Below, piece after piece: positions 1 through 64,000 of a stretch of DNA of 64,000 nt. The DNA is taken from positions 4,953,695-5,017,694 of the forward strand of contig OY755190.1 in the NCBI GenBank assembly GCA_963576735.1. Direction: 5' to 3'. The stretch comes from Bedellia somnulentella. Taxonomy: Eukaryota > Arthropoda > Insecta > Lepidoptera > Bedelliidae. The translations under genes and the position numbers were made by a program. The notes beneath the pieces were generated by a model, which did no database searches, had not been told where the DNA came from, and saw only the letters and a list, made by a program, of their open reading frames with translations. Positions within the stretch are counted from its first letter, which is position 1. Every line of letters begins with the position of its first letter.

Positions 1-161
1 AGTCGTCCGATGTCTGAAAAATAAAAGGACATGTATGAAAATATTGATGAAAATTAATGAAGCTCGAGAGTTAGGCCAAGATCGTACTATGTGGTGATCT
101 GTAGTCTCTGCCTATCCCAATGGGAACTAGTGGCGTGAATAAATATATGTATGTATGTATC
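1..161 (+). mobile_element. RTE-like LINE (family C) 3' end, 5'-truncated
   Basis: The copy reads as a degraded version of the family C C-terminus (..KRLM..EAREV.QDRT.W.S..SAYPNGN-stop). It is followed by GCGTGAATAAATATATGTATGTATGTAT, the usual end of the family. It may extend left of the window. Confidence 0.75.
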
Positions 162-869
162 CATATCACAAGCCTTTACTTTAGGGTTTACCTATAGTCT
201 GTAGTAGTACAATTTATATGTAAAACCAAATGATCATTTAATACTGTAAAAAGCAGTTAGGTCTTTTTTCATATCCCAGAAAAAAAATATGAGGAAGAAA
301 TTATGCTACTAGAATAAGAAGGAAGGAATACTAACAGGATGCAAATGTGTATCAACTCAATACATAAATTAATATAATAATTAATAAAAGACTTAATAGT
401 TAGAAAGTTATTGATGTAATTCAAGACTTTAAGAGTATTTCTCCAATTGAAAACCACACTGCATCGATTATCATCTATCACAGTAACACACAATCTTTAA
501 ACCAATTAATTCATGGAAACTTCCGTGAATCTTAAGTTCGTGGTTTTTACCCTCCAGATCAATGATGAATCACTTAATTTATTTTGTTGTTCTCACAATG
601 TTACGGTCACGTTCTTATGATCCTATAGTAAGATAAAAATTCAATAATATTGGTAATTAAATAGATAGATATTTCAATTATTTTGTTCTATATTCATTAT
701 TTATATGTGTGATAAAAACTACGTTGTGTGGAAGCTGGAAAAATAAATGTTAAGGTGGTTTTAGCACATGTCGCGGATAGTCGAAAGTGTATAGAGCGTG
801 TATAGAGTGTATTTTTCTATACACTTATACATATATATAAGTGTATAGAAAAATATGAATAGATGAAAT

Positions 870-1146
870 CGTTAGTAGAGGACGCAAGACGTTTGAAGAC
901 CTGATTGAAAACGTTCTTACTAAAGCTAGGCCCAAGTAAGCTGAATAAAAAAGAATGAACGAGAAAAATATGAATGAAATTTTGTCTGGATCGAACAAAT
1001 TGTTTGAAAAGATTGATGAATGATTGAAAGATTGTTAATAATGCTACAGAATGGTTCCATGTTCGTACAAAGTGACGACCGATAGTCCCTCCCGACCAAC
1101 GGGAATTCATGACGTAAGTATATGTACTAGTATGAATGTATGTATC
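870..1146 (+). mobile_element. RTE-like LINE (family C) 3' fragment, degenerate
   Basis: Matches to better family C copies include GTTAGTAGAGGACGC at the left, then AATAAAAAAG, AAAAGATTGATGAATG, GTACAAAGTGACGACCGATAGT and a GACGTAAGTATATGTA tail. Many substitutions and indels show that it is old. It ends about 35 bp before the splice acceptor of the GMC exon. Confidence 0.65.
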
Positions 1147-1182
1147 TATAGCATACTAACATTAAATAAAACTTATTCGCAG

Positions 1183-2555
1183 GATGGGATTACGACACCG
1201 TCTTGCACTACTTTAAGAAGTCTGAAAATATCCAAATACCCGACCTGGACCAAGATACGAAATATCATTCAACGTCCGGCGAGATGAATCTGCAGCATCC
1301 TAATTGGCGGACACCTTTGTCTGATGCGTTCTTGGAAGCAGGCTTAGAGACGGGGGGAAGGCTAGTGGACTACAACGGAGAGAAACAAACGGGATACTCA
1401 ATCATTCAGTTCACCCTGAAGAACGGTACCAGAATGAGCGCCAGCAGAGCGTTCCTACATCCTATCAAACAACGCAAGAATCTTCACATCTCCAAATATT
1501 CTATGGTCACAAAAATATTAATCGATCCAATAACCAAACACGCTTATGGAGTTCAGTTTTATAAAAACGGTAAAAAATACAAAATATTGGCACGCAAAGA
1601 AATAATTCTGTCAGCTGGAGCTATCAACTCACCACAAATTTTAATGGTCAGCGGAATTGGACCTCGCGAACATTTGATTGAGAAAAAAATAACACCTATA
1701 ATGGATCTTCCTGTTGGATCTAATTTGCAAGATCATTGGGCACTGGGAGGACTTACATTCGTCATCAATACTACTGATTCTATCAGATCTGAGAGAGTAG
1801 CCACTATAGATAATATTGTAGAGTACTACAGTCACCATACGGGTCCTCTATCTGCACCAAGTGGAACAGAAGCCTTGGCATTTATCGATACAAAAGACCC
1901 GACAAATGAAGACGGATATCCCGATTTAGAGTTACTTTTTGTTGGAGGTTCCTTAGTTTCACAGCCATTTTACAAAAAAGCTTTTTCTATAGACGATCGA
2001 GTATACGAAAAAGTCTATGGACCAATTAGAAATAGTGACACGTGGATGGTGTTCCCGATGTTATTGTTACCTGAATCGAAGGGTCGGATAATGCTGAGAG
2101 ATAAGAACCCGTTTAGCAAACCATTGATATATCCGAATTACTTTCAGGACGGTGGCCACGATCAGAAAGTGATACTCCACGGTATAAGAAAAGTAATTGA
2201 GTTGTCAAAGACGAAAGCGTTTCAAAAGTACGGAAGCAAATTACACGACATACCATTACCGAATTGCGCTCACCATGAGTTCAACAGTGACGAATACTGG
2301 TATTGCGCCATGAGAACTATCACCAATACGATCTACCATCATTGTTGTACCTGCAAAATGGGTCCAAAGAATGATACAGAAGCAGTAGTTGATTCAAGAT
2401 TGAATGTGCATGGTGTTATAGGACTGCGGGTGGTGGATGCGAGTATAATGCCTCACGTGCCGGCCGCTCACACAAACGCTCCAACAATGATGATAGCTGA
2501 AAGAGCTGCGGACTTCATCAAAGAAGATTGGGGAATACCTATTAAAAAGCGATAA
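1183..2555 (+). CDS. GMC oxidoreductase (glucose dehydrogenase-like), 3' terminal exon, partial
   Basis: This is the last coding exon of an FAD-dependent glucose-methanol-choline oxidoreductase, a family that oxidises alcohols or sugars and is usually secreted in insects. The exon begins after a splice acceptor (TTATTCGCAG, AG at 1181-1182). Its first two bases complete a split Gly codon, followed by WDYDTVLHYFKKSE, which aligns with WDTVLEYYKKIES of the second GMC gene in the window. Visible signatures are GAINSPQILMVSGIG (GMC signature 2), YHHCCTCKMG with the probable catalytic His, and AHTNAP with the second active-site position. About 456 residues are encoded and the frame is open to TAA. 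The FAD-binding N-terminus and signal peptide are not in the window, so the upstream exons must lie left of position 1. The exact substrate cannot be told. Confidence in the family is very high. Confidence 0.95.
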
Positions 2556-2632
2556 TTTTCAAAGGGGTTTACGTAAATTGTGAAGATTCATAAAACAATT
2601 ATCGTTTCCGCTTTTCTAAACGCCCCATGTGT

Positions 2633-3129
2633 AATTCGGTATGCAAAGTTTTACAAAAGTGGTGCTGAATAGGAAACCATTTCGAGATATTATGTTTCTA
2701 AAACATATTTTCTTGAAATTAAATCAAACAAAGCTAAGATGACCGTTATTTTAACAAAATACTGTAAGAGTATTTGACCTTCAACGACTTTACAAAGACA
2801 ATCGCTTTTGCAGTTTGTTAATAAAATATCGAAAATCATAGGTTTCTTTAGTATAATATTGTAATAATTTCATTTGAGATCACATATTCGTGAAATATTT
2901 TGCAATCAGCAAAATTTTTTTAAACATTTCGTTTTATTTGCATGTCGCTACGTGATATTTTCGATCGATGACGTCATTAAGTACAAAAGTTGAACAATCT
3001 TTAAAAAAAACATAACTTTGCAATAACTCATTTTAAATGAAAAATATTCAAATTGGTCTTTTATTTTCGTGTTTGCTATTCAATAAAAATATTTAATAAA
3101 TACCAAAAAAAAACTTTGCATACCGAATT
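2633..3129. mobile_element. MITE-like element with 20-bp terminal inverted repeats
   Basis: AATTCGGTATGCAAAGTTTT at 2633-2652 is perfectly inverted at 3110-3129. The roughly 455 bp between them are AT-rich and encode nothing visible. No clear target-site duplication was found, so the superfamily is not assigned. It lies 77 bp after the stop codon of the first GMC gene. The AATAAA motifs near 2820 and 3081 lie inside it and could serve as polyadenylation signals for that gene. Confidence 0.6.
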
Positions 3130-3760
3130 GTGATTCCGTTGGGAAAATATTGGATTAGTACTAAAACTAAAGTTTATAATTTAAATTATTGTCAGTTTTT
3201 ATTTAAATTAAACATTCACATATTTTTTTAAGGTATTGATGCTTAATGACATAATTATTTGTATTTTGAATAGCAGACGACGAATATCAGTTTTTTTTAA
3301 ATTTGTTAGTTGTCATGCTCTTTGAAATTTACTACCATTTCAGTTTTCAATGTAATCAACATAAATCCCAGTAGCCATATTTGTTTTTTAATCAACTGTT
3401 ATTTTGTGATACTCTAGGACCTGATTTTGTAATTGTGATCATTATCATAGTTTGTAATGAATATTTAAATTTATTAAGTTAATTTAATTTACCATAATTA
3501 AACGAATTATTTGTTACTATTAATTCAAACAGGTATTTTATTGTTAATTAATATTACATAATTTAAATATTTTTGTTCATGAAAACCTCATGTAACCTCA
3601 TTCTTTATTTATTAGTATAACATAATTTGTGTTTTATTTATTACTCGTGAATGTGATTTTTAGACAGATAACAGAGATAACATCAAAAGATACTCTTCCA
3701 TCTTCAAATACAACCAAGGCAGAAAATGTGAAGCTCTTTAGTAAAGAACAAAATGTGAGC
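3130..3760. other. AT-rich intergenic DNA
   Basis: No gene is seen here. A short string TTGTTCATGAAAACCTCAT near 3573-3591 recurs at 46171-46189 and, inverted, near 11579-11598. It is probably the end of an unidentified dispersed repeat. Confidence 0.4.
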
Positions 3761-3772
3761 AAGTTTAAGTTA

Positions 3773-4018
3773 CATACATACATATACTCACGGCTATAAA
3801 TCCCTAGAAGGGGTAGCCAGAGCTAAGGAATTAGTAATTCCTCAGCCACTTTTGAAAATTCCGTGGGAAAAAGATGGTGAACTAAAGGTTTTTGGTCATG
3901 GGTCTCCAACCGCATCGCCCAAAAATCCCTTAAGAAGCCCCAATACCGTTAGTGGCCTCTTACGTACACCCACCGGAAGAATCGGGGTAGTGTTATTCTA
4001 AGCCGACACTACACAGCA
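3773..4018 (-). mobile_element. SINE family B, full length with target duplication
   Basis: Read on the minus strand, the element starts GCTGTGTAGTGTCGGCTTAGAA and ends GCCGTGAGTATATGTATGTA. It is flanked by a 12-bp target duplication AAGTTTAAGTTA (3761-3772 and 4019-4030). This copy helps define the ends of the family. Confidence 0.9.
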
Positions 4019-4030
4019 AAGTTTAAGTTA

Positions 4031-5795
4031 ATACTGACAAAACAATATATGTCTTTAAAAAAGTTTGTAAATTAAGATATTAGGCTCCTCAGACTCGCGA
4101 GGTGGCCGACCCCATATAAGAAGGCATTTTTAGTGTATGTATGTTTGCTTGCTGTTACGACTAAGTCTAGACTAAAATATCTCGGCCGTTTCTATAACTA
4201 AAAGGCAAAACAAAATAAAAACGTTTTTTTAAAAAAGAAACTGGGATATACTACACGATACATAATGAATAGTATATAATTACTTATTATAATTACTCTC
4301 GAGGTTTGCAAGAATCGCACACAGTGGCGATCGATAGTATCTACCTACCCCAACCTGAACTGACGGCGTGAGTATGTATTATTTATGAGACTCGAAATAT
4401 CTTTACTGTCACTCACTTGAGAATAACCAAATGAAAACATGGGCTTGCAATGATTGCGCTTTGGAGTTAAAAACTAATGTTTCGAAGTAAATACCCTAAA
4501 TGTGCATCCAGTATTTCCAAATCAAAAATAGTTTCATCACACAAAATATGTTTTTTTTTGTAGTTTATAATCATTGTGTGACTTAGGCCTACTTTGAGTA
4601 GGATAAATTCGATAGTGCAAGTTGGCAGATTGTTTTTTCATAAATACAAGAAAATATCAGAGGAAATTTTTAATATTTCATATCTTAACCTTTTCCTAAG
4701 CATGCCTTTTATGCAATTATGCACCATTTCTCGTATTTTTTGACAATGATATGTATGATAAATTTCACACTATGTTCGGTGGCAAATATTTAGCTTGACG
4801 TGTCAGATAGTGAACTATAATGGTATAATAAAATGAGTACTGCATAAAATATGGCCACTCGCTGCCCCCTTCAGAAATCCCTCCACCCCAGGTCAGTGGT
4901 TATACTCGTCATACCCTTAGGCTTATGATGATCTAATATATGTAACAATACTGTTACCGAATTCCCAAGGATGTGCTGCGTGGAAACTTCTAATATTACA
5001 GCCTAGAACGAACTAGGATGCAATATAGTTATGGTAACCATATATACGCGATACACGTATTGAAGACCCAAAATTATCCGTGAATATAAATTCTAATAGT
5101 AATCGTGCAACATCAACCACTGTCATTTGAGATATTATATTAAGTGTTGTAAGTAAAAATATACTTATTTATTAACTAATTTAATGTATTAATTTGAAAA
5201 TTTCTGCGTACAACAGCTTAAAAAATATTGTAAAGCTACGCAACGCGCGCTTTCGACGCGTGATACAGACGCTATACACACTTAAGTCAGACGCTAAATA
5301 TTTTTTTGTGATGTGCATAGGCCCTTACATGTATACTGGAATAAGAGTCTCTAATTAGCAATAATTCTATAAATTTTAATTCAAAAGTTATCTATAATCA
5401 ACCAATCTCGATACTTATGTTATTTATTAAGCAAAAAATAAAGTCGTGAATACAAATAATGGACTGGAACCAATGGGAATTAATGGCATGAGTATATGTA
5501 TGTAAACGTAAGAATACAATTAAGATAAACTAAAATTTAATTTAATTTGACATTACGATATTGAATGTGGACACATTTCGCAGCCATACTAGTTGTGGAA
5601 TTTAAACTTAAAAAACTAGTTATTCCTGAAGCGGGAATCATTTCCTATTTGGTCTGGGCACTTTATTTTTTATTGCGTTCCTTTGAAGCGGGGTGGCGAT
5701 AAAACTGGTTAATGAGTTGGTAACCCGGCATTTTAATGGACTTTAGACTAGAGATGCATATTGACTGAAGGTATTTAATACAACATAATTATATT
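4031..5795. other. Intergenic DNA with small LINE C remnants
   Basis: No gene is seen. Short family C tails occur at about 4299-4378 (CACAGTGGCGATCGATAGTATC ... GGCGTGAGTATGTATT) and 5461-5505 (CCAATGGGAATTAATGGCATGAGTATATGTATGTA), both on the plus strand. The remainder is AT-rich with no recognised structure. Confidence 0.5.
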
Positions 5796-5916
5796 AAGCT
5801 CCAACCGCATCAACCCAAAACCACTTAAAAAAGCCCCACACCCTAAGTCGCCTCTAACGATACCCGCAAGTAGAAAGAGGTAGTAAAATTTTAAGTCCGT
5901 ACTACACGGCAATCAA
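5796..5916 (-). mobile_element. SINE family B fragment (5' half)
   Basis: CTCCAACCGCATC, AGTCGCCTCTAACGATACCC and CCGTACTACACGGCA match the 5' half of family B read on the minus strand. The 3' half with the TATG tail is missing. Confidence 0.7.
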
Positions 5917-6085
5917 TCTATCAATATATCCAATTAATATGCGGATTAAACTATGAGTTCTTCTAGTGGAAACTCAAACAAAGACAGACTAGTAATCTAA
6001 AAATGTGCGGACAAAGCTACAGTGATGTGCTGATAAAAGATCAAAATAAACTTAATTTTCATACAAACATTCACACAATGAGTCC

Positions 6086-6180
6086 CCATCCCCATAGGTT
6101 TTGGCAGAGACTCTTAATCGCCACTTTGTGAAATCTAGCCAAACCTCCGGAGCTTCATCAACATTTATTACACTTCAGAC
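6086..6180 (-). mobile_element. RTE-like LINE (family C) 3' fragment
   Basis: CCCCATAGG, GGCAGAGACTCTTAATCGCCACTTTGTG and ATCTAGCCAAACCTCC match the family C end on the minus strand, up to a CTTCAGACTTCATCC remnant. A SINE B tail follows directly. Confidence 0.6.
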
Positions 6181-6185
6181 TTCAT

Positions 6186-6362
6186 CCATACATACATACA
6201 TATACTCACGGCTATAAATCCCTAGTAGCGGTAGCCAGAGCTGAGGAATGAGAAATTCCTCAGCCACTTTTGGATGTTGCGTGGGGAAAAAAGATGTTAA
6301 AATAAAGGTTGTTGGTGTTGGGTCTCCAACCGCATCGCCCAAAAATCACTTCATTTTTGGCA
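6186..6362 (-). mobile_element. SINE family B, 5'-truncated
   Basis: The TATG tail and 3' two-thirds of family B (GCTATAAATCCCTAGTAGCGGTAGCC ... CCAACCGCATCGCCCAAAAATCAC) are present on the minus strand. The copy stops before the SINE 5' end. Confidence 0.85.
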
Positions 6363-6463
6363 AATACTCTACTACTATAAACGTCAAAAGTAAAATAATA
6401 AATATATACATAAAAATAATAAATAATTATTAGAAGCATTATAAACACAGCACAAAATTTTGC

Positions 6464-6712
6464 GTACATACATACATACATACATATACTCACGCCGTTA
6501 ATTCCCATTGGGGTAGGCAGAGACTATCGATCGCCACTTCGTACGATCCTGGCAAACCTCTCTTGCTTCGTCTACATCCATCAATCTTTTCATACATGCT
6601 CTTTTATTCTTCATACTTCGGACGCCTGCCTTTTTGAGCACACTTTCAATTTGGTCCAAGTGTGTCTTTCGTGGCCGTCCTCTACTAACATTACCTTCCA
6701 CATTAAACATTC
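6464..6712 (-). mobile_element. RTE-like LINE (family C) C-terminal coding end, well preserved
   Basis: The minus strand reads NVEGNVSRGRPRKTHLDQIE ... MKRLMDVDEAREVCQDRT-KWRSIVSAYPNGN and then stop. The GRPRKTHLDQ and QDRTKW patterns resemble the C-terminus of RTE-clade endonuclease/reverse transcriptase proteins. The stop codon lies only about ten bases before the TATG-repeat tail, so the element has almost no 3' UTR, which is typical of RTE LINEs. Similar flanks AAATTTTGCGT and AAATTTTTGCGT suggest an imperfect target duplication. Confidence 0.8.
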
Positions 6713-6719
6713 AACAAAT

Positions 6720-7655
6720 TTTTGCGTGTTCATTCAATAGGTATATTCAATATCGTAATCTTGTAAAACAAATCAAGCACCTTCCTGATACATAATCAAC
6801 ATAAAAATGTAAATTATTGTAATGACAAAGACATGACAATGTAAAAACCCAACAGGTAAAATTTTGCCGGTCAGATGGGTTTTAAAATCGCAAGATAGAC
6901 ATTCCATAAGATAATTTTCTAATTCGATCAAATTTATTGACCGTATCAATTTTAGTAGGTAACTAAGACGTAGCAAAAATGGTATGTAAATTTAGTTAAA
7001 ACACGTGAAGGACGAACCTATGCTTTTATCTATACATATAATAAATCTGTAGAAAAGACATTTTTGTACATTGAAGAAATTGAAAAAAAAAATAGCCAGC
7101 GTGTGAACAGATAAGTAACAGAACCCATTTCCATCATTTTTTAAATTTTTGTCTGTTTGTCTGTTTGTCTGTTTATATGTTTGTTTGTGCGCACAGCACG
7201 TAAAATCTACAAATTTAATGCTGAAAATGTTTAAATACAAAAATTATACGTAACTTGAGGTATAACTTAGTTTTTGTTTCATCGAAATCGGTTTACTCTA
7301 TCAAAAGATATGATTAATTTTGTGAGTTCAAGAAGAAAAATATTACGTTACGCAATTCAGTATAGTACTTGCAACGACATCTTAAGTCTAAATATAGAAC
7401 TAATGTTGATAGTTGGAATACAAAGTCCGATAGATGGCGTTGTGCATAAATAAAATAAAGAGCCAAAATAAAATAAAGCAAAAATAAAATTTGCATTTTT
7501 TTAGCCCCTTTAACCCCTTATTTTAAAGTCGGTTAAAGTTATAGAAGCTACAGGAAACAAGCAAGACGAAATTAATACAAGCTGCCAATGTCAAGTGAAT
7601 TCGCCGACTATGAAAATAACTAAAATGCTTTTAAATATTATCTTTACTTAGTTTA
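6720..7655. other. Intergenic DNA with a TTTG/TCTG microsatellite
   Basis: No gene is seen. A (GTCTGTTT)n-like stretch at about 7150-7190 followed by GCGCACAGCACGTAAAATCTAC resembles the 3' region of a degraded insect interspersed repeat. The remainder is AT-rich. Confidence 0.4.
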
Positions 7656-7663
7656 TTAAATTA

Positions 7664-7899
7664 CATACATATACTCACGGCTGTAATTCCCTAGAAGGGG
7701 TAGCCAGAGCCAAGGAATTATAAATTCCTCAGCAACTTTTGGAAGTTGTGTGGGGAAAAGATATTAAAATAAAGGTTTTTGGTGATGGGTCTCCAACCGC
7801 ATCGCCCAAAAATCCAATAAAAAGCCCCAATACCCTTAGTCGCTTCTTACGACACCCGTGGGTAGGAAGGGGTAGCGACATTCTAAGCCGGCACTACAC
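7664..7899 (-). mobile_element. SINE family B, near full length
   Basis: The element runs from the ACATACATATACTCACGG tail to GCCGGCACTACAC on the minus-strand 5' side. A 7-bp target duplication TAAATTA flanks it (7657-7663 and 7900-7906). The final GCTG of the 5' end is missing. Confidence 0.85.
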
Positions 7900-8074
7900 T
7901 AAATTAGGCTTATTAATATTAGTAAATTATGTAAATAGTCTGCCTATTAATAAATCCAATTTGGTGAGCAGAATTTTGAAATTCTTAGCCATTCTTCAAA
8001 TGCACGTCACTTCACAACCAGTTTTCGTGAACGTTTATAATAAAAAACTGAATTTTGGTCTACATTAAACACCA

Positions 8075-8322
8075 AACCTCTCTGGCTTCGTTTACATCCA
8101 TCAATCTTTTTATACATGCACTTTTATTCTTCATACTGCGGACACCTGCCTTTTTGAGCACGTTTTCTATTTGATCCAAATGTGTCCTCCGAGGTCGTCC
8201 TCTACTAATATTACCTTCCACATTGGCGATAAAAAAAGTGTAAAGTACAAAGTGGCGATCGATAGCCTCTGCCTACCCCAATGGGAACTAACGGCGGCGT
8301 GAGAATATGTATGTATGTATGT
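8075..8322 (+). mobile_element. RTE-like LINE (family C) insertion with inverted 5' part (twin priming)
   Basis: The 3' part at about 8253-8322 is in plus orientation (ACAAAGTGGCGATCGATAGC ... GTATGTATGTATG). The adjoining coding segment at about 8075-8226 is inverted. Together they cover contiguous family C sequence. The composite is bounded by an 11-bp target duplication ATTAAACACCA (8064-8074 and 8323-8333), so it is one insertion and not two. Confidence 0.85.
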
Positions 8323-8434
8323 ATTAAACACCAGAAACATAAGACATCTTTTAAGTTCTACTTTTTTTATACTACTTTAAAATGATGTAGTGACCTTAGT
8401 GACTAACCTTAATTTAGTTATATTTGCATATTAT

Positions 8435-8677
8435 ACATACATATACTCACAACTATAAAACCCTAGAAGGGGTAGCCAGAGCTAAGGAATTATAAATTCC
8501 TCAGCCACTTTTGGAAAATTGAGTGGGGAAAAGATGGTAAAATAAAGGTTGTTGGTGAGGGGGCTCCAACCGCATCGCCCAAAAATCCCTTAAAAACCCC
8601 CAATACCGTTAGTCGCCTCATACGTACATCCACTGGAAGAAATGGGGTAGTGCTATTCTAAGCCGACACTACACAGC
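8435..8677 (-). mobile_element. SINE family B, near full length
   Basis: The element runs from ACATACATATACTCAC to GCCGACACTACACAGC. The sequence GCATATTAT occurs at both sides (8426-8434 and 8687-8695), with about nine extra bases between the SINE 5' end and the right copy. Confidence 0.85.
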
Positions 8678-8693
8678 TATTACAGTGCATATT

Positions 8694-10202
8694 ATGCCAC
8701 TGATAAATCGATTTAATTCAATGTACTATCTTATCATAGTAGAACCAACAACCGTAAACCCTAATAATAGTAAAGTACCATTCTCTGCGAAACAAGTCGC
8801 GAATATTATTCGAACAATGACGCGTGGTAAATCTCCGGGTCACGATGGGCTGAGCATTGAACACCTGCAGCATGCCGGAGTCCACCTGCACCGAGTACTA
8901 GCCATGTTCTATACCCTATGCATGAGACATTCTTATCTACCTACTGCGCTCATGCAAACAATTGTCGATCCCATTATAAAAAACAGAACGGGGGACGTAA
9001 CTGATAAGAACAATTATCGTCCTATATCCTTGGCTACAGTCCTGGCGAAGGTGCTTGACGGACTTCTAGACTCCCTTCTTGATAAATATCTCCACCTCCA
9101 TGATGCACAGTTTGGGTTCCGCCGGGGTCTATCAACTGAGAGTGCTATACTGAGCCAGAAGCACACAGTACAATATTACACGCAGCGTAGGACGCCGGTG
9201 TATGCGTGTTTCCTAGACCTATCACGAGCGTTCGACACTGTGTCCTACGATGTGCTTTGGGACAAGCTGCGGGGGAGGGATGGGCCGGCGGAACTGTTAT
9301 GCATTTTCCAGTTTTGGTATGGAAATCAAGATAACCGGGTTAGGTGGGACAATAAAGTTTCTGAGTCTTCCAGGCTGGGGTGTGGAGTAAGACAAGGTGG
9401 ACTTACGTCCCCCAAACTGTTTAACCTGTATATAAATGACCTGATCGTTGGGCTCAGCAGCAGGCGCATCGGATTTCGCGTGGATGATGTTACTATAAAT
9501 AACATCAGTTACGCTGGCGATATGGTCTTGCTGACACCATCAGTCAGAGCTCTGAATGATCTGCTTCATATGTGTGAAGAGTACGCTCTGAAGCACGGTT
9601 TGGCGTATAATCATAAGAAGAGCGAGTACATGGTCTTTAGGGCTGTCGGTGGAAAGATTCCTGATCATGTTCCAACAATTAAATTAAATGGTGTTGAGCT
9701 TAAGCGAGTGTACCAATTTAAATATCTAGGACACTTTATTACCGACGACCTTAAGGACCATGCAGATATAGAGAGGGAACTTAGGGCGATGGCAGTCAGG
9801 TGTAATATGCTGGTACGCAGGTTTGCGCGTTGTAGTCAGTCTGTTAAAATAACACTGTTTAAATCTTACTGTCAAGTCTTCTACACGTGCAGCCTGTGGG
9901 CCAGCTTTACACAAAAGGCTGTCAACGCTCTACGCGTTCAGTACAATAATGGATTCAGAATGTCGTTGGGGCTGCCTCGATTCTGCAGCGCATCTGGCAT
10001 GTTTGCCGCGGCGCGCACTGATGACTTTTACGCGATAATGCGCAAAAAGGCAGCGTCATTGCTCTGCAGAGTTCGGGCTAGCTCTAACTCCATTCTGAAA
10101 ACCATCGCTGGAAGGTACGACTCGCCAATCTTTCGTCATCTCTCCAATGTATTGGTTAGGGGGAATGAGGGGCAAATTTATAGAAACTTATTTTATCATT
10201 AA
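8694..10202 (+). pseudogene. Non-LTR reverse transcriptase, 5'-truncated, active-site mutant
   Basis: This is the reverse transcriptase of a non-LTR retrotransposon. Recognisable motifs in order are RGKSPGHDGLSIEHL, NNYRPISLATVLAKVLD, AQFGFRRGLSTESAI, FLDLSRAFDTV (motif A, catalytic Asp), GCGVRQGGLTSPKLFN and YAGDMVLL (motif C). Motif C is normally YADD; one catalytic Asp is replaced by Gly, so the enzyme should be dead. The N-terminal endonuclease is absent. ATG 8694 is used only to bound the open frame; similarity to copy 2 begins around VEPTT (about 8739). The frame is otherwise open for about 500 codons, so the copy is fairly young despite the lesion. Confidence 0.88.
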
Positions 10203-10435
10203 TTGAGTTTTAGGATTGATTTAATTAAATTTTTAATGTAATCTATATTGTAATTTATTTTTATTTTGTTTTGATTTAAATCGTAATTTATTTTATTTTA
10301 TTTTAATTGGATGTAACTGTTAATTAAATTTCATTTTAATTTTTAATACTTATATAGCTCTTAAGTGTTACTAATACAAATGGATCCATTGTTATCTGAA
10401 ATAAATAAATTATTATATTATATTATTATTTATTT
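8735..10435 (+). mobile_element. 5'-truncated non-LTR retrotransposon (jockey/CR1-type), copy 1
   Basis: The element contains only the reverse transcriptase part of a LINE open frame and a 3' UTR of about 230 bp. The 3' end is an AATAAATAAATTATTATATTATATTATTATT tract. It is the same family as the LINE split by the hAT element at 14.9-30.5 kb, which ends in a similar TTATTATT tail. The clade is not fixed from the sequence alone. Confidence 0.85.
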
Positions 10436-11400
10436 AGCTTACCCCGTTTGTTTTATTCTGTCTTAGTGAAATTTATTAAATTTAAATTTCACCCCCTTCC
10501 TGTCAACCGGTTAATATTTCTTTTCGGAAGGAAAAGACGTGATGAGCTCGAAGCAAAGAGTGATGAGCTCAAGGCCCGACCACCTGCGGCCATCAATAAT
10601 AACTACCTATATATTGGAGGGTTACTGATTTTTCAACATACGTCATAGAACATTTGTCGGAAAGATTGGCTATGTCAGTCACATGAGAGCACATGAACAC
10701 ACTCTTAATAGCCGGATACCAGAAGTTGCTGTGACCGAAATCGGGCGGGATTGATATATGATCTATATGCAAAATTCCGAAGTGTTAAAAACAAAAGGGC
10801 TTTATAAATATATTGATGCATTATGCAGCTCTGCTAGGATCGTACAAGGTAGCGATCCATAATCTTTGGCTAACCCTGTAACTGTATCTAAATAAATACT
10901 AATTCAAATGAGATACACACAGTTACGACCTTTTATTATTTCAACTGGATAATGGCTACTGTAACTAATTAAATATCATTATGAAATACTCAATAGTTCC
11001 TACATCACAATAAGTGTCCGCGTTAGATTTCATTGGTTCTTTATTTTATTTCAAAAAGGTGATATACTCTTAACTAAACGACGTTTTTTTGTTCTCGACA
11101 ATCACGCGAACGAAGTTGCGGGCACAGCTAGTCTATATTAACGGCCATGAACCTCAGAAAAAGGAAGCCGGACCTTCACAATTACAAATATTTCAACCTA
11201 AAGATATCTATAGAGCTAATGTGGAATCAGTAGATGACGACCTCGGAGGACATATTTGGCCAAATAGAGAGAATGCAAAAGTATGAAGAGTAAAAGAGCA
11301 TAAATGAAAAGATTGATGGATGTAAATGAAGCTAGAGATGTTCGCTACGATCGTATAAAGTAGCGATAGATTGTGTCTGCCTATACAAATGTTCAAAATT
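10436..11400. other. Intergenic DNA with LINE remnants
   Basis: No gene is seen. A degenerate family C tail lies at about 10825-10888. GCGAACGAAGTTGCGGGCACAGCTAGT at about 11106-11132 is a common end of a degraded insect LINE or Helitron-like repeat. A further family C fragment lies at about 11231-11395 (GACGACCTCGGAGGACAT ... GATGGATGTAAATGAAGCTAGAGA). Confidence 0.45.
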
Positions 11401-11404
11401 ACTA

Positions 11405-11563
11405 ATAAATAAAGAGTAAATAAAGGAAAGAAAAATTTCGACACAGGCGGGAATCGAACCCGCGACCTCGACCGTGTCAATGGCTGCCAGTGCGAAATTC
11501 TTCTATTCTTTGTTTCTTTTACACTTTTAAGTAGTGTTATTATGTTATTTACTCTTTATTTAT
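11405..11563 (-). mobile_element. tRNA-like segment inside a 19-bp inverted repeat pair
   Basis: ATAAATAAAGAGTAAATAA at 11405-11423 is perfectly inverted at 11545-11563. Between them, on the minus strand, is a Pol III B-box-like string GGGTTCGATTCCCGCC within GTCGAGGTCGCGGGTTCGAT. It looks like a tRNA-derived SINE head and not a full tRNA gene, because no complete cloverleaf is apparent. Confidence 0.45.
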
Positions 11564-11639
11564 AAGTGATAATCCCCACATGAGGTTTTCATGAACAATA
11601 AAATTCCAATTATGATAAAAAGTAGCTTGATTATATGTA

Positions 11640-11880
11640 CTCAGGTCACTCAGCTACTTTGGAAAATTGAGTGGAAAAACACCTCCGAACCACTATTTCA
11701 AAAGCCTGAACAAAATACCCCTAGATCAACCAATTTTAGTTAGTCAATTATTATACTTAGTAGGACATAACAATGTTTGCTGGGACAGCTAGAAGTTTTG
11801 TAATCATACTCACGGCTATAAATCTGAAGCCGAAAAAAGGGGCAACCAAAAGCTTCAGAATTGTAAATTCATTATAGTTC
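11640..11880 (-). mobile_element. SINE family B fragments
   Basis: CAGCTACTTTGGAAAATTGAGTGGAAAA at about 11650-11680 and TACTCACGGCTATAAATCTGAAGCC at about 11808-11875 are decayed pieces of family B on the minus strand. Confidence 0.55.
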
Positions 11881-12203
11881 TATAATCATGAGGCAATAAT
11901 GTGCAATCTGTATAACTCAAACAGTAATATCGTAATGATCAGGTGAGAATAAATGCAAATGCGAGCAATTTCTGTCCAAGACGTCATGTTACACGGAATA
12001 TCCGACCGAGTGATTAATCAATTAATCTGAGTTATTTTCCTATTTCATTGAATGCACTCAACTAACTATAACGTTTCCTGGGCTACATTGTAATGCAATT
12101 AATATTGTCATGAATAAACTTGTATTACACGAATTGTTACATAGAGAATGGTAGCAAGAAAATGTGTTGATTGATAAGCTAATCCTAACCTAAGTTAGCT
12201 TAT

Positions 12204-12482
12204 CACAGAGCACGTTCTTACCAATCGTGACAGCTCACTTTATAAAACACCGCTTACCGTGCAGACAATGAGGGTTCAATTCCCGGGCTGTACGGCCGTG
12301 GCTTAGTTGTACTTTTGTCATGTGACGGTACAAAATGGCGATAAGCCTGCTCCTTATCATGTGAATACACTGTCAAAGTAAAAGGGTACTCTGAACACCA
12401 GGTGACAATGTCACATGATGTTCATTAGAAGTATGAGTACCTCTGACAACCCCCTCGAGAACGTACGACGAGAACGTTTGAT
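12204..12482 (+). mobile_element. SINE family A (tRNA-derived), degenerate copy
   Basis: The B-box-like GAGGGTTCAATTCCCGG lies near 12270. It is followed by the body shared with other family A copies: GTGGCTTAGTTGTACTT, TGTGACGGTACAAAATGGCGATAAGCCTGC and AACACCAGGTGACAATGTCACATGATGTTC. The end CTCTGACAACCCCCTCGAGAACG ... GAGAACGTTTGA is an altered form of the stem-loop and GCGTGAACGTTT tail. Confidence 0.75.
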
Positions 12483-12548
12483 TTTGAGTTTGGACGTTCA
12501 CTTGCTACCGTACTCATGGCACCTCTCGATACACACTATATTTGTAGT

Positions 12549-12600
12549 TATACTAAAAAATTTCTGTCCGTGCGAACTCGGATAGAAAAATTTTAGTATA
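12549..12600. repeat. Imperfect 22-bp palindrome with 8-nt loop
   Basis: Arms at 12549-12570 and 12579-12600 (TATACTAAAAAATTTCTGTCC and its inverted, slightly changed copy) surround TGCGAACT. It may be a tiny MITE or hairpin. No gene lies nearby. Confidence 0.5.
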
Positions 12601-12895
12601 AACCTCTACGTGTGTGTGTGTGCAAGTAATACATGATCGAATTAGGTTTATACCTGTAATGTTTAGTTTTTTTAAATAAATAATTACTACCAAGGCTTTA
12701 CTTTGAGTATCTGCGTACATTCATTTTTACAATTAAATATTTAGGGCACTGTTTTGTATTGTTTATTTCTTACTTACTACTATTATGCGGCCATTGAAAA
12801 AGTCCCTATGTTAGCAGCAATGCATCATTGTATTTATCACCCATAAACATTTACCTGAAACAAAAAAAGACGTATTTAACAAATTTCAATTTAAT

Positions 12896-13012
12896 CTTTG
12901 ATGGATGTAAACGAAGCTAGCCAGTATCGTAGCTAGTTTGCCAGGATCGTACAACATGGCGATCGATGGTCTCTGCCTACCCAATGGAAATTAACAGCGT
13001 GATATGTATGTA
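12896..13012 (+). mobile_element. RTE-like LINE (family C) 3' fragment
   Basis: TTTGATGGATGTAAACGAAGCTAG, TTTGCCAGGATCGTACAACATGGCGATCGATGGTCTCTGCCTACCC and CAGCGTGATATGTATGTA match the end of family C. A short internal duplication (GCCAGTATCGTAGCTAG) is present. Confidence 0.75.
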
Positions 13013-13044
13013 ACTTCAATGTTACTTACACAAATACAAAATAT

Positions 13045-13087
13045 CGGTAGCGAAAGTAAAGCCTACACAGCTTTACTTTCGCTACCG
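13045..13087. repeat. Perfect 18-bp hairpin at the 5' edge of a SINE B copy
   Basis: CGGTAGCGAAAGTAAAGC (13045-13062) is repeated exactly inverted at 13070-13087 around the loop CTACACA. Loop plus arm ends read CTACACAGC, the reverse complement of the normal SINE B start GCTGTGTAG. The SINE body CTGTCGGCTTAGAATAG follows immediately. Confidence 0.8.
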
Positions 13088-13322
13088 CTGTCGGCTTAGA
13101 ATAGCACTACCCCATTACTTCCGGTGGGTCGTAAGAGGCGACTAACGGTATTGGGGCTTTTAAGGGATTTTTGGGCGATGTGGTTGGAGACCCATCACCA
13201 ACAACCTTTATCTCACCATCTTTTCCCCACTCAACTTTCCAAAAGTGGCTTAGGAATTTCCAATTCCTTAGCTCCGGCTACCCCTTCTAGGGATTTATAG
13301 CCGGGTGTATATGTATGTATGT
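13088..13322 (+). mobile_element. SINE family B with rearranged 5' end
   Basis: The body runs CTGTCGGCTTAGAATAGCACTACCCC ... GGCTACCCCTTCTAGGGATTTATAGCC and ends in GTATATGTATGTATG. Its first bases are involved in the hairpin at 13045-13087. Confidence 0.85.
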
Positions 13323-14903
13323 TTATATGTATTGTATATTGTATATTTACAAAGTATCGAATTAAATTGCTCCTAATTATTTTAGACAGAATGACTCACA
13401 ACCGGTCTCGTGTTATCGCCATATTAACTTGTGTGCGTCACGCTTAGACCTACTCCGGCGGCACGATACAGTTAATACGAGTATATTATCACGTGATTCA
13501 AAACTTTTTGCGAAAATTGCGCGGTCGAATTATCTTACGTATACTCACGCCCTTTATTCCTATTGGGGTAGGTAGAAACTATAAATCGCCAATATATTTA
13601 TGAATCTGACAAATCTATCTTACTTCTCTCACATTTATTATACTTCTCAAATGTATTCTGATATTCTTTCCACTTCGGATTATCTATACAGTAATATTAA
13701 GAGGAGAGCTTTGTTTGTGTGTTGGTTTTTCTGTGGTTTAGTGTTAGTTAAATTAAAATGTAATACTCACTTTTATGTAATTGGCAACTCCCATATTCTA
13801 TTTTTGTTGTTTTTTAATGAATCATCATAATTTTTGAAGTATCAGGTGATTCAGCCTGCTATACTTATTGGGTTAAACCGCAAAAAATAAATTTCATAAT
13901 TTAGGTATTGAACCAGAGTCCTCCAGATCGTGAGCCGAAAGCTTTAACAGTCGGAGTTATGTTAAGCTATACAGTCTAGACCATATGATGTAATGATAGC
14001 TATTTCGGGAACACTAGGAGCATTTGATCAATCTGAAGAAACGTGTATGAAAAAAAACCAAAACTAAGCATCAATCAGCTATTATACGATCTCGTAGGTA
14101 ATTTCGTCTTCAGTAGGATCTCTATTTTTAAGACCCGCAACTCTTGCATAGTCAATATAACGACGTTTTCTAACGTTCCTCCAATATGTTTTTTCTTGCA
14201 CACAATTAAGTTAATTTCTCGGAAAAACATACATCTTTAATTAATTTAACTTGAGATCGAAGACGCGAATGTTAAAAGGAATGCCGGAAGACGAAACGAA
14301 ATCTAGATATTGTTTTGTTTTATTGTGGTTCTGGAGTCCAGTTTGTTTTGAGCCATGTTACAGCGTAGTGACATAGTCTATAGATAGATCGGCTTTCAAG
14401 TCACTTACATTATAGTTTAAAAAATAAATGTTACAAAAAGTGGGAGTACTTTTTTCAAAAAACTGCAAAACCGGTGGCCTTGAATGCCCTTTAAAGGTGA
14501 ATTGTACTTGTATTCAATTACTCTTTTGTAAATTTTCCATCCGTAAATTACTTGCATCGAATTTTTTTATTTGCCTCTCATTGAATCCTCCTTTAATATT
14601 TACAAATATTGATTTTTACATCATGATTTTTAACCTGGTATTCATAGTACCCTCTGTATTTTTTTTAATCCATGAGAATATATTAATTTTGTAGAGGGCA
14701 GGCCATTGCCGCTTTTAAGGAATATACTGTCAAACAACTAAGTATACAAAAGGTATGTATGTCTCTTCTTATTTTCCTGCGTAATTCTTATATATAAATT
14801 GCTATGCTTATTCCATCCCAATAGGAACATAGATCACGTGTATACATGTGTGTAATATCTAAACCTTAAATGCACACGGCCTTTAGATTCTGAACCATGC
14901 TAA
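13323..14903. other. Intergenic AT-rich DNA
   Basis: No gene is seen. A decayed family C tail lies at about 13538-13640 on the minus strand (TACTCACGCCCTTTATTCCTATTGGGGTAGG). A short remnant sits near 14815-14850. Open frames of 60-90 codons here are low-complexity and unsupported. Confidence 0.45.
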
Positions 14904-14963
14904 GCTCTGACTAGACATTCTCTGGAAAATTTCAGAGATGCTATTGAACTCAGAAACGCAGAG

Positions 14964-16624
14964 ATGAATACAGTGATGTATAGCATGTGTCGAACTCGAA
15001 AAGAATTTAAATCTAAGCTTCGCTGGTGCCAGAACAATGAACAGCAAATAAAAATGGACATACTCGCTAGTAAATGTCAGTGTAAAGATTTTTCTGGTTT
15101 TTGGAAGGCTACAGCTAAATTAAATCCGAAACCACCGGTATCCGATACGGTTGGTCAGTCTTCGGGCTCGGAAAACATTGCGAATATGTTCTGTGAGCTT
15201 TTTAAGATGGAACCCACGGCTTTAAATGTCTCTAGTGACGAGGTGAGGACCACCGTGGCCGGTGAGAGATACGTGAGATTTACGGCGTCAGACGTCAAGC
15301 GAGCAATTAAGCGTATAAAGCGTGGTAAATCTCCCGGCCACGATGGTCTCAGCATAGAGCACCTTCGTTTTGCTGGCCCACACATATCTAGATTACTGTG
15401 TATGTTGTTTAATTTATGTATAGGGCATTCCTATTTACCTGACGAACTTATGAAGACTGTAGTTGTGCCAATTGTTAAGAACAGAAATGGTAGTGTGGTG
15501 GACAGTAGTAACTATAGACCTATTTCGCTTGCTACTGTGATTGCTAAGGTGCTAGACAGTCTGCTTGACGAGCAGCTAGCCGCTAAATCGTCAATCAGTG
15601 ATTCCCAATTCGGATTTAGGGAAGGGGTATCCACTGAGAGTGCTATTCTGTGCGTCAAACAGACTGTCAGGTACTACACCGATAGGAAGACACCAGTATA
15701 CGGATGCTTCCTGGATCTCAGTAAGGCATTTGATGTTGTAAATTATGATGTACTGTGGAGCAAACTGTCAAGGGAGACCAATCTTGATCCGGAACATATG
15801 GCTCTATTCAGGTTCTGGTACCAGCACCAAAAAAATTATGTGAGGTGGGGTGACAGTGTGAGCCCTGAGTACCGCCTAAAATGCGGCGTCCGGCAGGGCG
15901 GATTGTCTTCTCCGAGGCTTTTTAATATATTTGTAAATGCGCTGATTGAGGAGCTCAGTGGAGCCAAAGTCGGGTGCTCGGTTGATGGAACTTCCATGAA
16001 TAACATCAGCTATGCTGATGATATGGCGCTACTGAGCCCTTCAGTGAGCGCATTGCAAAAGCTACTTAATATTTGTGAGAGTTATGCTGTTAAATGTGGG
16101 CTTAAGTATAACGGTAGCAAAAGTGTTTATCTGGTATTTAGTGCGGGAAACAAACTGCCAAAATCGGTTCCCCCGATAAAGCTATGTGGTAGGGAGCTCA
16201 TAAGGGTGGATAGTTTTAAGTATTTGGGACACTTCCTTGACGTAAAGCTCTCAGACAATCTTGATATTGAAAGAGAGCGTAGGGCGCTGTCTGTACGATG
16301 CAATATGGTGGCCCGCAGGTTTGCTAGGTGTAGCACAGAGGTAAAACTGACCCTGTTCCGAGCTTTCTGTCAGTCTTTCTACACCTGCAGCCTGTGGCTC
16401 TCATATAAGCGGAGTGCGTACAGCGCACTACGCGTTCAATACAACGATGCTCTACGAATAATGTTGCGAAAACCCCGGCACTGCAGTGCGTCGCTGATGT
16501 TCGCGGAGGCCCATGTTGATGACTTTTTTGCCATCATGCGGAAACGCGCGGCCTCCACTAGGGATAGACTACTTGCGTCCAACAATAGCCTTCTGCGAAC
16601 ATTTGCGACGAAATGGGACACGCC
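14964..16624 (+). CDS. Non-LTR reverse transcriptase, interrupted by the hAT insertion
   Basis: This is the reverse transcriptase of the split LINE. Motifs in order are RGKSPGHDGLSIEHL, SNYRPISLATVIAKVLD, SQFGFREGVSTESAI, FLDLSKAFDVV, KCGVRQGGLSSPRLFN and an intact YADDMALL catalytic motif. ATG 14964 bounds the frame, but in-frame LINE-like residues continue upstream to 14904 (FRDAIELRNAE). The last native codon before the insertion encodes Thr of KWDT, and the Pro codon spans the junction. Beyond the hAT the frame resumes exactly in phase at 30297-30299 and ends at TAG 30345-30347 after about 15 more residues. The extra residues read through into the hAT end (to 16688) are artefactual. Without the insertion this frame would be open throughout. 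Confidence 0.88.
16617..16624. repeat. hAT target-site duplication, left copy
   Basis: GACACGCC at 16617-16624 is repeated exactly at 30291-30298. Eight bases is the duplication length typical of hAT elements. Confidence 0.95.
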
Positions 16625-16639
16625 TAGTGATGTGCCGTT

Positions 16640-17108
16640 GGGAAAATACTCGTTCCCAGTAGTTTCCCATTTAGTAACTTACCAGTAAGTTTCCAATATT
16701 ACCAGTAACATTCCCAAACACTGGGAATATTCAAATGTTGTTGGTTGCAATTTTGTTTTGCAGTATTTTTTGTACTAGGCTTAACAATATTGATCAAAAC
16801 AAGACACAGTATTAAAATAAACAATTTAAAGTACAGAAAATGTTTGTAGGTACGTACAAATATAAATAATATTTGCATATATATTAATATGTTGAAACAA
16901 ATTTAAATTTCGCTTTTTACTGACTAATTGACATCATAAAATATGCCTCAGGTACAATTTATGTTTTTTTGGTTGATTCTTGTGTACAAAAGAGCACTCT
17001 GTCCTATCGTTCTATCTCTGTTGCTCTTACAAGCGGTGGTTGCCTGCGTGCGCGCCTCGTAAAACCGTTAGTTTCCCTTGAGATACCGTGGGTGAACAAC
17101 GTGTAAAA
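16640..17108 (+). promoter_or_regulatory. hAT 5' subterminal region and leader
   Basis: Repeated motifs GGGAAAATACTCG, TTCCCAGTAGTTTCCC, ACCAGTAAGTTTCC, ACCAGTAACATTCCC and CACTGGGAATATTC cluster within 120 bp of the left end in both orientations. This is typical of hAT transposase binding arrays. The transposase promoter is presumably in this stretch, but no TATA box is clear. Confidence 0.6.
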
Positions 17109-19481
17109 ATGAAACCGAAAAGTAAAGTGTACGACTATTTTATATCAAAATCTACTGTCAATGATAAAACCACTTTCACGTGTTCATTTTGTAAAACTGT
17201 TTATTATTTCAAAAATGCAACGAAATTTGTGACACATTTAAAGAAATGTGCTTTGTGCCCCAGTGACGTCAAAGACTTATTTAAAAAAATTAATGATAAA
17301 ACCGAGGCGCAGCCATCGGAACCACGACCGGGAACCTCAACATCTTTAGTGGCTTTATCGAGTAGGATTTCAAACGAATTTGATGTGGTAAGTCTCTCTT
17401 TATAATATTTGCAAACATCGCTTGACTAAGTAAACGGATATTGTAACATTTCATTTAATGATGTGCAATTGTGCACATTGAATATTCCATTACTTTTTTA
17501 TTTAATATTAGATACGCAAATTAAGTGCATAAAAATAGCTCAAACTTAACTCTAAAGTCAAACTGGTTGCCGCCACTGTCCAACGCTGTCCGCCATTTTG
17601 AATAACGGAAGCGTCTTTTAAAATAATCATCAGCGCACTCTATATTATGAAGGAATCAATCCAACGCAGTCCACACTGAATGCACACAATTTGGTTGTAT
17701 TTTAATTGTCTCTGGCTAAAAACAGTTTTAATTTTAATAATGTATTGATTAACTTATTGCAAATAATCTGCAATTTAAACATATTACTACAATGAGGAGT
17801 TATTTAAAAAAATACAACTGTCAAATATTTGTATGAAAAAAGTCGAAAGGTACCATTTGAAATTTAGCAGACTAGGCTTTGACAGATTGATTTTTTAAAT
17901 AACTCCTCATAACGGAATAATGTATAACGTAGCTGCATAGTATCTTACTTTATGATAAATTTGTCTAATTATAGCCTTTAATCCTTATGTAGTACAAGAA
18001 TTACCTACATACCTAGACATTTTAGTATTTGTCGTTGAAATTTTAGTTTGATCTTTTTTCTCTTTTAGATGAATGTACATCGGGCCATCGCAAAAGCTAT
18101 CTACGTAAGCGGTGCTCCACTGTGTCTGTTCGAGCATCCACTTTGGAAAGAGGCACTATATATGCTACAACCTACTTACAGTCCTCCATCACGTAAAGTT
18201 TTGGCTACGTCTTTGTTGGACAAGGAATACACTGAAATGAAAGATAATAATGTAACGGACAAACTGAAACAAGCAAGTGTGTTACATTTGGCAATTGACG
18301 GGTGGTCGAATCTGAGAAATGAATCAATTTTGAACGTTATCTTATATGCACCAAAGCCATATTTTTATAAATTTATCGAGACTAAAAATATTAAACATAC
18401 AGCTGAATACCTAACTGACGAGATTTCTAAAATTTTGGAAGAATTTGGAACAGCAAAGTTTCTGGCAATCATATCAGATAATGCATCCAACATGGTGAAA
18501 TGTGGCAGATTATTAAAAGCAAAATATGAAAAGACAATGTGGATCGGATGTTTGGCACACTCTTTACATTTATTGATTGGAGATATGTTAAAGATACCAA
18601 AGATAAGAAACTTATTTGCACACATTGTAGATATAATAAAGTGTATTACCCAATCACATATTGTAAATGCGGAATATCGAAAGATTGCAGAAGACAAATG
18701 CATAAATATTTCTCTTCAGTTACTCGTCAAGACTAGGTGGGGAAGTTATATGCAATGTCTTAAAAGCTTCTTGAAATCAAAAGTTATATTGCAAATTTTA
18801 GTAATCCATGAAGATATACAACGTCTATCAAAATATAAAGTAAAACTTTTGAATGAAACCGTATGGTACGAATTAGAAAAACTTGAAAAAATAATAAAAC
18901 TTATTGTTGGTTGGATTACCAAACTAGAAGGTGATTATTGTGTTATTCATAAAGTACACAAGGCAGTAAGCAAAATTGAAGCACTACTTCATAACTCAGA
19001 TTCAGAGGCCTTTTTGGGTGACGACAAAGAAAGCTTGACGACGAAATTCAAAAATAGAAAAGCGAATGCCCTTAAACCGATACATTTTGCGGCAGCAATC
19101 TTAGATCCCAATAATCAAGGTGTGTTTTTAAAAGATGAGGAAAACATCGCAGGAATGGAAGTAATTATGAATATAGATGAGTCATATTCTAGTACGATTG
19201 TGGAAGAACTGTCCAATTATAAATGTCGGCGAAGCATATGGGAAAAAGAATTTGTGTGGAAGATGGCTAAAACAGTTGAACCCATGTTATGGTGGCAGTC
19301 ACTGTTCCCGAAATCATCTTTGGCACAAGCAGCTTTGAAGATTTTATCACTTCCGGCTACTTCAGCATCAGTAGAAAGATCATTTTCTACTTTCTCGAAT
19401 ATGCATACAAAAAAGAGAAACAGATTAACAACAAACCGAGCGGGAAAAATTTGTTTTGTATCCCACATAATTGTCAAATAA
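17109..19481 (+). CDS. hAT transposase with BED zinc finger (two exons)
   Basis: This is the transposase of the hAT element, 563 residues from exons 17109-17387 and 18069-19481. The donor GTGGTAAGT and acceptor TCTCTTTTAG join codons in phase 0 across a 681-bp intron. ATG 17109 is the first Met in frame and starts MKPKSKVYDYF. A BED-type finger is seen as C25-x2-C28-x14-H43-x3-C47. The RNase H-like core shows AIDGWS (Asp170), SDNASNM (Asp230), CLAHSLHLL (254-262) and TRWGS (315-319). The C-terminal dimerisation region is LPATSASVERSFSTFSN, with Glu529 as candidate third acidic residue. A likely one-base frameshift near 19463-19470 cuts off an acidic tail (next feature). Otherwise the enzyme looks complete. 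Confidence 0.92.
17792..17910. mobile_element. 119-bp MITE-like element in the transposase intron
   Basis: ATGAGGAGTTATTTAAAAAA at 17792-17811 is perfectly inverted at 17891-17910. The 79 bp between encode nothing. It lies inside the intron, so it does not disturb the transposase. No clear target duplication is visible. Confidence 0.7.
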
Positions 19482-19590
19482 TGCTGTGATTGACGTAGAT
19501 TCATTCAACTCAGAACCCGAAATTGAAATTTCGGAGGTTGAAGATAACGAAATGGACCAAAACCCCCTAAATAACGACGAATCTGACTGA
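19468..19590 (+). pseudogene. Frameshifted acidic C-terminal tail of the hAT transposase
   Basis: Directly after the transposase stop, another frame reads LSNNAVIDVDSFNSEPEIEI and then a further run rich in Asp and Glu, ending at TGA 19588-19590. Acidic tails after the dimerisation domain are common in hAT transposases. A single-base indel around 19463-19470 would join the two frames. Confidence 0.6.
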
Positions 19591-19906
19591 TTTGGAAGAT
19601 ATATTTCCCACTTGATTTATCCCTCTAATTATCTGTGATTATGACTGAATTATTGTGATTTAAAATAGTTAATTACTCCAATATTTACGTGCTAAAGAAT
19701 TATTATTGTTATATTTATATAACAGGTTGATTGTTGAATAAATAATATGTATTTTTCGACTTTTTATTTTTACTCAGTAATTAACATAACATACTGACTG
19801 GGAAAATACCCGGTAACTTACTGGGAATATTCCGGGGGCACACAGGGGAACATTGGGAATATACTGTTTAGAATAAGAATATTAATATAATTTGATTAAA
19901 ATGTGA
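19591..19906 (+). other. hAT 3' untranslated and subterminal DNA up to the foldback insertion
   Basis: AATAAATAATATG near 19737 could serve as a polyadenylation signal. From about 19796 the region holds ACTGGGAAAATACCCGG, TTACTGGGAATATTCC and ATTGGGAATATACTG. These are the same GGGAA motifs as at the left end, and they resume after the foldback at 30196-30280. Confidence 0.65.
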
Positions 19907-19915
19907 CGTAAAACC

Positions 19916-20130
19916 ACCTGTGTGAAGTTGGCAGCCAAAACTGGCAGCCATTATAATACGACCAAATTAAGAAGTAAAATACTTTTTGGTTCCATTTACC
20001 AGAATAACATGTAAATCCAAAGTTTTCAGTAGTTATTATGTTATATGTATCGATACTCATCCGGACATACATCCATATTCATCTGTAGACAGTGCCAAAG
20101 CCTGCAGATAAAATGAAATTAAGCATGGGA
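19916..20130 (+). repeat. Unique outer segment of the foldback left arm
   Basis: About 215 bp, nearly identical to the reverse complement of 29919-30131. It contains a short direct repeat GGCAGCCA-AAACT-GGCAGCCA just inside the terminus. The hAT subterminal sequence lies immediately outside the 9-bp duplication. Confidence 0.88.
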
Positions 20131-23100
20131 GCCGCTCCAGAAAAATCCTCACCTCTCCTAAACCAAGACCCGTAACACTTTGTGGTTACATTCATTGTAA
20201 AGCCTATTACATAAGCTATCAAATAATGGTATAACAGTATCCCGCTTTGCCGTCAGAGGAAGGAATATTCGACGGAGAAGATGACAGCGTATACAAGTAT
20301 AAGAAATGTAACGGCCGCTCCAGAAAAATCCTCACCTCTCCTAAACCAAGACCCGTAACATATTGTAGTTACATTCATTGTAAAGCTTATTACATAAGCT
20401 ATCAAATGATGGTATAACAGTGATTACTCGTAGAGGTGGAAATGCGCCAACGTCCTCTGTCTGGGGGGCTCCGTGTCCGGGAATAGTGAAACTCGCTGTG
20501 TTCACTCTTCGAAATCTATATTAATTGTGTTCATTTGAATAATTGGGCGTTACAAGTGCCCTCTGTATAACAATAGCGGAGCTTCTAGAATACATAGCAA
20601 TCGACCGTTAAAACGGTACTTTATTAATTCAAATGTTTCTGGAAGAAACAGAAAGTTCTAATGTTCCTAACGGTTGTTTTACATTGATCGAGACTATTCT
20701 TTATTACGTAATTTACTAGCGACATCTGTTGAGCAATAGTAAATCTAACTTAACATATCAATATCAATATGCCTCTGATGGCTTTAATGTACATACTTTT
20801 ACACCAGATGTCGCCACCTATAAAATACAGTCCTTTTAATTATATTCTTTACCAACCCTTTGGGAAAGGCGCAGCACTATGTTATGATAGTGCGGCTTAA
20901 CAAACAGTATCCCGCTTTGCCGTCAGAGTAAGGAATATTCGACGGAGAAGATGACAGCGTATACAAGTATAAGAAATGTAACGGCCGCTCCAGAAAAATC
21001 CTCACTTCTCCTAAACCAAGACCCGTAACACTTTGTAGTTATATTAATTGTAAAGCTTATTACATAGGCTATCAAATGATGGTATAACAGTATCCCGCTT
21101 TGCCGTCAGAGTAAGGAATATTCGACGGAGAAGATGACAGCGTATACAAGTATAAAAAATATAACGACCGCTCCAGAAAAATCGTCACTTCTCCTAAACC
21201 AAGATCCGTAACACTTTGTGGTTACATTCATTTTAAAGCCTATTACATAAGCTATCAAATAATGGTATAACAGTATCCCGCTTTGCCGTCAGAGTAAGGA
21301 ATATTCAACGGAGAAGATGACAGCGTATACAATTATAAGAAATAAAACGGCCGCTCCAGAAATATCGTCACCTCTCCTAAACCAAATCCCGTAACACTTT
21401 GTGGTTACATTCATTGTAAAGCTTATTACATAAGCTATCAAATGATGGTATAACAGTATCCCGCTTTGCCGTCAGAGTAAAGAATATTTGACGGAGAAAA
21501 TGACAGCGTATACAATTGTAAAAAATATGGCGGCCGCTCCAGAAAAATCCTCACCTCTCCTAAACCATGACCCGTAACACTTTGTAGTTACATTCATTGT
21601 AAAGCTTATTACATAGGCTATCAAATAATGGTATAACAGTATCCCGCTTTGCCGTCAAAGTAAGGAATATTCGACGGAGAAGATGACAGCGTATACAATT
21701 ATAAGAAATAAAACGGCTGCTCCAGAAAAATCGTCACCTCTCCTAAACCAAGACCCGTAACACTTTGTAGTTACATTCATTGTAAAGCTTATTACATAAG
21801 CTATCAAATGATGGTATAAGAGTATCCCGCTTTGCCGTCAGAGTAAGGAATATTCGACGGAGAAGATGACAGCGTATACAATTATAAGAAATAAAACGGC
21901 CGCTCCAGAAAAATCGTCACCTCTCCTAAACCAAGACCCGTAACACTTTGTGGTTACATTCATTGTAAAGCTTATTACATAAGCTATAAAAAAATGGTAT
22001 AACAGTATCCCGCTTTGCCGTCAGAGTAAAGAATATTTGACGAAGAAAATGACAGCGTATACAACTGTAAGAAATATGGCGGCCGCTCTAGAAAAATCCT
22101 CACCTCTCCTAAACCATGACCCATAACACTTTGTAGTTACATTCATTGTAAAGCTTATTACATAGGCTATCAAATGATGGTATAACAGTATCCCGCTTTG
22201 CCGTCAGAGTAAGGAATATTCGACGGAGAAGATGACAGCGTATACAACTGTAAGAAACATGGCGGCCGCTCCAGAAAAATCCTCACCTCTCCTAAACCAA
22301 GACCCGTAACACTTTGTGGTTACATTCATTGTAAAGCCTATTACATAAGCTATCAAATAATGGTATAACAGTATCCCGCTTTGCCGTCAGAGGAAGGAAT
22401 ATTCGACGGAGAAGATGACAGCGTATACAAGTATAAGAAATGTAACGGCCGCTCCAGAAAAATCCTCACCTCTCCTAAACCAAGACCCGTAACACTTTGT
22501 AGTTACATTCATTGTAAAGCTTATTACATAAGCTATCAAATGATGGTATAACAGTATCCCGCTTTGCCGTCAGAGTAAGGAATATTCGACGGAGAAGATG
22601 ACAGCGTATACAAGTATAAGAAATGTAACGGCCGCTCCAGAAAAATCCTCACTTCTCCTAAACCAAGACCCGTAACACTTTGTAGTTATATTAATTGTTA
22701 AAGCTTATTACATAGGCTATCAAATGATGGTATAACAGTATCCCGCTTTGCCGTCAGAGTAAGGAATATTCGACGGAGAAGATGACAGCGTATACAACTG
22801 TAAGAAACATGGCGGCCGCTCCAGAAAAATCGTCACTTCTCCTAAACCAAGATCCGTAACACGTTGTGGTTACATTCATTTTAAAGCCTATTACATAAGC
22901 TATCAAATAATGGTATAACAGTATCCCGCTTTGCCGTCAGAGTAAGGAATATTCGACGGAGAAGATGACAGCGTATACAATTATAAGAAATAAAACGGCC
23001 GCTCCAGAAATATCGTCACCTCTCCTAAACCAAGTCCCGTAACACTTTGTGGTTACATTCATTGTAAAGCTTATTACATAAGCTATCAAATGATGGTATA

Positions 23101-25304
23101 ACAGTATCCCGCTTTGCCGTCAGAGTAAGGAATATTCGACGGAGAAGATGACAGCGTATACAATTATAAGAAATAAAACGGCTGCTCCAGAAAAATCGTC
23201 ACCTCTCCTAAACCAAGACCCGTAACACTTTGTAGTTACATTCATTGTAAAGCTTATTACATAAGCTATCAAATGATGGTATAACAGTATCCCGCTTTGC
23301 CGTCAGAGTAAGGAATATTCGACGGAGAAGATGACAGCGTATACAATTATAAGAAATAAAACGGCCGCTCCAGAAAAATCGTCACCTCTCCTAAACCAAG
23401 TCCCGTAACACTTTGTGGTTACATTCATTGTAAAGCTTATTACATAAGCTATCAAATGATGGTATAACAGTATCCCTCTTTGCCGTCAGAGTAAAGAATA
23501 TTTGACGAAGAAAATGACAGCGTATACAACTGTAAGAAATATGGCGGCCGCTCTAGAAAAATCCTCACCTCTCCTAAACCATGACCCATAACACTTTGTA
23601 GTTACATTCATTGTAAAGCTTATTACATAGGCTATCAAATGATGGTATAACAGTATCCCGCTTTGCCGTCAGAGTAAGGAATATTCGACGGAGAAGATGA
23701 CAGCGTATACAACTGTAAGAAACATGGCGGCCGCTCCAGAAAAATCCTCACCTCTCCTAAACCAAGACCCGTAACACTTTGTGATTACATTCATTGTTAA
23801 GCCTATTACATAAGCTATCAAATAATGGTATAACAGTATCCCGCTTTGCCGTCAGAGTAAGGAATATTCGACGGAGAAGATGACAGCGTATACAAGTATA
23901 AGAAATGTAACGGCCGCTCCAGAAAAATCCTCACCTCTCCTAAACCAAGACCCGTAACACTTTGTGATTACATTCATTGTTAAGCCTATTACATAAGCTA
24001 TCAAATAATGGTATAACAGTATCCCGCTTTGCCGTCAGAGTAAGGAATATTCGACGGAGAAGATGACAGCGTATACAACTGTAAGAAACGTGACGGCCGC
24101 TCCAGAAAAATCGTCACCTCTCCTAAACCAAGACCCGTAACACTTTGTGGTTACATTCATTGTAAAGCTTATTACATAAGCTATCAAATGATGGTATAAC
24201 AGTATCCCGCTTTGCCGTCAGAGTAAAGAATATTTGACGAAGAAAATGACAGCGTATACAACTGTAAGAAATATGGCGGCCGCTCTAGAAAAATCCTCAC
24301 CTCTCCTAAACCATGACCCATAACACTTTGTAGTTACATTCATTGTAAAGCTTATTACATAGGCTATCAAATGATGGTATAACAGTATCCCGCTTTGCCG
24401 TCAGAGTAAGGAATATTCGACGGAGAAGATGACAGCGTATACAACTGTAAGAAACATGGCGGCCGCTCCAGAAAAATCCTCACCTCTCCTAAACCAAGAC
24501 CCGTAACACTTTGTGATTACATTCATTGTTAAGCCTATTACATAAGCTATCAAATAATGGTATAACAGTATCCCGCTTTGCCGTCAGAGTAAGGAATATT
24601 CGACGGAGAAGATGACAGCGTATACAAGTATAAGAAATGTAACGGCCGCTCCAGAAAAATCCTCACCTCTCCTAAACCAAGACCCGTAACACTTTGTGAT
24701 TACATTCATTGTTAAGCCTATTACATAAGCTATCAAATAATGGTATAACAGTATCCCGCTTTGCCGTCAGAGTAAGGAATATTCGACGGAGAAGATGACA
24801 GCGTATACAACTGTAAGAAACGTGACGGCCGCTCCAGAAAAATCGTCACCTCTCCTAAACCAAGACCCGTAACACTTTGTGGTTACATTCATTGTAAAGC
24901 TTATTACATAAGCTATCAAATGATGGTATAACAGTATCCCGCTTTGCCGTCAGAGTAAGGAATATTCGACGGAGAAGATGACAGCGTATACAACTGTAAG
25001 AAACATGGCGGCCGCTCCAGAAAAATCGTCACCTCTCCTAAACCAAGACCCGTAACACTTTGTGGTTACATTCATTGTAAAGCCTATTACATAAGCTATC
25101 AAATGATGGTATAACAGTATCCCGCTTTGCCGTCAGAGTAAGGAATATTCGACGGAGAAGATGACAGCGTATACAACTGTAAGAAACATGGCGGCCGCTC
25201 CAGAAAAATCGTCACCTCTCCTAAACCAAGACCCGTAACACTTTGTGGTTACATTCATTGTAAAGTCTATTACATAAGCTATCAAATGATGGTATAACAG
25301 TATC
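20131..25304 (+). repeat. Left arm: about 25.6 tandem units of 183 bp
   Basis: Each unit starts GGCCGCTCCAGAAAAATC and contains CTCCTAAACCAAGACCCGTAA, GGTATAACAGTATCCCGC, TTTGCCGTCAGAGTAAGG and GACAGCGTATACAA. The spacing of the AACAGTATCCC landmark is exactly 183 bp over many units (20903, 21086, 21269, 21452, 21635). A solo LTR interrupts one unit at 20421-20902. A higher-order period of 732 bp (4 units) is visible: the GTGATTACATTCATTG variants at 23781 and 23964 recur at 24513 and 24696. Confidence 0.95.
20421..20902 (-). mobile_element. Solo LTR inserted in the foldback left arm
   Basis: The 482-bp insert interrupts a 183-bp unit and is flanked by a 5-bp duplication AACAG (20416-20420 and 20903-20907). 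Its ends are TG...CA on either strand. The minus strand is the more likely sense: it starts TGTTAAGCCGCACTATC, holds two AATAAAG signals and ends GAGTAATCA. No coding region and no second LTR remain, as expected after LTR-LTR recombination. The 5-bp duplication fits several LTR superfamilies. Confidence 0.75.
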
Positions 25305-28300
25305 TTGGTTTAGGAGAAGTGAGGATTTTTCTGGAGCGGCCGCTATATTTCTTACAGTTGTATACGCTGTCATCTTCTCCGTCGGATATTCCTTACTCTG
25401 ACGCGGGATACTGTTATACCATCATTTGATAGCTTATGTAATAGGCTTAACAATGAATGTAACCACAAAGTGTTACGGGTCTTAGTTTAGGAGAGGTGAC
25501 GATATTTTCTGGAGCGGCCGCGCCATGTTTTCTTACAGTTGTATACGCTGTCATCTTCTCCGTCGAATATTCCTTACTCTGACGGCAAAGCGGGATACTG
25601 TTATACCATCATTTGATAGCTTATGTAATAAGCTTTTACAATGAATATAACTACAAAGTGTTACGGGTCTTGGTTTAGGAGAGGTGAGGATTTTTCTGGA
25701 GCGGCCGCCATATTTTTTACAATTGTATACGCTGTCATTTTCTCCGTCAAATATTCTTTACTCTGACGGCAAAACGGGATACTGTTTATACCATCATTTG
25801 ATAGCTTATGTAATAAGCTTTACAATGAATGTAACCACAAAGTGTTACGGGACTTGGTTTAGGAGAGGTGACGATTTTTCTGGAGCGGCCGTTTTATTTC
25901 TTATGCTTGTATACGCTGTCATCTTCTCCGTCGAATATTCCTTACTCTGACGGCAAAACAGGATACTGTTATACCATCATTTGATAGCCTATGTAATAAG
26001 CTTTACAATGAATATAACCACAAAGTGTTACGGGTCTTGGTTTAGGAGAAGTGAGGATTTTTCTGGAGCGGCCGTTACATTTCTTATACTTGTATACGCT
26101 GTCATCTTCTCCGTCGAATATTCCTTACTCTGACGGCAAAGCGGGATATTGTTATTCCATCATTTGATAGCCTATGTAATAAGCTTTACAATGAATGTAA
26201 CTACAAAGTGTTACGGGTCATGGTTTAGGAGAGGTGAGGATTTTTCTGGAGCAGCCGCCATATTTTTTTACAGTTGTATACGCTGTCATCTTCTCCGTCA
26301 AATATTCTTTACTCTGACGGCAATGCGGGATACTGTTATACCATCATTTGATAGCTTATGTAATAAGCTTTACAATGAATGTAACCACAAAGTGTTACGG
26401 GTCTTGGTTTAGGAGAGGTGACGATTTTTTCTGGAGCGGCCGTTTTATTTCTTATAATTGTATACGCTGTCATCTCTCCGTCGAATATTCCTTACTCTGA
26501 CGGCAAAGCGGGATACTGTTTATACCATCATTTGATAGCTTATGTAATAAGCTTTAAAATGAATGTAACCACAAAGTGGTTACGGGTCTTGGTTTAGGAG
26601 AAGTGACGATTTTTCTGGAGCGGTCGTTATATTTCTTATACTTGTATACGCTGTCATCTTCTCCGTCGAATATTCCTTACTCTGACGGCAAAGCGGGATA
26701 CTGTTATACCATCATTTGATAGCTTATGTAATAAGCTTTACAATGAATGTAACCACAAAGTGTTACGGGTCTTGGTTTAGGAGAAGTGACGATTTTTCTG
26801 GAGCGGTCGTTATATTTCTTATACTTGTATACGCTGTCATCTTCTCCGTCGAATATTCCTTACTCTGACGGCAAAGCGGGATACTGTTATACCATCATTT
26901 GATAGCCTATGTAATAAGCTTCACAATGAATGTAACGACAAAGTGTTACGGGTCTTGGTTTAGGAGAGGTGACGATTTTTCTGGAGCGGCCGTTTTATTT
27001 CTTATAATTGTATACGCTGTCATCTTCTCCGTCGAATATCCCTTACTCTGACGGCAATGCGGGATACTGTTATACCATCATTTGATAGCTTATGTAGTAA
27101 CCTTCACAATGAATGTAACCACAAAGTGTTACGGGTCTTGGTTTAGGAGAAGTGAGGATTTTTCTGGAGCGGCCGCTATATTTCTTACAGTTGTATACGC
27201 TGTCATCTTCTCTGTCAAATATTCCTTACTCTGACGGCAAAACGGGATACTGTTATACCATTATTTGATAGCTTATGTAATAGGCTTTACAATGAATGTA
27301 ATTACAAAGTGTTACGGGTCTTGGTTTAGGAGAGGTGAGGATTTTTCTGGAGCGACCGCCATATTTCTTACAGTTGTATACGCTGTCATCTTCTCCGTCG
27401 AATATTCCTTACTCTGACGGCAAAGCGGGATACTGTTATACCATCATTTGATAGCTTATGTAATAGGCTTAACAATGAATGTAACCACAAAGTGTTACGG
27501 GTCTTGGTTTAGGATAGGTGACGATTTTTCTGGAGCAGCCGTTTTATTTCTTATACTTGTATAAGCTGTCATTTTCTCCGTCGAATATTCCTTACTTTGA
27601 CGGCAAAGCGGGATACTGTTATACCATCATTTGATAGCTTATGTAGTAACCTTCACAATTAATGTAACCACAAAGTGTTACGGGTCTTGGTTTAGGAGAA
27701 GTGACGATTTTTCTGGAGCGGCCGCCATGTTTCTTACAGTTGTATACGCTGTCATCTTCTCCGTCGAATATTCCTTACTCTGACGGCAAAGCGGGATACT
27801 GTTATACCATCATTTGATAGCCTATGTAATAAGCTTTACAATGAATGTAACTACAAAGTGTTACGGGTCATGGTTTAGGAGAGGTGAGGATTTTTCTGGA
27901 GCGGCCGCCATATTTCTTACAGTTGTATACGCTGTCATTTTCTTCGTCAAATATTCTTTACTCTGACGGCAAAGCGGGATACTGTTATACCATCATTTGA
28001 TAGCTTATGTAGTAACCTTCACAATTAATGTAACCACAAAGTGTTACGGGTCTTGGTTTAGGAGAAGTGACGATTTTTCTGGAGCGGCCGCCATGTTTCT
28101 TATAATTGTATACGCTGTCATCTTCTCCGTCGAATATCCCTTACTCTGACGGCAATGCGGGATACTGTTATACCATCATTTGATAGCTTATGTAGTAACC
28201 TTCACAATGAATGTAACCACAAAGTGTTACGGGTCTTGGTTTAGGAGAAGTGAGGATTTTTCTGGAGCGGCCGCTATATTTCTTACAGTTGTATACGCTG

Positions 28301-29918
28301 TCATCTTCTCTGTCAAATATTCCTTACTCTGACGGCAAAACGGGATACTGTTATACCATTATTTGATAGCTTATGTAATAGGCTTTACAATGAATGTAAT
28401 TACAAAGTGTTACGGGTCTTGGTTTAGGAGAGGTGAGGATTTTTCTGGAGCGGCCGCCATATTTCTTACAGTTGTATACGCTGTCATCTTCTCCGTCGAA
28501 TATTCCTTACTCTGACGGCAAAGCGGGATACTGTTATACCATCATTTGATAGCTTATGTAATAGGCTTAACAATGAATGTAACCACAAAGTGTTACGGGT
28601 CTTGGTTTAGGAGAGGTGACGATTTTTCTGGAGCAGCCGTTTTATTTCTTATACTTGTATAAGCTGTCATTTTCTCCGTCGAATATTCCTTACTTTGACG
28701 GCAAAGCGGGATACTGTTATACCATCATTTGATAGCTTATGTAGTAACCTTCACAATTAATGTAACCACAAAGTGTTACGGGTCTTGGTTTAGGAGAAGT
28801 GACGATTTTTCTGGAGCGGCCGCCATGTTTCTTACAGTTGTATACGCTGTCATCTTCTCCGTCGAATATTCCTTACTCTGACGGCAAAGCGGGATACTGT
28901 TATACCATCATTTGATAGCTAATGTAGTTACCTTCACAATGAATGTAACCACAAAGTGTTACGGGTCTTGGTTTAGGAGAAGTGAGGATTTTTCTGGAGC
29001 GGCCGCTATATTTCTTACAGTTGTATACGCTGTCATCTTCTCTGTCAAATATTCCTTACTCTGACGGCAAAGCGGGATACTGTTATACCATTATTTGATA
29101 GCTTATGTAATAGGCTTTACAATGAATTTAACCACAAAGTGTTACGGGTCTTGGTTTAGGAGAAGTGACGATTTTTCTGGAGCGGCCGTTATATTTCTTA
29201 TACTTGTATAAGCTGTCATTTTCTCCGTCGAATATTCCTTACTTTGACGGCAAAGCGGGATACTGTTATACCATCATTTGATAGCTTATGTAGTAACCTT
29301 CACAATTAATGTAACCACAAAGTGTTACGGGTCTTGGTTTAGGAGAGGTGACGATTTTTCTGGAGCGGCCGCCATGTTTCTTACAGTTGTATACGCTGTC
29401 ATCTTCTCCGTCGAATATTCCTTACTCTGACGGCAAATCGGGATACTGTTATACCATCATTTGATAGCTAATGTAGTAACCTTCACAATGAATGTAAGCA
29501 CAAAGTGTTACGGGTCTTGGTTTAGGAGAAGTGAGGATTTTTCTGGAGCGGCCGCTATATTTCTTACAGTTGTATACGCTGTCATCTTCTCCGTCAAATA
29601 TTCCTTACTCTGACGGCAAAGCGGGATACTGTTATACCATTATTTGATAGCTTATGTAATAGGCTTTACAATGAATGTAATCACAAAGTGTTACGGGTCT
29701 TGGTTTAGGAGAGGTGAGGATTTTTCTGGAGCGGCCGCCATATTTCTTACAGTTGTATACGCTGTCATCTTCTCCGTCGAATATTCCTTACTCTGACGGC
29801 AAAACGGGATACTGTTATACCATCATTTGATAGCTTATGTAATAAGCTTTACAATGAATGTAACCACAAAGTGTTACGGGTCTTGGTTTAGGAGAGGTGA
29901 GGATTTTTCTGGAGCGGC
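25305..29918 (-). repeat. Right arm: about 25.2 inverted tandem units of 183 bp
   Basis: This is the same 183-bp unit in inverted orientation (for example CTTGGTTTAGGAGAAGTGAG, TTTTTCTGGAGCGGCCGC). A higher-order period of 1,098 bp (6 units) is visible: GTAGTAACCTTCACAAT variants at 27094 and 27643 recur at 28192 and 28741. Open frames of 87-88 codons in this stretch are shadows that arise because 183 is divisible by three. Confidence 0.95.
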
Positions 29919-30131
29919 TCCCATGCTTAATTTCATTTTATCGGCAGGCTTTGGCACTGTCTACAGATGAATATGGATGTATGTCCAGATGAGTATCGAT
30001 ACATAACATTATAACTAGTGAAAACTTTGGATTTACATGTTATTCTGGTAAATGGAACCAAAAATTATTTTACTTCTTAATTTGGTCGTATTATAATGGC
30101 TGCCAGTTTTGGCTGCCAACTTCACACAGGT
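29919..30131 (-). repeat. Unique outer segment of the foldback right arm
   Basis: Inverted copy of 19916-20130 with only a few substitutions (for example ATGTTATGTATCG against ATGTTATATGTATCG). It ends GGCTGCCAACTTCACACAGGT, followed by the 9-bp duplication. Confidence 0.88.
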
Positions 30132-30290
30132 CGTAAAACCTCACGGTCGAAAAGTTATTATAATTAAAGTCATGATAAAACAGTTTATTCTTCAATGTTC
30201 CCCTATATTACCACTTATTGGGAATGTTACTGGGAACGCTACCGGGAAAATACTCGCTATGAGTAAGATACCGGGAACGGCACATTACTA
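30132..30290 (+). other. hAT 3' subterminal region and right terminal repeat
   Basis: After the duplication CGTAAAACC the hAT resumes. TATTGGGAATGTTACTGGGAACGCTACCGGGAAAATACTCGC and ATACCGGGAACGG repeat the GGGAA motif. The end CGGCACATTACTA mirrors the left end. Confidence 0.8.
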
Positions 30291-30472
30291 GACACGCCAC
30301 TGTTCGGGCAGTGGTCCATTACTTTGTACAGTAGAAATAAAAAATAGGTTTTAAGTCTACTAACGATATTTTTAGTTCTTTAGTTTTGTATTTTAGTTTT
30401 TTCTTGTATTACTAACCCTTATGGACCTTGTAGTCTGCAATAAATGTTTTTATTATTATTATTTATTATTAT

Positions 30473-31785
30473 AGCGTAGATAAGTTAAATATTATATGGC
30501 GTATGAATATTTAAAAAAGCTTGCGTGTCTAACCACAACATCACCACAGAGCAGAGACATTAACAGCCTCAATAATATGATTCAAGGATTTTACGTTTAG
30601 GTGCAGCTTTTAGCGAAAATTTTCCATGAACTGATAATAAATTAGTTTGTTACTTATAAGCTACTTGCATTAGGGTTGCAATTCGTTAGATTACCCGGAA
30701 AATGTCCGGATTCTTGAGGTGTTTTGGGCTACTCTGGATAGAGATTTAGCATCGTACTGGGCTCGTGTGTCCTGGATAGTTTGTTAAACATGGTTTTGGT
30801 ATTAAGAAAAATCACATTGAAGGATAGCAGGTTGTTGTGCGCCTGCTGCTCGATCACGAAGTTGACCCACGTTGTAGGGGCCTCTTGAAGGTTGGTGATG
30901 CAGATGGTTGCAGAAGTAAAAGGCAGATTTGCTGCGACTAGGGTTTATTGTGAAACTGTTACAATTAGCTTAGTATTTAATTGAACAATCTAAATGACTT
31001 CGCGTCTTCTGTGTCTTCTTGTGGTAGATAAAAAAGAGGCTGAATAGTGCCTGAAGCGGCGTATTTATACATTAATGAATGACAGCTAATACGTTGTTGT
31101 TTCATGGCTCTTGAAGTGACGCGCCTCTGGCTTCTCCCATGTTTTCAGCCAGTGTCAGCGTGCTTCTGTTGAAACGCTTCAACACACATGTCAAACATTT
31201 CCAGCTAAAAATATTTTTATAATAGTTATAAAGCGCGTATATCAACAGCCCAACATTTATTTCTTTCTAGTTATGGGTTCGAAAGACTTAAGATGGCAAC
31301 CCTAACTTACACATGACGCAAATCTTTGAAGCTTCTTTGAGTATCGAAAACGTAACGCATTTGACCATGGAAATACCTCTTAGTCACTTCACTATAGATG
31401 GATAGACAATGAAATACATAAATTTCGGTCTAAAAGATTTACGGTGTATCTTAATACTTTTGTTAAAGATAACAAATAGTAAATAACGGTGATGATTAGA
31501 CCAGTGGGTAATATTTGACCTCGAAGTCGGGATTTCCGGGTATAAACATGTTCTTTTAAAGAAAAAAAAAACGAAATGTAGCCGATATACTTGTGTTATG
31601 ATTCTATGTGGCGAAAGGGCTTGTAAAGGGCTGTATTTAACGGCGATAACAAAATATTAATGTGGCTTGTCACATAATTTATAATTTAAACCAATGATAA
31701 GCGACACTCGCTATAAACAGAAAAAAACAGAAGCCGTGTAGTGTCGGATAAAAATACCATTTTTTATTTCTTTATGTAAATATTC
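30473..31785. other. Intergenic DNA, unidentified repeat-like segment
   Basis: No gene is seen. The stretch 30690-31260 is less AT-rich and includes GGCGTATTTATAC, which could be a TATA-like site. It may be the remnant of an LTR or DNA element, but no ends were recognised. Confidence 0.35.
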
Positions 31786-31789
31786 ATGA

Positions 31790-31893
31790 ATCTAAAAAAC
31801 CTCGAGAAGTTTGCCAATAACGTACAAATTGGTGATCGATCGTCTTTGCCTACCCCAATGGGAACTAATGGCGTGAGTATTATGTATGTAGGT
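31790..31893 (+). mobile_element. RTE-like LINE (family C) 3' fragment
   Basis: AAGTTTGCCAATAACGTACAAATTGG, GATCGATCGTCTTTGCCTACCCCAATGGGAACTAATGGCGTGAGTATTATGTATG matches the family C end. A short SINE B piece (GGGAACCCATCACCATTAATC) follows at about 31915-31985. Confidence 0.75.
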
Positions 31894-32452
31894 ACTGTAA
31901 GTATTCTCATTATGGGTACTGATTTTATAAGTAGTTGTTGGTTGATGTGCTTGGGAACCCATCACCATTAATCACATTTTATCCTCTCAACTTCATAAGT
32001 ATTTTTTTTAAATTCCGTCTTTCACATAATAACAGAAAGATTTTACATTGAAAAATAAAATAAAAACATTCGAAGACTTTTTGGAATTATGTTAGTATTA
32101 TATAGATAGTAGATAGATTAACAAAGTTATAATTACCTGATCGAAAAAGATCTAAATGTGCCCTTGACGACTCTATGAAAGAAAAACTTAATGTTTTCAT
32201 TGGTTAATCAAGCAATTTTAAATGGCAAATCTTACTTTTAAAATCTTGTACGACCTTTAATTAGTGATGATTTCCGGTATTATACACATTGACTAAAGTT
32301 ATAAACGTTATAAATTAAACTTATTGTTGACTGTAATACTAATATTGATTATTACCACAGTAATTTTGACCCTCGGTTTTTTAAGATACTTACCAGTCAG
32401 GGGCGCAATTCTATCAGGCGTCGTGTTAAGGTCGTAATAGTTTTTTTATTGT

Positions 32453-32700
32453 ACATACATACATATACTCACAGCTAAAACCCAAAAAGGGGTAGCAAAA
32501 CCATCGGAGCTATAACTCCTCAGCCATACTTGGAAATTGATATGGGACAAGATGTTAGAAATTAAGTAACATTGGTGATGGGTCTCCCACCGCCTCGCCC
32601 AATAACCACTTAAAAATGTTCCATACCCTTAGTCGCCTCTTACGACAACCGTAGCGGGTAGGAAAGGGTTTAGTGGCATTCAGAGCCGGCACCACATGGC
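32453..32700 (-). mobile_element. SINE family B, full length, diverged
   Basis: The element runs from ACATACATATACTCACAGC to GCCGGCACCACATGGC. It is flanked by a 10-bp duplication TTTTTATTGT (32443-32452 and 32703-32712). Confidence 0.85.
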
Positions 32701-33123
32701 AATTTTTATTGTAAAGTTTTTTTTTTTTCGCGGTTATAAGTCTCTTTTTATATCTTTGGAATCATTTGTTAAATTTAAACATTTCTACTATCAACTATTA
32801 CTACTACTTAGATTTATATTGTCAATCTCGAACCTTAGTGTTTTGAAATTAATCTGAGAACAAAAACTAAGAAAAATTATTTGTCATATAACACCTACCT
32901 AACTGACTATACTCATATCTATAATTATAAAAATCTGTTGACGAAACTTTAGAATCATCAAAAGTTTGTCAGCGAAATTCGTAAGTTGCGAAGGAGAAAG
33001 ATGACTCATTTAACAGCATTGGTGATGGGTTTCCAAGCTGTTCATATTTATTTCCAATCCAATACTTTTATTGATCATAGAAAATCCATAGGCAAAAATA
33101 AATAACTAGGACTTCAATGCAAC

Positions 33124-33618
33124 ATCATACATACATATACTCACGGCTATAATTCCCTAAACGGGGTAGCAAGAGCTTTGGAATGAGAAATTCCTCAGCC
33201 ACTTTTGGAAGTTACATACATACATATACTCACGGCTATAAATCCCTAGATGGGGTAGCCAGAGCTAAGGAATTAGAAATTCCTCAGCCACTTTTGGAAG
33301 TTAAGTGGGGAAAAGATGGTAAAATAAAGGTTGTGATGGGTCTCCAACCGCTTCGCCCATTGTTCCCTTTAAAGTCCCAATACCGTTTGCCACCTCAAAC
33401 GTACACCCACCGGAAGAAATGGGGTAGTGCTATTCTAATCCGACACTACACAGCATTTGGAAGTTGAGTAGAGAAAAGATGGTAATAATAAATGTTTTGG
33501 TGATGGGTGTCCAACCACATCGCCCAAAAATCACTTGAAAAGCCCCTATACCCTGAGTCGCCTTTTACGATCACCCACGGGTAGAAATGGGGTAGTGTTC
33601 TAAGCCGACACTACACAG
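33124..33618 (-). mobile_element. SINE family B copy interrupted by a second SINE B
   Basis: The outer copy comprises 33124-33213 and 33456-33618, with its 5' end GCTGTGTAGTGTCGGC at 33618. The inner copy lies between. The outer halves join in register if one TTTGGAAGTT is removed. Confidence 0.85.
33214..33455 (-). mobile_element. SINE family B nested in another SINE B
   Basis: A complete inner copy runs from ACATACATACATATACTCACGG to GACACTACACAGCA. It is flanked by a 10-bp target duplication TTTGGAAGTT (33204-33213 and 33456-33465) derived from the host SINE. The inner copy is closer to the family consensus than the outer one and must be younger. Confidence 0.88.
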
Positions 33619-33639
33619 CAGGTTATTCGGTGATTATTC

Positions 33640-33790
33640 CCCAATGGTAGGTTCGACCACGACATGACTTACAACACTTAGCAATGTCCACTTGATCACT
33701 GTGCCAAATTTGGTTGTAATCGGTCCAGCCGTTCCAGAGGAGTTCGATCTTATAGACGTGGCCTACCCGCGTGTGACTTCGTCTCGCTCA
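33640..33790 (+). repeat. Degraded interspersed repeat
   Basis: CCAAATTTGGTTGTAATCGGTCCAGCCGTTCCAGAGGAG is a typical remnant of insect LINE or Helitron-like repeats. No boundaries or coding content can be given. Confidence 0.4.
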
Positions 33791-34039
33791 GCTCAAAAAA
33801 GTAACTAATAGTAATTAGCAGTACTAATTTTTTAAAAGAGAACATTTCAGTTTAAATTTATATCAATCTTATTCATAAGTCTATAAAGACGAGACTGTAA
33901 TGTAGTTCAGATATAAGGTGCAAGTATGCTCCTACAAAAGAAAATTTAAAATAATTGTATTCAATGCCAAATGTTACCATAAAAGTAAAAGTAGTTTATC
34001 ATATCGTTACTGACATTGAAAAATCAAAAGAGAGCATAA

Positions 34040-34315
34040 TAACATAACATAACATAAACGTTCACGCCGAATATCCCCGAAGGGGTTGGCAGAGGTACTT
34101 ATACTTCTGAACATCACGTGACTTTGTCATCTGGTGTTCAGAGTACCCACGTTTTGCATGGACAGTGTACTCACATGATAGGGGGCAGGCCTATCGCCGT
34201 TTTGTACGAATACATTGTCACATGACTAAGTACAACTCAGCCATGTGGGTTTCCTCACTATGTTTTCCCTCACCGTGAACAACCATGATAAATTAACCAC
34301 ACATATGTCTTTAGA
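34040..34315 (-). mobile_element. SINE family A, tRNA head missing
   Basis: On the plus strand it begins AACATAACATAAACGTTCACGCCGAATATCCCCGAAGGGGTTGGCAGAGG, the reverse of the family A end. It continues through GTACCCACGTTTTGC and CCTATCGCCGTTTTGTACGAATAC to AAATTAACCACACATATG. The stem CCCC-GAA-GGGG near the end is intact. Confidence 0.85.
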
Positions 34316-34329
34316 GCATAATACTCACT

Positions 34330-37210
34330 AAGAATATGGGGGAAGCCAAAAAGGTTTGCCAAATCATAGTAAGTGACAAATCAAAGCCGACTGCGTACTC
34401 CAATAGTAAATAATGGCGTGAGAATAAAAAGCATTGTTAAAGTAATCACTTAACATTTTGCTTGATTTTATCTTTCGGCGGTCAATATTTTTTATGTATT
34501 TCTGACGACGAATCTCGTAAATATAACTCAATTCTTAATTACTCTTAAAATAGTATAAATAAAATACCGCATTATTATATGTAAAACATATTAAATTATA
34601 TTTAAACCAAACTGAAAGCTGTCCGAGTAGTTTAATAAATGTAATTTAGTTTTTTTTTGTAACAAAACGTGGTAATGACGAGAATGACAGTCATTTAAAA
34701 AAGTCACGAATCACAACGTACCTTTGGGAAATAACTACTTATATGTATACAATTTTTCCGCAAATTATCCCTTCAAAAAAACTCAAACTAGCAACACAAA
34801 AAAACATGATGTATGCAAAAAAATTAAGATGTGATTGCGCATGTGTGTTTTTGTACCAAATAGCTGATCGTACGAGATTATCCTAGTAGGGGACTGATTA
34901 ATTTGTATTCTGTCTTTTTTATTCATTACACTTTTTAGGTACTTATTTCCTTGTGCAAAATATGAAGTCTGTCATAAACAACTTTTTATTCAATGTTATG
35001 AACAAAATTATAAATTGGATCTTAGACATGATCAGAGATTTACTGGGGAAAAAAGCTTTATGACTAAACGATTTTCCATTACTATAAAATACAATAAGAA
35101 ACATTGAGCCTTAGAATCCAGGTACATTTAACAGGAAAAAGGCCGTATAAAAATATATCCCGAGATTTTCGGATTAATTTAATTCTCTGCCTCGCATCAT
35201 AACATCGCATGTCCTATTAACAATGTATGTGCTTACTCCTGAGAAACTAAATGAAATTAAATAATACTCCGTATTTCTTCTAAAGAAAAAAGATGCGTTA
35301 CTGTGTTTGTTTGTCAGCAATAAATAGGCTCGGAAACTGTGCAAGCTATTTCAAAAATTCTGTAATTAAAAAATATCTACACTTTCAGAAGAATTATAAA
35401 TTAGGTACTAAAGATAAAGTTACATCTAAAATTATTCTATTGATAGTCATTTTTAAATTAAATTAAAAAGAATTATTTGTAAAATATCACATTCCATGCA
35501 AAGCAGTCTTCTTGTCAATAATTAAAATAAAAGGCGCTTTTAGTATGCAGATAGCATAGCGACCGTGCGGCTTTACTTTTTTTAATGACTGGCAAACAGG
35601 TCTAGGCTCGACATTATTCAGCCAGAAATACACAACACTGGTTTTATTGTATGTGCAACATCCAATACAAAAACTAAAAATAGAGACTGAAATATTTGTA
35701 TTTAATCATAAAAAATCTAGGGTTCAAGTGACAATAATTTCCTGTGATGTACAAAAGGATTGCTAGCTCTGCAATCCTTTTGGGGATTTACTTCGTGAAT
35801 GTCGAGTTAGCCGAGCCGATATATTTTTCATTACTGATAAACTCCTGCTCATATAAAAATAATGTTAACTTAAACTATTTTATGTCAATGCGCATTGTAA
35901 AACCTTCACTTTATTGAGGCTGCAAGATTATAAGACACTAGTTAATCCGCGCAACTTAGTCTGCGTGACATTAGACCTACATAAAATTTTATTTTCTAAG
36001 ATATAAGCGAATATTATAATTGTGTGTAAATATTGATAACCTTGAATTTTCTCGGCATACTAAGTTTCCTTGATAAAAACGACCATTATAAGCTACCGTA
36101 ATTCATCAAACCCTATTTTGTAATTCAACCTTGATTAAGTACCAAACATTATATTTATACAAATGCAAAAATACGCCTGTTTCACATTATTCGGGAAAGT
36201 TTTCTAGTAGTAGTAGTAGTCTCTTCTACCCATACTTTATTTTAAATTGCTACCAAAAACATACGTGTCAATACCCACACTTTTAAATCCGGCAATAAGA
36301 AAAATTACATATAAACTTCTAACCCCAATTTAACCCCCTAATGGGATGGTTTTTATAAAATGCCTTTACACTAAATTTTACGTTACAAGTCAAAGAAACA
36401 AAAAAATTTCCAAACAAGCATTTTCTCCTTATTTTACCCCTTACAAAAATTTCTAAAATTCAATTCTTATTCTTAGTGCTCACTTATATAATAAAAAGAT
36501 CCACAGGGCGAAATTTTATGTTTCTAGATAAAGTAGTTTTGGCTGGGTGTTGATTCTGGGTCAGTCAGTTCTGCCTTTTTCCATATATAGATGCTTGCAC
36601 GATTAATACGTAGAATTACATTTTATATTAATAACTTTGGGCAATTTCCCCCAGAACAGAGTACTCTTAACAGTGGATTTAGTTTTAAAACTAATTTAGA
36701 CACAAGGTACATGAGGGTCTTATAGATTTTTTGGGGATGAGATTTGTAAACGAACATCAATAATGCTTATGAAAGTAATAGAGATATTTATTCCTAATAA
36801 ATTCTGAAAAACTACAGCACTGTTAGAACCCCAAGAATATTTGAAATTTAAAGAAAAATTTATGAAATAAAAACAATAAACAAATAATAAGAAATAATTA
36901 TAATGATAAATTTGATAAATGGTTTTGCGCCTTTTAATAACGTAAAGGCAGTGATTCAGCAAGATGATCATCCTCTGCCAACAAAAAATATGAGTTTTTT
37001 TTATTCTAAAGCTTATTGAGTCACAATGAGTAAAGGTAGTAAGTAGTAAGGTGTAAATGAGGATAAGTGCAGTTCGTTAACTTCTGGGGGTAGGTACTCA
37101 AAGTACTGTTTGGTCCTAACTAAACAACTTCAAGTGATTTAAAATATTGATATGCTTAAATCTATGACTCACAAAAATAAGCTCTTAAAAAATTCAAAAT
37201 CTATCTATTA
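34330..37210. other. Long AT-rich stretch with no gene seen
   Basis: A decayed family C tail lies at about 34330-34425. A perfect 12-bp hairpin sits at 35752-35782. A (TAG)5 run lies near 36207-36221. Open frames of up to about 80 codons (for example 36720-36971, minus) are low-complexity and unsupported. Confidence 0.45.
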
Positions 37211-37213
37211 TTG

Positions 37214-37450
37214 GTGTGTACTGTCGGCTTAGAATAGCACTTCCCCATTTCTTCCTATGGGTGATCGTAGAGGCAACTAAGGCTATCAGGGATATTTGGG
37301 CGATGCGGTTGGAGGCCCATTACCCATTTATTTTTACAATGTTTTCCTTACTTAACATCCAAAAGTAGCTGATTTTTTTTCTGATTCTGAAGCCCAGGCC
37401 ATCCCTTTTAGGGATTTATAGCCGTAAATACCTATATTTTTGTATGTATT
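37214..37450 (+). mobile_element. SINE family B, diverged
   Basis: GTACTGTCGGCTTAGAATAGCACTTCCCC, TTGGGCGATGCGGTTGGAGGCCCATTACC and CCATCCCTTTTAGGGATTTATAGCC follow the family B order. The tail is short. Confidence 0.8.
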
Positions 37451-38210
37451 GTAGAATATATCTATTATTTTAGTCAATGGAAACCATACCCACTAATGAT
37501 TGTAGGTAAATATATTAGATAAATAATCAATATTAACACAAATATTTGAAAACTTATTTTCCGTTTGATTTATTCGAAACAGAATAGAAAACATGTCCAT
37601 GAATTAACTTAGTAAAATGTCATAAATACTTTTACATTTTAAATTTGGTAAACAAAATTTCTAGAGAACACTGCCTAATTATTTTACCTAAAACTCTCTT
37701 GGCTTTATTTAAACTGAAAAATCCTGGAATTTCTACCTTCAAACCATGGGTTTCAAAGAGTCGATATGCTTCCCTAACCTACCTTATTGTACATTAGGGT
37801 TAACATAACTTACTGCAAAATTAAACTAGACAGAAGCAACCATAATTTATATCCCAAAAAAACATGGTATCAAGATTTTTCTATTCTCATAATGGCAGTT
37901 ATACCAAAAGGCCACTCTTAGAGGTTGAATGGGGAAATTATGGTCCAATAAATGACCGTTGGTTTTGAGTTTCTAACAGTCTTGTTATTGATAGTTCGGT
38001 TTATGTATCTTTGATGAATTATATACAAATATTGATTTAAGGGAATGTGAATTACTAGAAAGTGAGCATTAACAACTAAAAGCTGGTATCGGAAGCAGAT
38101 AGTACCTAATTGATACTTTAGCGAAGCCGAAGCCTAAGGCAAATCTCCTATTTACTATCTTAAACGACTCTTTTTTCTGAATAAAAATAATTAATATTAT
38201 AGTATGTACT
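37451..38210. other. Intergenic DNA
   Basis: No gene is seen. A decayed SINE B fragment (CCACTCTTAGAGGTTGAATGGGGAAATTATGG) lies at about 37905-37990 on the minus strand. Confidence 0.4.
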
Positions 38211-38212
38211 AG

Positions 38213-39018
38213 TGGATCGTCCCAGCTTCGCACGGGTAGCGTTGTTTTTTAAATATCTGAGGTTTCTTTCTTCAGTCACTACTCAAGCATTGTGAAATTC
38301 AGCGCAATGTTTTCAATTTATTAAATTTATAGCACTCCCTAAACAGTGTAGTTTCGTGATTTTTAATGCGCTTTTTAATGAACGGTTCAGTATTTCCGTT
38401 TAATAGCAAATTTTGGAATAAAACGCTATGAAGTATTTATAACAATCTAAAAAATAAATCAGTAGGATGCAACTACTGGCGCCATCTAGTATGTTATATG
38501 TAAATTAGTAACGATTCGGTTTTGGTCACGGGCGCGATGGCTTATTTTATGTATAATATCGGTGTTTCTCTACCGATTTCTATGATTCTTTTTTTATTGA
38601 ATAGGTAATAATGTTACCTTATTTAAATTAGGGATGAGTTAGAGGTTTACAAACGTAAGAGTAAATAAATATAATCAGAATGTTCCGAACTGCTAAGCTA
38701 TCAGGAATTACACGTGTTATTGTGAGTCAACCGTAAAAGATAGACATAAACTGTTGAGGATTTTTTTTTTGATAATTTTATGAAGAATATTTCCGTCATA
38801 CATGATTTCTATGTAAGTTTAACCATTAAGGCTGCACACGCGACGAAAGCTTAAAAAATGGAGGAACTTCTCCCGTTTTCCCAAAATTTCACAAAATTCC
38901 CCTTTACTAAACTGCTGGAAAGTATACAAAAACCTGCCCAGGAGTATGGAGAATAAATGTACAAAGTTTCGTTAAAATCCGTCAAGTAGTTTTTGTTTCC
39001 ATAAGGAACATACAAACC

Positions 39019-39052
<34 letters not shown>

Positions 39053-39190
39053 AAGACAGACAGACAGACAGACAGACAAAAATTTTACTGATTGCATTTT
39101 TGGCATCAGTATCGATCCCTAATCACCACCTGATAGTTATTTTGAAAATATATTTCATGTACAGAATTGACCTCTCTACAGATTTATTAT
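38213..39190 (+). repeat. Degraded interspersed repeat with a GACA microsatellite
   Basis: The segment starts near GTGGATCGTCCCAGCTTCGCACGGGTAGC and ends near TTTATTATAAGTATAGATG. Late in it is AAAATCCGTCAAGTAGTTTTTG followed by a (CAGA)n tract at about 39016-39077 and AAAAATTTT. This layout is widespread in insect genomes as a degraded transposon. Its class is not certain and it has no coding content. Confidence 0.45.
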
Positions 39191-39195
39191 AAGTA

Positions 39196-39352
39196 TAGAT
39201 GTATGTATGTATAGAATAAAAGAGTATGTATGAAAAGATTGATGGATGTGAATGAAGCTAGAGAGGTTTGCCAGGATCGTACAAAGTGGCGATCGATAGT
39301 CTCTGCCTACCTCAATGGGAACTAACGGCGTGAGAATATGTATGTATGTATG
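39196..39352 (+). mobile_element. RTE-like LINE (family C) 3' end
   Basis: AGAATAAAAGAGTATGTATG, GATTGATGGATGTGAATGAAGC, GTGGCGATCGATAGTCTCTGCCTACC and GGCGTGAGAATATGTATGTATGTATG form a good family C end. A SINE B fragment on the minus strand follows at about 39369-39490. Confidence 0.85.
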
Positions 39353-39368
39353 TATTATAGTGTATTTA

Positions 39369-39490
39369 CATACATATTTGGGCGATGGGTCTCCAATAAA
39401 CTTAAACAACTCAAAGAAAGCCCCATACCCTTAGTCGCCTCTTACGACACCCGTGGGTAGAAAGGGGTAGTAGCAGTCTAAACCAGCGCT
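39369..39490 (-). mobile_element. SINE family B fragment (5' half)
   Basis: GGGCGATGGGTCTCC, CCCTTAGTCGCCTCTTACGACACCCGTGGG and CTAAACCAGCGCTATA match the 5' half of family B on the minus strand. Confidence 0.7.
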
Positions 39491-40049
39491 ATATATAGTG
39501 TATTTATCCTTCTACTACCGCATAAATAGGCAACCTTAACCTTAGGCCGTCAAATTATACCTATAAATCCGTTCTACCGTAACACCAATTAGATCTGGGT
39601 CGTACAAACACGCGAGTATGAAACAATCGCATACAAAATAATAACACTGACTTCTGTGGCGTGCTCAACTAGATACATAAATCTTTGCCACATTAACATT
39701 CTGCTGACCATGTGGTATTGCTACCTAATAAGTATATTAAGTACTTAAGTATTGTACAAAACAGTGAGAGTGTCGCTCCCTATCACTTTCACTGTGATTT
39801 CCAAACAGAAGGAGACAACAATCAAGTGACGTTCAGAAGTAAAAGTTAGTATCTCTGCCAGCCCTTTAGTGATAATGTGAAAAATATATTTATAAATAAT
39901 GGTGCCTTACCCTTGGAGCCGACTCGCCCTTGACCAGTTTAGAACACTCAAGTTTAAAGTAAAGTTCTTAAAGTAAAGATAACAAGAGGATTTATCCGAT
40001 TTTAATAAATGCGTTTCCATATTCCTATATCAAATTAGTATTAAATTAC

Positions 40050-40298
40050 ATACATACAGTATACATATACTCACGGCTATAATTCCCTAGAAGGGGTAAC
40101 CAGAGCTAAGGTATTATAAATTCCTCAGCCACTTTTGGAAGTTGAGTGGGGAAAAGAAGGTAAAATAAAGATTTTTGGTGATGGGTCTCCAACCGCATCG
40201 CCCAAAAATCCAATAAAAAGCCTCAATACCCTTAGTCGCCTCTTACGACACCCGTGGGTAGAAAGGGGTAGCGACATTCTAAGCCGGCACTACACGGC
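40050..40298 (-). mobile_element. SINE family B, full length
   Basis: The element runs from ACATACAG-TATACATATACTCACGG to GCCGGCACTACACGGC. Short matching flanks (ATTACAT on both sides) may be the target duplication. Confidence 0.85.
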
Positions 40299-40900
40299 AT
40301 ATTACATTACATAGAAAGTATCTTCTTGTTTTTCTGCTGTATTATTTACCAACGCATTTATTCTATTGTCAGGGTCAGAAGTATTTTCCTTGATTTTCAC
40401 CATGAACTCAAGCGCATAGTAAATATCTTTGAATGCCCAACGTTTAACGATATGCAGATACCTCATCGGGGATTTGATATCACTTTTATTACTATATTGG
40501 TTTTTTCGTTGTTGTAATAATTGAAAATTATTGAGAACAGTTATTGTAGTAAGTTTCGTTTAAAAAAAAGTTTTCTGAGGTAAATCGGACTATATAAAAC
40601 CGTTGTATAACTTATCATAGAATTTTGGAAAATTGTTTGTAAATGATTTGATTTAAAATATTCAGGCTAATAGCCTTTAAATGAACGTAAAATAATAAGC
40701 AACTATCTCAAAATATTTTCTATCGACGCTAATTAATAATAATAATTAAAATTTACTACGTAAAATTTCTACAAGAATCTTACAAGTTCATTTCAATAGC
40801 GTTGACATAAATCGAAAACAGATGAGAGTGACAAGACTTTTTTTATAGCAGGCGTAATTTATAAATTCCCGTTAACATACAACTATATTTTCACAGTTAA
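40299..40900. other. AT-rich intergenic DNA left of the CpG-rich stretch
   Basis: No repeat or gene was recognised. A 63-codon open frame at 40326-40517 has no supporting features. Confidence 0.35.
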
Positions 40901-40919
40901 CTTCTCACTATAAAAAAAA

Positions 40920-41150
40920 ATCCAAACAAAACTATTCGATGCAAACTTGACCCGCCATTTAAATGAAGAACCTGTGACGCTACACCAAAAACGCGCGAAA
41001 AGTTCAGTGGGGAAACACGTGACGTCAAAGTTCACATTTCCGCGCGGCCCTACAGCGACGCGACGCGGCGAAGTTGGCAGATGCGCCCGCGTATCCATCG
41101 CAAATAAAACTAGTGCCGGACTCCCGCCACTATACAGTACGCGCTCATCC
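40920..41150 (+). promoter_or_regulatory. CpG-rich promoter-like region, possibly of the second GMC gene
   Basis: This is the only markedly GC- and CpG-rich non-repeat stretch in an AT-rich window (ACGCGCGAAAAG, CCGCGCGGCCC, AGCGACGCGACGCGGCG). It holds an E-box CACGTG (41016-41021) overlapping a full CRE palindrome TGACGTCA (41020-41027). It is followed by a possible leader and a strong splice donor. Assignment to the gene at 57.6 kb is an inference from orientation and from the acceptor in front of its ATG. A different gene, on either strand, could own it. Confidence 0.45.
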
Positions 41151-41316
41151 TGCCGACGCCGCACTACCATAAACAAATAAATATTCACCTATTTTTTTCA
41201 TAACATTTCACAAGTAATACACCGGAACGCAGTGATTAAAACAAATACTTCTCTATTGTGACGACAGTGATTAAAAGAATTTTTTTCGCAACCAGGATTT
41301 ACAAAATATTATCAAT
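41120..41316 (+). other. Candidate non-coding first exon
   Basis: The stretch GCCGCACTACCATAAACAAATAAATATTC ... ACGACAGTGATTAAAAG ... TTATCAAT ends at a good donor GTAAGT (41317-41322). No long frame is open, so it would be 5' UTR. The transcription start is not defined. The nearest plus-strand coding exon is the GMC exon at 57568, whose ATG directly follows a splice acceptor. Confidence 0.4.
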
Positions 41317-41928
41317 GTAAGTACATACATTTCTCAATTTCTCAGTTCGGTTATCGATTATTTAATAACAACGATGTATATAAAATCGATTTCACTTTTT
41401 TATCGATACATTACGATCTATTTAAAATAGACATTGTCGTCAAAACGTTTGTGCAATTAATGTTGTATTGTAGAGTATGATACAATTATCGCGGAAGTAG
41501 GCATGCAATTGATTTGCCTTGATAGCGAAATAGAGTAACTTGCCCATGAAAGATTCCGTATTAGTAAGCATTATTAGTGATTTGTATTGATAGTCAATGG
41601 TAATACATGAGAGCTTATAGTACAAATGACAACATTATATTTGTAAAAAAATACCTTTAAGATGCTGTCTACATTTTGTTGAACCAATATTTTGTTTATT
41701 AAGATCTACTTTAATTTATCTAATTTGAAAGTTAGAGAGGATAAACATAGTTAAATCTATGAAAACAATTGTCTTTGAGAAAAAATGGCTTAGGAAATTC
41801 AAATATAATTTGTAAGGACCTCATTATAGAACTACCGGAGGTAAAAATATGATGAGGAGAAAATAAGAAAATAACAACACATCTGATCTTATAAAATATT
41901 AAATTTTTGATACTAATTTGTATGAATT

Positions 41929-42173
41929 GCTGTGTAGTGTCGGCTTAGAATAGCACTACCCGATTTCTTCCGGTGGGTGCACGTAAGAGGCGACTAACGG
42001 TATTGGGGCTTTTAAGGGCTTTTTGGGCGATGCGGTTGGAGACCCATCACCAACAACCTTTATTTTACTATCTTTTCCCCACTCAAGTTTCCAAACGTGG
42101 CTGAGGAATTTCTAATTCCTTAGCTCTGGCTTCCCCTTCTAGGGATTTATAGCCGTCAGTATATGTATGTATG
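41929..42173 (+). mobile_element. SINE family B, full length with 15-bp duplication
   Basis: The element runs from GCTGTGTAGTGTCGGC to the GTATATGTATGTATG tail. It is flanked by TAATTTGTATGAATT on both sides (41914-41928 and 42174-42188), a clean target duplication. Confidence 0.93.
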
Positions 42174-42188
42174 TAATTTGTATGAATT

Positions 42189-43730
42189 AATGAAAAATGA
42201 ATATATCTATTTGTCAAGTTTCTTAGTAATCCTAACAGATTTGGAATAAAGCGGCTTGCTGTGTAAATGAATCGATAAGGTTCTGTTTTTTTCTCATTCG
42301 ACTACTGAACCCTAATTGGAAACTGTTTCATTTTAATTCATAGTAATTTTAATCATACTTAATAACACATTTTAATAAACATTATATCCCTTACAGCTCG
42401 AAAGTAGCTGCTTTCTTATTATCATCATTTATCCCTTATAAGGGTATCTCAACCTTGTACGTAAGCCCTATATTCCCTTCATAAAAATATGCGCGTGCTC
42501 CACTCGCTTCGTTTTATCGTGTTTGCTCTACAATATTTAATATATACGTAAACGCTGAACTTGGCCGACTATATCAAGATCGAGTACGAATAGTCATTCA
42601 CGTAAATACATCATTTTAGTTCGTCGATACTTAATGTGTTGAGAATTATGTTGAAAGAAATTAAATATAAACCTTTTCTCTAAAAATCAAACTTTGCCCA
42701 TTGAGGTAATTATATGGCGATGTGGCCGGGGACCCATCACCAACCATCCTTAATTTTACTATATTTTCCCTACGAAACATCTAAAAGTCGCTGAGTTCCC
42801 ATTTCGAAGCTCTCTCTACCCCCTTTTTTAGGACTTATAGCCGTGAGCCCATTAATGATATTTCCATTTTCTTGCTGACGATGAGGACACGAAGAGTGAG
42901 AAGAAATGCCGGGAAAAGTAATTTTCCCTTTTTTGTGTTTTTGGAGTGCTTGCTGTTTTGAGCCAAGTTAAAGCATACTAGATTTGTATTATTTGTTTGG
43001 CTTTCACATACTGTTAGATCTCGGTATATATCATCAATAGCAATGCCGCACAGTATTACCCGACGGAAAATTTGACTTAATGTGTGTGCAAACATTTTTG
43101 CTTCAAAGTGACTTATTTATGGAATAACTTATAATCCCACAAGAACCATTAGTATTTAGGGATTGAAAGATTAAATTTCCAACCCAAATTTAGTCCAAAT
43201 CGTGTAAGCAAGCAATGATTTTCGTGAAACAGAGACAGACAGTTACGTTCACCTGTAGGATAGTACTAAGGACATCATGTTAATTGCCAACAAATCAATA
43301 AAATTAAACCTTATACCATATTTTTTAAAAGAAGCAAAACTATTGCCCTTTAAAGGTGAATTTCATACCGAGCAAATTCCTTTGAAACGTTTTTTTTGTC
43401 TATTTTGTCTGAACATTATTCGTCACAACGTCATAATTATACATTGCAATCATGCTGTATTTTTCCATAAGTGTGGCAGGGGTACAATTTTTTCTGCATC
43501 ATATATTATATTTTGATGTATTTTCAAAATTTTTAAACTGCAAAATCAAACTCGATAATTTTTTTATTCATTACTTGCCAATTACATGTATTTTTTTATC
43601 TTCCTGACTTTGTAATTAAATGGCATGATATTTCTACCTACAGTTTCGGGGGTTTCGGGAGTGCCAATAACTATATTAATTATTGCATATAAGGTTCTAA
43701 TAATTAGTGTTACATATAGGTAAAAGCGAT
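42189..43730. other. Intergenic DNA with a SINE B remnant
   Basis: No gene is seen. A decayed SINE B 3' part lies at about 42702-42847 on the plus strand (GGCGATGTGGCCGGGGACCCATCACC ... GGACTTATAGCCGTGAG). A short GACAGACAG remnant sits near 43231. The 79-codon frame at 43277-43516 has no support. Confidence 0.45.
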
Positions 43731-43732
43731 AC

Positions 43733-44092
43733 AGTGTCGGCTTAGAAGAAGAATAACCAATTGGAATCTCAATACATGTTTGTAGTGCGATACGACTAAG
43801 GGTATTGAGAGTTTTAAGTGATTGTTTTTTTTTATTGTTTTATTTATTGTTTTTTTTTATTTTATTTTTTTGTTTTTAAGGAGTTTTTAGCTCTGAAACT
43901 CTGGCTACTCCTTTTTGGGATTTACAGCTGTGAGTTTATGTATGTAGGGTGATGTGGCGCTGACCCATCACCTAACATCCTTTATTTTACAATCTGTTTT
44001 CCAAGTCAACACCAAAAACGAAATATTTTTTTAAAAACTCTAGGTATCTTTTTTTAGGGATTTATAACGATGAGTATAGATAGGTAGTTAGA
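43733..44092 (+). mobile_element. Two adjacent decayed SINE family B copies
   Basis: The first copy runs CAGTGTCGGCTTAGAAGAAG ... TGTGAGTTTATGTATGTAGGG (43733-43948), with a T-rich expansion at 43825-43877. The second (43949-44092) has only the 3' part: GTGATGTGGCGCTGACCCATCACC ... GGGATTTATAACGATGAGTATAG. Confidence 0.7.
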
Positions 44093-44309
44093 TATAGGTA
44101 ATCTTAGTGTATACACCAAGACGCGTATAATAAAACGTATTTGATATTGGCGTTTACATATCGAATTCAGATTAATGTAATCTACATTAACCACGAATTT
44201 TAAATTAATAGTTTAAATTGAATTGGAAATACACAGATCATACAGAATATCACAGATTGGATGTTATCCTATTATTAATTCGGATATTGATAATTCTCGT
44301 TTCTATGGG

Positions 44310-44430
44310 ATATTAAGTTGGCTTAGAAAAGCACTACCCCATTTTAACCGCGGGTGTTCGTAAGAGGCGACTTAGGGTAATGAGGTAATTTAAGTGATTG
44401 TTGGGCGATGCAGTTAGAGACCCATCACCA
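44310..44430 (+). mobile_element. SINE family B fragment (5' half)
   Basis: GGCTTAGAAAAGCACTACCCC, GTTCGTAAGAGGCGACTTAGGG and GGGCGATGCAGTTAGAGACCCATCACC match the 5' half of family B. A TATGTATGTCTTT duplication follows. Confidence 0.75.
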
Positions 44431-44734
44431 GCAACCTTTTGTCAAAGACATATGTATGTCTTTATAACCTGTATGTATGTATGTCTTTGACGAGACTGTG
44501 ACCCAGTGCACACTGAACAGTATTTGGACATCGATATGGAGATGTAATGTTTTTATTCATCAAATAAATTGCACAGTTAGTTACTGTAAGTATAGAATTT
44601 ATTAAACGTATGGGCGTTGCGTAATGTTATTATGAAAAAACTGAGGTCGTCTACACGTCTTTTCTCCAAACCAATGAAATAAAAATTCAGCATCGTTTTG
44701 TGCCGGGCGCTGTGCCAAATCATATCAATTAAGT

Positions 44735-44945
44735 ATTGTTAGTTCTCGCTGGGGAAGGCATCTCCACTTTATACGATCCTGGCAAACCTCTCTATTTTCG
44801 TTCACATCCATCAATCTTCTCATACATGCTCTTTTATTCTTCATACCTCGGACACCTGCCTTATGAGCACATTGTCTATGTGGCCAAATGAATCCTCCGA
44901 GGTCGCCCTCTACTAACACTACCTTCCACATTGGCTTTCACCAAT
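44735..44945 (-). mobile_element. RTE-like LINE (family C) C-terminal coding fragment
   Basis: The minus strand encodes a degraded version of the family C C-terminus (AGVRGMKNKRACMRRLMDVN-ENREVCQDRIKWR). It lacks the usual TATG tail and holds small frame breaks. Confidence 0.75.
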
Positions 44946-45860
44946 TTACTATCATCCATCCTCTCATTATACATTAATTAAGCGTAGTACAATTCTTACA
45001 AGATTGTTAATGCACTTTTGGAAAATTTCACTGCAAGTACAATGATACTACAAATTTCATATATATGTTTGTGAAGTAATGTCTGTACAATTATATTATT
45101 TTACAAAGAAATTTACACAGAATAAATACATTAGGGTAGTAATAAAAGCTCCGATAATAAAATGAAAATTGTCCTTACAAAAAATATTATATTTTTTGCC
45201 TAAAATACTAATTTTCCGACTACTTTTGTCGGAGTAAAAATGACGAAACGACCGAATGACATACTTAAATCTTCGAAAAATTAATACGTCTGTTTATTGC
45301 CACAATACTTTTCTACCAAGTAAAATGATGTTCTGCCGATAACAATGGTTTGTAATTTTTACCTTTACTTGCCATCAAGTTATTCATAAATTACATTACA
45401 TATTTCATAGGGATTATGCATTTAAGGTGCTCGCTCCGCTGCGCTTCGCTCGCTCGTTTTATACATAACCTAACCTACCTAAATGTGACCTAACTTTTCT
45501 TCACCTACAGGGGCTTTAGAACCCCCAACCCACTCATCGGATAAACTTGTCGGAGGTTCAGTATTTTATTCGGAAGTTTAGTTTTATTATTCGAAGTTAA
45601 ATATATTCGTAAGTAATAATATAATTTGATCCTGTTCATAGGTGTTTGTTAAATTTATTTAATTTTTGGGTTTTTTTGTCGGTAATTTATTAAAACGCTG
45701 GTTTTGTAGAATAAAAGTCGGACAGATGTAGTTGGAGATTCATTTATTTTTCGGAACCATTATTATTTCCTAATACATTAGACATAATTGAGTTACATTT
45801 AAAAGTTTATTTAAAAATAAGTACACCTGTGTACCAGTGGTAAAAAAATACTTAAAGACT
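44946..45860. other. Intergenic DNA
   Basis: No gene is seen. The stretch 45420-45560 (GGTGCTCGCTCCGCTGCGCTTCGCTCGC ... AACCTAACCTACCTAA) looks like part of an unclassified repeat. The CCTAA-like strings are too few and too imperfect to be telomeric. Confidence 0.4.
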
Positions 45861-45861
45861 C

Positions 45862-45973
45862 AAACGTTCACGCCGAATATCCACGAAGGGGTTGCCAGAG
45901 GTACTACTACTACTACTTTTGAACATCACGTGACATTGTCATTGTCCCCTGGTGTTCAGAGTACCCACGTAAA
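45862..45973 (-). mobile_element. SINE family A 3' fragment
   Basis: AAACGTTCACGCCGAATATCCACGAAGGGGTTGCCAGAGGTAC followed by a short (TAC)n expansion and GGTGTTCAGAGTACCCACGT matches the end of family A in reverse. Confidence 0.8.
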
Positions 45974-46955
45974 AAATACTCAGAAGGCATTACACAAATA
46001 TGTATTATGGTTGAACCTGGAATAAGAAATGAAGTCATGATATATCTCAAATTATAATATATTTCGTCCCAGGCGGTCTACATTAATCACAATCTTTCAC
46101 ACATATTCATTATTACTGTCGGCGATTTCCGATCACCACACATGTCTTTATCATATAATTAGAATGTTTTTTGTTCATGAAAACCTCATATTTATCTTTA
46201 TGTATATCTTTATCAATTCATTAAACACTTAATCCTGACAACACCTACCATGACGCATATAAGGGTGTGTAAGACCTTCAGGATCACGGATTTCTCGACT
46301 TATTTATTTTATATTTTCTAACACCATTCTCCATAAACCAGTTTACATTATTATTTAAAAAGCTTGAAAAGTAGGTGAAAACCGGCTTTTAAGACGACTT
46401 TTTTAATGTGACACGCACGATCTTTGTGATGGACGCACGTTAATAAGAAATTACATAATGCGGTTAGCTGTATGACTTTGAACTTGATAGTCATGATACA
46501 GACACACCTTTTATAACTTCTTTTGAAGATCAAGGTTAAGATGTCATAGTGAAAGATAATAGACGTAACAAAAAACTAACACCCTTTTTATTTACTGATA
46601 GGGTTCACTAGTTAATACCGTGAAAAGTTATGGATAAAATAAAAGGAACCAATAAAAATTTTGTTGGCCTTCGTCCCTCATCTTTTTGTTATCAATTGAT
46701 ATATCGAAATCAAGTATGAGATTAAAACAAGTTTATTAAATAATCTATATAAAAACTTAACTTAAGAGGTATCTGATAATGAGCGTCTCAAGAAGCGAAT
46801 GTATGATTATATCTGTGAAGACCATATTTATACTACATTTGCTGTTAAGACCCTTGTTCTATTGGGCTCACTAAGCGTCGTTTTTTCGAGTGGGGCGTGA
46901 GTTGATTCAAGGGCTGGTGCATATTTAGGCCGACGTACATACTCTCTTTATACTG
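45974..46955. other. Intergenic DNA
   Basis: No gene is seen. Short repeat remnants include TCTTTCACACATATTC near 46092 and the shared string TTGTTCATGAAAACCTCAT at 46171-46189. Confidence 0.4.
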
Positions 46956-46956
46956 T

Positions 46957-47180
46957 GTAGTGCCGGCTTAGAATAGCACTACCCCATTTCTTCCTATGGG
47001 TAATCGTAGGCCACCACCAAGGGTATCAGGGCTTTTTAAGCGTTTGTTGGGCGATGCGGTTGGATACCCATCACCATAAACATTAGTTTTAGAATCTTTT
47101 CCTTACTTAACTTCCAGAAGTGGCTGAAGAATTTTCTAATTCTGAAGCTCTGGCTCTGAGTAAATGTAAGTATGTATGAT
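46957..47180 (+). mobile_element. SINE family B
   Basis: TGTGTAGTGCCGGCTTAGAATAGCACTACCCC ... AGTGGCTGAAGAATTTTCTAATTCTGAAGCTCTGGC is followed by a shortened tail TGAGTAAATGTAAGTATG. The usual CTACCCCTTC-GGGATTTATAGCC stem-loop near the 3' end is deleted. Confidence 0.85.
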
Positions 47181-47604
47181 AAAAGTGACCTAAACGCTTA
47201 GGATTTATCCACAAGTATGCATTAGTATCGCAGAATTTCTCCGGGTATGAGTAGGCTTTAAGCGAGGACTGAATCATCAGAATGCGCGTATTAAGAGCGG
47301 GGCTTCCCCATTCAACGTGTACATTTCTGCGTTTAAAGTAATTTTATTGACTGCTACGCAAAGTTTGCATTTTGCTGTATTATTTTACGTTGAATGCTTG
47401 AAATAGTTAGTCACATCCTCACACTTTGGATACAGGATGTATAAAAATATTTGATCGTATAAGTAAGTGAGATTTGTTTGCTTTGTTAATTATATCCGAG
47501 GCTATTTTACTGTTCGGGGTGAAAGACGAAAATTTAATTAGTCCATAGGCATAATATTAATTTAATAGTTTTCTGAAAAATATAATCCTCAATACGATCT
47601 TAGT

Positions 47605-47872
47605 GCTGCTGTGTAGTGTCGGCTTAGAATAGCACTACCCCATTTCTTCCTGTGGGTGTACGTAAGAGGCGACTAACGGTATTGGGGCTTTCAAGGGATT
47701 TTTGGGCGATGCGGTTGGAGACCCATCACCAACAACCTTTATTTTTACCATCTTTTCCCCACTATCATTTCCAAAAGTGGCTGAGGAATTTCTAATTCCT
47801 TAGCTCGGGCTACCCCTTCTAGGGATTTACAGCCGTGAGTATATTTATGTATGTATGTATGTACGATCTTAG
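47605..47872 (+). mobile_element. SINE family B, full length
   Basis: The element runs from GCTGCTGTGTAGTGTCGGC to a (TATG)n tail. It is flanked by an 11-bp target duplication ACGATCTTAGT (47594-47604 and 47873-47883). This is one of the best copies for defining the family. Confidence 0.93.
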
Positions 47873-48270
47873 TATTTGGAGTATATTAAGTGGGCAGTAT
47901 ATTCTGGGCAATTTAGTAAGCAGTCCCATACCTAACCATCATTTTCCCTCACCACTACAATAAAAGAGGCAGACAAACTCTTGATTCAGGAACACGAATA
48001 ACTTTTTTGAAACAGCAAGCATTGGCATACGAATACGTATTATATGCACATGTATGTCTACTTCGGAATATATCTTATCTAATAACAGTAAATATAAGAA
48101 AAACATCATTGAATTATCGCATTCTAGTTCAATGAACTGCACAGAAGAGGTTGTTCATCTAAATCACATTGCCAGACCGATCAGATAGAATTTAAAATTG
48201 TTGGATAACATTTTTTCATAGACGCTGTTTTTGATTGGGACTTGCTTGCTAAAAACAAGAATATCAAATA

Positions 48271-48472
48271 ATACATACATATACTGACGGACATAAATCC
48301 CAAAAACGGATAGCCCGAAAAACCTTACCCACATTTGGAATTTGATAGGGGACAAGATGGTAGAATTAATCTGGGTCTCCAACCGCATGGTCCAAAAACT
48401 ACTTTAAAAGGCTCCATGCCGTTAGTCGCCTCTTACGACACCCGTAGTTAGAAAGGGGTAGTGACATTCAGA
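48271..48472 (-). mobile_element. SINE family B, 5'-truncated and diverged
   Basis: ATACATACATATACTGACGGACATAAATCCC ... CGCCTCTTACGACACCCGTAGTTAGAAAGGGGTAGTGACATTC matches family B on the minus strand. It stops before the 5' end. Confidence 0.8.
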
Positions 48473-48551
48473 TGATAGAAACACATTCAGATTAAAAACT
48501 TTTAGCAAACGTTATTTTATTGCGATTTGCACCAGTATCACTTACCAGTAT

Positions 48552-48685
48552 AGCAAGCACGAGCGCTATTTTATCGACACGATAACGGTTAGAATGAGAT
48601 GGCAGTATACGATACTAAGTAAGTGCCTAAGAGATGGCTGCTTTATCGCACGCGATAACCAGTTTAAACACGGCTCGTGCTTGCT
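48552..48685. repeat. 134-bp MITE-like palindrome
   Basis: AGCAAGCACGAGC at 48552-48564 is perfectly inverted at 48673-48685. Further inside, TTTTATCG-ACAC-GATAACGG and CTTTATCGCACGCGATAACC add partial inverted pairing. No coding capacity is visible and no target duplication is clear. Confidence 0.55.
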
Positions 48686-48689
48686 CTTC

Positions 48690-49900
48690 AATAGGGTGAT
48701 TTGGCCATATTCCACCAACCTACGCCGGACCGAAACGACTTTACGTATCTCGTAGCTGAACACCTAATATAGTTATATTAACATTAGCAAAATACGAGCT
48801 CAATACATTGTGTTTAAGCTTTGGTCGTTAAATTTCCGATAGTTTTTTAATGGACATGATTCTGGATTACAATTTATGCAAGTAAATAATCATGTAAAAT
48901 GCAAGTATAACATGAAACAAAAGTAGGTATAAAGTTACAAGTCACAAGATGAAATAAACACAAAAAGATAGTTAACTGTCTAAACATAGGCAGGTTATTT
49001 TGTAATTATTTATTTGTAGACTCATACCTTGCAATTTTCATGGGGTCGGCAGAGAGCAAGATTGCAACTTTGAAATATTTGAGAATTATTTCACATTATT
49101 TTGAAGTGAAAATATTATTTTTCTTATCATTAATTAAGCATTAATAATTTTACTATTATTATTATATACGCTGCTCAATTAGTCACCTCATATTATAGAT
49201 AATTGGAAAAAAACGAGAGCATACAATAGTATAGATTTTGTTACAGTATATTTCAGATTCACAATTTATTCTAACGTTTCGTTCTTAAATATATGAATCG
49301 TATTTTTGTTGTTTTTATAACTAAAGTATTCCCTTCCAGACGATCTTTGGATGTTAAGGTTAGTGAACATATGGTCATTATTACAATTACACGTATATTT
49401 AAACATATTTAAGTTAGGTAGTTCTATTTTTATTTATTTATCAACAAGGAAATCATGTAAATTTAAAGATATATTTGTATTTTGATTATTAGATAAGTTA
49501 TATCACACCATAAATACTTGCTATTCCTTCTGCCAAATTCCAATGTTCTTTATGTAACAGAGATTATATAAATTAAAAAGGACATTATATTAATTTTTGT
49601 CTGTACTTTTGTAAAAACATTATAACTATTCTGTATGCAATAAAGTGTTCAAATAAATAAATAATAAAATTATATATAAATATATATATATATATATAGT
49701 AATATATAATAGCTAAGAATAGCGAAGTGAAGCAAATTCTAAAATGAAACATTTATGTGTGTTTGGTGTGTGGGGCTACATGGTTGAAAACTCGTGTATC
49801 GATTTAAGTTTTAGGTCGGTCATTATTACTGTATTATAATGTACTTAATCATTATTAGTATTAATATTTAATCATTATTAGTGTATTAAACTATTATACA
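48690..49900. other. AT-rich intergenic DNA
   Basis: No gene is seen. A (TA)n microsatellite lies at about 49670-49700. Confidence 0.4.
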
Positions 49901-49903
49901 ACC

Positions 49904-50022
49904 TTTATTTTTACCATCTTTTCCCCACTCTACTTTCCAAAAGTGGCCGATGAACTTCTAGTTCCTCAGCTCTGGCTACCCCTTGTAGGGATTTACAACC
50001 GTGAGTATATTTATGTATGTAT
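49904..50022 (+). mobile_element. SINE family B 3' half
   Basis: ACAACCTTTATTTTTACCATCTTTTCCCCACTCTAC ... CTACCCCTTGTAGGGATTTACAACCGTGAGTATATTTATGTATG is the 3' half of family B, 5'-truncated. Confidence 0.8.
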
Positions 50023-50429
50023 ATTATAATGTACGTATAGACAAAGTCGTACTTGTAAAGTGCTTCTAATCTGTATTCCGCATAGTCACTCTAAATTTAT
50101 TAACTAGTCTAAGATGAAAACACAAGTTTGAAATATGCAGCCATGACGCAAGCGCTGTCATAATAACTGGTAATCGAGAAAAACCTTAGTAATTAGGTGA
50201 CTCCTTCACTATCTCATTTCAGTAATTGTACCATTGGCTTCTGTGATTTTACCTCAACAGTTCTATGTAACTTATTGTATTGTAAAAGGGCGTGTTAATC
50301 TCCCATTATGAGATAACCGTGATTAATTTGGCTAGTTCCATTCATTATGATTCAGCTGTTTTGACGAAAAATGGGTTTTAAAAACGACATTGTACAAAGG
50401 TTATGGTAGCAAGTGAAAGTGTAGTGTAA

Positions 50430-50665
50430 TACATACATACATACATATACTATTACACCATTATTTGTGGCTAGGGTAGGCAGATACTATTGATCGCCAC
50501 TTATACGATCCTGGCAAACCTCTCTAGCTTCATTTACATACGACAATATTTTCATTATTGCGCTTTTATTCTTCATACTTTGGACACCTGTCTTTTTGAT
50601 CAAACTCTCTAATTTATTCAAATGTGTCCTCTGTCGTCATCCTACTACATTTCCTTTCACATTAA
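50430..50665 (-). mobile_element. RTE-like LINE (family C) 3' end
   Basis: ACATACATACATACATATACTATTACACC ... GCCACTTATACGATCCTGGCAAACCTCTCTAGCTTC ... CTTTGGACACCTGTCTTTTTGATC matches family C in reverse, with many substitutions. Confidence 0.75.
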
Positions 50666-50696
50666 TTGATTTAAGTAAGTCTAAGTTAGCTCATCA

Positions 50697-50790
50697 TACT
50701 AGCGCATCGGGGATGTTCGCGGACGCGCGAGTAAATTATTTTTACACGACAATACGGAAACGATGTAACAGCATCATATCCGGATTTAGA
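50697..50790 (+). mobile_element. Fragment of the split-LINE family reverse transcriptase
   Basis: The plus strand reads ASGMFADARVNYFYTTIRKR. This aligns with ASGMFAAARTDDFYAIMRKK near the C-terminus of the reverse transcriptase at 8694-10202. No other part of the LINE is seen. Confidence 0.65.
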
Positions 50791-51060
50791 GGTCCAGAAG
50801 GCCTCGGGGGAACAAGGGAGCGGAGGCCCCCTCGCCCCAAATTATTTTCCAGATAAAGAAAAACAAATGTTTTTCAATTTACTACTTTTAAATAGTTTAT
50901 TGTGAAATCAAGTAGATTCCCAAGGTAGAAGAGAAAAAAATATCAAAGGAAAAAATGCTTACTTGTGTTTACCAGTTGAAATCTGAAAGTTTTTTCTTCC
51001 AAGTCTCTATTGTGGGGGCCGGGCTTTCGCCCCGATTGCCCTCCCGCCTTCAACAGCATT
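50790..51060. repeat. GC-rich repeat-like segment
   Basis: AGGTCCAGAAGGCCTCGGGGGAACAAGGGAGCGGAGGCCCCCTCGCCCC and, about 160 bp on, GGGGGCCGGGCTTTCGCCCCGATTGCCCTCCCGCC stand out from the AT-rich surroundings. They are probably a transposon remnant. No frame or ends were recognised. Confidence 0.4.
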
Positions 51061-51521
51061 CTGAACGTAAGATTAGTTTATCGGTACTTGGGTCACTGTA
51101 GCGCTGTATCCGTTGTATACTGTGACATTGATCTGATGCCAGTTAATTAGGTAACATCACATAACATCACGTATGTAAAATGAGTCCTTGTTACTTAAAT
51201 AAATGTATAGTTTATTAACATTTGTCTAATTTATAAAACATAGCCTATAACGTCTTAACAGCGCTGCCAGATCTTCAGCATAAATGAATTCGCCTCTTTA
51301 ATTTTTACACGTTGAGTACATAGGAATACATGCAACAGAAATAAATATTCAAACCGCAACAACTACAAAGCACGTCACAAATAAGAAAGCATTCAAACTT
51401 GTTAGAATAAAAACCGGTTGGAATAAACACTACGTATTTATTGATGGGAAACCAGGCTTTGATATTTTTATGCATTTTCTTTATCGGCATGGTTTATACT
51501 AGATATAGATAGGTATATTAA

Positions 51522-51850
51522 TTAGAGCGAAGATCCATTTACCCCTGACTTTTGTATTTCGCTTTAACATCACTCCTTCTAAACGGCTGGACCGATCTCT
51601 ACCAAACTTTGCATGATGGTCATCGTGCATAAGCATCGAGTACCAGGTCAAGACAAAGAGATTTTTCGAAAAATGTTACCATTGCAGAATGATCACTCTT
51701 AAAAATTTCCCATGTAAGTCTATGGGAAACAACTGTAAACAAAACCAACGCGCGCTAATACATTTTTTCATTGTTCGAAAAATCCCTCACACACACAATC
51801 ACTCGCCACTTCGCTCTAATTTTGAATCGCGAAGCTTATGCTCATCTAGT
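51522..51850. mobile_element. Helitron-like non-autonomous element (candidate)
   Basis: The right end is CTAGT (51846-51850), preceded by a 6-bp stem hairpin (CTTCGC 51809-51814, GCGAAG 51829-51834) ending 11 bases before it, the layout of Helitron 3' ends. TTAGAGCGAAG at 51522-51532 is also the reverse complement of CTTCGCTCTAA at 51809-51819. The interior has GGCTGGACCGATCTCTACCAAAC, common in insect repeats. The 5' end is uncertain. Confidence 0.4.
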
Positions 51851-52775
51851 TAATGTAGAAAAAATGCAGTTAACTGTCCATTATTTTACATGATAACTTC
51901 ATAATTTAACATTGGAGACAAATTAATATTATTCTATTACGGTTGACAGCCCGGCGTTCTATGGTAGTCAGCGACAGCTCGTGCTGCCCGCCGTCGATCA
52001 CTGGCTAACTGCTCTAGCTGCTTATGTATGGCTGCTCTAAGTTACCTACCATTACTTGACTTTCTTCACTGCGAAATCATAAACATATAATAGTTAACAG
52101 AACGCATTGCGCCTCTAGTAGAATCATTCAAAACTATTTAAGGTTCTGGTATGGCAGCACCTACTTCAATTGACCGCAGCGGTCTATCGTATCCTCTCGC
52201 TTACGGAACGTGTCATTTTTTCTTGCATGCAGCTAGCAACTATCGATATATAACATGTTAACAGGTCATAAAGGAATTCATTATTGTAACTTATGAGTTA
52301 ATTGCCCACCATCCCTTTACTAGGTATTCGACTTGATTCGAAACGACAGATGCAAATAACCTTATAGCAATGTAACAAAGAGAAACTAACACAGCGAATG
52401 AATACAAAACGATAAGTGCTGGTATTGCATTTATGTCACATTATACTCATGCATTATTTTTGTAATACCTACTCGATATTCTTTATATAGAATGCAAAAA
52501 ATATAGAAAAGAAATTTTATATTGATCAAGTATTGAATAAATACAAGGTTGTCAAGCAAGTCACAGTTTTAGCGTTTTATACACTTGCCTTAGATTTTCT
52601 CTAGATTTTTGTAATCTATACCTTACTTATTAAATAGTTGCACTATATAAGTGCAAATTCCTTAAATAATAATAATAATAAAAATGTATATTCAAGTAAC
52701 AAAGACTCACATTAGTGTTAGTAAAGGCTTACATACTATGTTAGGAAAAACATAACTTAATATACACATAATATA
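51851..52775. other. Intergenic DNA
   Basis: No gene is seen. The stretch 51950-52210 is less AT-rich (CCCGGCGTTCTATGGTAGTCAGCGACAGC) and is possibly repeat-derived. The remainder is AT-rich. Confidence 0.35.
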
Positions 52776-52824
52776 TTTACAAAGCCCTATCCTTTTTTAC
52801 ACACGGAGCATGGAGGGAACAACA

Positions 52825-52988
52825 GTGTCGCATATAGGGACAATCTAACCTCGCCCCGATCATACCTAGTATTGTGTTGGGGCTGTCCCGCACCCGGCGC
52901 ACCAAGGAGGCGCACCGCTTACGCATTGTCGCATAAAAACAGTCTACGTGCGCGTCTGCGAACATCCCTGATGCGCTAATGTTAACGT
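52825..52988 (-). mobile_element. Fragment of the split-LINE family reverse transcriptase
   Basis: The minus strand reads ISASGMFADAHVDCFYATMR and then KRCASLVRRVRDSPNTIL. This aligns with the C-terminal region of the LINE reverse transcriptases at 8694-10202 and 14964-16624. Confidence 0.75.
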
Positions 52989-54050
52989 TATAAGATAACT
53001 TAGGACTCTCGACGTTCAGTAGAGTAATGTAGTATTGTTGCATACCTAGCTAGGCAAAAAAACATTGGGCGCTTATTATTTGCTTTGTCGGAAGCACATT
53101 TGAATTTATAACTATTAACTTATAATGAAAACGTGAACGTGCGCCACGTGAATTTCTACCATCTTTTTCTTCGTAATTCTGCTATTGCGAAGATAAATAA
53201 AATAACTTAGTATTTTAATAGTGTGCGAACATTTTATACACAGGTCAATTTAGCCCCAAACTAAGTAGAACTTGTATTATGGGATACTAACTTAACAATA
53301 TATCTAATATTATATAATACACATATAAACTAGGTTGGCATGGGACCGTCGGATGCCAATAAAAGGAGCGAAGCGAGCAATTGCCTGATTCTCAGATATT
53401 ACTTATCGTTGAACGATTTATTCTACAAATATCTCAACACGCGTTGCTATGCAATTTGTTATGATTCTTTGAATATACTTGTTGGTTTACCTAAACGCGT
53501 GATTGATTCTACACAAAACTGCAATGTAGTTATATATAGTCATGATTTTTGAAAACTTAAATTGTTTACAATTTTCATTGTTTAAAAAAACATATCTAAA
53601 TAGCTAAATACCTATTTTCTTTCAAAAAAAATTATGAAACGGAACGTTTATGTCATCGGGTGACAGTCAATATGGCGACTAAGATTTGTCTGTCAGCAAT
53701 CAGCACCATTTAAATTTAGCAAAATACTCGACAATCCGAATTTTGCGGATAGATGTTGTCGACTCAAAATCATTATTTTTTTATGTATTATTATTCAGGT
53801 AAGGTTTCGATCGAGTCTACCGTACCCCGTGACGAAATTATTAATAAAGATTCTATTTTCATGCGCTGGCATTGTTTACGTAATTTTTCCATATACTAAC
53901 AGTATATTTTTTTAATGGTGATTATTCCTCCGATTTTTATCAAAATTGACATAAACCATCTAGACATCGTCCTTGACAACCATGCAAAATTTCAGGGTTC
54001 TGAGTTGAGCCGTTTGGGAGGAGTACGATCACAACGAAATGCAAAAGTCG
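52989..54050. other. AT-rich intergenic DNA
   Basis: No gene or recognised repeat was seen. The 70-codon open frame at 53340-53552 has no supporting features. Confidence 0.35.
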
Positions 54051-54079
54051 GGGGTAAATGGAGCTTCGCTCCAATAACA

Positions 54080-54195
54080 TCCAAAACTAAGAGACAATCA
54101 TATATGCTCATCACACAAATGTTGCTCTCAGCGGGAATCGAACCCGCAACCTCCGGACCGAGAAGCTGGTCACCTATCCACTAGGCCACGCAAAA
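54080..54195 (-). mobile_element. tRNA-derived SINE (family D)
   Basis: The minus strand reads GGCCTAGTGGATAGGTGACC (A-box region) and GGTTGCGGGTTCGATTCCCGC (B box), followed by TGAGAGCAACATTTGTGTGATGAGCATATATGATTG. The downstream string is shared by lepidopteran tRNA-derived SINEs. It is not a functional tRNA gene, because the acceptor stem does not close. Confidence 0.7.
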
Positions 54196-55490
54196 AGTCA
54201 AAAAAAAAGTCAAAAAGTTTATTTTTTAAAATAAAGTTAAATACTAACATTTTTTGAACGTCAAAGTTTTAAATTAATCGTTAATCCGTTGCTTCGGAAG
54301 GTGTTCGTAAAGAGAAGAAGCAACAAAGAAACTCTTTACATTCACATTTTTTCATTTTTTCAAAATATGGTTTGTACAATTTCAGTTTATAAACATGTTT
54401 TTACTTTACAAAAGATTTTCTAAGCGACCAAACCAAACGCTAGTTTGACATAATTAAAATAAATTGTCCATCACAAAAACCAATCACATAACGTGAGAAG
54501 AATGCAATGCCACGCATGTCGTATTATCTGGCAAAGTAACTTACGGATTTAATTATATTTCTTTGTTTACATGTCATTTACTAACGCCATCTGCAGTGAA
54601 AAATATTTCGACGGTGTGGAGATATGCCTGTAAATGAAACTATTATAAACATCGCCGTACTAATGAAATGGACTATGTTAAGTTATTTAAGTATTAGGAA
54701 AATATAGGTTATAAAATATAGGAATATATATTTTAAGAATTTAAATATAGTTACCTATAATTCGTTGATCTTCCCGAAGCCGGGGTGTTGGGTGATTATG
54801 TGATAATACTTAAGTTGTTCAGATGATTGAGTATCGATTGGGATCCTGGCGGGCTAATAATGGGTACTGTTATTTTTAGTCGCCTCGATTCATTAAAATG
54901 ACATGACTTATGGTAATTATGTAATTAATATATATATTAGTAATTATTATGAAACATATGGTTGGCTATAAAAAAGGGCATTAAAAATCCCTTTAAGATA
55001 TAGTTAATTTATGGAAATAATTTCATTAGTTAAAAACAAAGCCATAACATTGAATAAATTATGATAATGATATATTGAATAATCATCATTTAACAGCGAA
55101 AGATGATGAATGCGATGCTCGAAGGTAATCCGGTTCGTGAGATATTGAGATCAAAGGCGATACATTTTTTAAATATCTTTATAAACTTAGGCTAAGACCT
55201 ATTAGACCTACAAACCCGCACTGGGCCAGCGTAGTGGACTATGCAAAATCACCCTTCGGTGGGGACATATAAGGGCTGTGATGATACTTAACTGGGCTAA
55301 ATCTCACATATATAAACCAAGACTGAGTGATCTACCGCTAGACCGCGATGACAGAAGCATGAGTATATTTTTATGTAACCAATTTTGAGTAAACCATGAT
55401 AAATTTAGTTTCATTATTTACAACATAGCCACTAACAAACCATGTAATCATTGAGCATGTAAATATTGGCAATATCGATGGGTACATGCA
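54196..55490. other. Intergenic DNA with a small repeat fragment
   Basis: No gene is seen. At about 55210-55300, AACCCGCACTGGGCCAGCGTAGTGGACTATG ... AAGGGCTGTGATGATAC is a fragment of a dispersed lepidopteran repeat usually found at the 3' ends of LINEs or SINEs. Confidence 0.45.
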
Positions 55491-55494
55491 TTAC

Positions 55495-55895
55495 ATACAT
55501 GTTCTAACGCCCATATTTCCTATCAGTACAGATCCTGGGAAACCTTGCCAGTCTCTTAATTATTTTATTTTACACATTTTGGATGCTTGCTCTTTATCTA
55601 TTTGATCTAAATGTGACTTGGCTCTACATATCTTATTAAATTAAATGCTTTCATCTATCTTCTCTTTATGTGTTCAAATTATCCTAACATTCCTATTACA
55701 TATTTTTTCCAATATCGTCTCTCACTTTCACGAACCACAGTACTTTTCACTCCATCACATAATGTAACATTGTAATGTTACAGTGTGTTTTCTTGTTTCT
55801 TCTGCAATGTCTTACATTCACTACCATATCATATGTAAGCGTAGGAACCAGAACAGTATCGTGCACTCCCATTAGGGCCTTTTCACGGCTCCATT
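55495..55895 (-). mobile_element. RTE-like LINE (family C), longer decayed fragment
   Basis: The minus strand carries the C-terminal region of family C (TAAATAAAGAGCAAGC, AGGTTTCCCAGGATC). Further upstream, TGTTCTGGTTCCTACGCTTACATATG is a degraded version of the VLVPTLTYGSE region of LINE proteins. Frameshifts are frequent. Confidence 0.55.
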
Positions 55896-56735
55896 TTTTT
55901 ACTTAGATTCCACAAAAACATTTCCGATATATCCATCAGCAAATAGGTGCTTATTAAACCGCTGTAATTCTTTTAGATATTTAACAATATATCCCCGATG
56001 ATTGAGAGGGAATAATGCTCCTTTACTCAACAAAGCTATTGACAATTCTTTTACTGTGTAAGTTTATGCAGAGTTTGAAAAATTTCAACAGCATCATTTT
56101 TGAATATATTTAATTTTAGCTAACGAGATGTTCCTATTTCAAATTGAGCTATGATGCAAGTAATCTTTAACTAGGAAATGGATGAGATGTCTTGAAATTT
56201 TCCAAATTATTATTTCAAAATAGTAAGTTTTTGTGTATCTAAAAATTCCATTGCTCTTTTGGGCTCATAATTTTTAGTTTTTTTTATAGTTAATCGTTTA
56301 AAATTTATTAATTATTTTTAAATTATATTTTCCTCCAAGTACTATGTTGAACCTAAAATTTATATAAATGTATGTAATTTAGGTACACTACATAGTATAT
56401 ATTGCACCTAAAATACAGTATTATTTCAAACATCCCAAGATAACTTCTCCAGCTAATCTTAACAGAACTACAAATGTTATAGTGCGGGTAAGAATCAGAG
56501 GAAAATCTTAATGGTTTTAATCGAATTAATTAGAATTCGAGGCCACGTCCCGTACACATTGTATTATAATGGTACGTGCACGACGGAAAAATCCTACAAA
56601 TGATCGCATTGTCCGAGAGCATTTCCAATGACGACCATACTACTTGTTGCGCATATTAATTAAATAAATAAATATATTATATTCATATGTTCATATATCT
56701 ATCATTATATATCTGGTGTAAATAAATATATTACA
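55896..56735. other. AT-rich intergenic DNA
   Basis: No gene or repeat was recognised. Confidence 0.35.
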
Positions 56736-56737
56736 CA

Positions 56738-56868
56738 GAGCATGAATGAAAAGATTGATGTATGTAAACTAAACTAGAGAGGTTTGCCAGGACAGTACTA
56801 AGTGGCGATCGATAGTTTCTGTCCACCCCAATGGAAAATAATGGCGTGAGTATACGTATGTATGTATC
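56738..56868 (+). mobile_element. RTE-like LINE (family C) 3' end
   Basis: AGAGCATGAATGAAAAGATTGATGTATG, AGAGAGGTTTGCCAGGACAGTAC, GTGGCGATCGATAGTTTCTG and CCAATGGAAAATAATGGCGTGAGTATACGTATGTATG match the family C end. Confidence 0.8.
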
Positions 56869-56939
56869 AAGTTAGCCCCAAACTAAGTACAACTAATTAC
56901 TTGTACTATGGAATAGTAACTTAACGATATATTTAAACT

Positions 56940-57020
56940 ATATGCTCAGATCTAAGAAACAATCATTTATGCTCATCACATAAATGTTGCTCTCAGCGGG
57001 ATGTGAACCCAAAATCTCCA
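56940..57020 (-). mobile_element. SINE family D fragment
   Basis: TTTATGCTCATCACATAAATGTTGCTCTCAGCGGGATGTGAACCC matches the family D copy at 54080-54195 and ends within its tRNA-like head. Confidence 0.65.
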
Positions 57021-57567
57021 ATCACTTCTTAACTAAAACATCTTAACTAAACGTATTTTAATATAATTGTTGGTCTTCTATAAACAAATTATAAACACAA
57101 TTAATGCAGGTAGATCACGCTCCGTAGTTAAGATAAATATAATGATAATAATATGGTAGCATAAGCATATGTTATTGTGGTTAAAGGAGAAAAATACTGT
57201 ACACCACTTATTTATTTTAATTTAAACTACTTATTGTATACTGGCTGAGGTTAGTTTCACAAATAAATTTTAAGGAACTACAAAAATATTAACAGGTGTT
57301 AATAATAGTTTTTTTTTTTTCGAACAACTATATTCACATATTGTAAGAAAGGCTTATCATATTCATTTAGTCAACAACATTCTAGCTATAGGAAGAAGTT
57401 AAAGTCAAAATCATACACGTCTGTAGCGGTTCACGATAGCACAATTTTTTAATCGTCATGCAGTGAATAAAACAACCCATAGTTCACCCATATCCCATAT
57501 TCACAGTCCATGCCAATTTCATAAAACCTTTTATGTAATACTAAAGTCTATATATTTTTTGTTTCAG
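57021..57567 (+). other. Upstream intron of the second GMC gene (3' part)
   Basis: The stretch ends with a pyrimidine-rich tract and acceptor (TATATATTTTTTGTTTCAG, AG at 57566-57567). No promoter is evident close to the ATG, which favours a distant first exon. Confidence 0.55.
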
Positions 57568-59433
57568 ATGAATCTTCTAAGAAGACCTTTAGAAACACTG
57601 CTGTTGCTTCTTTCAGCGCTATCGTTGACAATGTCACAGTCTGCAGAGCCGATATCGTCAATAATGAAGTTCTTACACGACGGAGCCAACCACCTTGAAT
57701 CAGAACCTCCAGACCAACAATATTTACTCAAACAGTATGACTTCATCATCGTGGGGGCTGGAACTGCGGGCTGTGTACTAGCTAACAGATTAACCGAGAT
57801 ATCAGACTGGAAAGTTCTGCTGATAGAAGCTGGCGCAAACGAAAACTTTGTCATGGACATACCTTTACTTGCTAACTACTTGCAATTCAGTAACGCAAAT
57901 TGGAAATACAAAACTAAACCGTCAGACAGATATTGCGTCGGATTCGAAAATCAACAGTGCAACTGGCCAAGAGGTAAAGTAGTCGGAGGATCAAGTGTTT
58001 TGAACTATATGATTTACACGAGAGGAGCGCCACAAGATTATGAAAATTGGCAAGCATTAGGCAACGACGGTTGGGGCTGGGACACCGTTCTTGAATATTA
58101 TAAGAAGATTGAATCATACAGTATACCTGATTTTGATAATCCGAAATACCATGGTCACGACGGTTATCTCAATATAGAGCATTCGCCATACAGAAGTCGA
58201 AAAGGTAAAGCTTGGGTTCGAGGAGCACAAGAAATGGGTTTCAAATACGGGGATCACAACGGAGGAACTCCATCAGGGGTGTCATTTTTACAACTTTCGA
58301 TGAAAAATGGAACAAGACACAGCTCAAGCAGAGCTTATTTACACCCGATTAATAAACGACGAAATCTTCACTTGACTAAATTAAGCATGGTGACAAAACT
58401 CATATTCAATGAAGACAACACACAAGTGATCGGTGTTGAAATGCAAAAAAGAAATATGAAGTACAAAATATTAGCCAAGAAAGAAGTCATAGTATCCGCT
58501 GGAGCTATCAACTCGCCGCAATTGTTAATGTTGTCAGGAATAGGACCAAAAGATCATTTAGACGCGATGAGAATACCTGTTATTAAAGACTTGCCTGTTG
58601 GATATAATTTAATGGACCATATTGCAGCGGGAGCTCTGCAGTTTACAGTTAAATCACAAAGTAATGCTGTAACGACGGAATACATATTCAATCATTTAGA
58701 TTTAGTATTCAATTGGATGAAAACCCATAAAGGACCTTTATCTTTGGCAGGTGGTTGCGAAGCGCTAGTCTTTTTAGATCTTAAAAATCGATACAACACA
58801 ACAGCGTGGCCAGATATGGAACTATTATTTATTACATCAGGTCTTAATGCTGATCCATCATTACAGAAAAACTTTGGATTTGATGAAGATATATATACAG
58901 ACACTTATGGTCCTTTGGGTAAATCTGATGCATTCATGGTGTTCCCTATGCTCATGAGACCCAAATCAAAAGGACGTGTAAAGCTACGAAGCAAAAATCC
59001 ATGGGCTCATCCAAGTTTGGTTCCAAACTATTTTGAACATGAGGAAGACCTGCAAAAAATTGTGGAGGGCATGAAAATAGCCATAGAAATATCTAAACAG
59101 CAGTCGATGCAGAAAATCGGTGCTACACTGTACGATGTTCCTATTGAAGAGTGTTTGAAGTACGGAGCGTTTGGTAGCGACCCATACTTGGCTTGCCAGG
59201 CTCAGATGTTCACTTTTACAATTTACCATCAAAGCGGTACATGCAAAATGGGACCGGAAAGTGATCCCACCAGTGTGGTCAACAGTCGCTTACAAGTACA
59301 TGGTATAAAGGGTTTAAGAGTAATTGATGCTAGTATAATGCCTGAAGTAACATCGAGTCATACCAATGCTCCAGTTTATATGATAGCTGAGAAGGGAGCC
59401 GATTTAATCAAACAAGATTGGGGAAAGATTTGA
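57568..59433 (+). CDS. GMC oxidoreductase (glucose dehydrogenase-like), complete
   Basis: This is a complete 621-residue FAD-dependent GMC oxidoreductase, a normal length for insect members. ATG 57568 was chosen because it directly follows a splice acceptor (TTTTTGTTTCAG), and the residues after it form a signal peptide (basic MNLLRR, then ETLLLLLSALSL), so the protein is probably secreted. Visible parts are the FAD-binding GAGTAG (63-68) in YDFIIVGAGTAGCVLANRL, GMC signature 1 RGKVVGGSSVLNYMIYTRG (135-153), signature 2 GAINSPQLLMLSGIG (312-326), YHQSGTCKMG with His554, and SHTNAP with His598 as the likely catalytic pair. Insect relatives act in cuticle, immunity, reproduction or salivary chemistry; the substrate here is unknown. 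The coding sequence is uninterrupted, unlike the first GMC gene. The frame open upstream to 57463 is intronic. Confidence 0.95.
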   Translation: MNLLRRPLETLLLLLSALSLTMSQSAEPISSIMKFLHDGANHLESEPPDQQYLLKQYDFIIVGAGTAGCVLANRLTEISDWKVLLIEAGANENFVMDIPLLANYLQFSNANWKYKTKPSDRYCVGFENQQCNWPRGKVVGGSSVLNYMIYTRGAPQDYENWQALGNDGWGWDTVLEYYKKIESYSIPDFDNPKYHGHDGYLNIEHSPYRSRKGKAWVRGAQEMGFKYGDHNGGTPSGVSFLQLSMKNGTRHSSSRAYLHPINKRRNLHLTKLSMVTKLIFNEDNTQVIGVEMQKRNMKYKILAKKEVIVSAGAINSPQLLMLSGIGPKDHLDAMRIPVIKDLPVGYNLMDHIAAGALQFTVKSQSNAVTTEYIFNHLDLVFNWMKTHKGPLSLAGGCEALVFLDLKNRYNTTAWPDMELLFITSGLNADPSLQKNFGFDEDIYTDTYGPLGKSDAFMVFPMLMRPKSKGRVKLRSKNPWAHPSLVPNYFEHEEDLQKIVEGMKIAIEISKQQSMQKIGATLYDVPIEECLKYGAFGSDPYLACQAQMFTFTIYHQSGTCKMGPESDPTSVVNSRLQVHGIKGLRVIDASIMPEVTSSHTNAPVYMIAEKGADLIKQDWGKI

Positions 59434-60365
59434 ATACTGCATTAAACAGTATTGATTGTCCTCACACTTAGCTTAAATTTCTTAGTTTAAGCTTGGCGCT
59501 TGTTGAAGACTTAGATAGATAGAAAATTATAGATGTTATCGCTCAGATAACGATAAGTTTAGTGAACTTTCACTAGGAAACTACAAAATCTGTGATTTAT
59601 ATTTATTTATAGTATTAAGTGGTAAATTAACAGACTTGAGATAACAACTTCATTTTACGATAGCGAAAAACATGTTGCTGTAGTGTAGAGCATAAAGGCT
59701 ATTTAAGGATATTCATTTATGAACAAATCTAGTCATAATGAATATTCACTAGCAAAAGCTTAACAAATTTTCACTCAGTTCTAAGAGTAAAACATTCAGG
59801 TTGAGCTTAATTAAGTACTACATTAAGAATAGTTGAAATGTTTTGTCATTACTGATCTATGCGTTATGGTGGTGAATTGTGTATATAATTAAATAATTTA
59901 AATCACGTAATTTGACCATTTGTCGCTAGAACGACTCATGAAATTAATAATGATGTAATAACAAGCTATAATACGAAAAAATATTTATGTGATATTAAAA
60001 ATCGATGTACAAATGAACGAGAAAGTTGATTTATTTTTCTAGCCCTGTAGATAGATGAAATATTTTGAGATATACTCTTTCCTACATTTGTTCTCATAAT
60101 GAAAATGTCTGACTGACTTGGCATTTGCGTAGTGTTACACACAAGAGGTGTTTCTATAAGACGGCGTTTTCAACTCTCATATTTTCAACTGTACCCACCC
60201 GCCTCTACTCATGTTTGTTTTAATATTCTACTATCACCTCTGCATGGGCTTTTCTCAAATCCTTTTAGCATTTCCTTTTTTCCCTCCTCTCACCACACCA
60301 GTCCCACGATATCGTAGCAATATAAAACAACAATAACAAAAAGTTGAGCTATGACAGTTGTACCT
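59434..60365 (+). other. 3' flank of the second GMC gene
   Basis: A 7-bp perfect hairpin AATACTG-CATTAAA-CAGTATT follows the stop codon. No canonical AATAAA is seen in the first 600 bp. ATTAAA variants occur at about 59443 and 59994. The rest is AT-rich with no gene seen. Confidence 0.45.
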
Positions 60366-60366
60366 T

Positions 60367-60740
60367 CATAGCTTAAAAGAGAGCACTTCTGCCTCTCATG
60401 CAGTCAGGCGTGGGTCCAATCATGAGTCGAGCCTACGCCAATTTTTCTTTAAGGTTGATCATTTCATGGTAATGGAGACAGTGTGTGGTTAATTTATCTT
60501 AGTTGTTCACAGTAAGGGAATACATCGTAAGGGAACCTAATAGGGAACTAATTTGTGCAGGGCATGTCTCAGTGTATTCGTACAAAAATGGCGATAGTCC
60601 TACCCCTATCACAAAAGAGCGCTGTCAAGCAAAATGTGGGTACTTTGAACACCAGGTAACAATAATGTCATATGATGTTGAGAAATATTGGTACCTCTGC
60701 TACCACTTCGGGGATGTACAGCGTGAACGTTTGAGTTGAG
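60367..60740 (+). mobile_element. SINE family A (tRNA-derived)
   Basis: A degraded tRNA-like head (CATAGCTTAAAAGAGAGCACTTCTG) is followed by AATGGCGATAGTCC, AACACCAGGTAACAATAATGTCATATGATG and TCTGCTACCACTTCGGGGATGTACAGCGTGAACGTTTGAG. The order matches the other family A copies. Confidence 0.8.
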
Positions 60741-60997
60741 TCGATTTGAGTAAAAAAACAAGATTCATTTCAATACACCCTGGGTATTTTTTTTATATAT
60801 ATTCGAAGTCAAATATAAACAAGGTCTCGATTTATAGGATTATAGTTTGATAGCAAATATTTTAAAGAGATTATTGAAGCCAATCTAAATGGTATTGTAG
60901 TAGAAGACAACGACATGTTCCGTTTCAAAACTAGCAAAAAGCCTTTAAGTCAACAGTACAAAGTGAAAACAATAATAAAAGATATCAGAGAATAATG

Positions 60998-61172
60998 AGT
61001 GTCAGGAAAACGCGAGAGGTTAGTAAGTATAACATGTACAAACAAAGTGACCACCCAAGTCTTGGCTCACTTCAAGGGCAATTAACATTGTAAGTATATG
61101 TAACTCTATGTAGTATTCGATTTGCGATTGATAGTCTCTGCCTACTCCAATAAGAACTTACGGTGTGAGTAT
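60998..61172 (+). mobile_element. RTE-like LINE (family C) decayed 3' end
   Basis: GAGAGGTTAGTAAG, GATTGATAGTCTCTGCCTACTCCAATAAGAACTTACGGTGTGAGTATACATATG matches family C with many changes. A second remnant lies at about 61325-61410. Confidence 0.6.
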
Positions 61173-61689
61173 ACATATGTCATGGTCATGGTAAGACATC
61201 TCCACCATGTTAACTGAAAAGTTTTCGAAACGTCGGGCTTTAAAAATCCATGTAATGACACGCGGTTATATGTCCGATAGTTGTTTTAATTATAATGTGC
61301 AATAATTAAAGTCTTAGAAAATACTAAGCACAAAAGAGGTTTGTTAGTATTGTTCATAGTAGAGATAGATATTAAATAGTCTCTGGCCAATAGTAATTAA
61401 TGGCGTGATTAGTAATTTCGATAATTATTTCTACATCTTTGGCATTGAAATGATAGATGGGTCTTAGTTAATTGTAAGCAAAAAATAATATATATGCAAA
61501 GGCGATTTCAACAAATTACTGGACTTGAATATTGCCGTATTGGTGTCGCAGGCGTTCTTTTATCCATTCTTGGTCATAGTTTTAGTCCAAAATTAAATGA
61601 CATATTTATAATAACATATAAGGATGGAGAAAATAAGCTGGACGGATATGGTAACCAATTAAGATGTACTGAAAAGAGTGAAGGAAAAG

Positions 61690-61880
61690 AGACAGTCGAT
61701 GAAAATGATTGAAGACAGGCGAGGCAATATGATGGGCCATTTGATAAGACAAAACGAATTTATAAAAAACATCATTGGGGAAAAGACGATCTTGAAAACG
61801 TGTCTTACCAGGGGATCAAGGAGCTGGCATTAAATGGATATGACTGGAGAATGATACACACCGACAAGAACATCGCTTTT
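61690..61880 (+). mobile_element. Fragment of another LINE endonuclease/reverse transcriptase C-terminus
   Basis: Frames read DRRGNMMGHLIRQNEFIKNI-like residues and then YQGIKELALNGYDWRMIH. This recalls the GHLIRHDEFIKNIIEG and KELA-DR-EWR pattern at the C-terminus of insect LINE proteins. Frameshifts split the reading, so it is a dead fragment. Confidence 0.5.
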
Positions 61881-62254
61881 ATATTTAAGATAATGATTTA
61901 TGTTTCATAGATATGATATACGCATAATTCTGGGAGAGTAGTATTAAGAACTGAAGATAAATAACTGCCTCAGAATGACTACCATTTCGCTAGTTTATCA
62001 ACGACATCTACATTTTTCTTGTTTAACTGTTGTTGTTGTTGTTTAAAGTCAATAGATTGTACCCAACTGAATATGACTCTGATAGTAATCGTTCGGTGAT
62101 TGGTTGGTAGATGGCATTGCTTACCATCAGATGGCTAAACTGGTTACAGCAACAGACGATTAAATACTGTGATATATTTGCAGCTGGGCTAAAAATCAAG
62201 CTTTGGACTATAGTTTTCCAAGATTCATCTACTTAATCTTATCTTAATCTTAAT

Positions 62255-62494
62255 CTGTGTAATATCGGCTTAGAATAGCACCACCCCATTTTTTTGCGCG
62301 GACGGTGTCTTACTAGGCTACTTAAGATGTTGTTTTCAAGTGGTGGTTGGCTAATGAGACTGGGGACCCATCACCAACAATACTTTAATTTTACCATCTT
62401 TTCCCAATTCTACTTCCAAATGTATCTCAAGAATTTCTTAGTCTCAAGTTCTCCTCGCTTTGAGATTACAGCCATTAGTATTTTTTATGTATGT
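62255..62494 (+). mobile_element. SINE family B, diverged
   Basis: TGTGTAATATCGGCTTAGAATAGCACCACCCC, TGGGGACCCATCACCAACAATAC and GAGATTACAGCCATTAGTATTTTTTATGTATG follow the family B order. Confidence 0.8.
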
Positions 62495-62569
62495 AGGGGA
62501 GTACACTACATAAATACTGAAACGTTTTAATTTGAATTTGATTTTATGTTATTTAAATTATAACATAAC

Positions 62570-62804
62570 ATATACTCACGGCTATAAATCCCAAGAAGGG
62601 TTAGCCAGAGCTAAGGAATTAGAAATTCCACAGCCACTTTTGGAAGTTGAGTGGGGAAAAGAAGGTAGAATAAAGGTGTTGGTGATGGGTCTCCAACCGA
62701 ATCGCCCAAAAATCTCTTAAAAAGCCCCAAGTCCGTTAGTCGCCTCTTACGTACACCCACCGGAGAAATGGCGTAGTGGTATTCTAAGCCGACACTACAC
62801 AGCA
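62570..62804 (-). mobile_element. SINE family B, full length
   Basis: TATACTCACGGCTATAAATCCC ... GTAGTGGTATTCTAAGCCGACACTACACAGC is a near-consensus copy on the minus strand, with a short tail. Confidence 0.88.
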
Positions 62805-62879
62805 CTATTTAAACTATCTATACAAAATAAGACTGTACCGAGGTCAAAACTGTACATTGAAGAAAAATAAATAAAAACC

Positions 62880-63110
62880 GGTGGAATATGTTTAATTTTC
62901 AATACTGAAGCCAAATTTGCGCTTTTTGAAATAAATGTCTGTCTGTGTGTCTGTCTGTATGTCCGGTCATCACGTTAATTCTACCAGACGGATCTTGATC
63001 AAATTTGGTATGAATATAGCTTATACACCTGGCCAACATATAGAATATAATTTATCCCGGATTTCGCAAGGGTTCCCACAGGAGCATAAAAAACATAACT
63101 TTTATATGGT
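62880..63110 (+). repeat. Degraded repeat with TGTC microsatellite
   Basis: TGTCTGTCTGTGTGTCTGTCTGTATG is followed by ACCAGACGGATCTTGATCAAATTTGGTATG, a layout common in degraded insect LINEs. No frame is intact. Confidence 0.45.
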
Positions 63111-63237
63111 TCCCTATATTTACACGATTCATTTTTTCATCGAACGACTTCATCAGACTCTTTATTAAAAGTCTTTTTGGAAAAATAAGTGTTTCATCCA
63201 TTTTAATCATCAAAATAAATGTCCATGCGTAAAAAAG

Positions 63238-63606
63238 CGACATGATAGTCCAGTGGGTAGAACACCCGCCCGAAAACAGAAGGGCGTGAGTTCCAATCCT
63301 GGGACGGGCCTACACCAATTTGTCTTTTCTAAAGTCATATGTGTGGTTAATTTATCATGGTTGCTAACGGTGAGGGAAAACATCAAGAGGAAACCCACAT
63401 GGCTGAGTTGTACTTAGTCATGTGACAGTGTATTCGTACAAAACGGCGATAGGCCTGCCCCCTATCACGTGAATACACTGTCTAAGCAAACCGTGGGTAC
63501 CTTCTCTGGAAACTAGATGGCGCTTGCCATGTGAGTTCAGGAGTATTGGTACCTCTGCCAACCCCTTCGGGGATAAACGGCGTGAACGTTTATGTTATGT
63601 TATGTA
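63238..63606 (+). mobile_element. SINE family A (tRNA-derived), best copy
   Basis: The tRNA-like head shows ATAGTCCAGTGGGTAGAAC (A-box region) and CGTGAGTTCCAATCCTGG (B box). The body holds GGCTGAGTTGTACTTAGTCATGTG and ACGGCGATAGGCCTGCCCCCTATCACGTG. The 3' end is CCAACCCCTTCGGGGATAAACGGCGTGAACGTTTATGTTATG, with a perfect CCCC-TTC-GGGG hairpin. Confidence 0.9.
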
Positions 63607-63685
63607 AATGTCCATTTAATTGTTTGTCAATAGTATGCCTACAAGATATATAGTTTATCAAAAATTTGGACCCTACACCAACGTC

Positions 63686-63757
63686 TTCGTGGCGTAGCGG
63701 TATACCGTTTGGTTAGTACTAAACGAACGGAAGATCCAGGTTCGAATCCCGGGGCAT
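63686..63757 (+). repeat. tRNA-like SINE head
   Basis: GTGGCGTAGCGGTATACCG (A-box region) and AGATCCAGGTTCGAATCCCGGGGC (B box) are about 30 bp apart. The head is fused to a reversed SINE B fragment, so it looks like a SINE remnant and not a tRNA gene. Confidence 0.5.
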
Positions 63758-63870
63758 ACATACCTACACTCACTGCTATTAGTCCCAAAACACGGGGTAG
63801 CCAGAGCCTCTAGTATTTGAATATAAATTCATCAGCCAATGTTGGAAGTTCATTCGATAGGGAATTGTAA
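63758..63870 (-). mobile_element. SINE family B 3' fragment
   Basis: ATACATACCTACACTCACTGCTATTAGTCCCAAAACACGGGGTAGCC ... TCAGCCAATGTTGGAAGTTC matches the 3' half of family B on the minus strand. Confidence 0.75.
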
Positions 63871-64000
63871 TAAAAATGAAGTATTGTTGGTTGTAGCGAT
63901 AGCGACCGCTAGACGGCGAACTCACTCGCACACTAGCAGCGTCATAAAAAATCGTACATCGCGGTATCGAATTTTTCTCTAGCTAAACATAAATACAAAT

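What the first reader, a model, noticed from the sequence alone, without database searches (positions are those of the whole stretch)
19907..30140. A 10.2 kb foldback element whose arms are arrays of a 183-bp repeat, with a 9-bp target duplication
The ends are perfectly bounded: inverted ACCTGTGTGAAGTTGGCAGCC termini flanked by CGTAAAACC. Each arm is about 215 bp of unique sequence plus about 25 tandem 183-bp units, arranged as a giant palindrome. Drosophila Foldback elements share this architecture and the 9-bp duplication, but this sequence family may be undescribed. It shows that a satellite-like array can be carried as a transposable unit.
Basis: partly seen in the sequence, partly recalled or inferred. 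Interest (0 to 1): 0.88.

Follow-up and report, generated by a model that had tools for sequence, protein, structure and literature searches.

The report
Foldback transposon with satellite-repeat arms
A 10-kb jumping DNA element, made almost entirely of two mirror-image arrays of a 183-base repeat, has moved to many places in this genome with a clean 9-base footprint; it looks like a new, recently active family of a known but little-studied kind.

Summary
Confirmed. The element is window 19916-30131 (10,216 bp), flanked by CGTAAAACC on both sides. Each arm is about 215 bp of unique sequence, a 102-bp partial unit and 24-25 full units of a 183-bp repeat. It lies inside a hAT transposon, itself inside a LINE-like frame. 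The genome holds many copies: 151 candidates, 40 scored, all 40 matching. In 8 of 8 copies with both ends seen (7 of 13 fetched stretches plus the window) the duplication is exactly 9 bp. Eight insertions, the window's included, share an identical 215-bp end, so movement was recent. Arms are often unequal, and the centre occurs in both orientations relative to the two distinguishable ends, as expected if the arms recombine. One copy has a broken, PHD-like transposase beside its array; an open-frame relative is also followed by a 183-bp array, though a second relative is not where read. This fits Rehavkus/MULE best, with weak domain scores. Tetris and Rehavkus-1_TC already show satellite-bearing inverted termini: a new family of a known kind.

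The parts
19907..19915 (+). left copy of the 9-bp target-site duplication CGTAAAACC
   Evidence: exact match to 30132-30140; 8 of 8 copies with both ends seen have a 9-bp duplication
19916..30131 (.). whole foldback element, 10,216 bp, apparently non-coding
   Evidence: termini and repeats; no stop-to-stop frame of 120 aa or more inside
19916..20130 (+). left end, 215-bp unique flanking domain (haplotype alpha)
   Evidence: 100% identical at L001-L008, the window's own copy included, with eight different flanks; diagnostic columns
20131..20232 (+). 102-bp partial repeat unit (unit positions 82-183)
   Evidence: the same partial unit follows the end in 30 of 30 fetched loci (one base shorter in L025)
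20233..20415 (+). first full 183-bp unit of the left arm
20421..20902 (.). 482-bp insertion with TG..CA ends and 5-bp duplication AACAG; resembles a solo LTR
   Evidence: of the 30 fetched loci only L001, the window's own copy, matches it
20903..25295 (+). 24 full 183-bp units, left arm
25296..25302 (.). 7 bp at the centre junction of the palindrome (GGTATAACAGTATC|TTGGTTTAGGA), no loop
25303..29816 (-). partial unit and 24 full 183-bp units, right arm
29817..29918 (-). 102-bp partial unit, right arm
29919..30131 (-). right end, 213-bp flanking domain (haplotype beta)
30132..30140 (+). right copy of the 9-bp duplication
16625..30290 (+). host hAT element (3,441 bp without the foldback and one duplication copy), 15-bp ends that differ at one base, 8-bp duplication GACACGCC at 16617 and 30291
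   Evidence: ORF 18069-19481 matches DUF659 and Dimer_Tnp_hAT

Best explanation
This is a non-autonomous cut-and-paste DNA transposon of foldback type, best placed with the Rehavkus/Mutator-like (MULE) group. SHOWN: fixed termini, 9-bp target duplications at unrelated sites, recent multiplication, arms that are arrays of a 183-bp unit with variable unit number, a centre found in both orientations, and a decayed transposase-like gene beside the array of one copy. INFERRED: a DDE transposase made in trans (with a PHD-like finger and perhaps a C48 protease domain) binds the 215-bp ends, perhaps also the repeat units, cuts the element out and inserts it with a 9-bp stagger. Within an insertion the arms gain and lose blocks of units by unequal exchange or slippage. 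Recombination between the inverted arms flips the interior and, if unequal, shifts the centre and makes the arms unequal.
For: Ends and 9-bp duplication in the window. 151 candidates in the genome, 40 scored, 40 matching. 30 of 30 fetched loci (at most 26 sites) have the exact terminus, followed by the array. Exact 9-bp duplications in 8 of 8 copies with both ends: CGTAAAACC, GAGTATAAC, TAATTTGAT, GCCGTTTGG, GTATCAAAA, CTACTCTGC, CAAACCTCT, ATGATGGAG. Identical 215-bp end at L001-L008. End haplotypes alpha and beta together in 5 copies. Centre junction in one orientation relative to alpha in 2 of these 5 (window, C24) and in the other in 3 (C5, C16, C25p). Multi-unit block duplications. Unit matches per arm, partial ones counted, such as 9 and 74 (C17) or 6 and 22 (C5). 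Transposase pieces beside the array in copy C28b, collinear with a 1140-aa relative. PHD-like matches; C48 and PHD above their cut-offs in homologue P0001. The 1140-aa frame is followed by an array of 183-bp period whose unit shares 40 of 60 positions with the window unit (best of 60 shuffles 34).
Against: The gene lies beside these ends in only one copy, C28b, and no second end was found in its 20-kb stretch, which holds 200 N. Pfam MULE: 1 of 7 proteins or pieces, E 0.072, 14.0 bits against a cut-off of 27.6. PHD in the genome's own proteins is below the cut-off, and in the C28b piece C1 and FYVE-type fingers score as well (20.2, 20.4 against 20.3 bits). C48 was not reported for either of the genome's own frames, one of which was cut short. 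A second relative (C25) has no 183-bp array in the 520 bp read downstream. The unit similarity between families is little better on the stated strand than on the other (60 positions: 40 against 34; 46 positions: 32 against 31; local score 30 against 28, best of 500 shuffles 28). Stretches C8, C24 and C25p each hold 200 N, so among stretches without N the flip rests on the window against C5 and C16. Innermost alpha-arm units do not prefer alpha arms (0.46, 13 units). The AlphaFold model of P0002 was useless (mean pLDDT 29.9).
Confidence: 0.85

Rival explanations
1. A foldback-like element moved by another superfamily, such as a P-superfamily transposase as in Galileo, or hAT; the transposase-like gene in C28b is then an unrelated neighbour or a nested insertion.
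For: Galileo shows that foldback form does not fix the superfamily (PMC3573991, passages). Only one copy links gene and ends, and the foldback lies inside a hAT element. The MULE match is weak.
Against: The duplication is 9 bp in 8 of 8; the host hAT here left 8 bp, and P elements leave 7-8 bp (recalled). The C28b gene ends about 210 bp from the array, and a relative of it is followed by an array of the same period.
Confidence: 0.1
2. An ordinary satellite array that became inverted by segmental duplication or palindrome formation; the terminal match and 9-bp repeat are incidental.
For: Unit divergence and block duplications look like ordinary satellite dynamics. L015-L017 share one flank and L022-L023 another, so some loci are duplicates of one site.
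Against: The exact terminus abuts many different flanks (at most 26 sites among 30 loci) and 9-bp duplications occur at 8 of 8 sites; the host hAT continues on both sides.
Confidence: 0.02
3. Assembly artefact: a read folded back on itself gives a false palindrome.
For: Large palindromes are known artefact forms (recalled); four of the 13 stretches hold 200 N.
Against: The two ends of the window copy differ at several bases and a 2-bp indel, unit order differs between arms, one arm alone carries the 482-bp insertion, and a duplication flanks both ends.
Confidence: 0.01

Closest known systems
Rehavkus elements (Repbase; Rehavkus-1_TC of Tribolium; group row in PMC6446971 Table 1)
   Same: 9-bp duplication; PHD finger in the transposase; minisatellite at the C-terminal side (passages). 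Rehavkus-1_TC is 9.5 kb with a 164-bp satellite, mostly five and eight monomers, in its inverted termini (passages).
   Different: Here the window copy has no long frame and is array almost throughout, with 24-25 full units per arm and about 74 unit matches in one arm of another copy. No Repbase sequence could be compared, and PHD is only weakly scored here.
Tetris (Drosophila virilis)
   Same: Foldback with a flanking domain plus about 220-bp tandem units in the inverted termini; 8-9 bp (rearranged copies 9-10 bp) duplications; no conserved ORF; units amplified into satellite-like arrays (passages).
   Different: Tetris has a middle domain and few units in the allelic pair described (three and four), and its transposase was not found (passages). 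Here there is no middle domain, the arms are far longer, and there is a candidate transposase in the same genome.
Drosophila FB/NOF
   Same: Long inverted repeats built of tandem repeats; 9-bp duplication (recalled).
   Different: No FB or NOF sequence was compared; unit length and sequence differ as far as recalled.
Galileo (P superfamily)
   Same: Long TIRs; in one subfamily an internal tandem repeat of about 210 bp varies independently between the two TIRs (passages).
   Different: P-type transposase; shorter duplication (recalled); two or three repeats in the passages seen.

Membership tests
Rehavkus (as in PMC6446971 Table 1) | 9-bp target duplication | tested here: met
   8 of 8 copies with both ends seen
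Rehavkus (as in PMC6446971 Table 1) | TIR of 26-400 bp | tested here: met
   215/213-bp unique inverted ends, if the arrays are counted apart
Rehavkus (as in PMC6446971 Table 1) | minisatellite at the C-terminal side of the gene | tested here: met
   array about 210 bp past the gene end in C28b and about 460 bp past it in the C6 relative; not seen in 520 bp read beyond the C25 relative: 2 of 3
Rehavkus (as in PMC6446971 Table 1) | PHD finger in the transposase | tested here: inconclusive
   PF00628: 20.3 bits (C28b), 21.4 (C6), 17.9 (C25), all under the cut-off of 24, and C1/FYVE_2 score like PHD in C28b; 24.9 in P0001, above it; none reported for P0002
Rehavkus (as in PMC6446971 Table 1) | sequence homology to a named Rehavkus transposase | not testable with these tools
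   Repbase not held
MULE superfamily | MULE/DDE catalytic domain | tested here: inconclusive
   PF10551 E 0.072, 14.0 bits against 27.6, in 1 of 7 proteins or pieces scanned (none); motif blocks seen by eye
Foldback-type element (form) | two long inverted arms of tandem repeats with precise ends and duplication | tested here: met
Drosophila FB/NOF family | sequence homology to FB or NOF | not tested
   no FB or NOF sequence at hand

The most novel reading that the evidence does not exclude
The 183-bp unit is a selected, functional module rather than passive satellite. Its period is the same, 183 bp, in two families whose transposases have diverged to 34-42% identity in the aligned pieces. Both units keep a 17-base inverted repeat (AGCTTAT..ATAAGCT in one, AGCCTA..TAGGCT in the other) 18 bases before CAAAGTGTTAC. 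Such a unit could be a repeated transposase-binding site spaced by one nucleosome, with the arm array acting as an antenna that the element carries and expands.
Probability: 0.2. Interest if true: 0.7.

Novelty: new member of a known kind. Interest (0 to 1): 0.5.

Why it matters
The family is young, has intact ends in many places, and varies from 5.3 to 15.9 kb among the eight copies with both ends (three of them in stretches with an assembly gap). That makes it a good natural series for watching how a transposon's inverted ends grow into satellite arrays and how inverted arms recombine. It adds a case with a candidate transposase family in the same genome to a group (Rehavkus) of which, says PMC6446971, very few elements are known. 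It also warns that satellite catalogues may count transposon arms.

Tried and rejected
Assembly artefact and plain satellite: rejected. First idea that CGTAAAACC at 17058 marked a second element 17067-19906: rejected, because the hAT ends lie at 16625 and 30290 with duplication GACACGCC; my first guess of the hAT end (CAGTGGCGTG) was wrong too. Single-ended copies C25m and C32: their arrays stop within a few bases of the same unit position, and beyond that the two share only short dispersed matches; unexplained. Similarity between the 215-bp end and the unit: none beyond shuffles (best 12.4; 200 shuffles, maximum 15.4). Similarity around the centre did not discriminate, because units are about 93% alike anyway. 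Structure prediction of P0002: discarded. Rfam at gathering threshold and ARAGORN on the window: nothing. PDB and NCBIfam with C28b pieces: nothing. IMG/VR scan for the terminus: none, with the tool's note that records near this genome may be left out. Protein database: no homologue for the largest C28b piece, two for the C6 relative. Rows dropped: only unit matches of at least 165 of 183 positions were kept; no row was dropped as partial. The shuffles are plain letter shuffles (a function is misnamed), and the 46- and 60-position windows were chosen after I had seen the alignment.

Not in print: I found no paper describing this family in the searches and 115 of one open-access library; no Repbase or Dfam was held, so 'undescribed' is not shown.
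Full report
OBSERVATION. The element proper is 19916-30131, 10,216 bp, with 21-bp perfect inverted termini and CGTAAAACC at 19907-19915 and 30132-30140. The outer domains (215 bp left, 213 bp right) match apart from a few substitutions and a 2-bp indel. Then follow, in both arms, the same 102-bp partial unit and full 183-bp units: 25 full units left, 24 right plus a partial one at the centre. TRF gives 24.0 copies at 20903-25304 and 25.2 at 25303-29918. The two arrays meet head to head without a loop, with 7 bp between the unit matches. No stop-to-stop frame of 120 aa or more lies inside. A 482-bp insertion with TG..CA ends and a 5-bp duplication interrupts the left arm at 20421-20902; it looks like a solo LTR (inference).

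SETTING. The element lies in a hAT transposon, 16625-30290, with 15-bp ends TAGTGATGTGCCGTT / TAGTAATGTGCCGTT and 8-bp duplication GACACGCC. Its gene 18069-19481 matches DUF659 and Dimer_Tnp_hAT. The hAT lies in a reading frame that resembles the LINE frame at 8613-10202 (which matches RVT_1; the interrupted frame itself, 14904-16688, was not scanned); past the hAT that frame stays open for 15 residues. So the nest is LINE-like frame, hAT, foldback, LTR-like piece, with duplications of 8, 9 and 5 bp for the inner three. Frames matching GMC oxidoreductase lie near both ends of the window.

OTHER COPIES. The outer 234 bp has 151 candidates in the genome; 40 were scored and all 40 matched. In 30 of 30 fetched loci the 21-base terminus is intact and is followed by the partial unit and at least some units. 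The 30 loci stand for at most 26 sites, since L015-L017 share one flank, L022-L023 another, and L019-L020 are the two ends of one copy. In 13 longer stretches (20 regions) both ends were found in 7. With the window that makes 8 copies with both ends, 5.3 to 15.9 kb, 8 of 8 with exact 9-bp duplications of different sequence. Of the other 6 stretches, 3 (C6, C29, C69) run off the fetched DNA within the array; 3 (C25m, C32, C28b) leave the array within about 1.2 kb of the end and show no opposite end in 20 kb.

AGE AND SUBFAMILIES. L001 to L008 (L001 is the window's own) have the same 215 bp letter for letter at eight flanks, so these insertions are recent. Diagnostic bases split the ends into haplotypes. 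Five copies (window, C5, C16, C24, C25p) have alpha at one end and beta at the other (with one further change in the beta ends of C5 and C25p and in the alpha end of C16); C28a and C8 have the same haplotype at both ends, and C17's two ends differ at one column. This looks like descent of a few two-ended lineages that jumped repeatedly.

ARM DYNAMICS. Unit divergence averages 6.4% within an arm (8,785 pairs), 7.0% between the arms of one copy (3,284) and 7.6% between copies (114,184). Clustering near-identical units shows blocks of several units duplicated within arms, for example 08 34 33 58 twice in the window's right arm, and blocks shared between copies, for example 06 60 .. 59 08 34 33 in the window and C24. 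The best match of a unit in another alpha/beta copy lies in the same kind of arm for 0.73 of 175 units, against a shuffle mean of 0.52 and maximum of 0.64 in 200 shuffles; the 13 innermost alpha units do not share this (0.46). Arms can be very unequal: unit matches, partial ones counted, 9 and 74 in C17, 48 and 18 in C8, 6 and 22 in C5, 24 and 7 in C16; C28a is even, 20 and 20. The stretches of C8, C24, C25p and C28b each hold 200 N. The asymmetric centre junction, 25 bases, is identical in five copies but stands in opposite orientation relative to alpha in C5, C16 and C25p as against the window and C24, where it occurs twice. Exchange between inverted arms explains both the flip and, if unequal, the shifted centre. 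That is inference; conversion of the ends is an alternative, also an exchange between arms. C28a, C6 and C29 have other junctions.

TRANSPOSASE. In copy C28b the unit matches end at L040:1375, and at L040:1586 ends a broken gene on the other strand. Three separate pieces (L040:3727-4119, 2832-3248, 1586-2704) are collinear with a 1140-aa open frame at C6, at 41, 42 and 34% identity. The last piece has a PHD-like finger, for which C1 and FYVE-type models score as well. The genome has 30 matches to this piece at E <= 0.001, of 56 candidates, all scored, among them open frames of 1140 and 1068 aa. The 1140-aa relative shows PHD (21.4 bits, cut-off 24) and a weak MULE match (E 0.072); no C48 match was reported for it. 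A homologue in the protein database (P0001) has C48 protease and PHD domains above their cut-offs, and another (P0002) has no Pfam match. By eye the alignment has DATGG, TDFSFA, CCAH and SNAVVENYFG blocks, the order I recall for the MULE D-D-(CxxH)-E core (recalled, not tested).

THE SAME PERIOD IN A RELATIVE. About 460 bp past the stop of the 1140-aa frame begins an array of 183-bp period (6.3 copies to the end of the DNA read). Its unit is mostly different but holds a 60-position stretch with 40 identities to the window unit, on the strand that gives both arrays the same orientation to their gene; the other strand reaches 34, and so does the best of 60 shuffles. Over 46 positions the strands differ little (32 and 31; best shuffle 27). 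Gapped local scores are 30 and 28 against a best of 28 in 500 shuffles. In that stretch both units have a 17-base inverted repeat, then 18 bases, then CAAAGTGTTAC (read by eye); the inverted repeat itself lifts the score of the wrong strand. A second relative (C25) shows no such array in the 520 bp that I could still read. So the conserved period rests on one relative; having set out the near-equal strand scores, I lowered the probability of the functional-unit reading from 0.25 to 0.2.

COMPARISON. PMC6446971 (passages) gives Rehavkus as 9-bp duplication, TIR 26-400 bp, one ORF, PHD finger, minisatellite at the C-terminal side. This fits, with PHD and MULE homology only weakly shown here. [quoted passage not shown] PMC4079207 (passages) describes Tetris, a foldback whose 220-bp units became a satellite. 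PMC3573991 (passages) shows independent TIR growth by tandem repeats in Galileo, a P-superfamily element. PMC13359780 (passages) surveys arthropod MULEs but uses Rehavkus as an outgroup. Hence the kind is known. New here, as far as these searches go, are the family, the array length with no middle domain, the flip of the centre between copies, and the link to an open-frame transposase family with the same repeat period.

VERDICT. Real, clean, recent and mobile; a new family of a known kind; interest 0.5.

Noticed in passing
window 16617-30298: A hAT element with 8-bp duplication GACACGCC sits in a LINE-like frame and is itself split by the foldback element: a clean nest.
   Followed up: yes
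window 20421-20902: 482-bp insertion with TG..CA ends and 5-bp duplication AACAG inside the left arm, like a solo LTR.
   Followed up: partly
window 3771-4018 and many other places: A dispersed repeat of about 250 bp occurs, whole or in part, more than a dozen times in the window.
   Followed up: no
L036/L037 (C25), L038/L039 (C32): Two insertions carry one end and about four units, and both arrays stop at nearly the same unit position (around 75-79) before different interiors.
   Followed up: partly
L046 (C69:22051842-22061841): The element's end occurs twice, 3,270 bp apart, with the same flank: apparently a tandem duplication that includes flanking DNA.
   Followed up: no
L040 4361-8047: A 1228-aa frame that looks like a LINE protein (by eye) lies just upstream of the broken transposase-like gene in copy C28b.
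   Followed up: no
L056 (C25:12693880-12694399): Downstream of a second transposase relative lies a dispersed repeat also present in the window near 34.2 and 63.4 kb, not a 183-bp array.
   Followed up: partly
window 1170-2555 and 57427-59433: Frames matching GMC oxidoreductase domains near both ends of the window.
   Followed up: no
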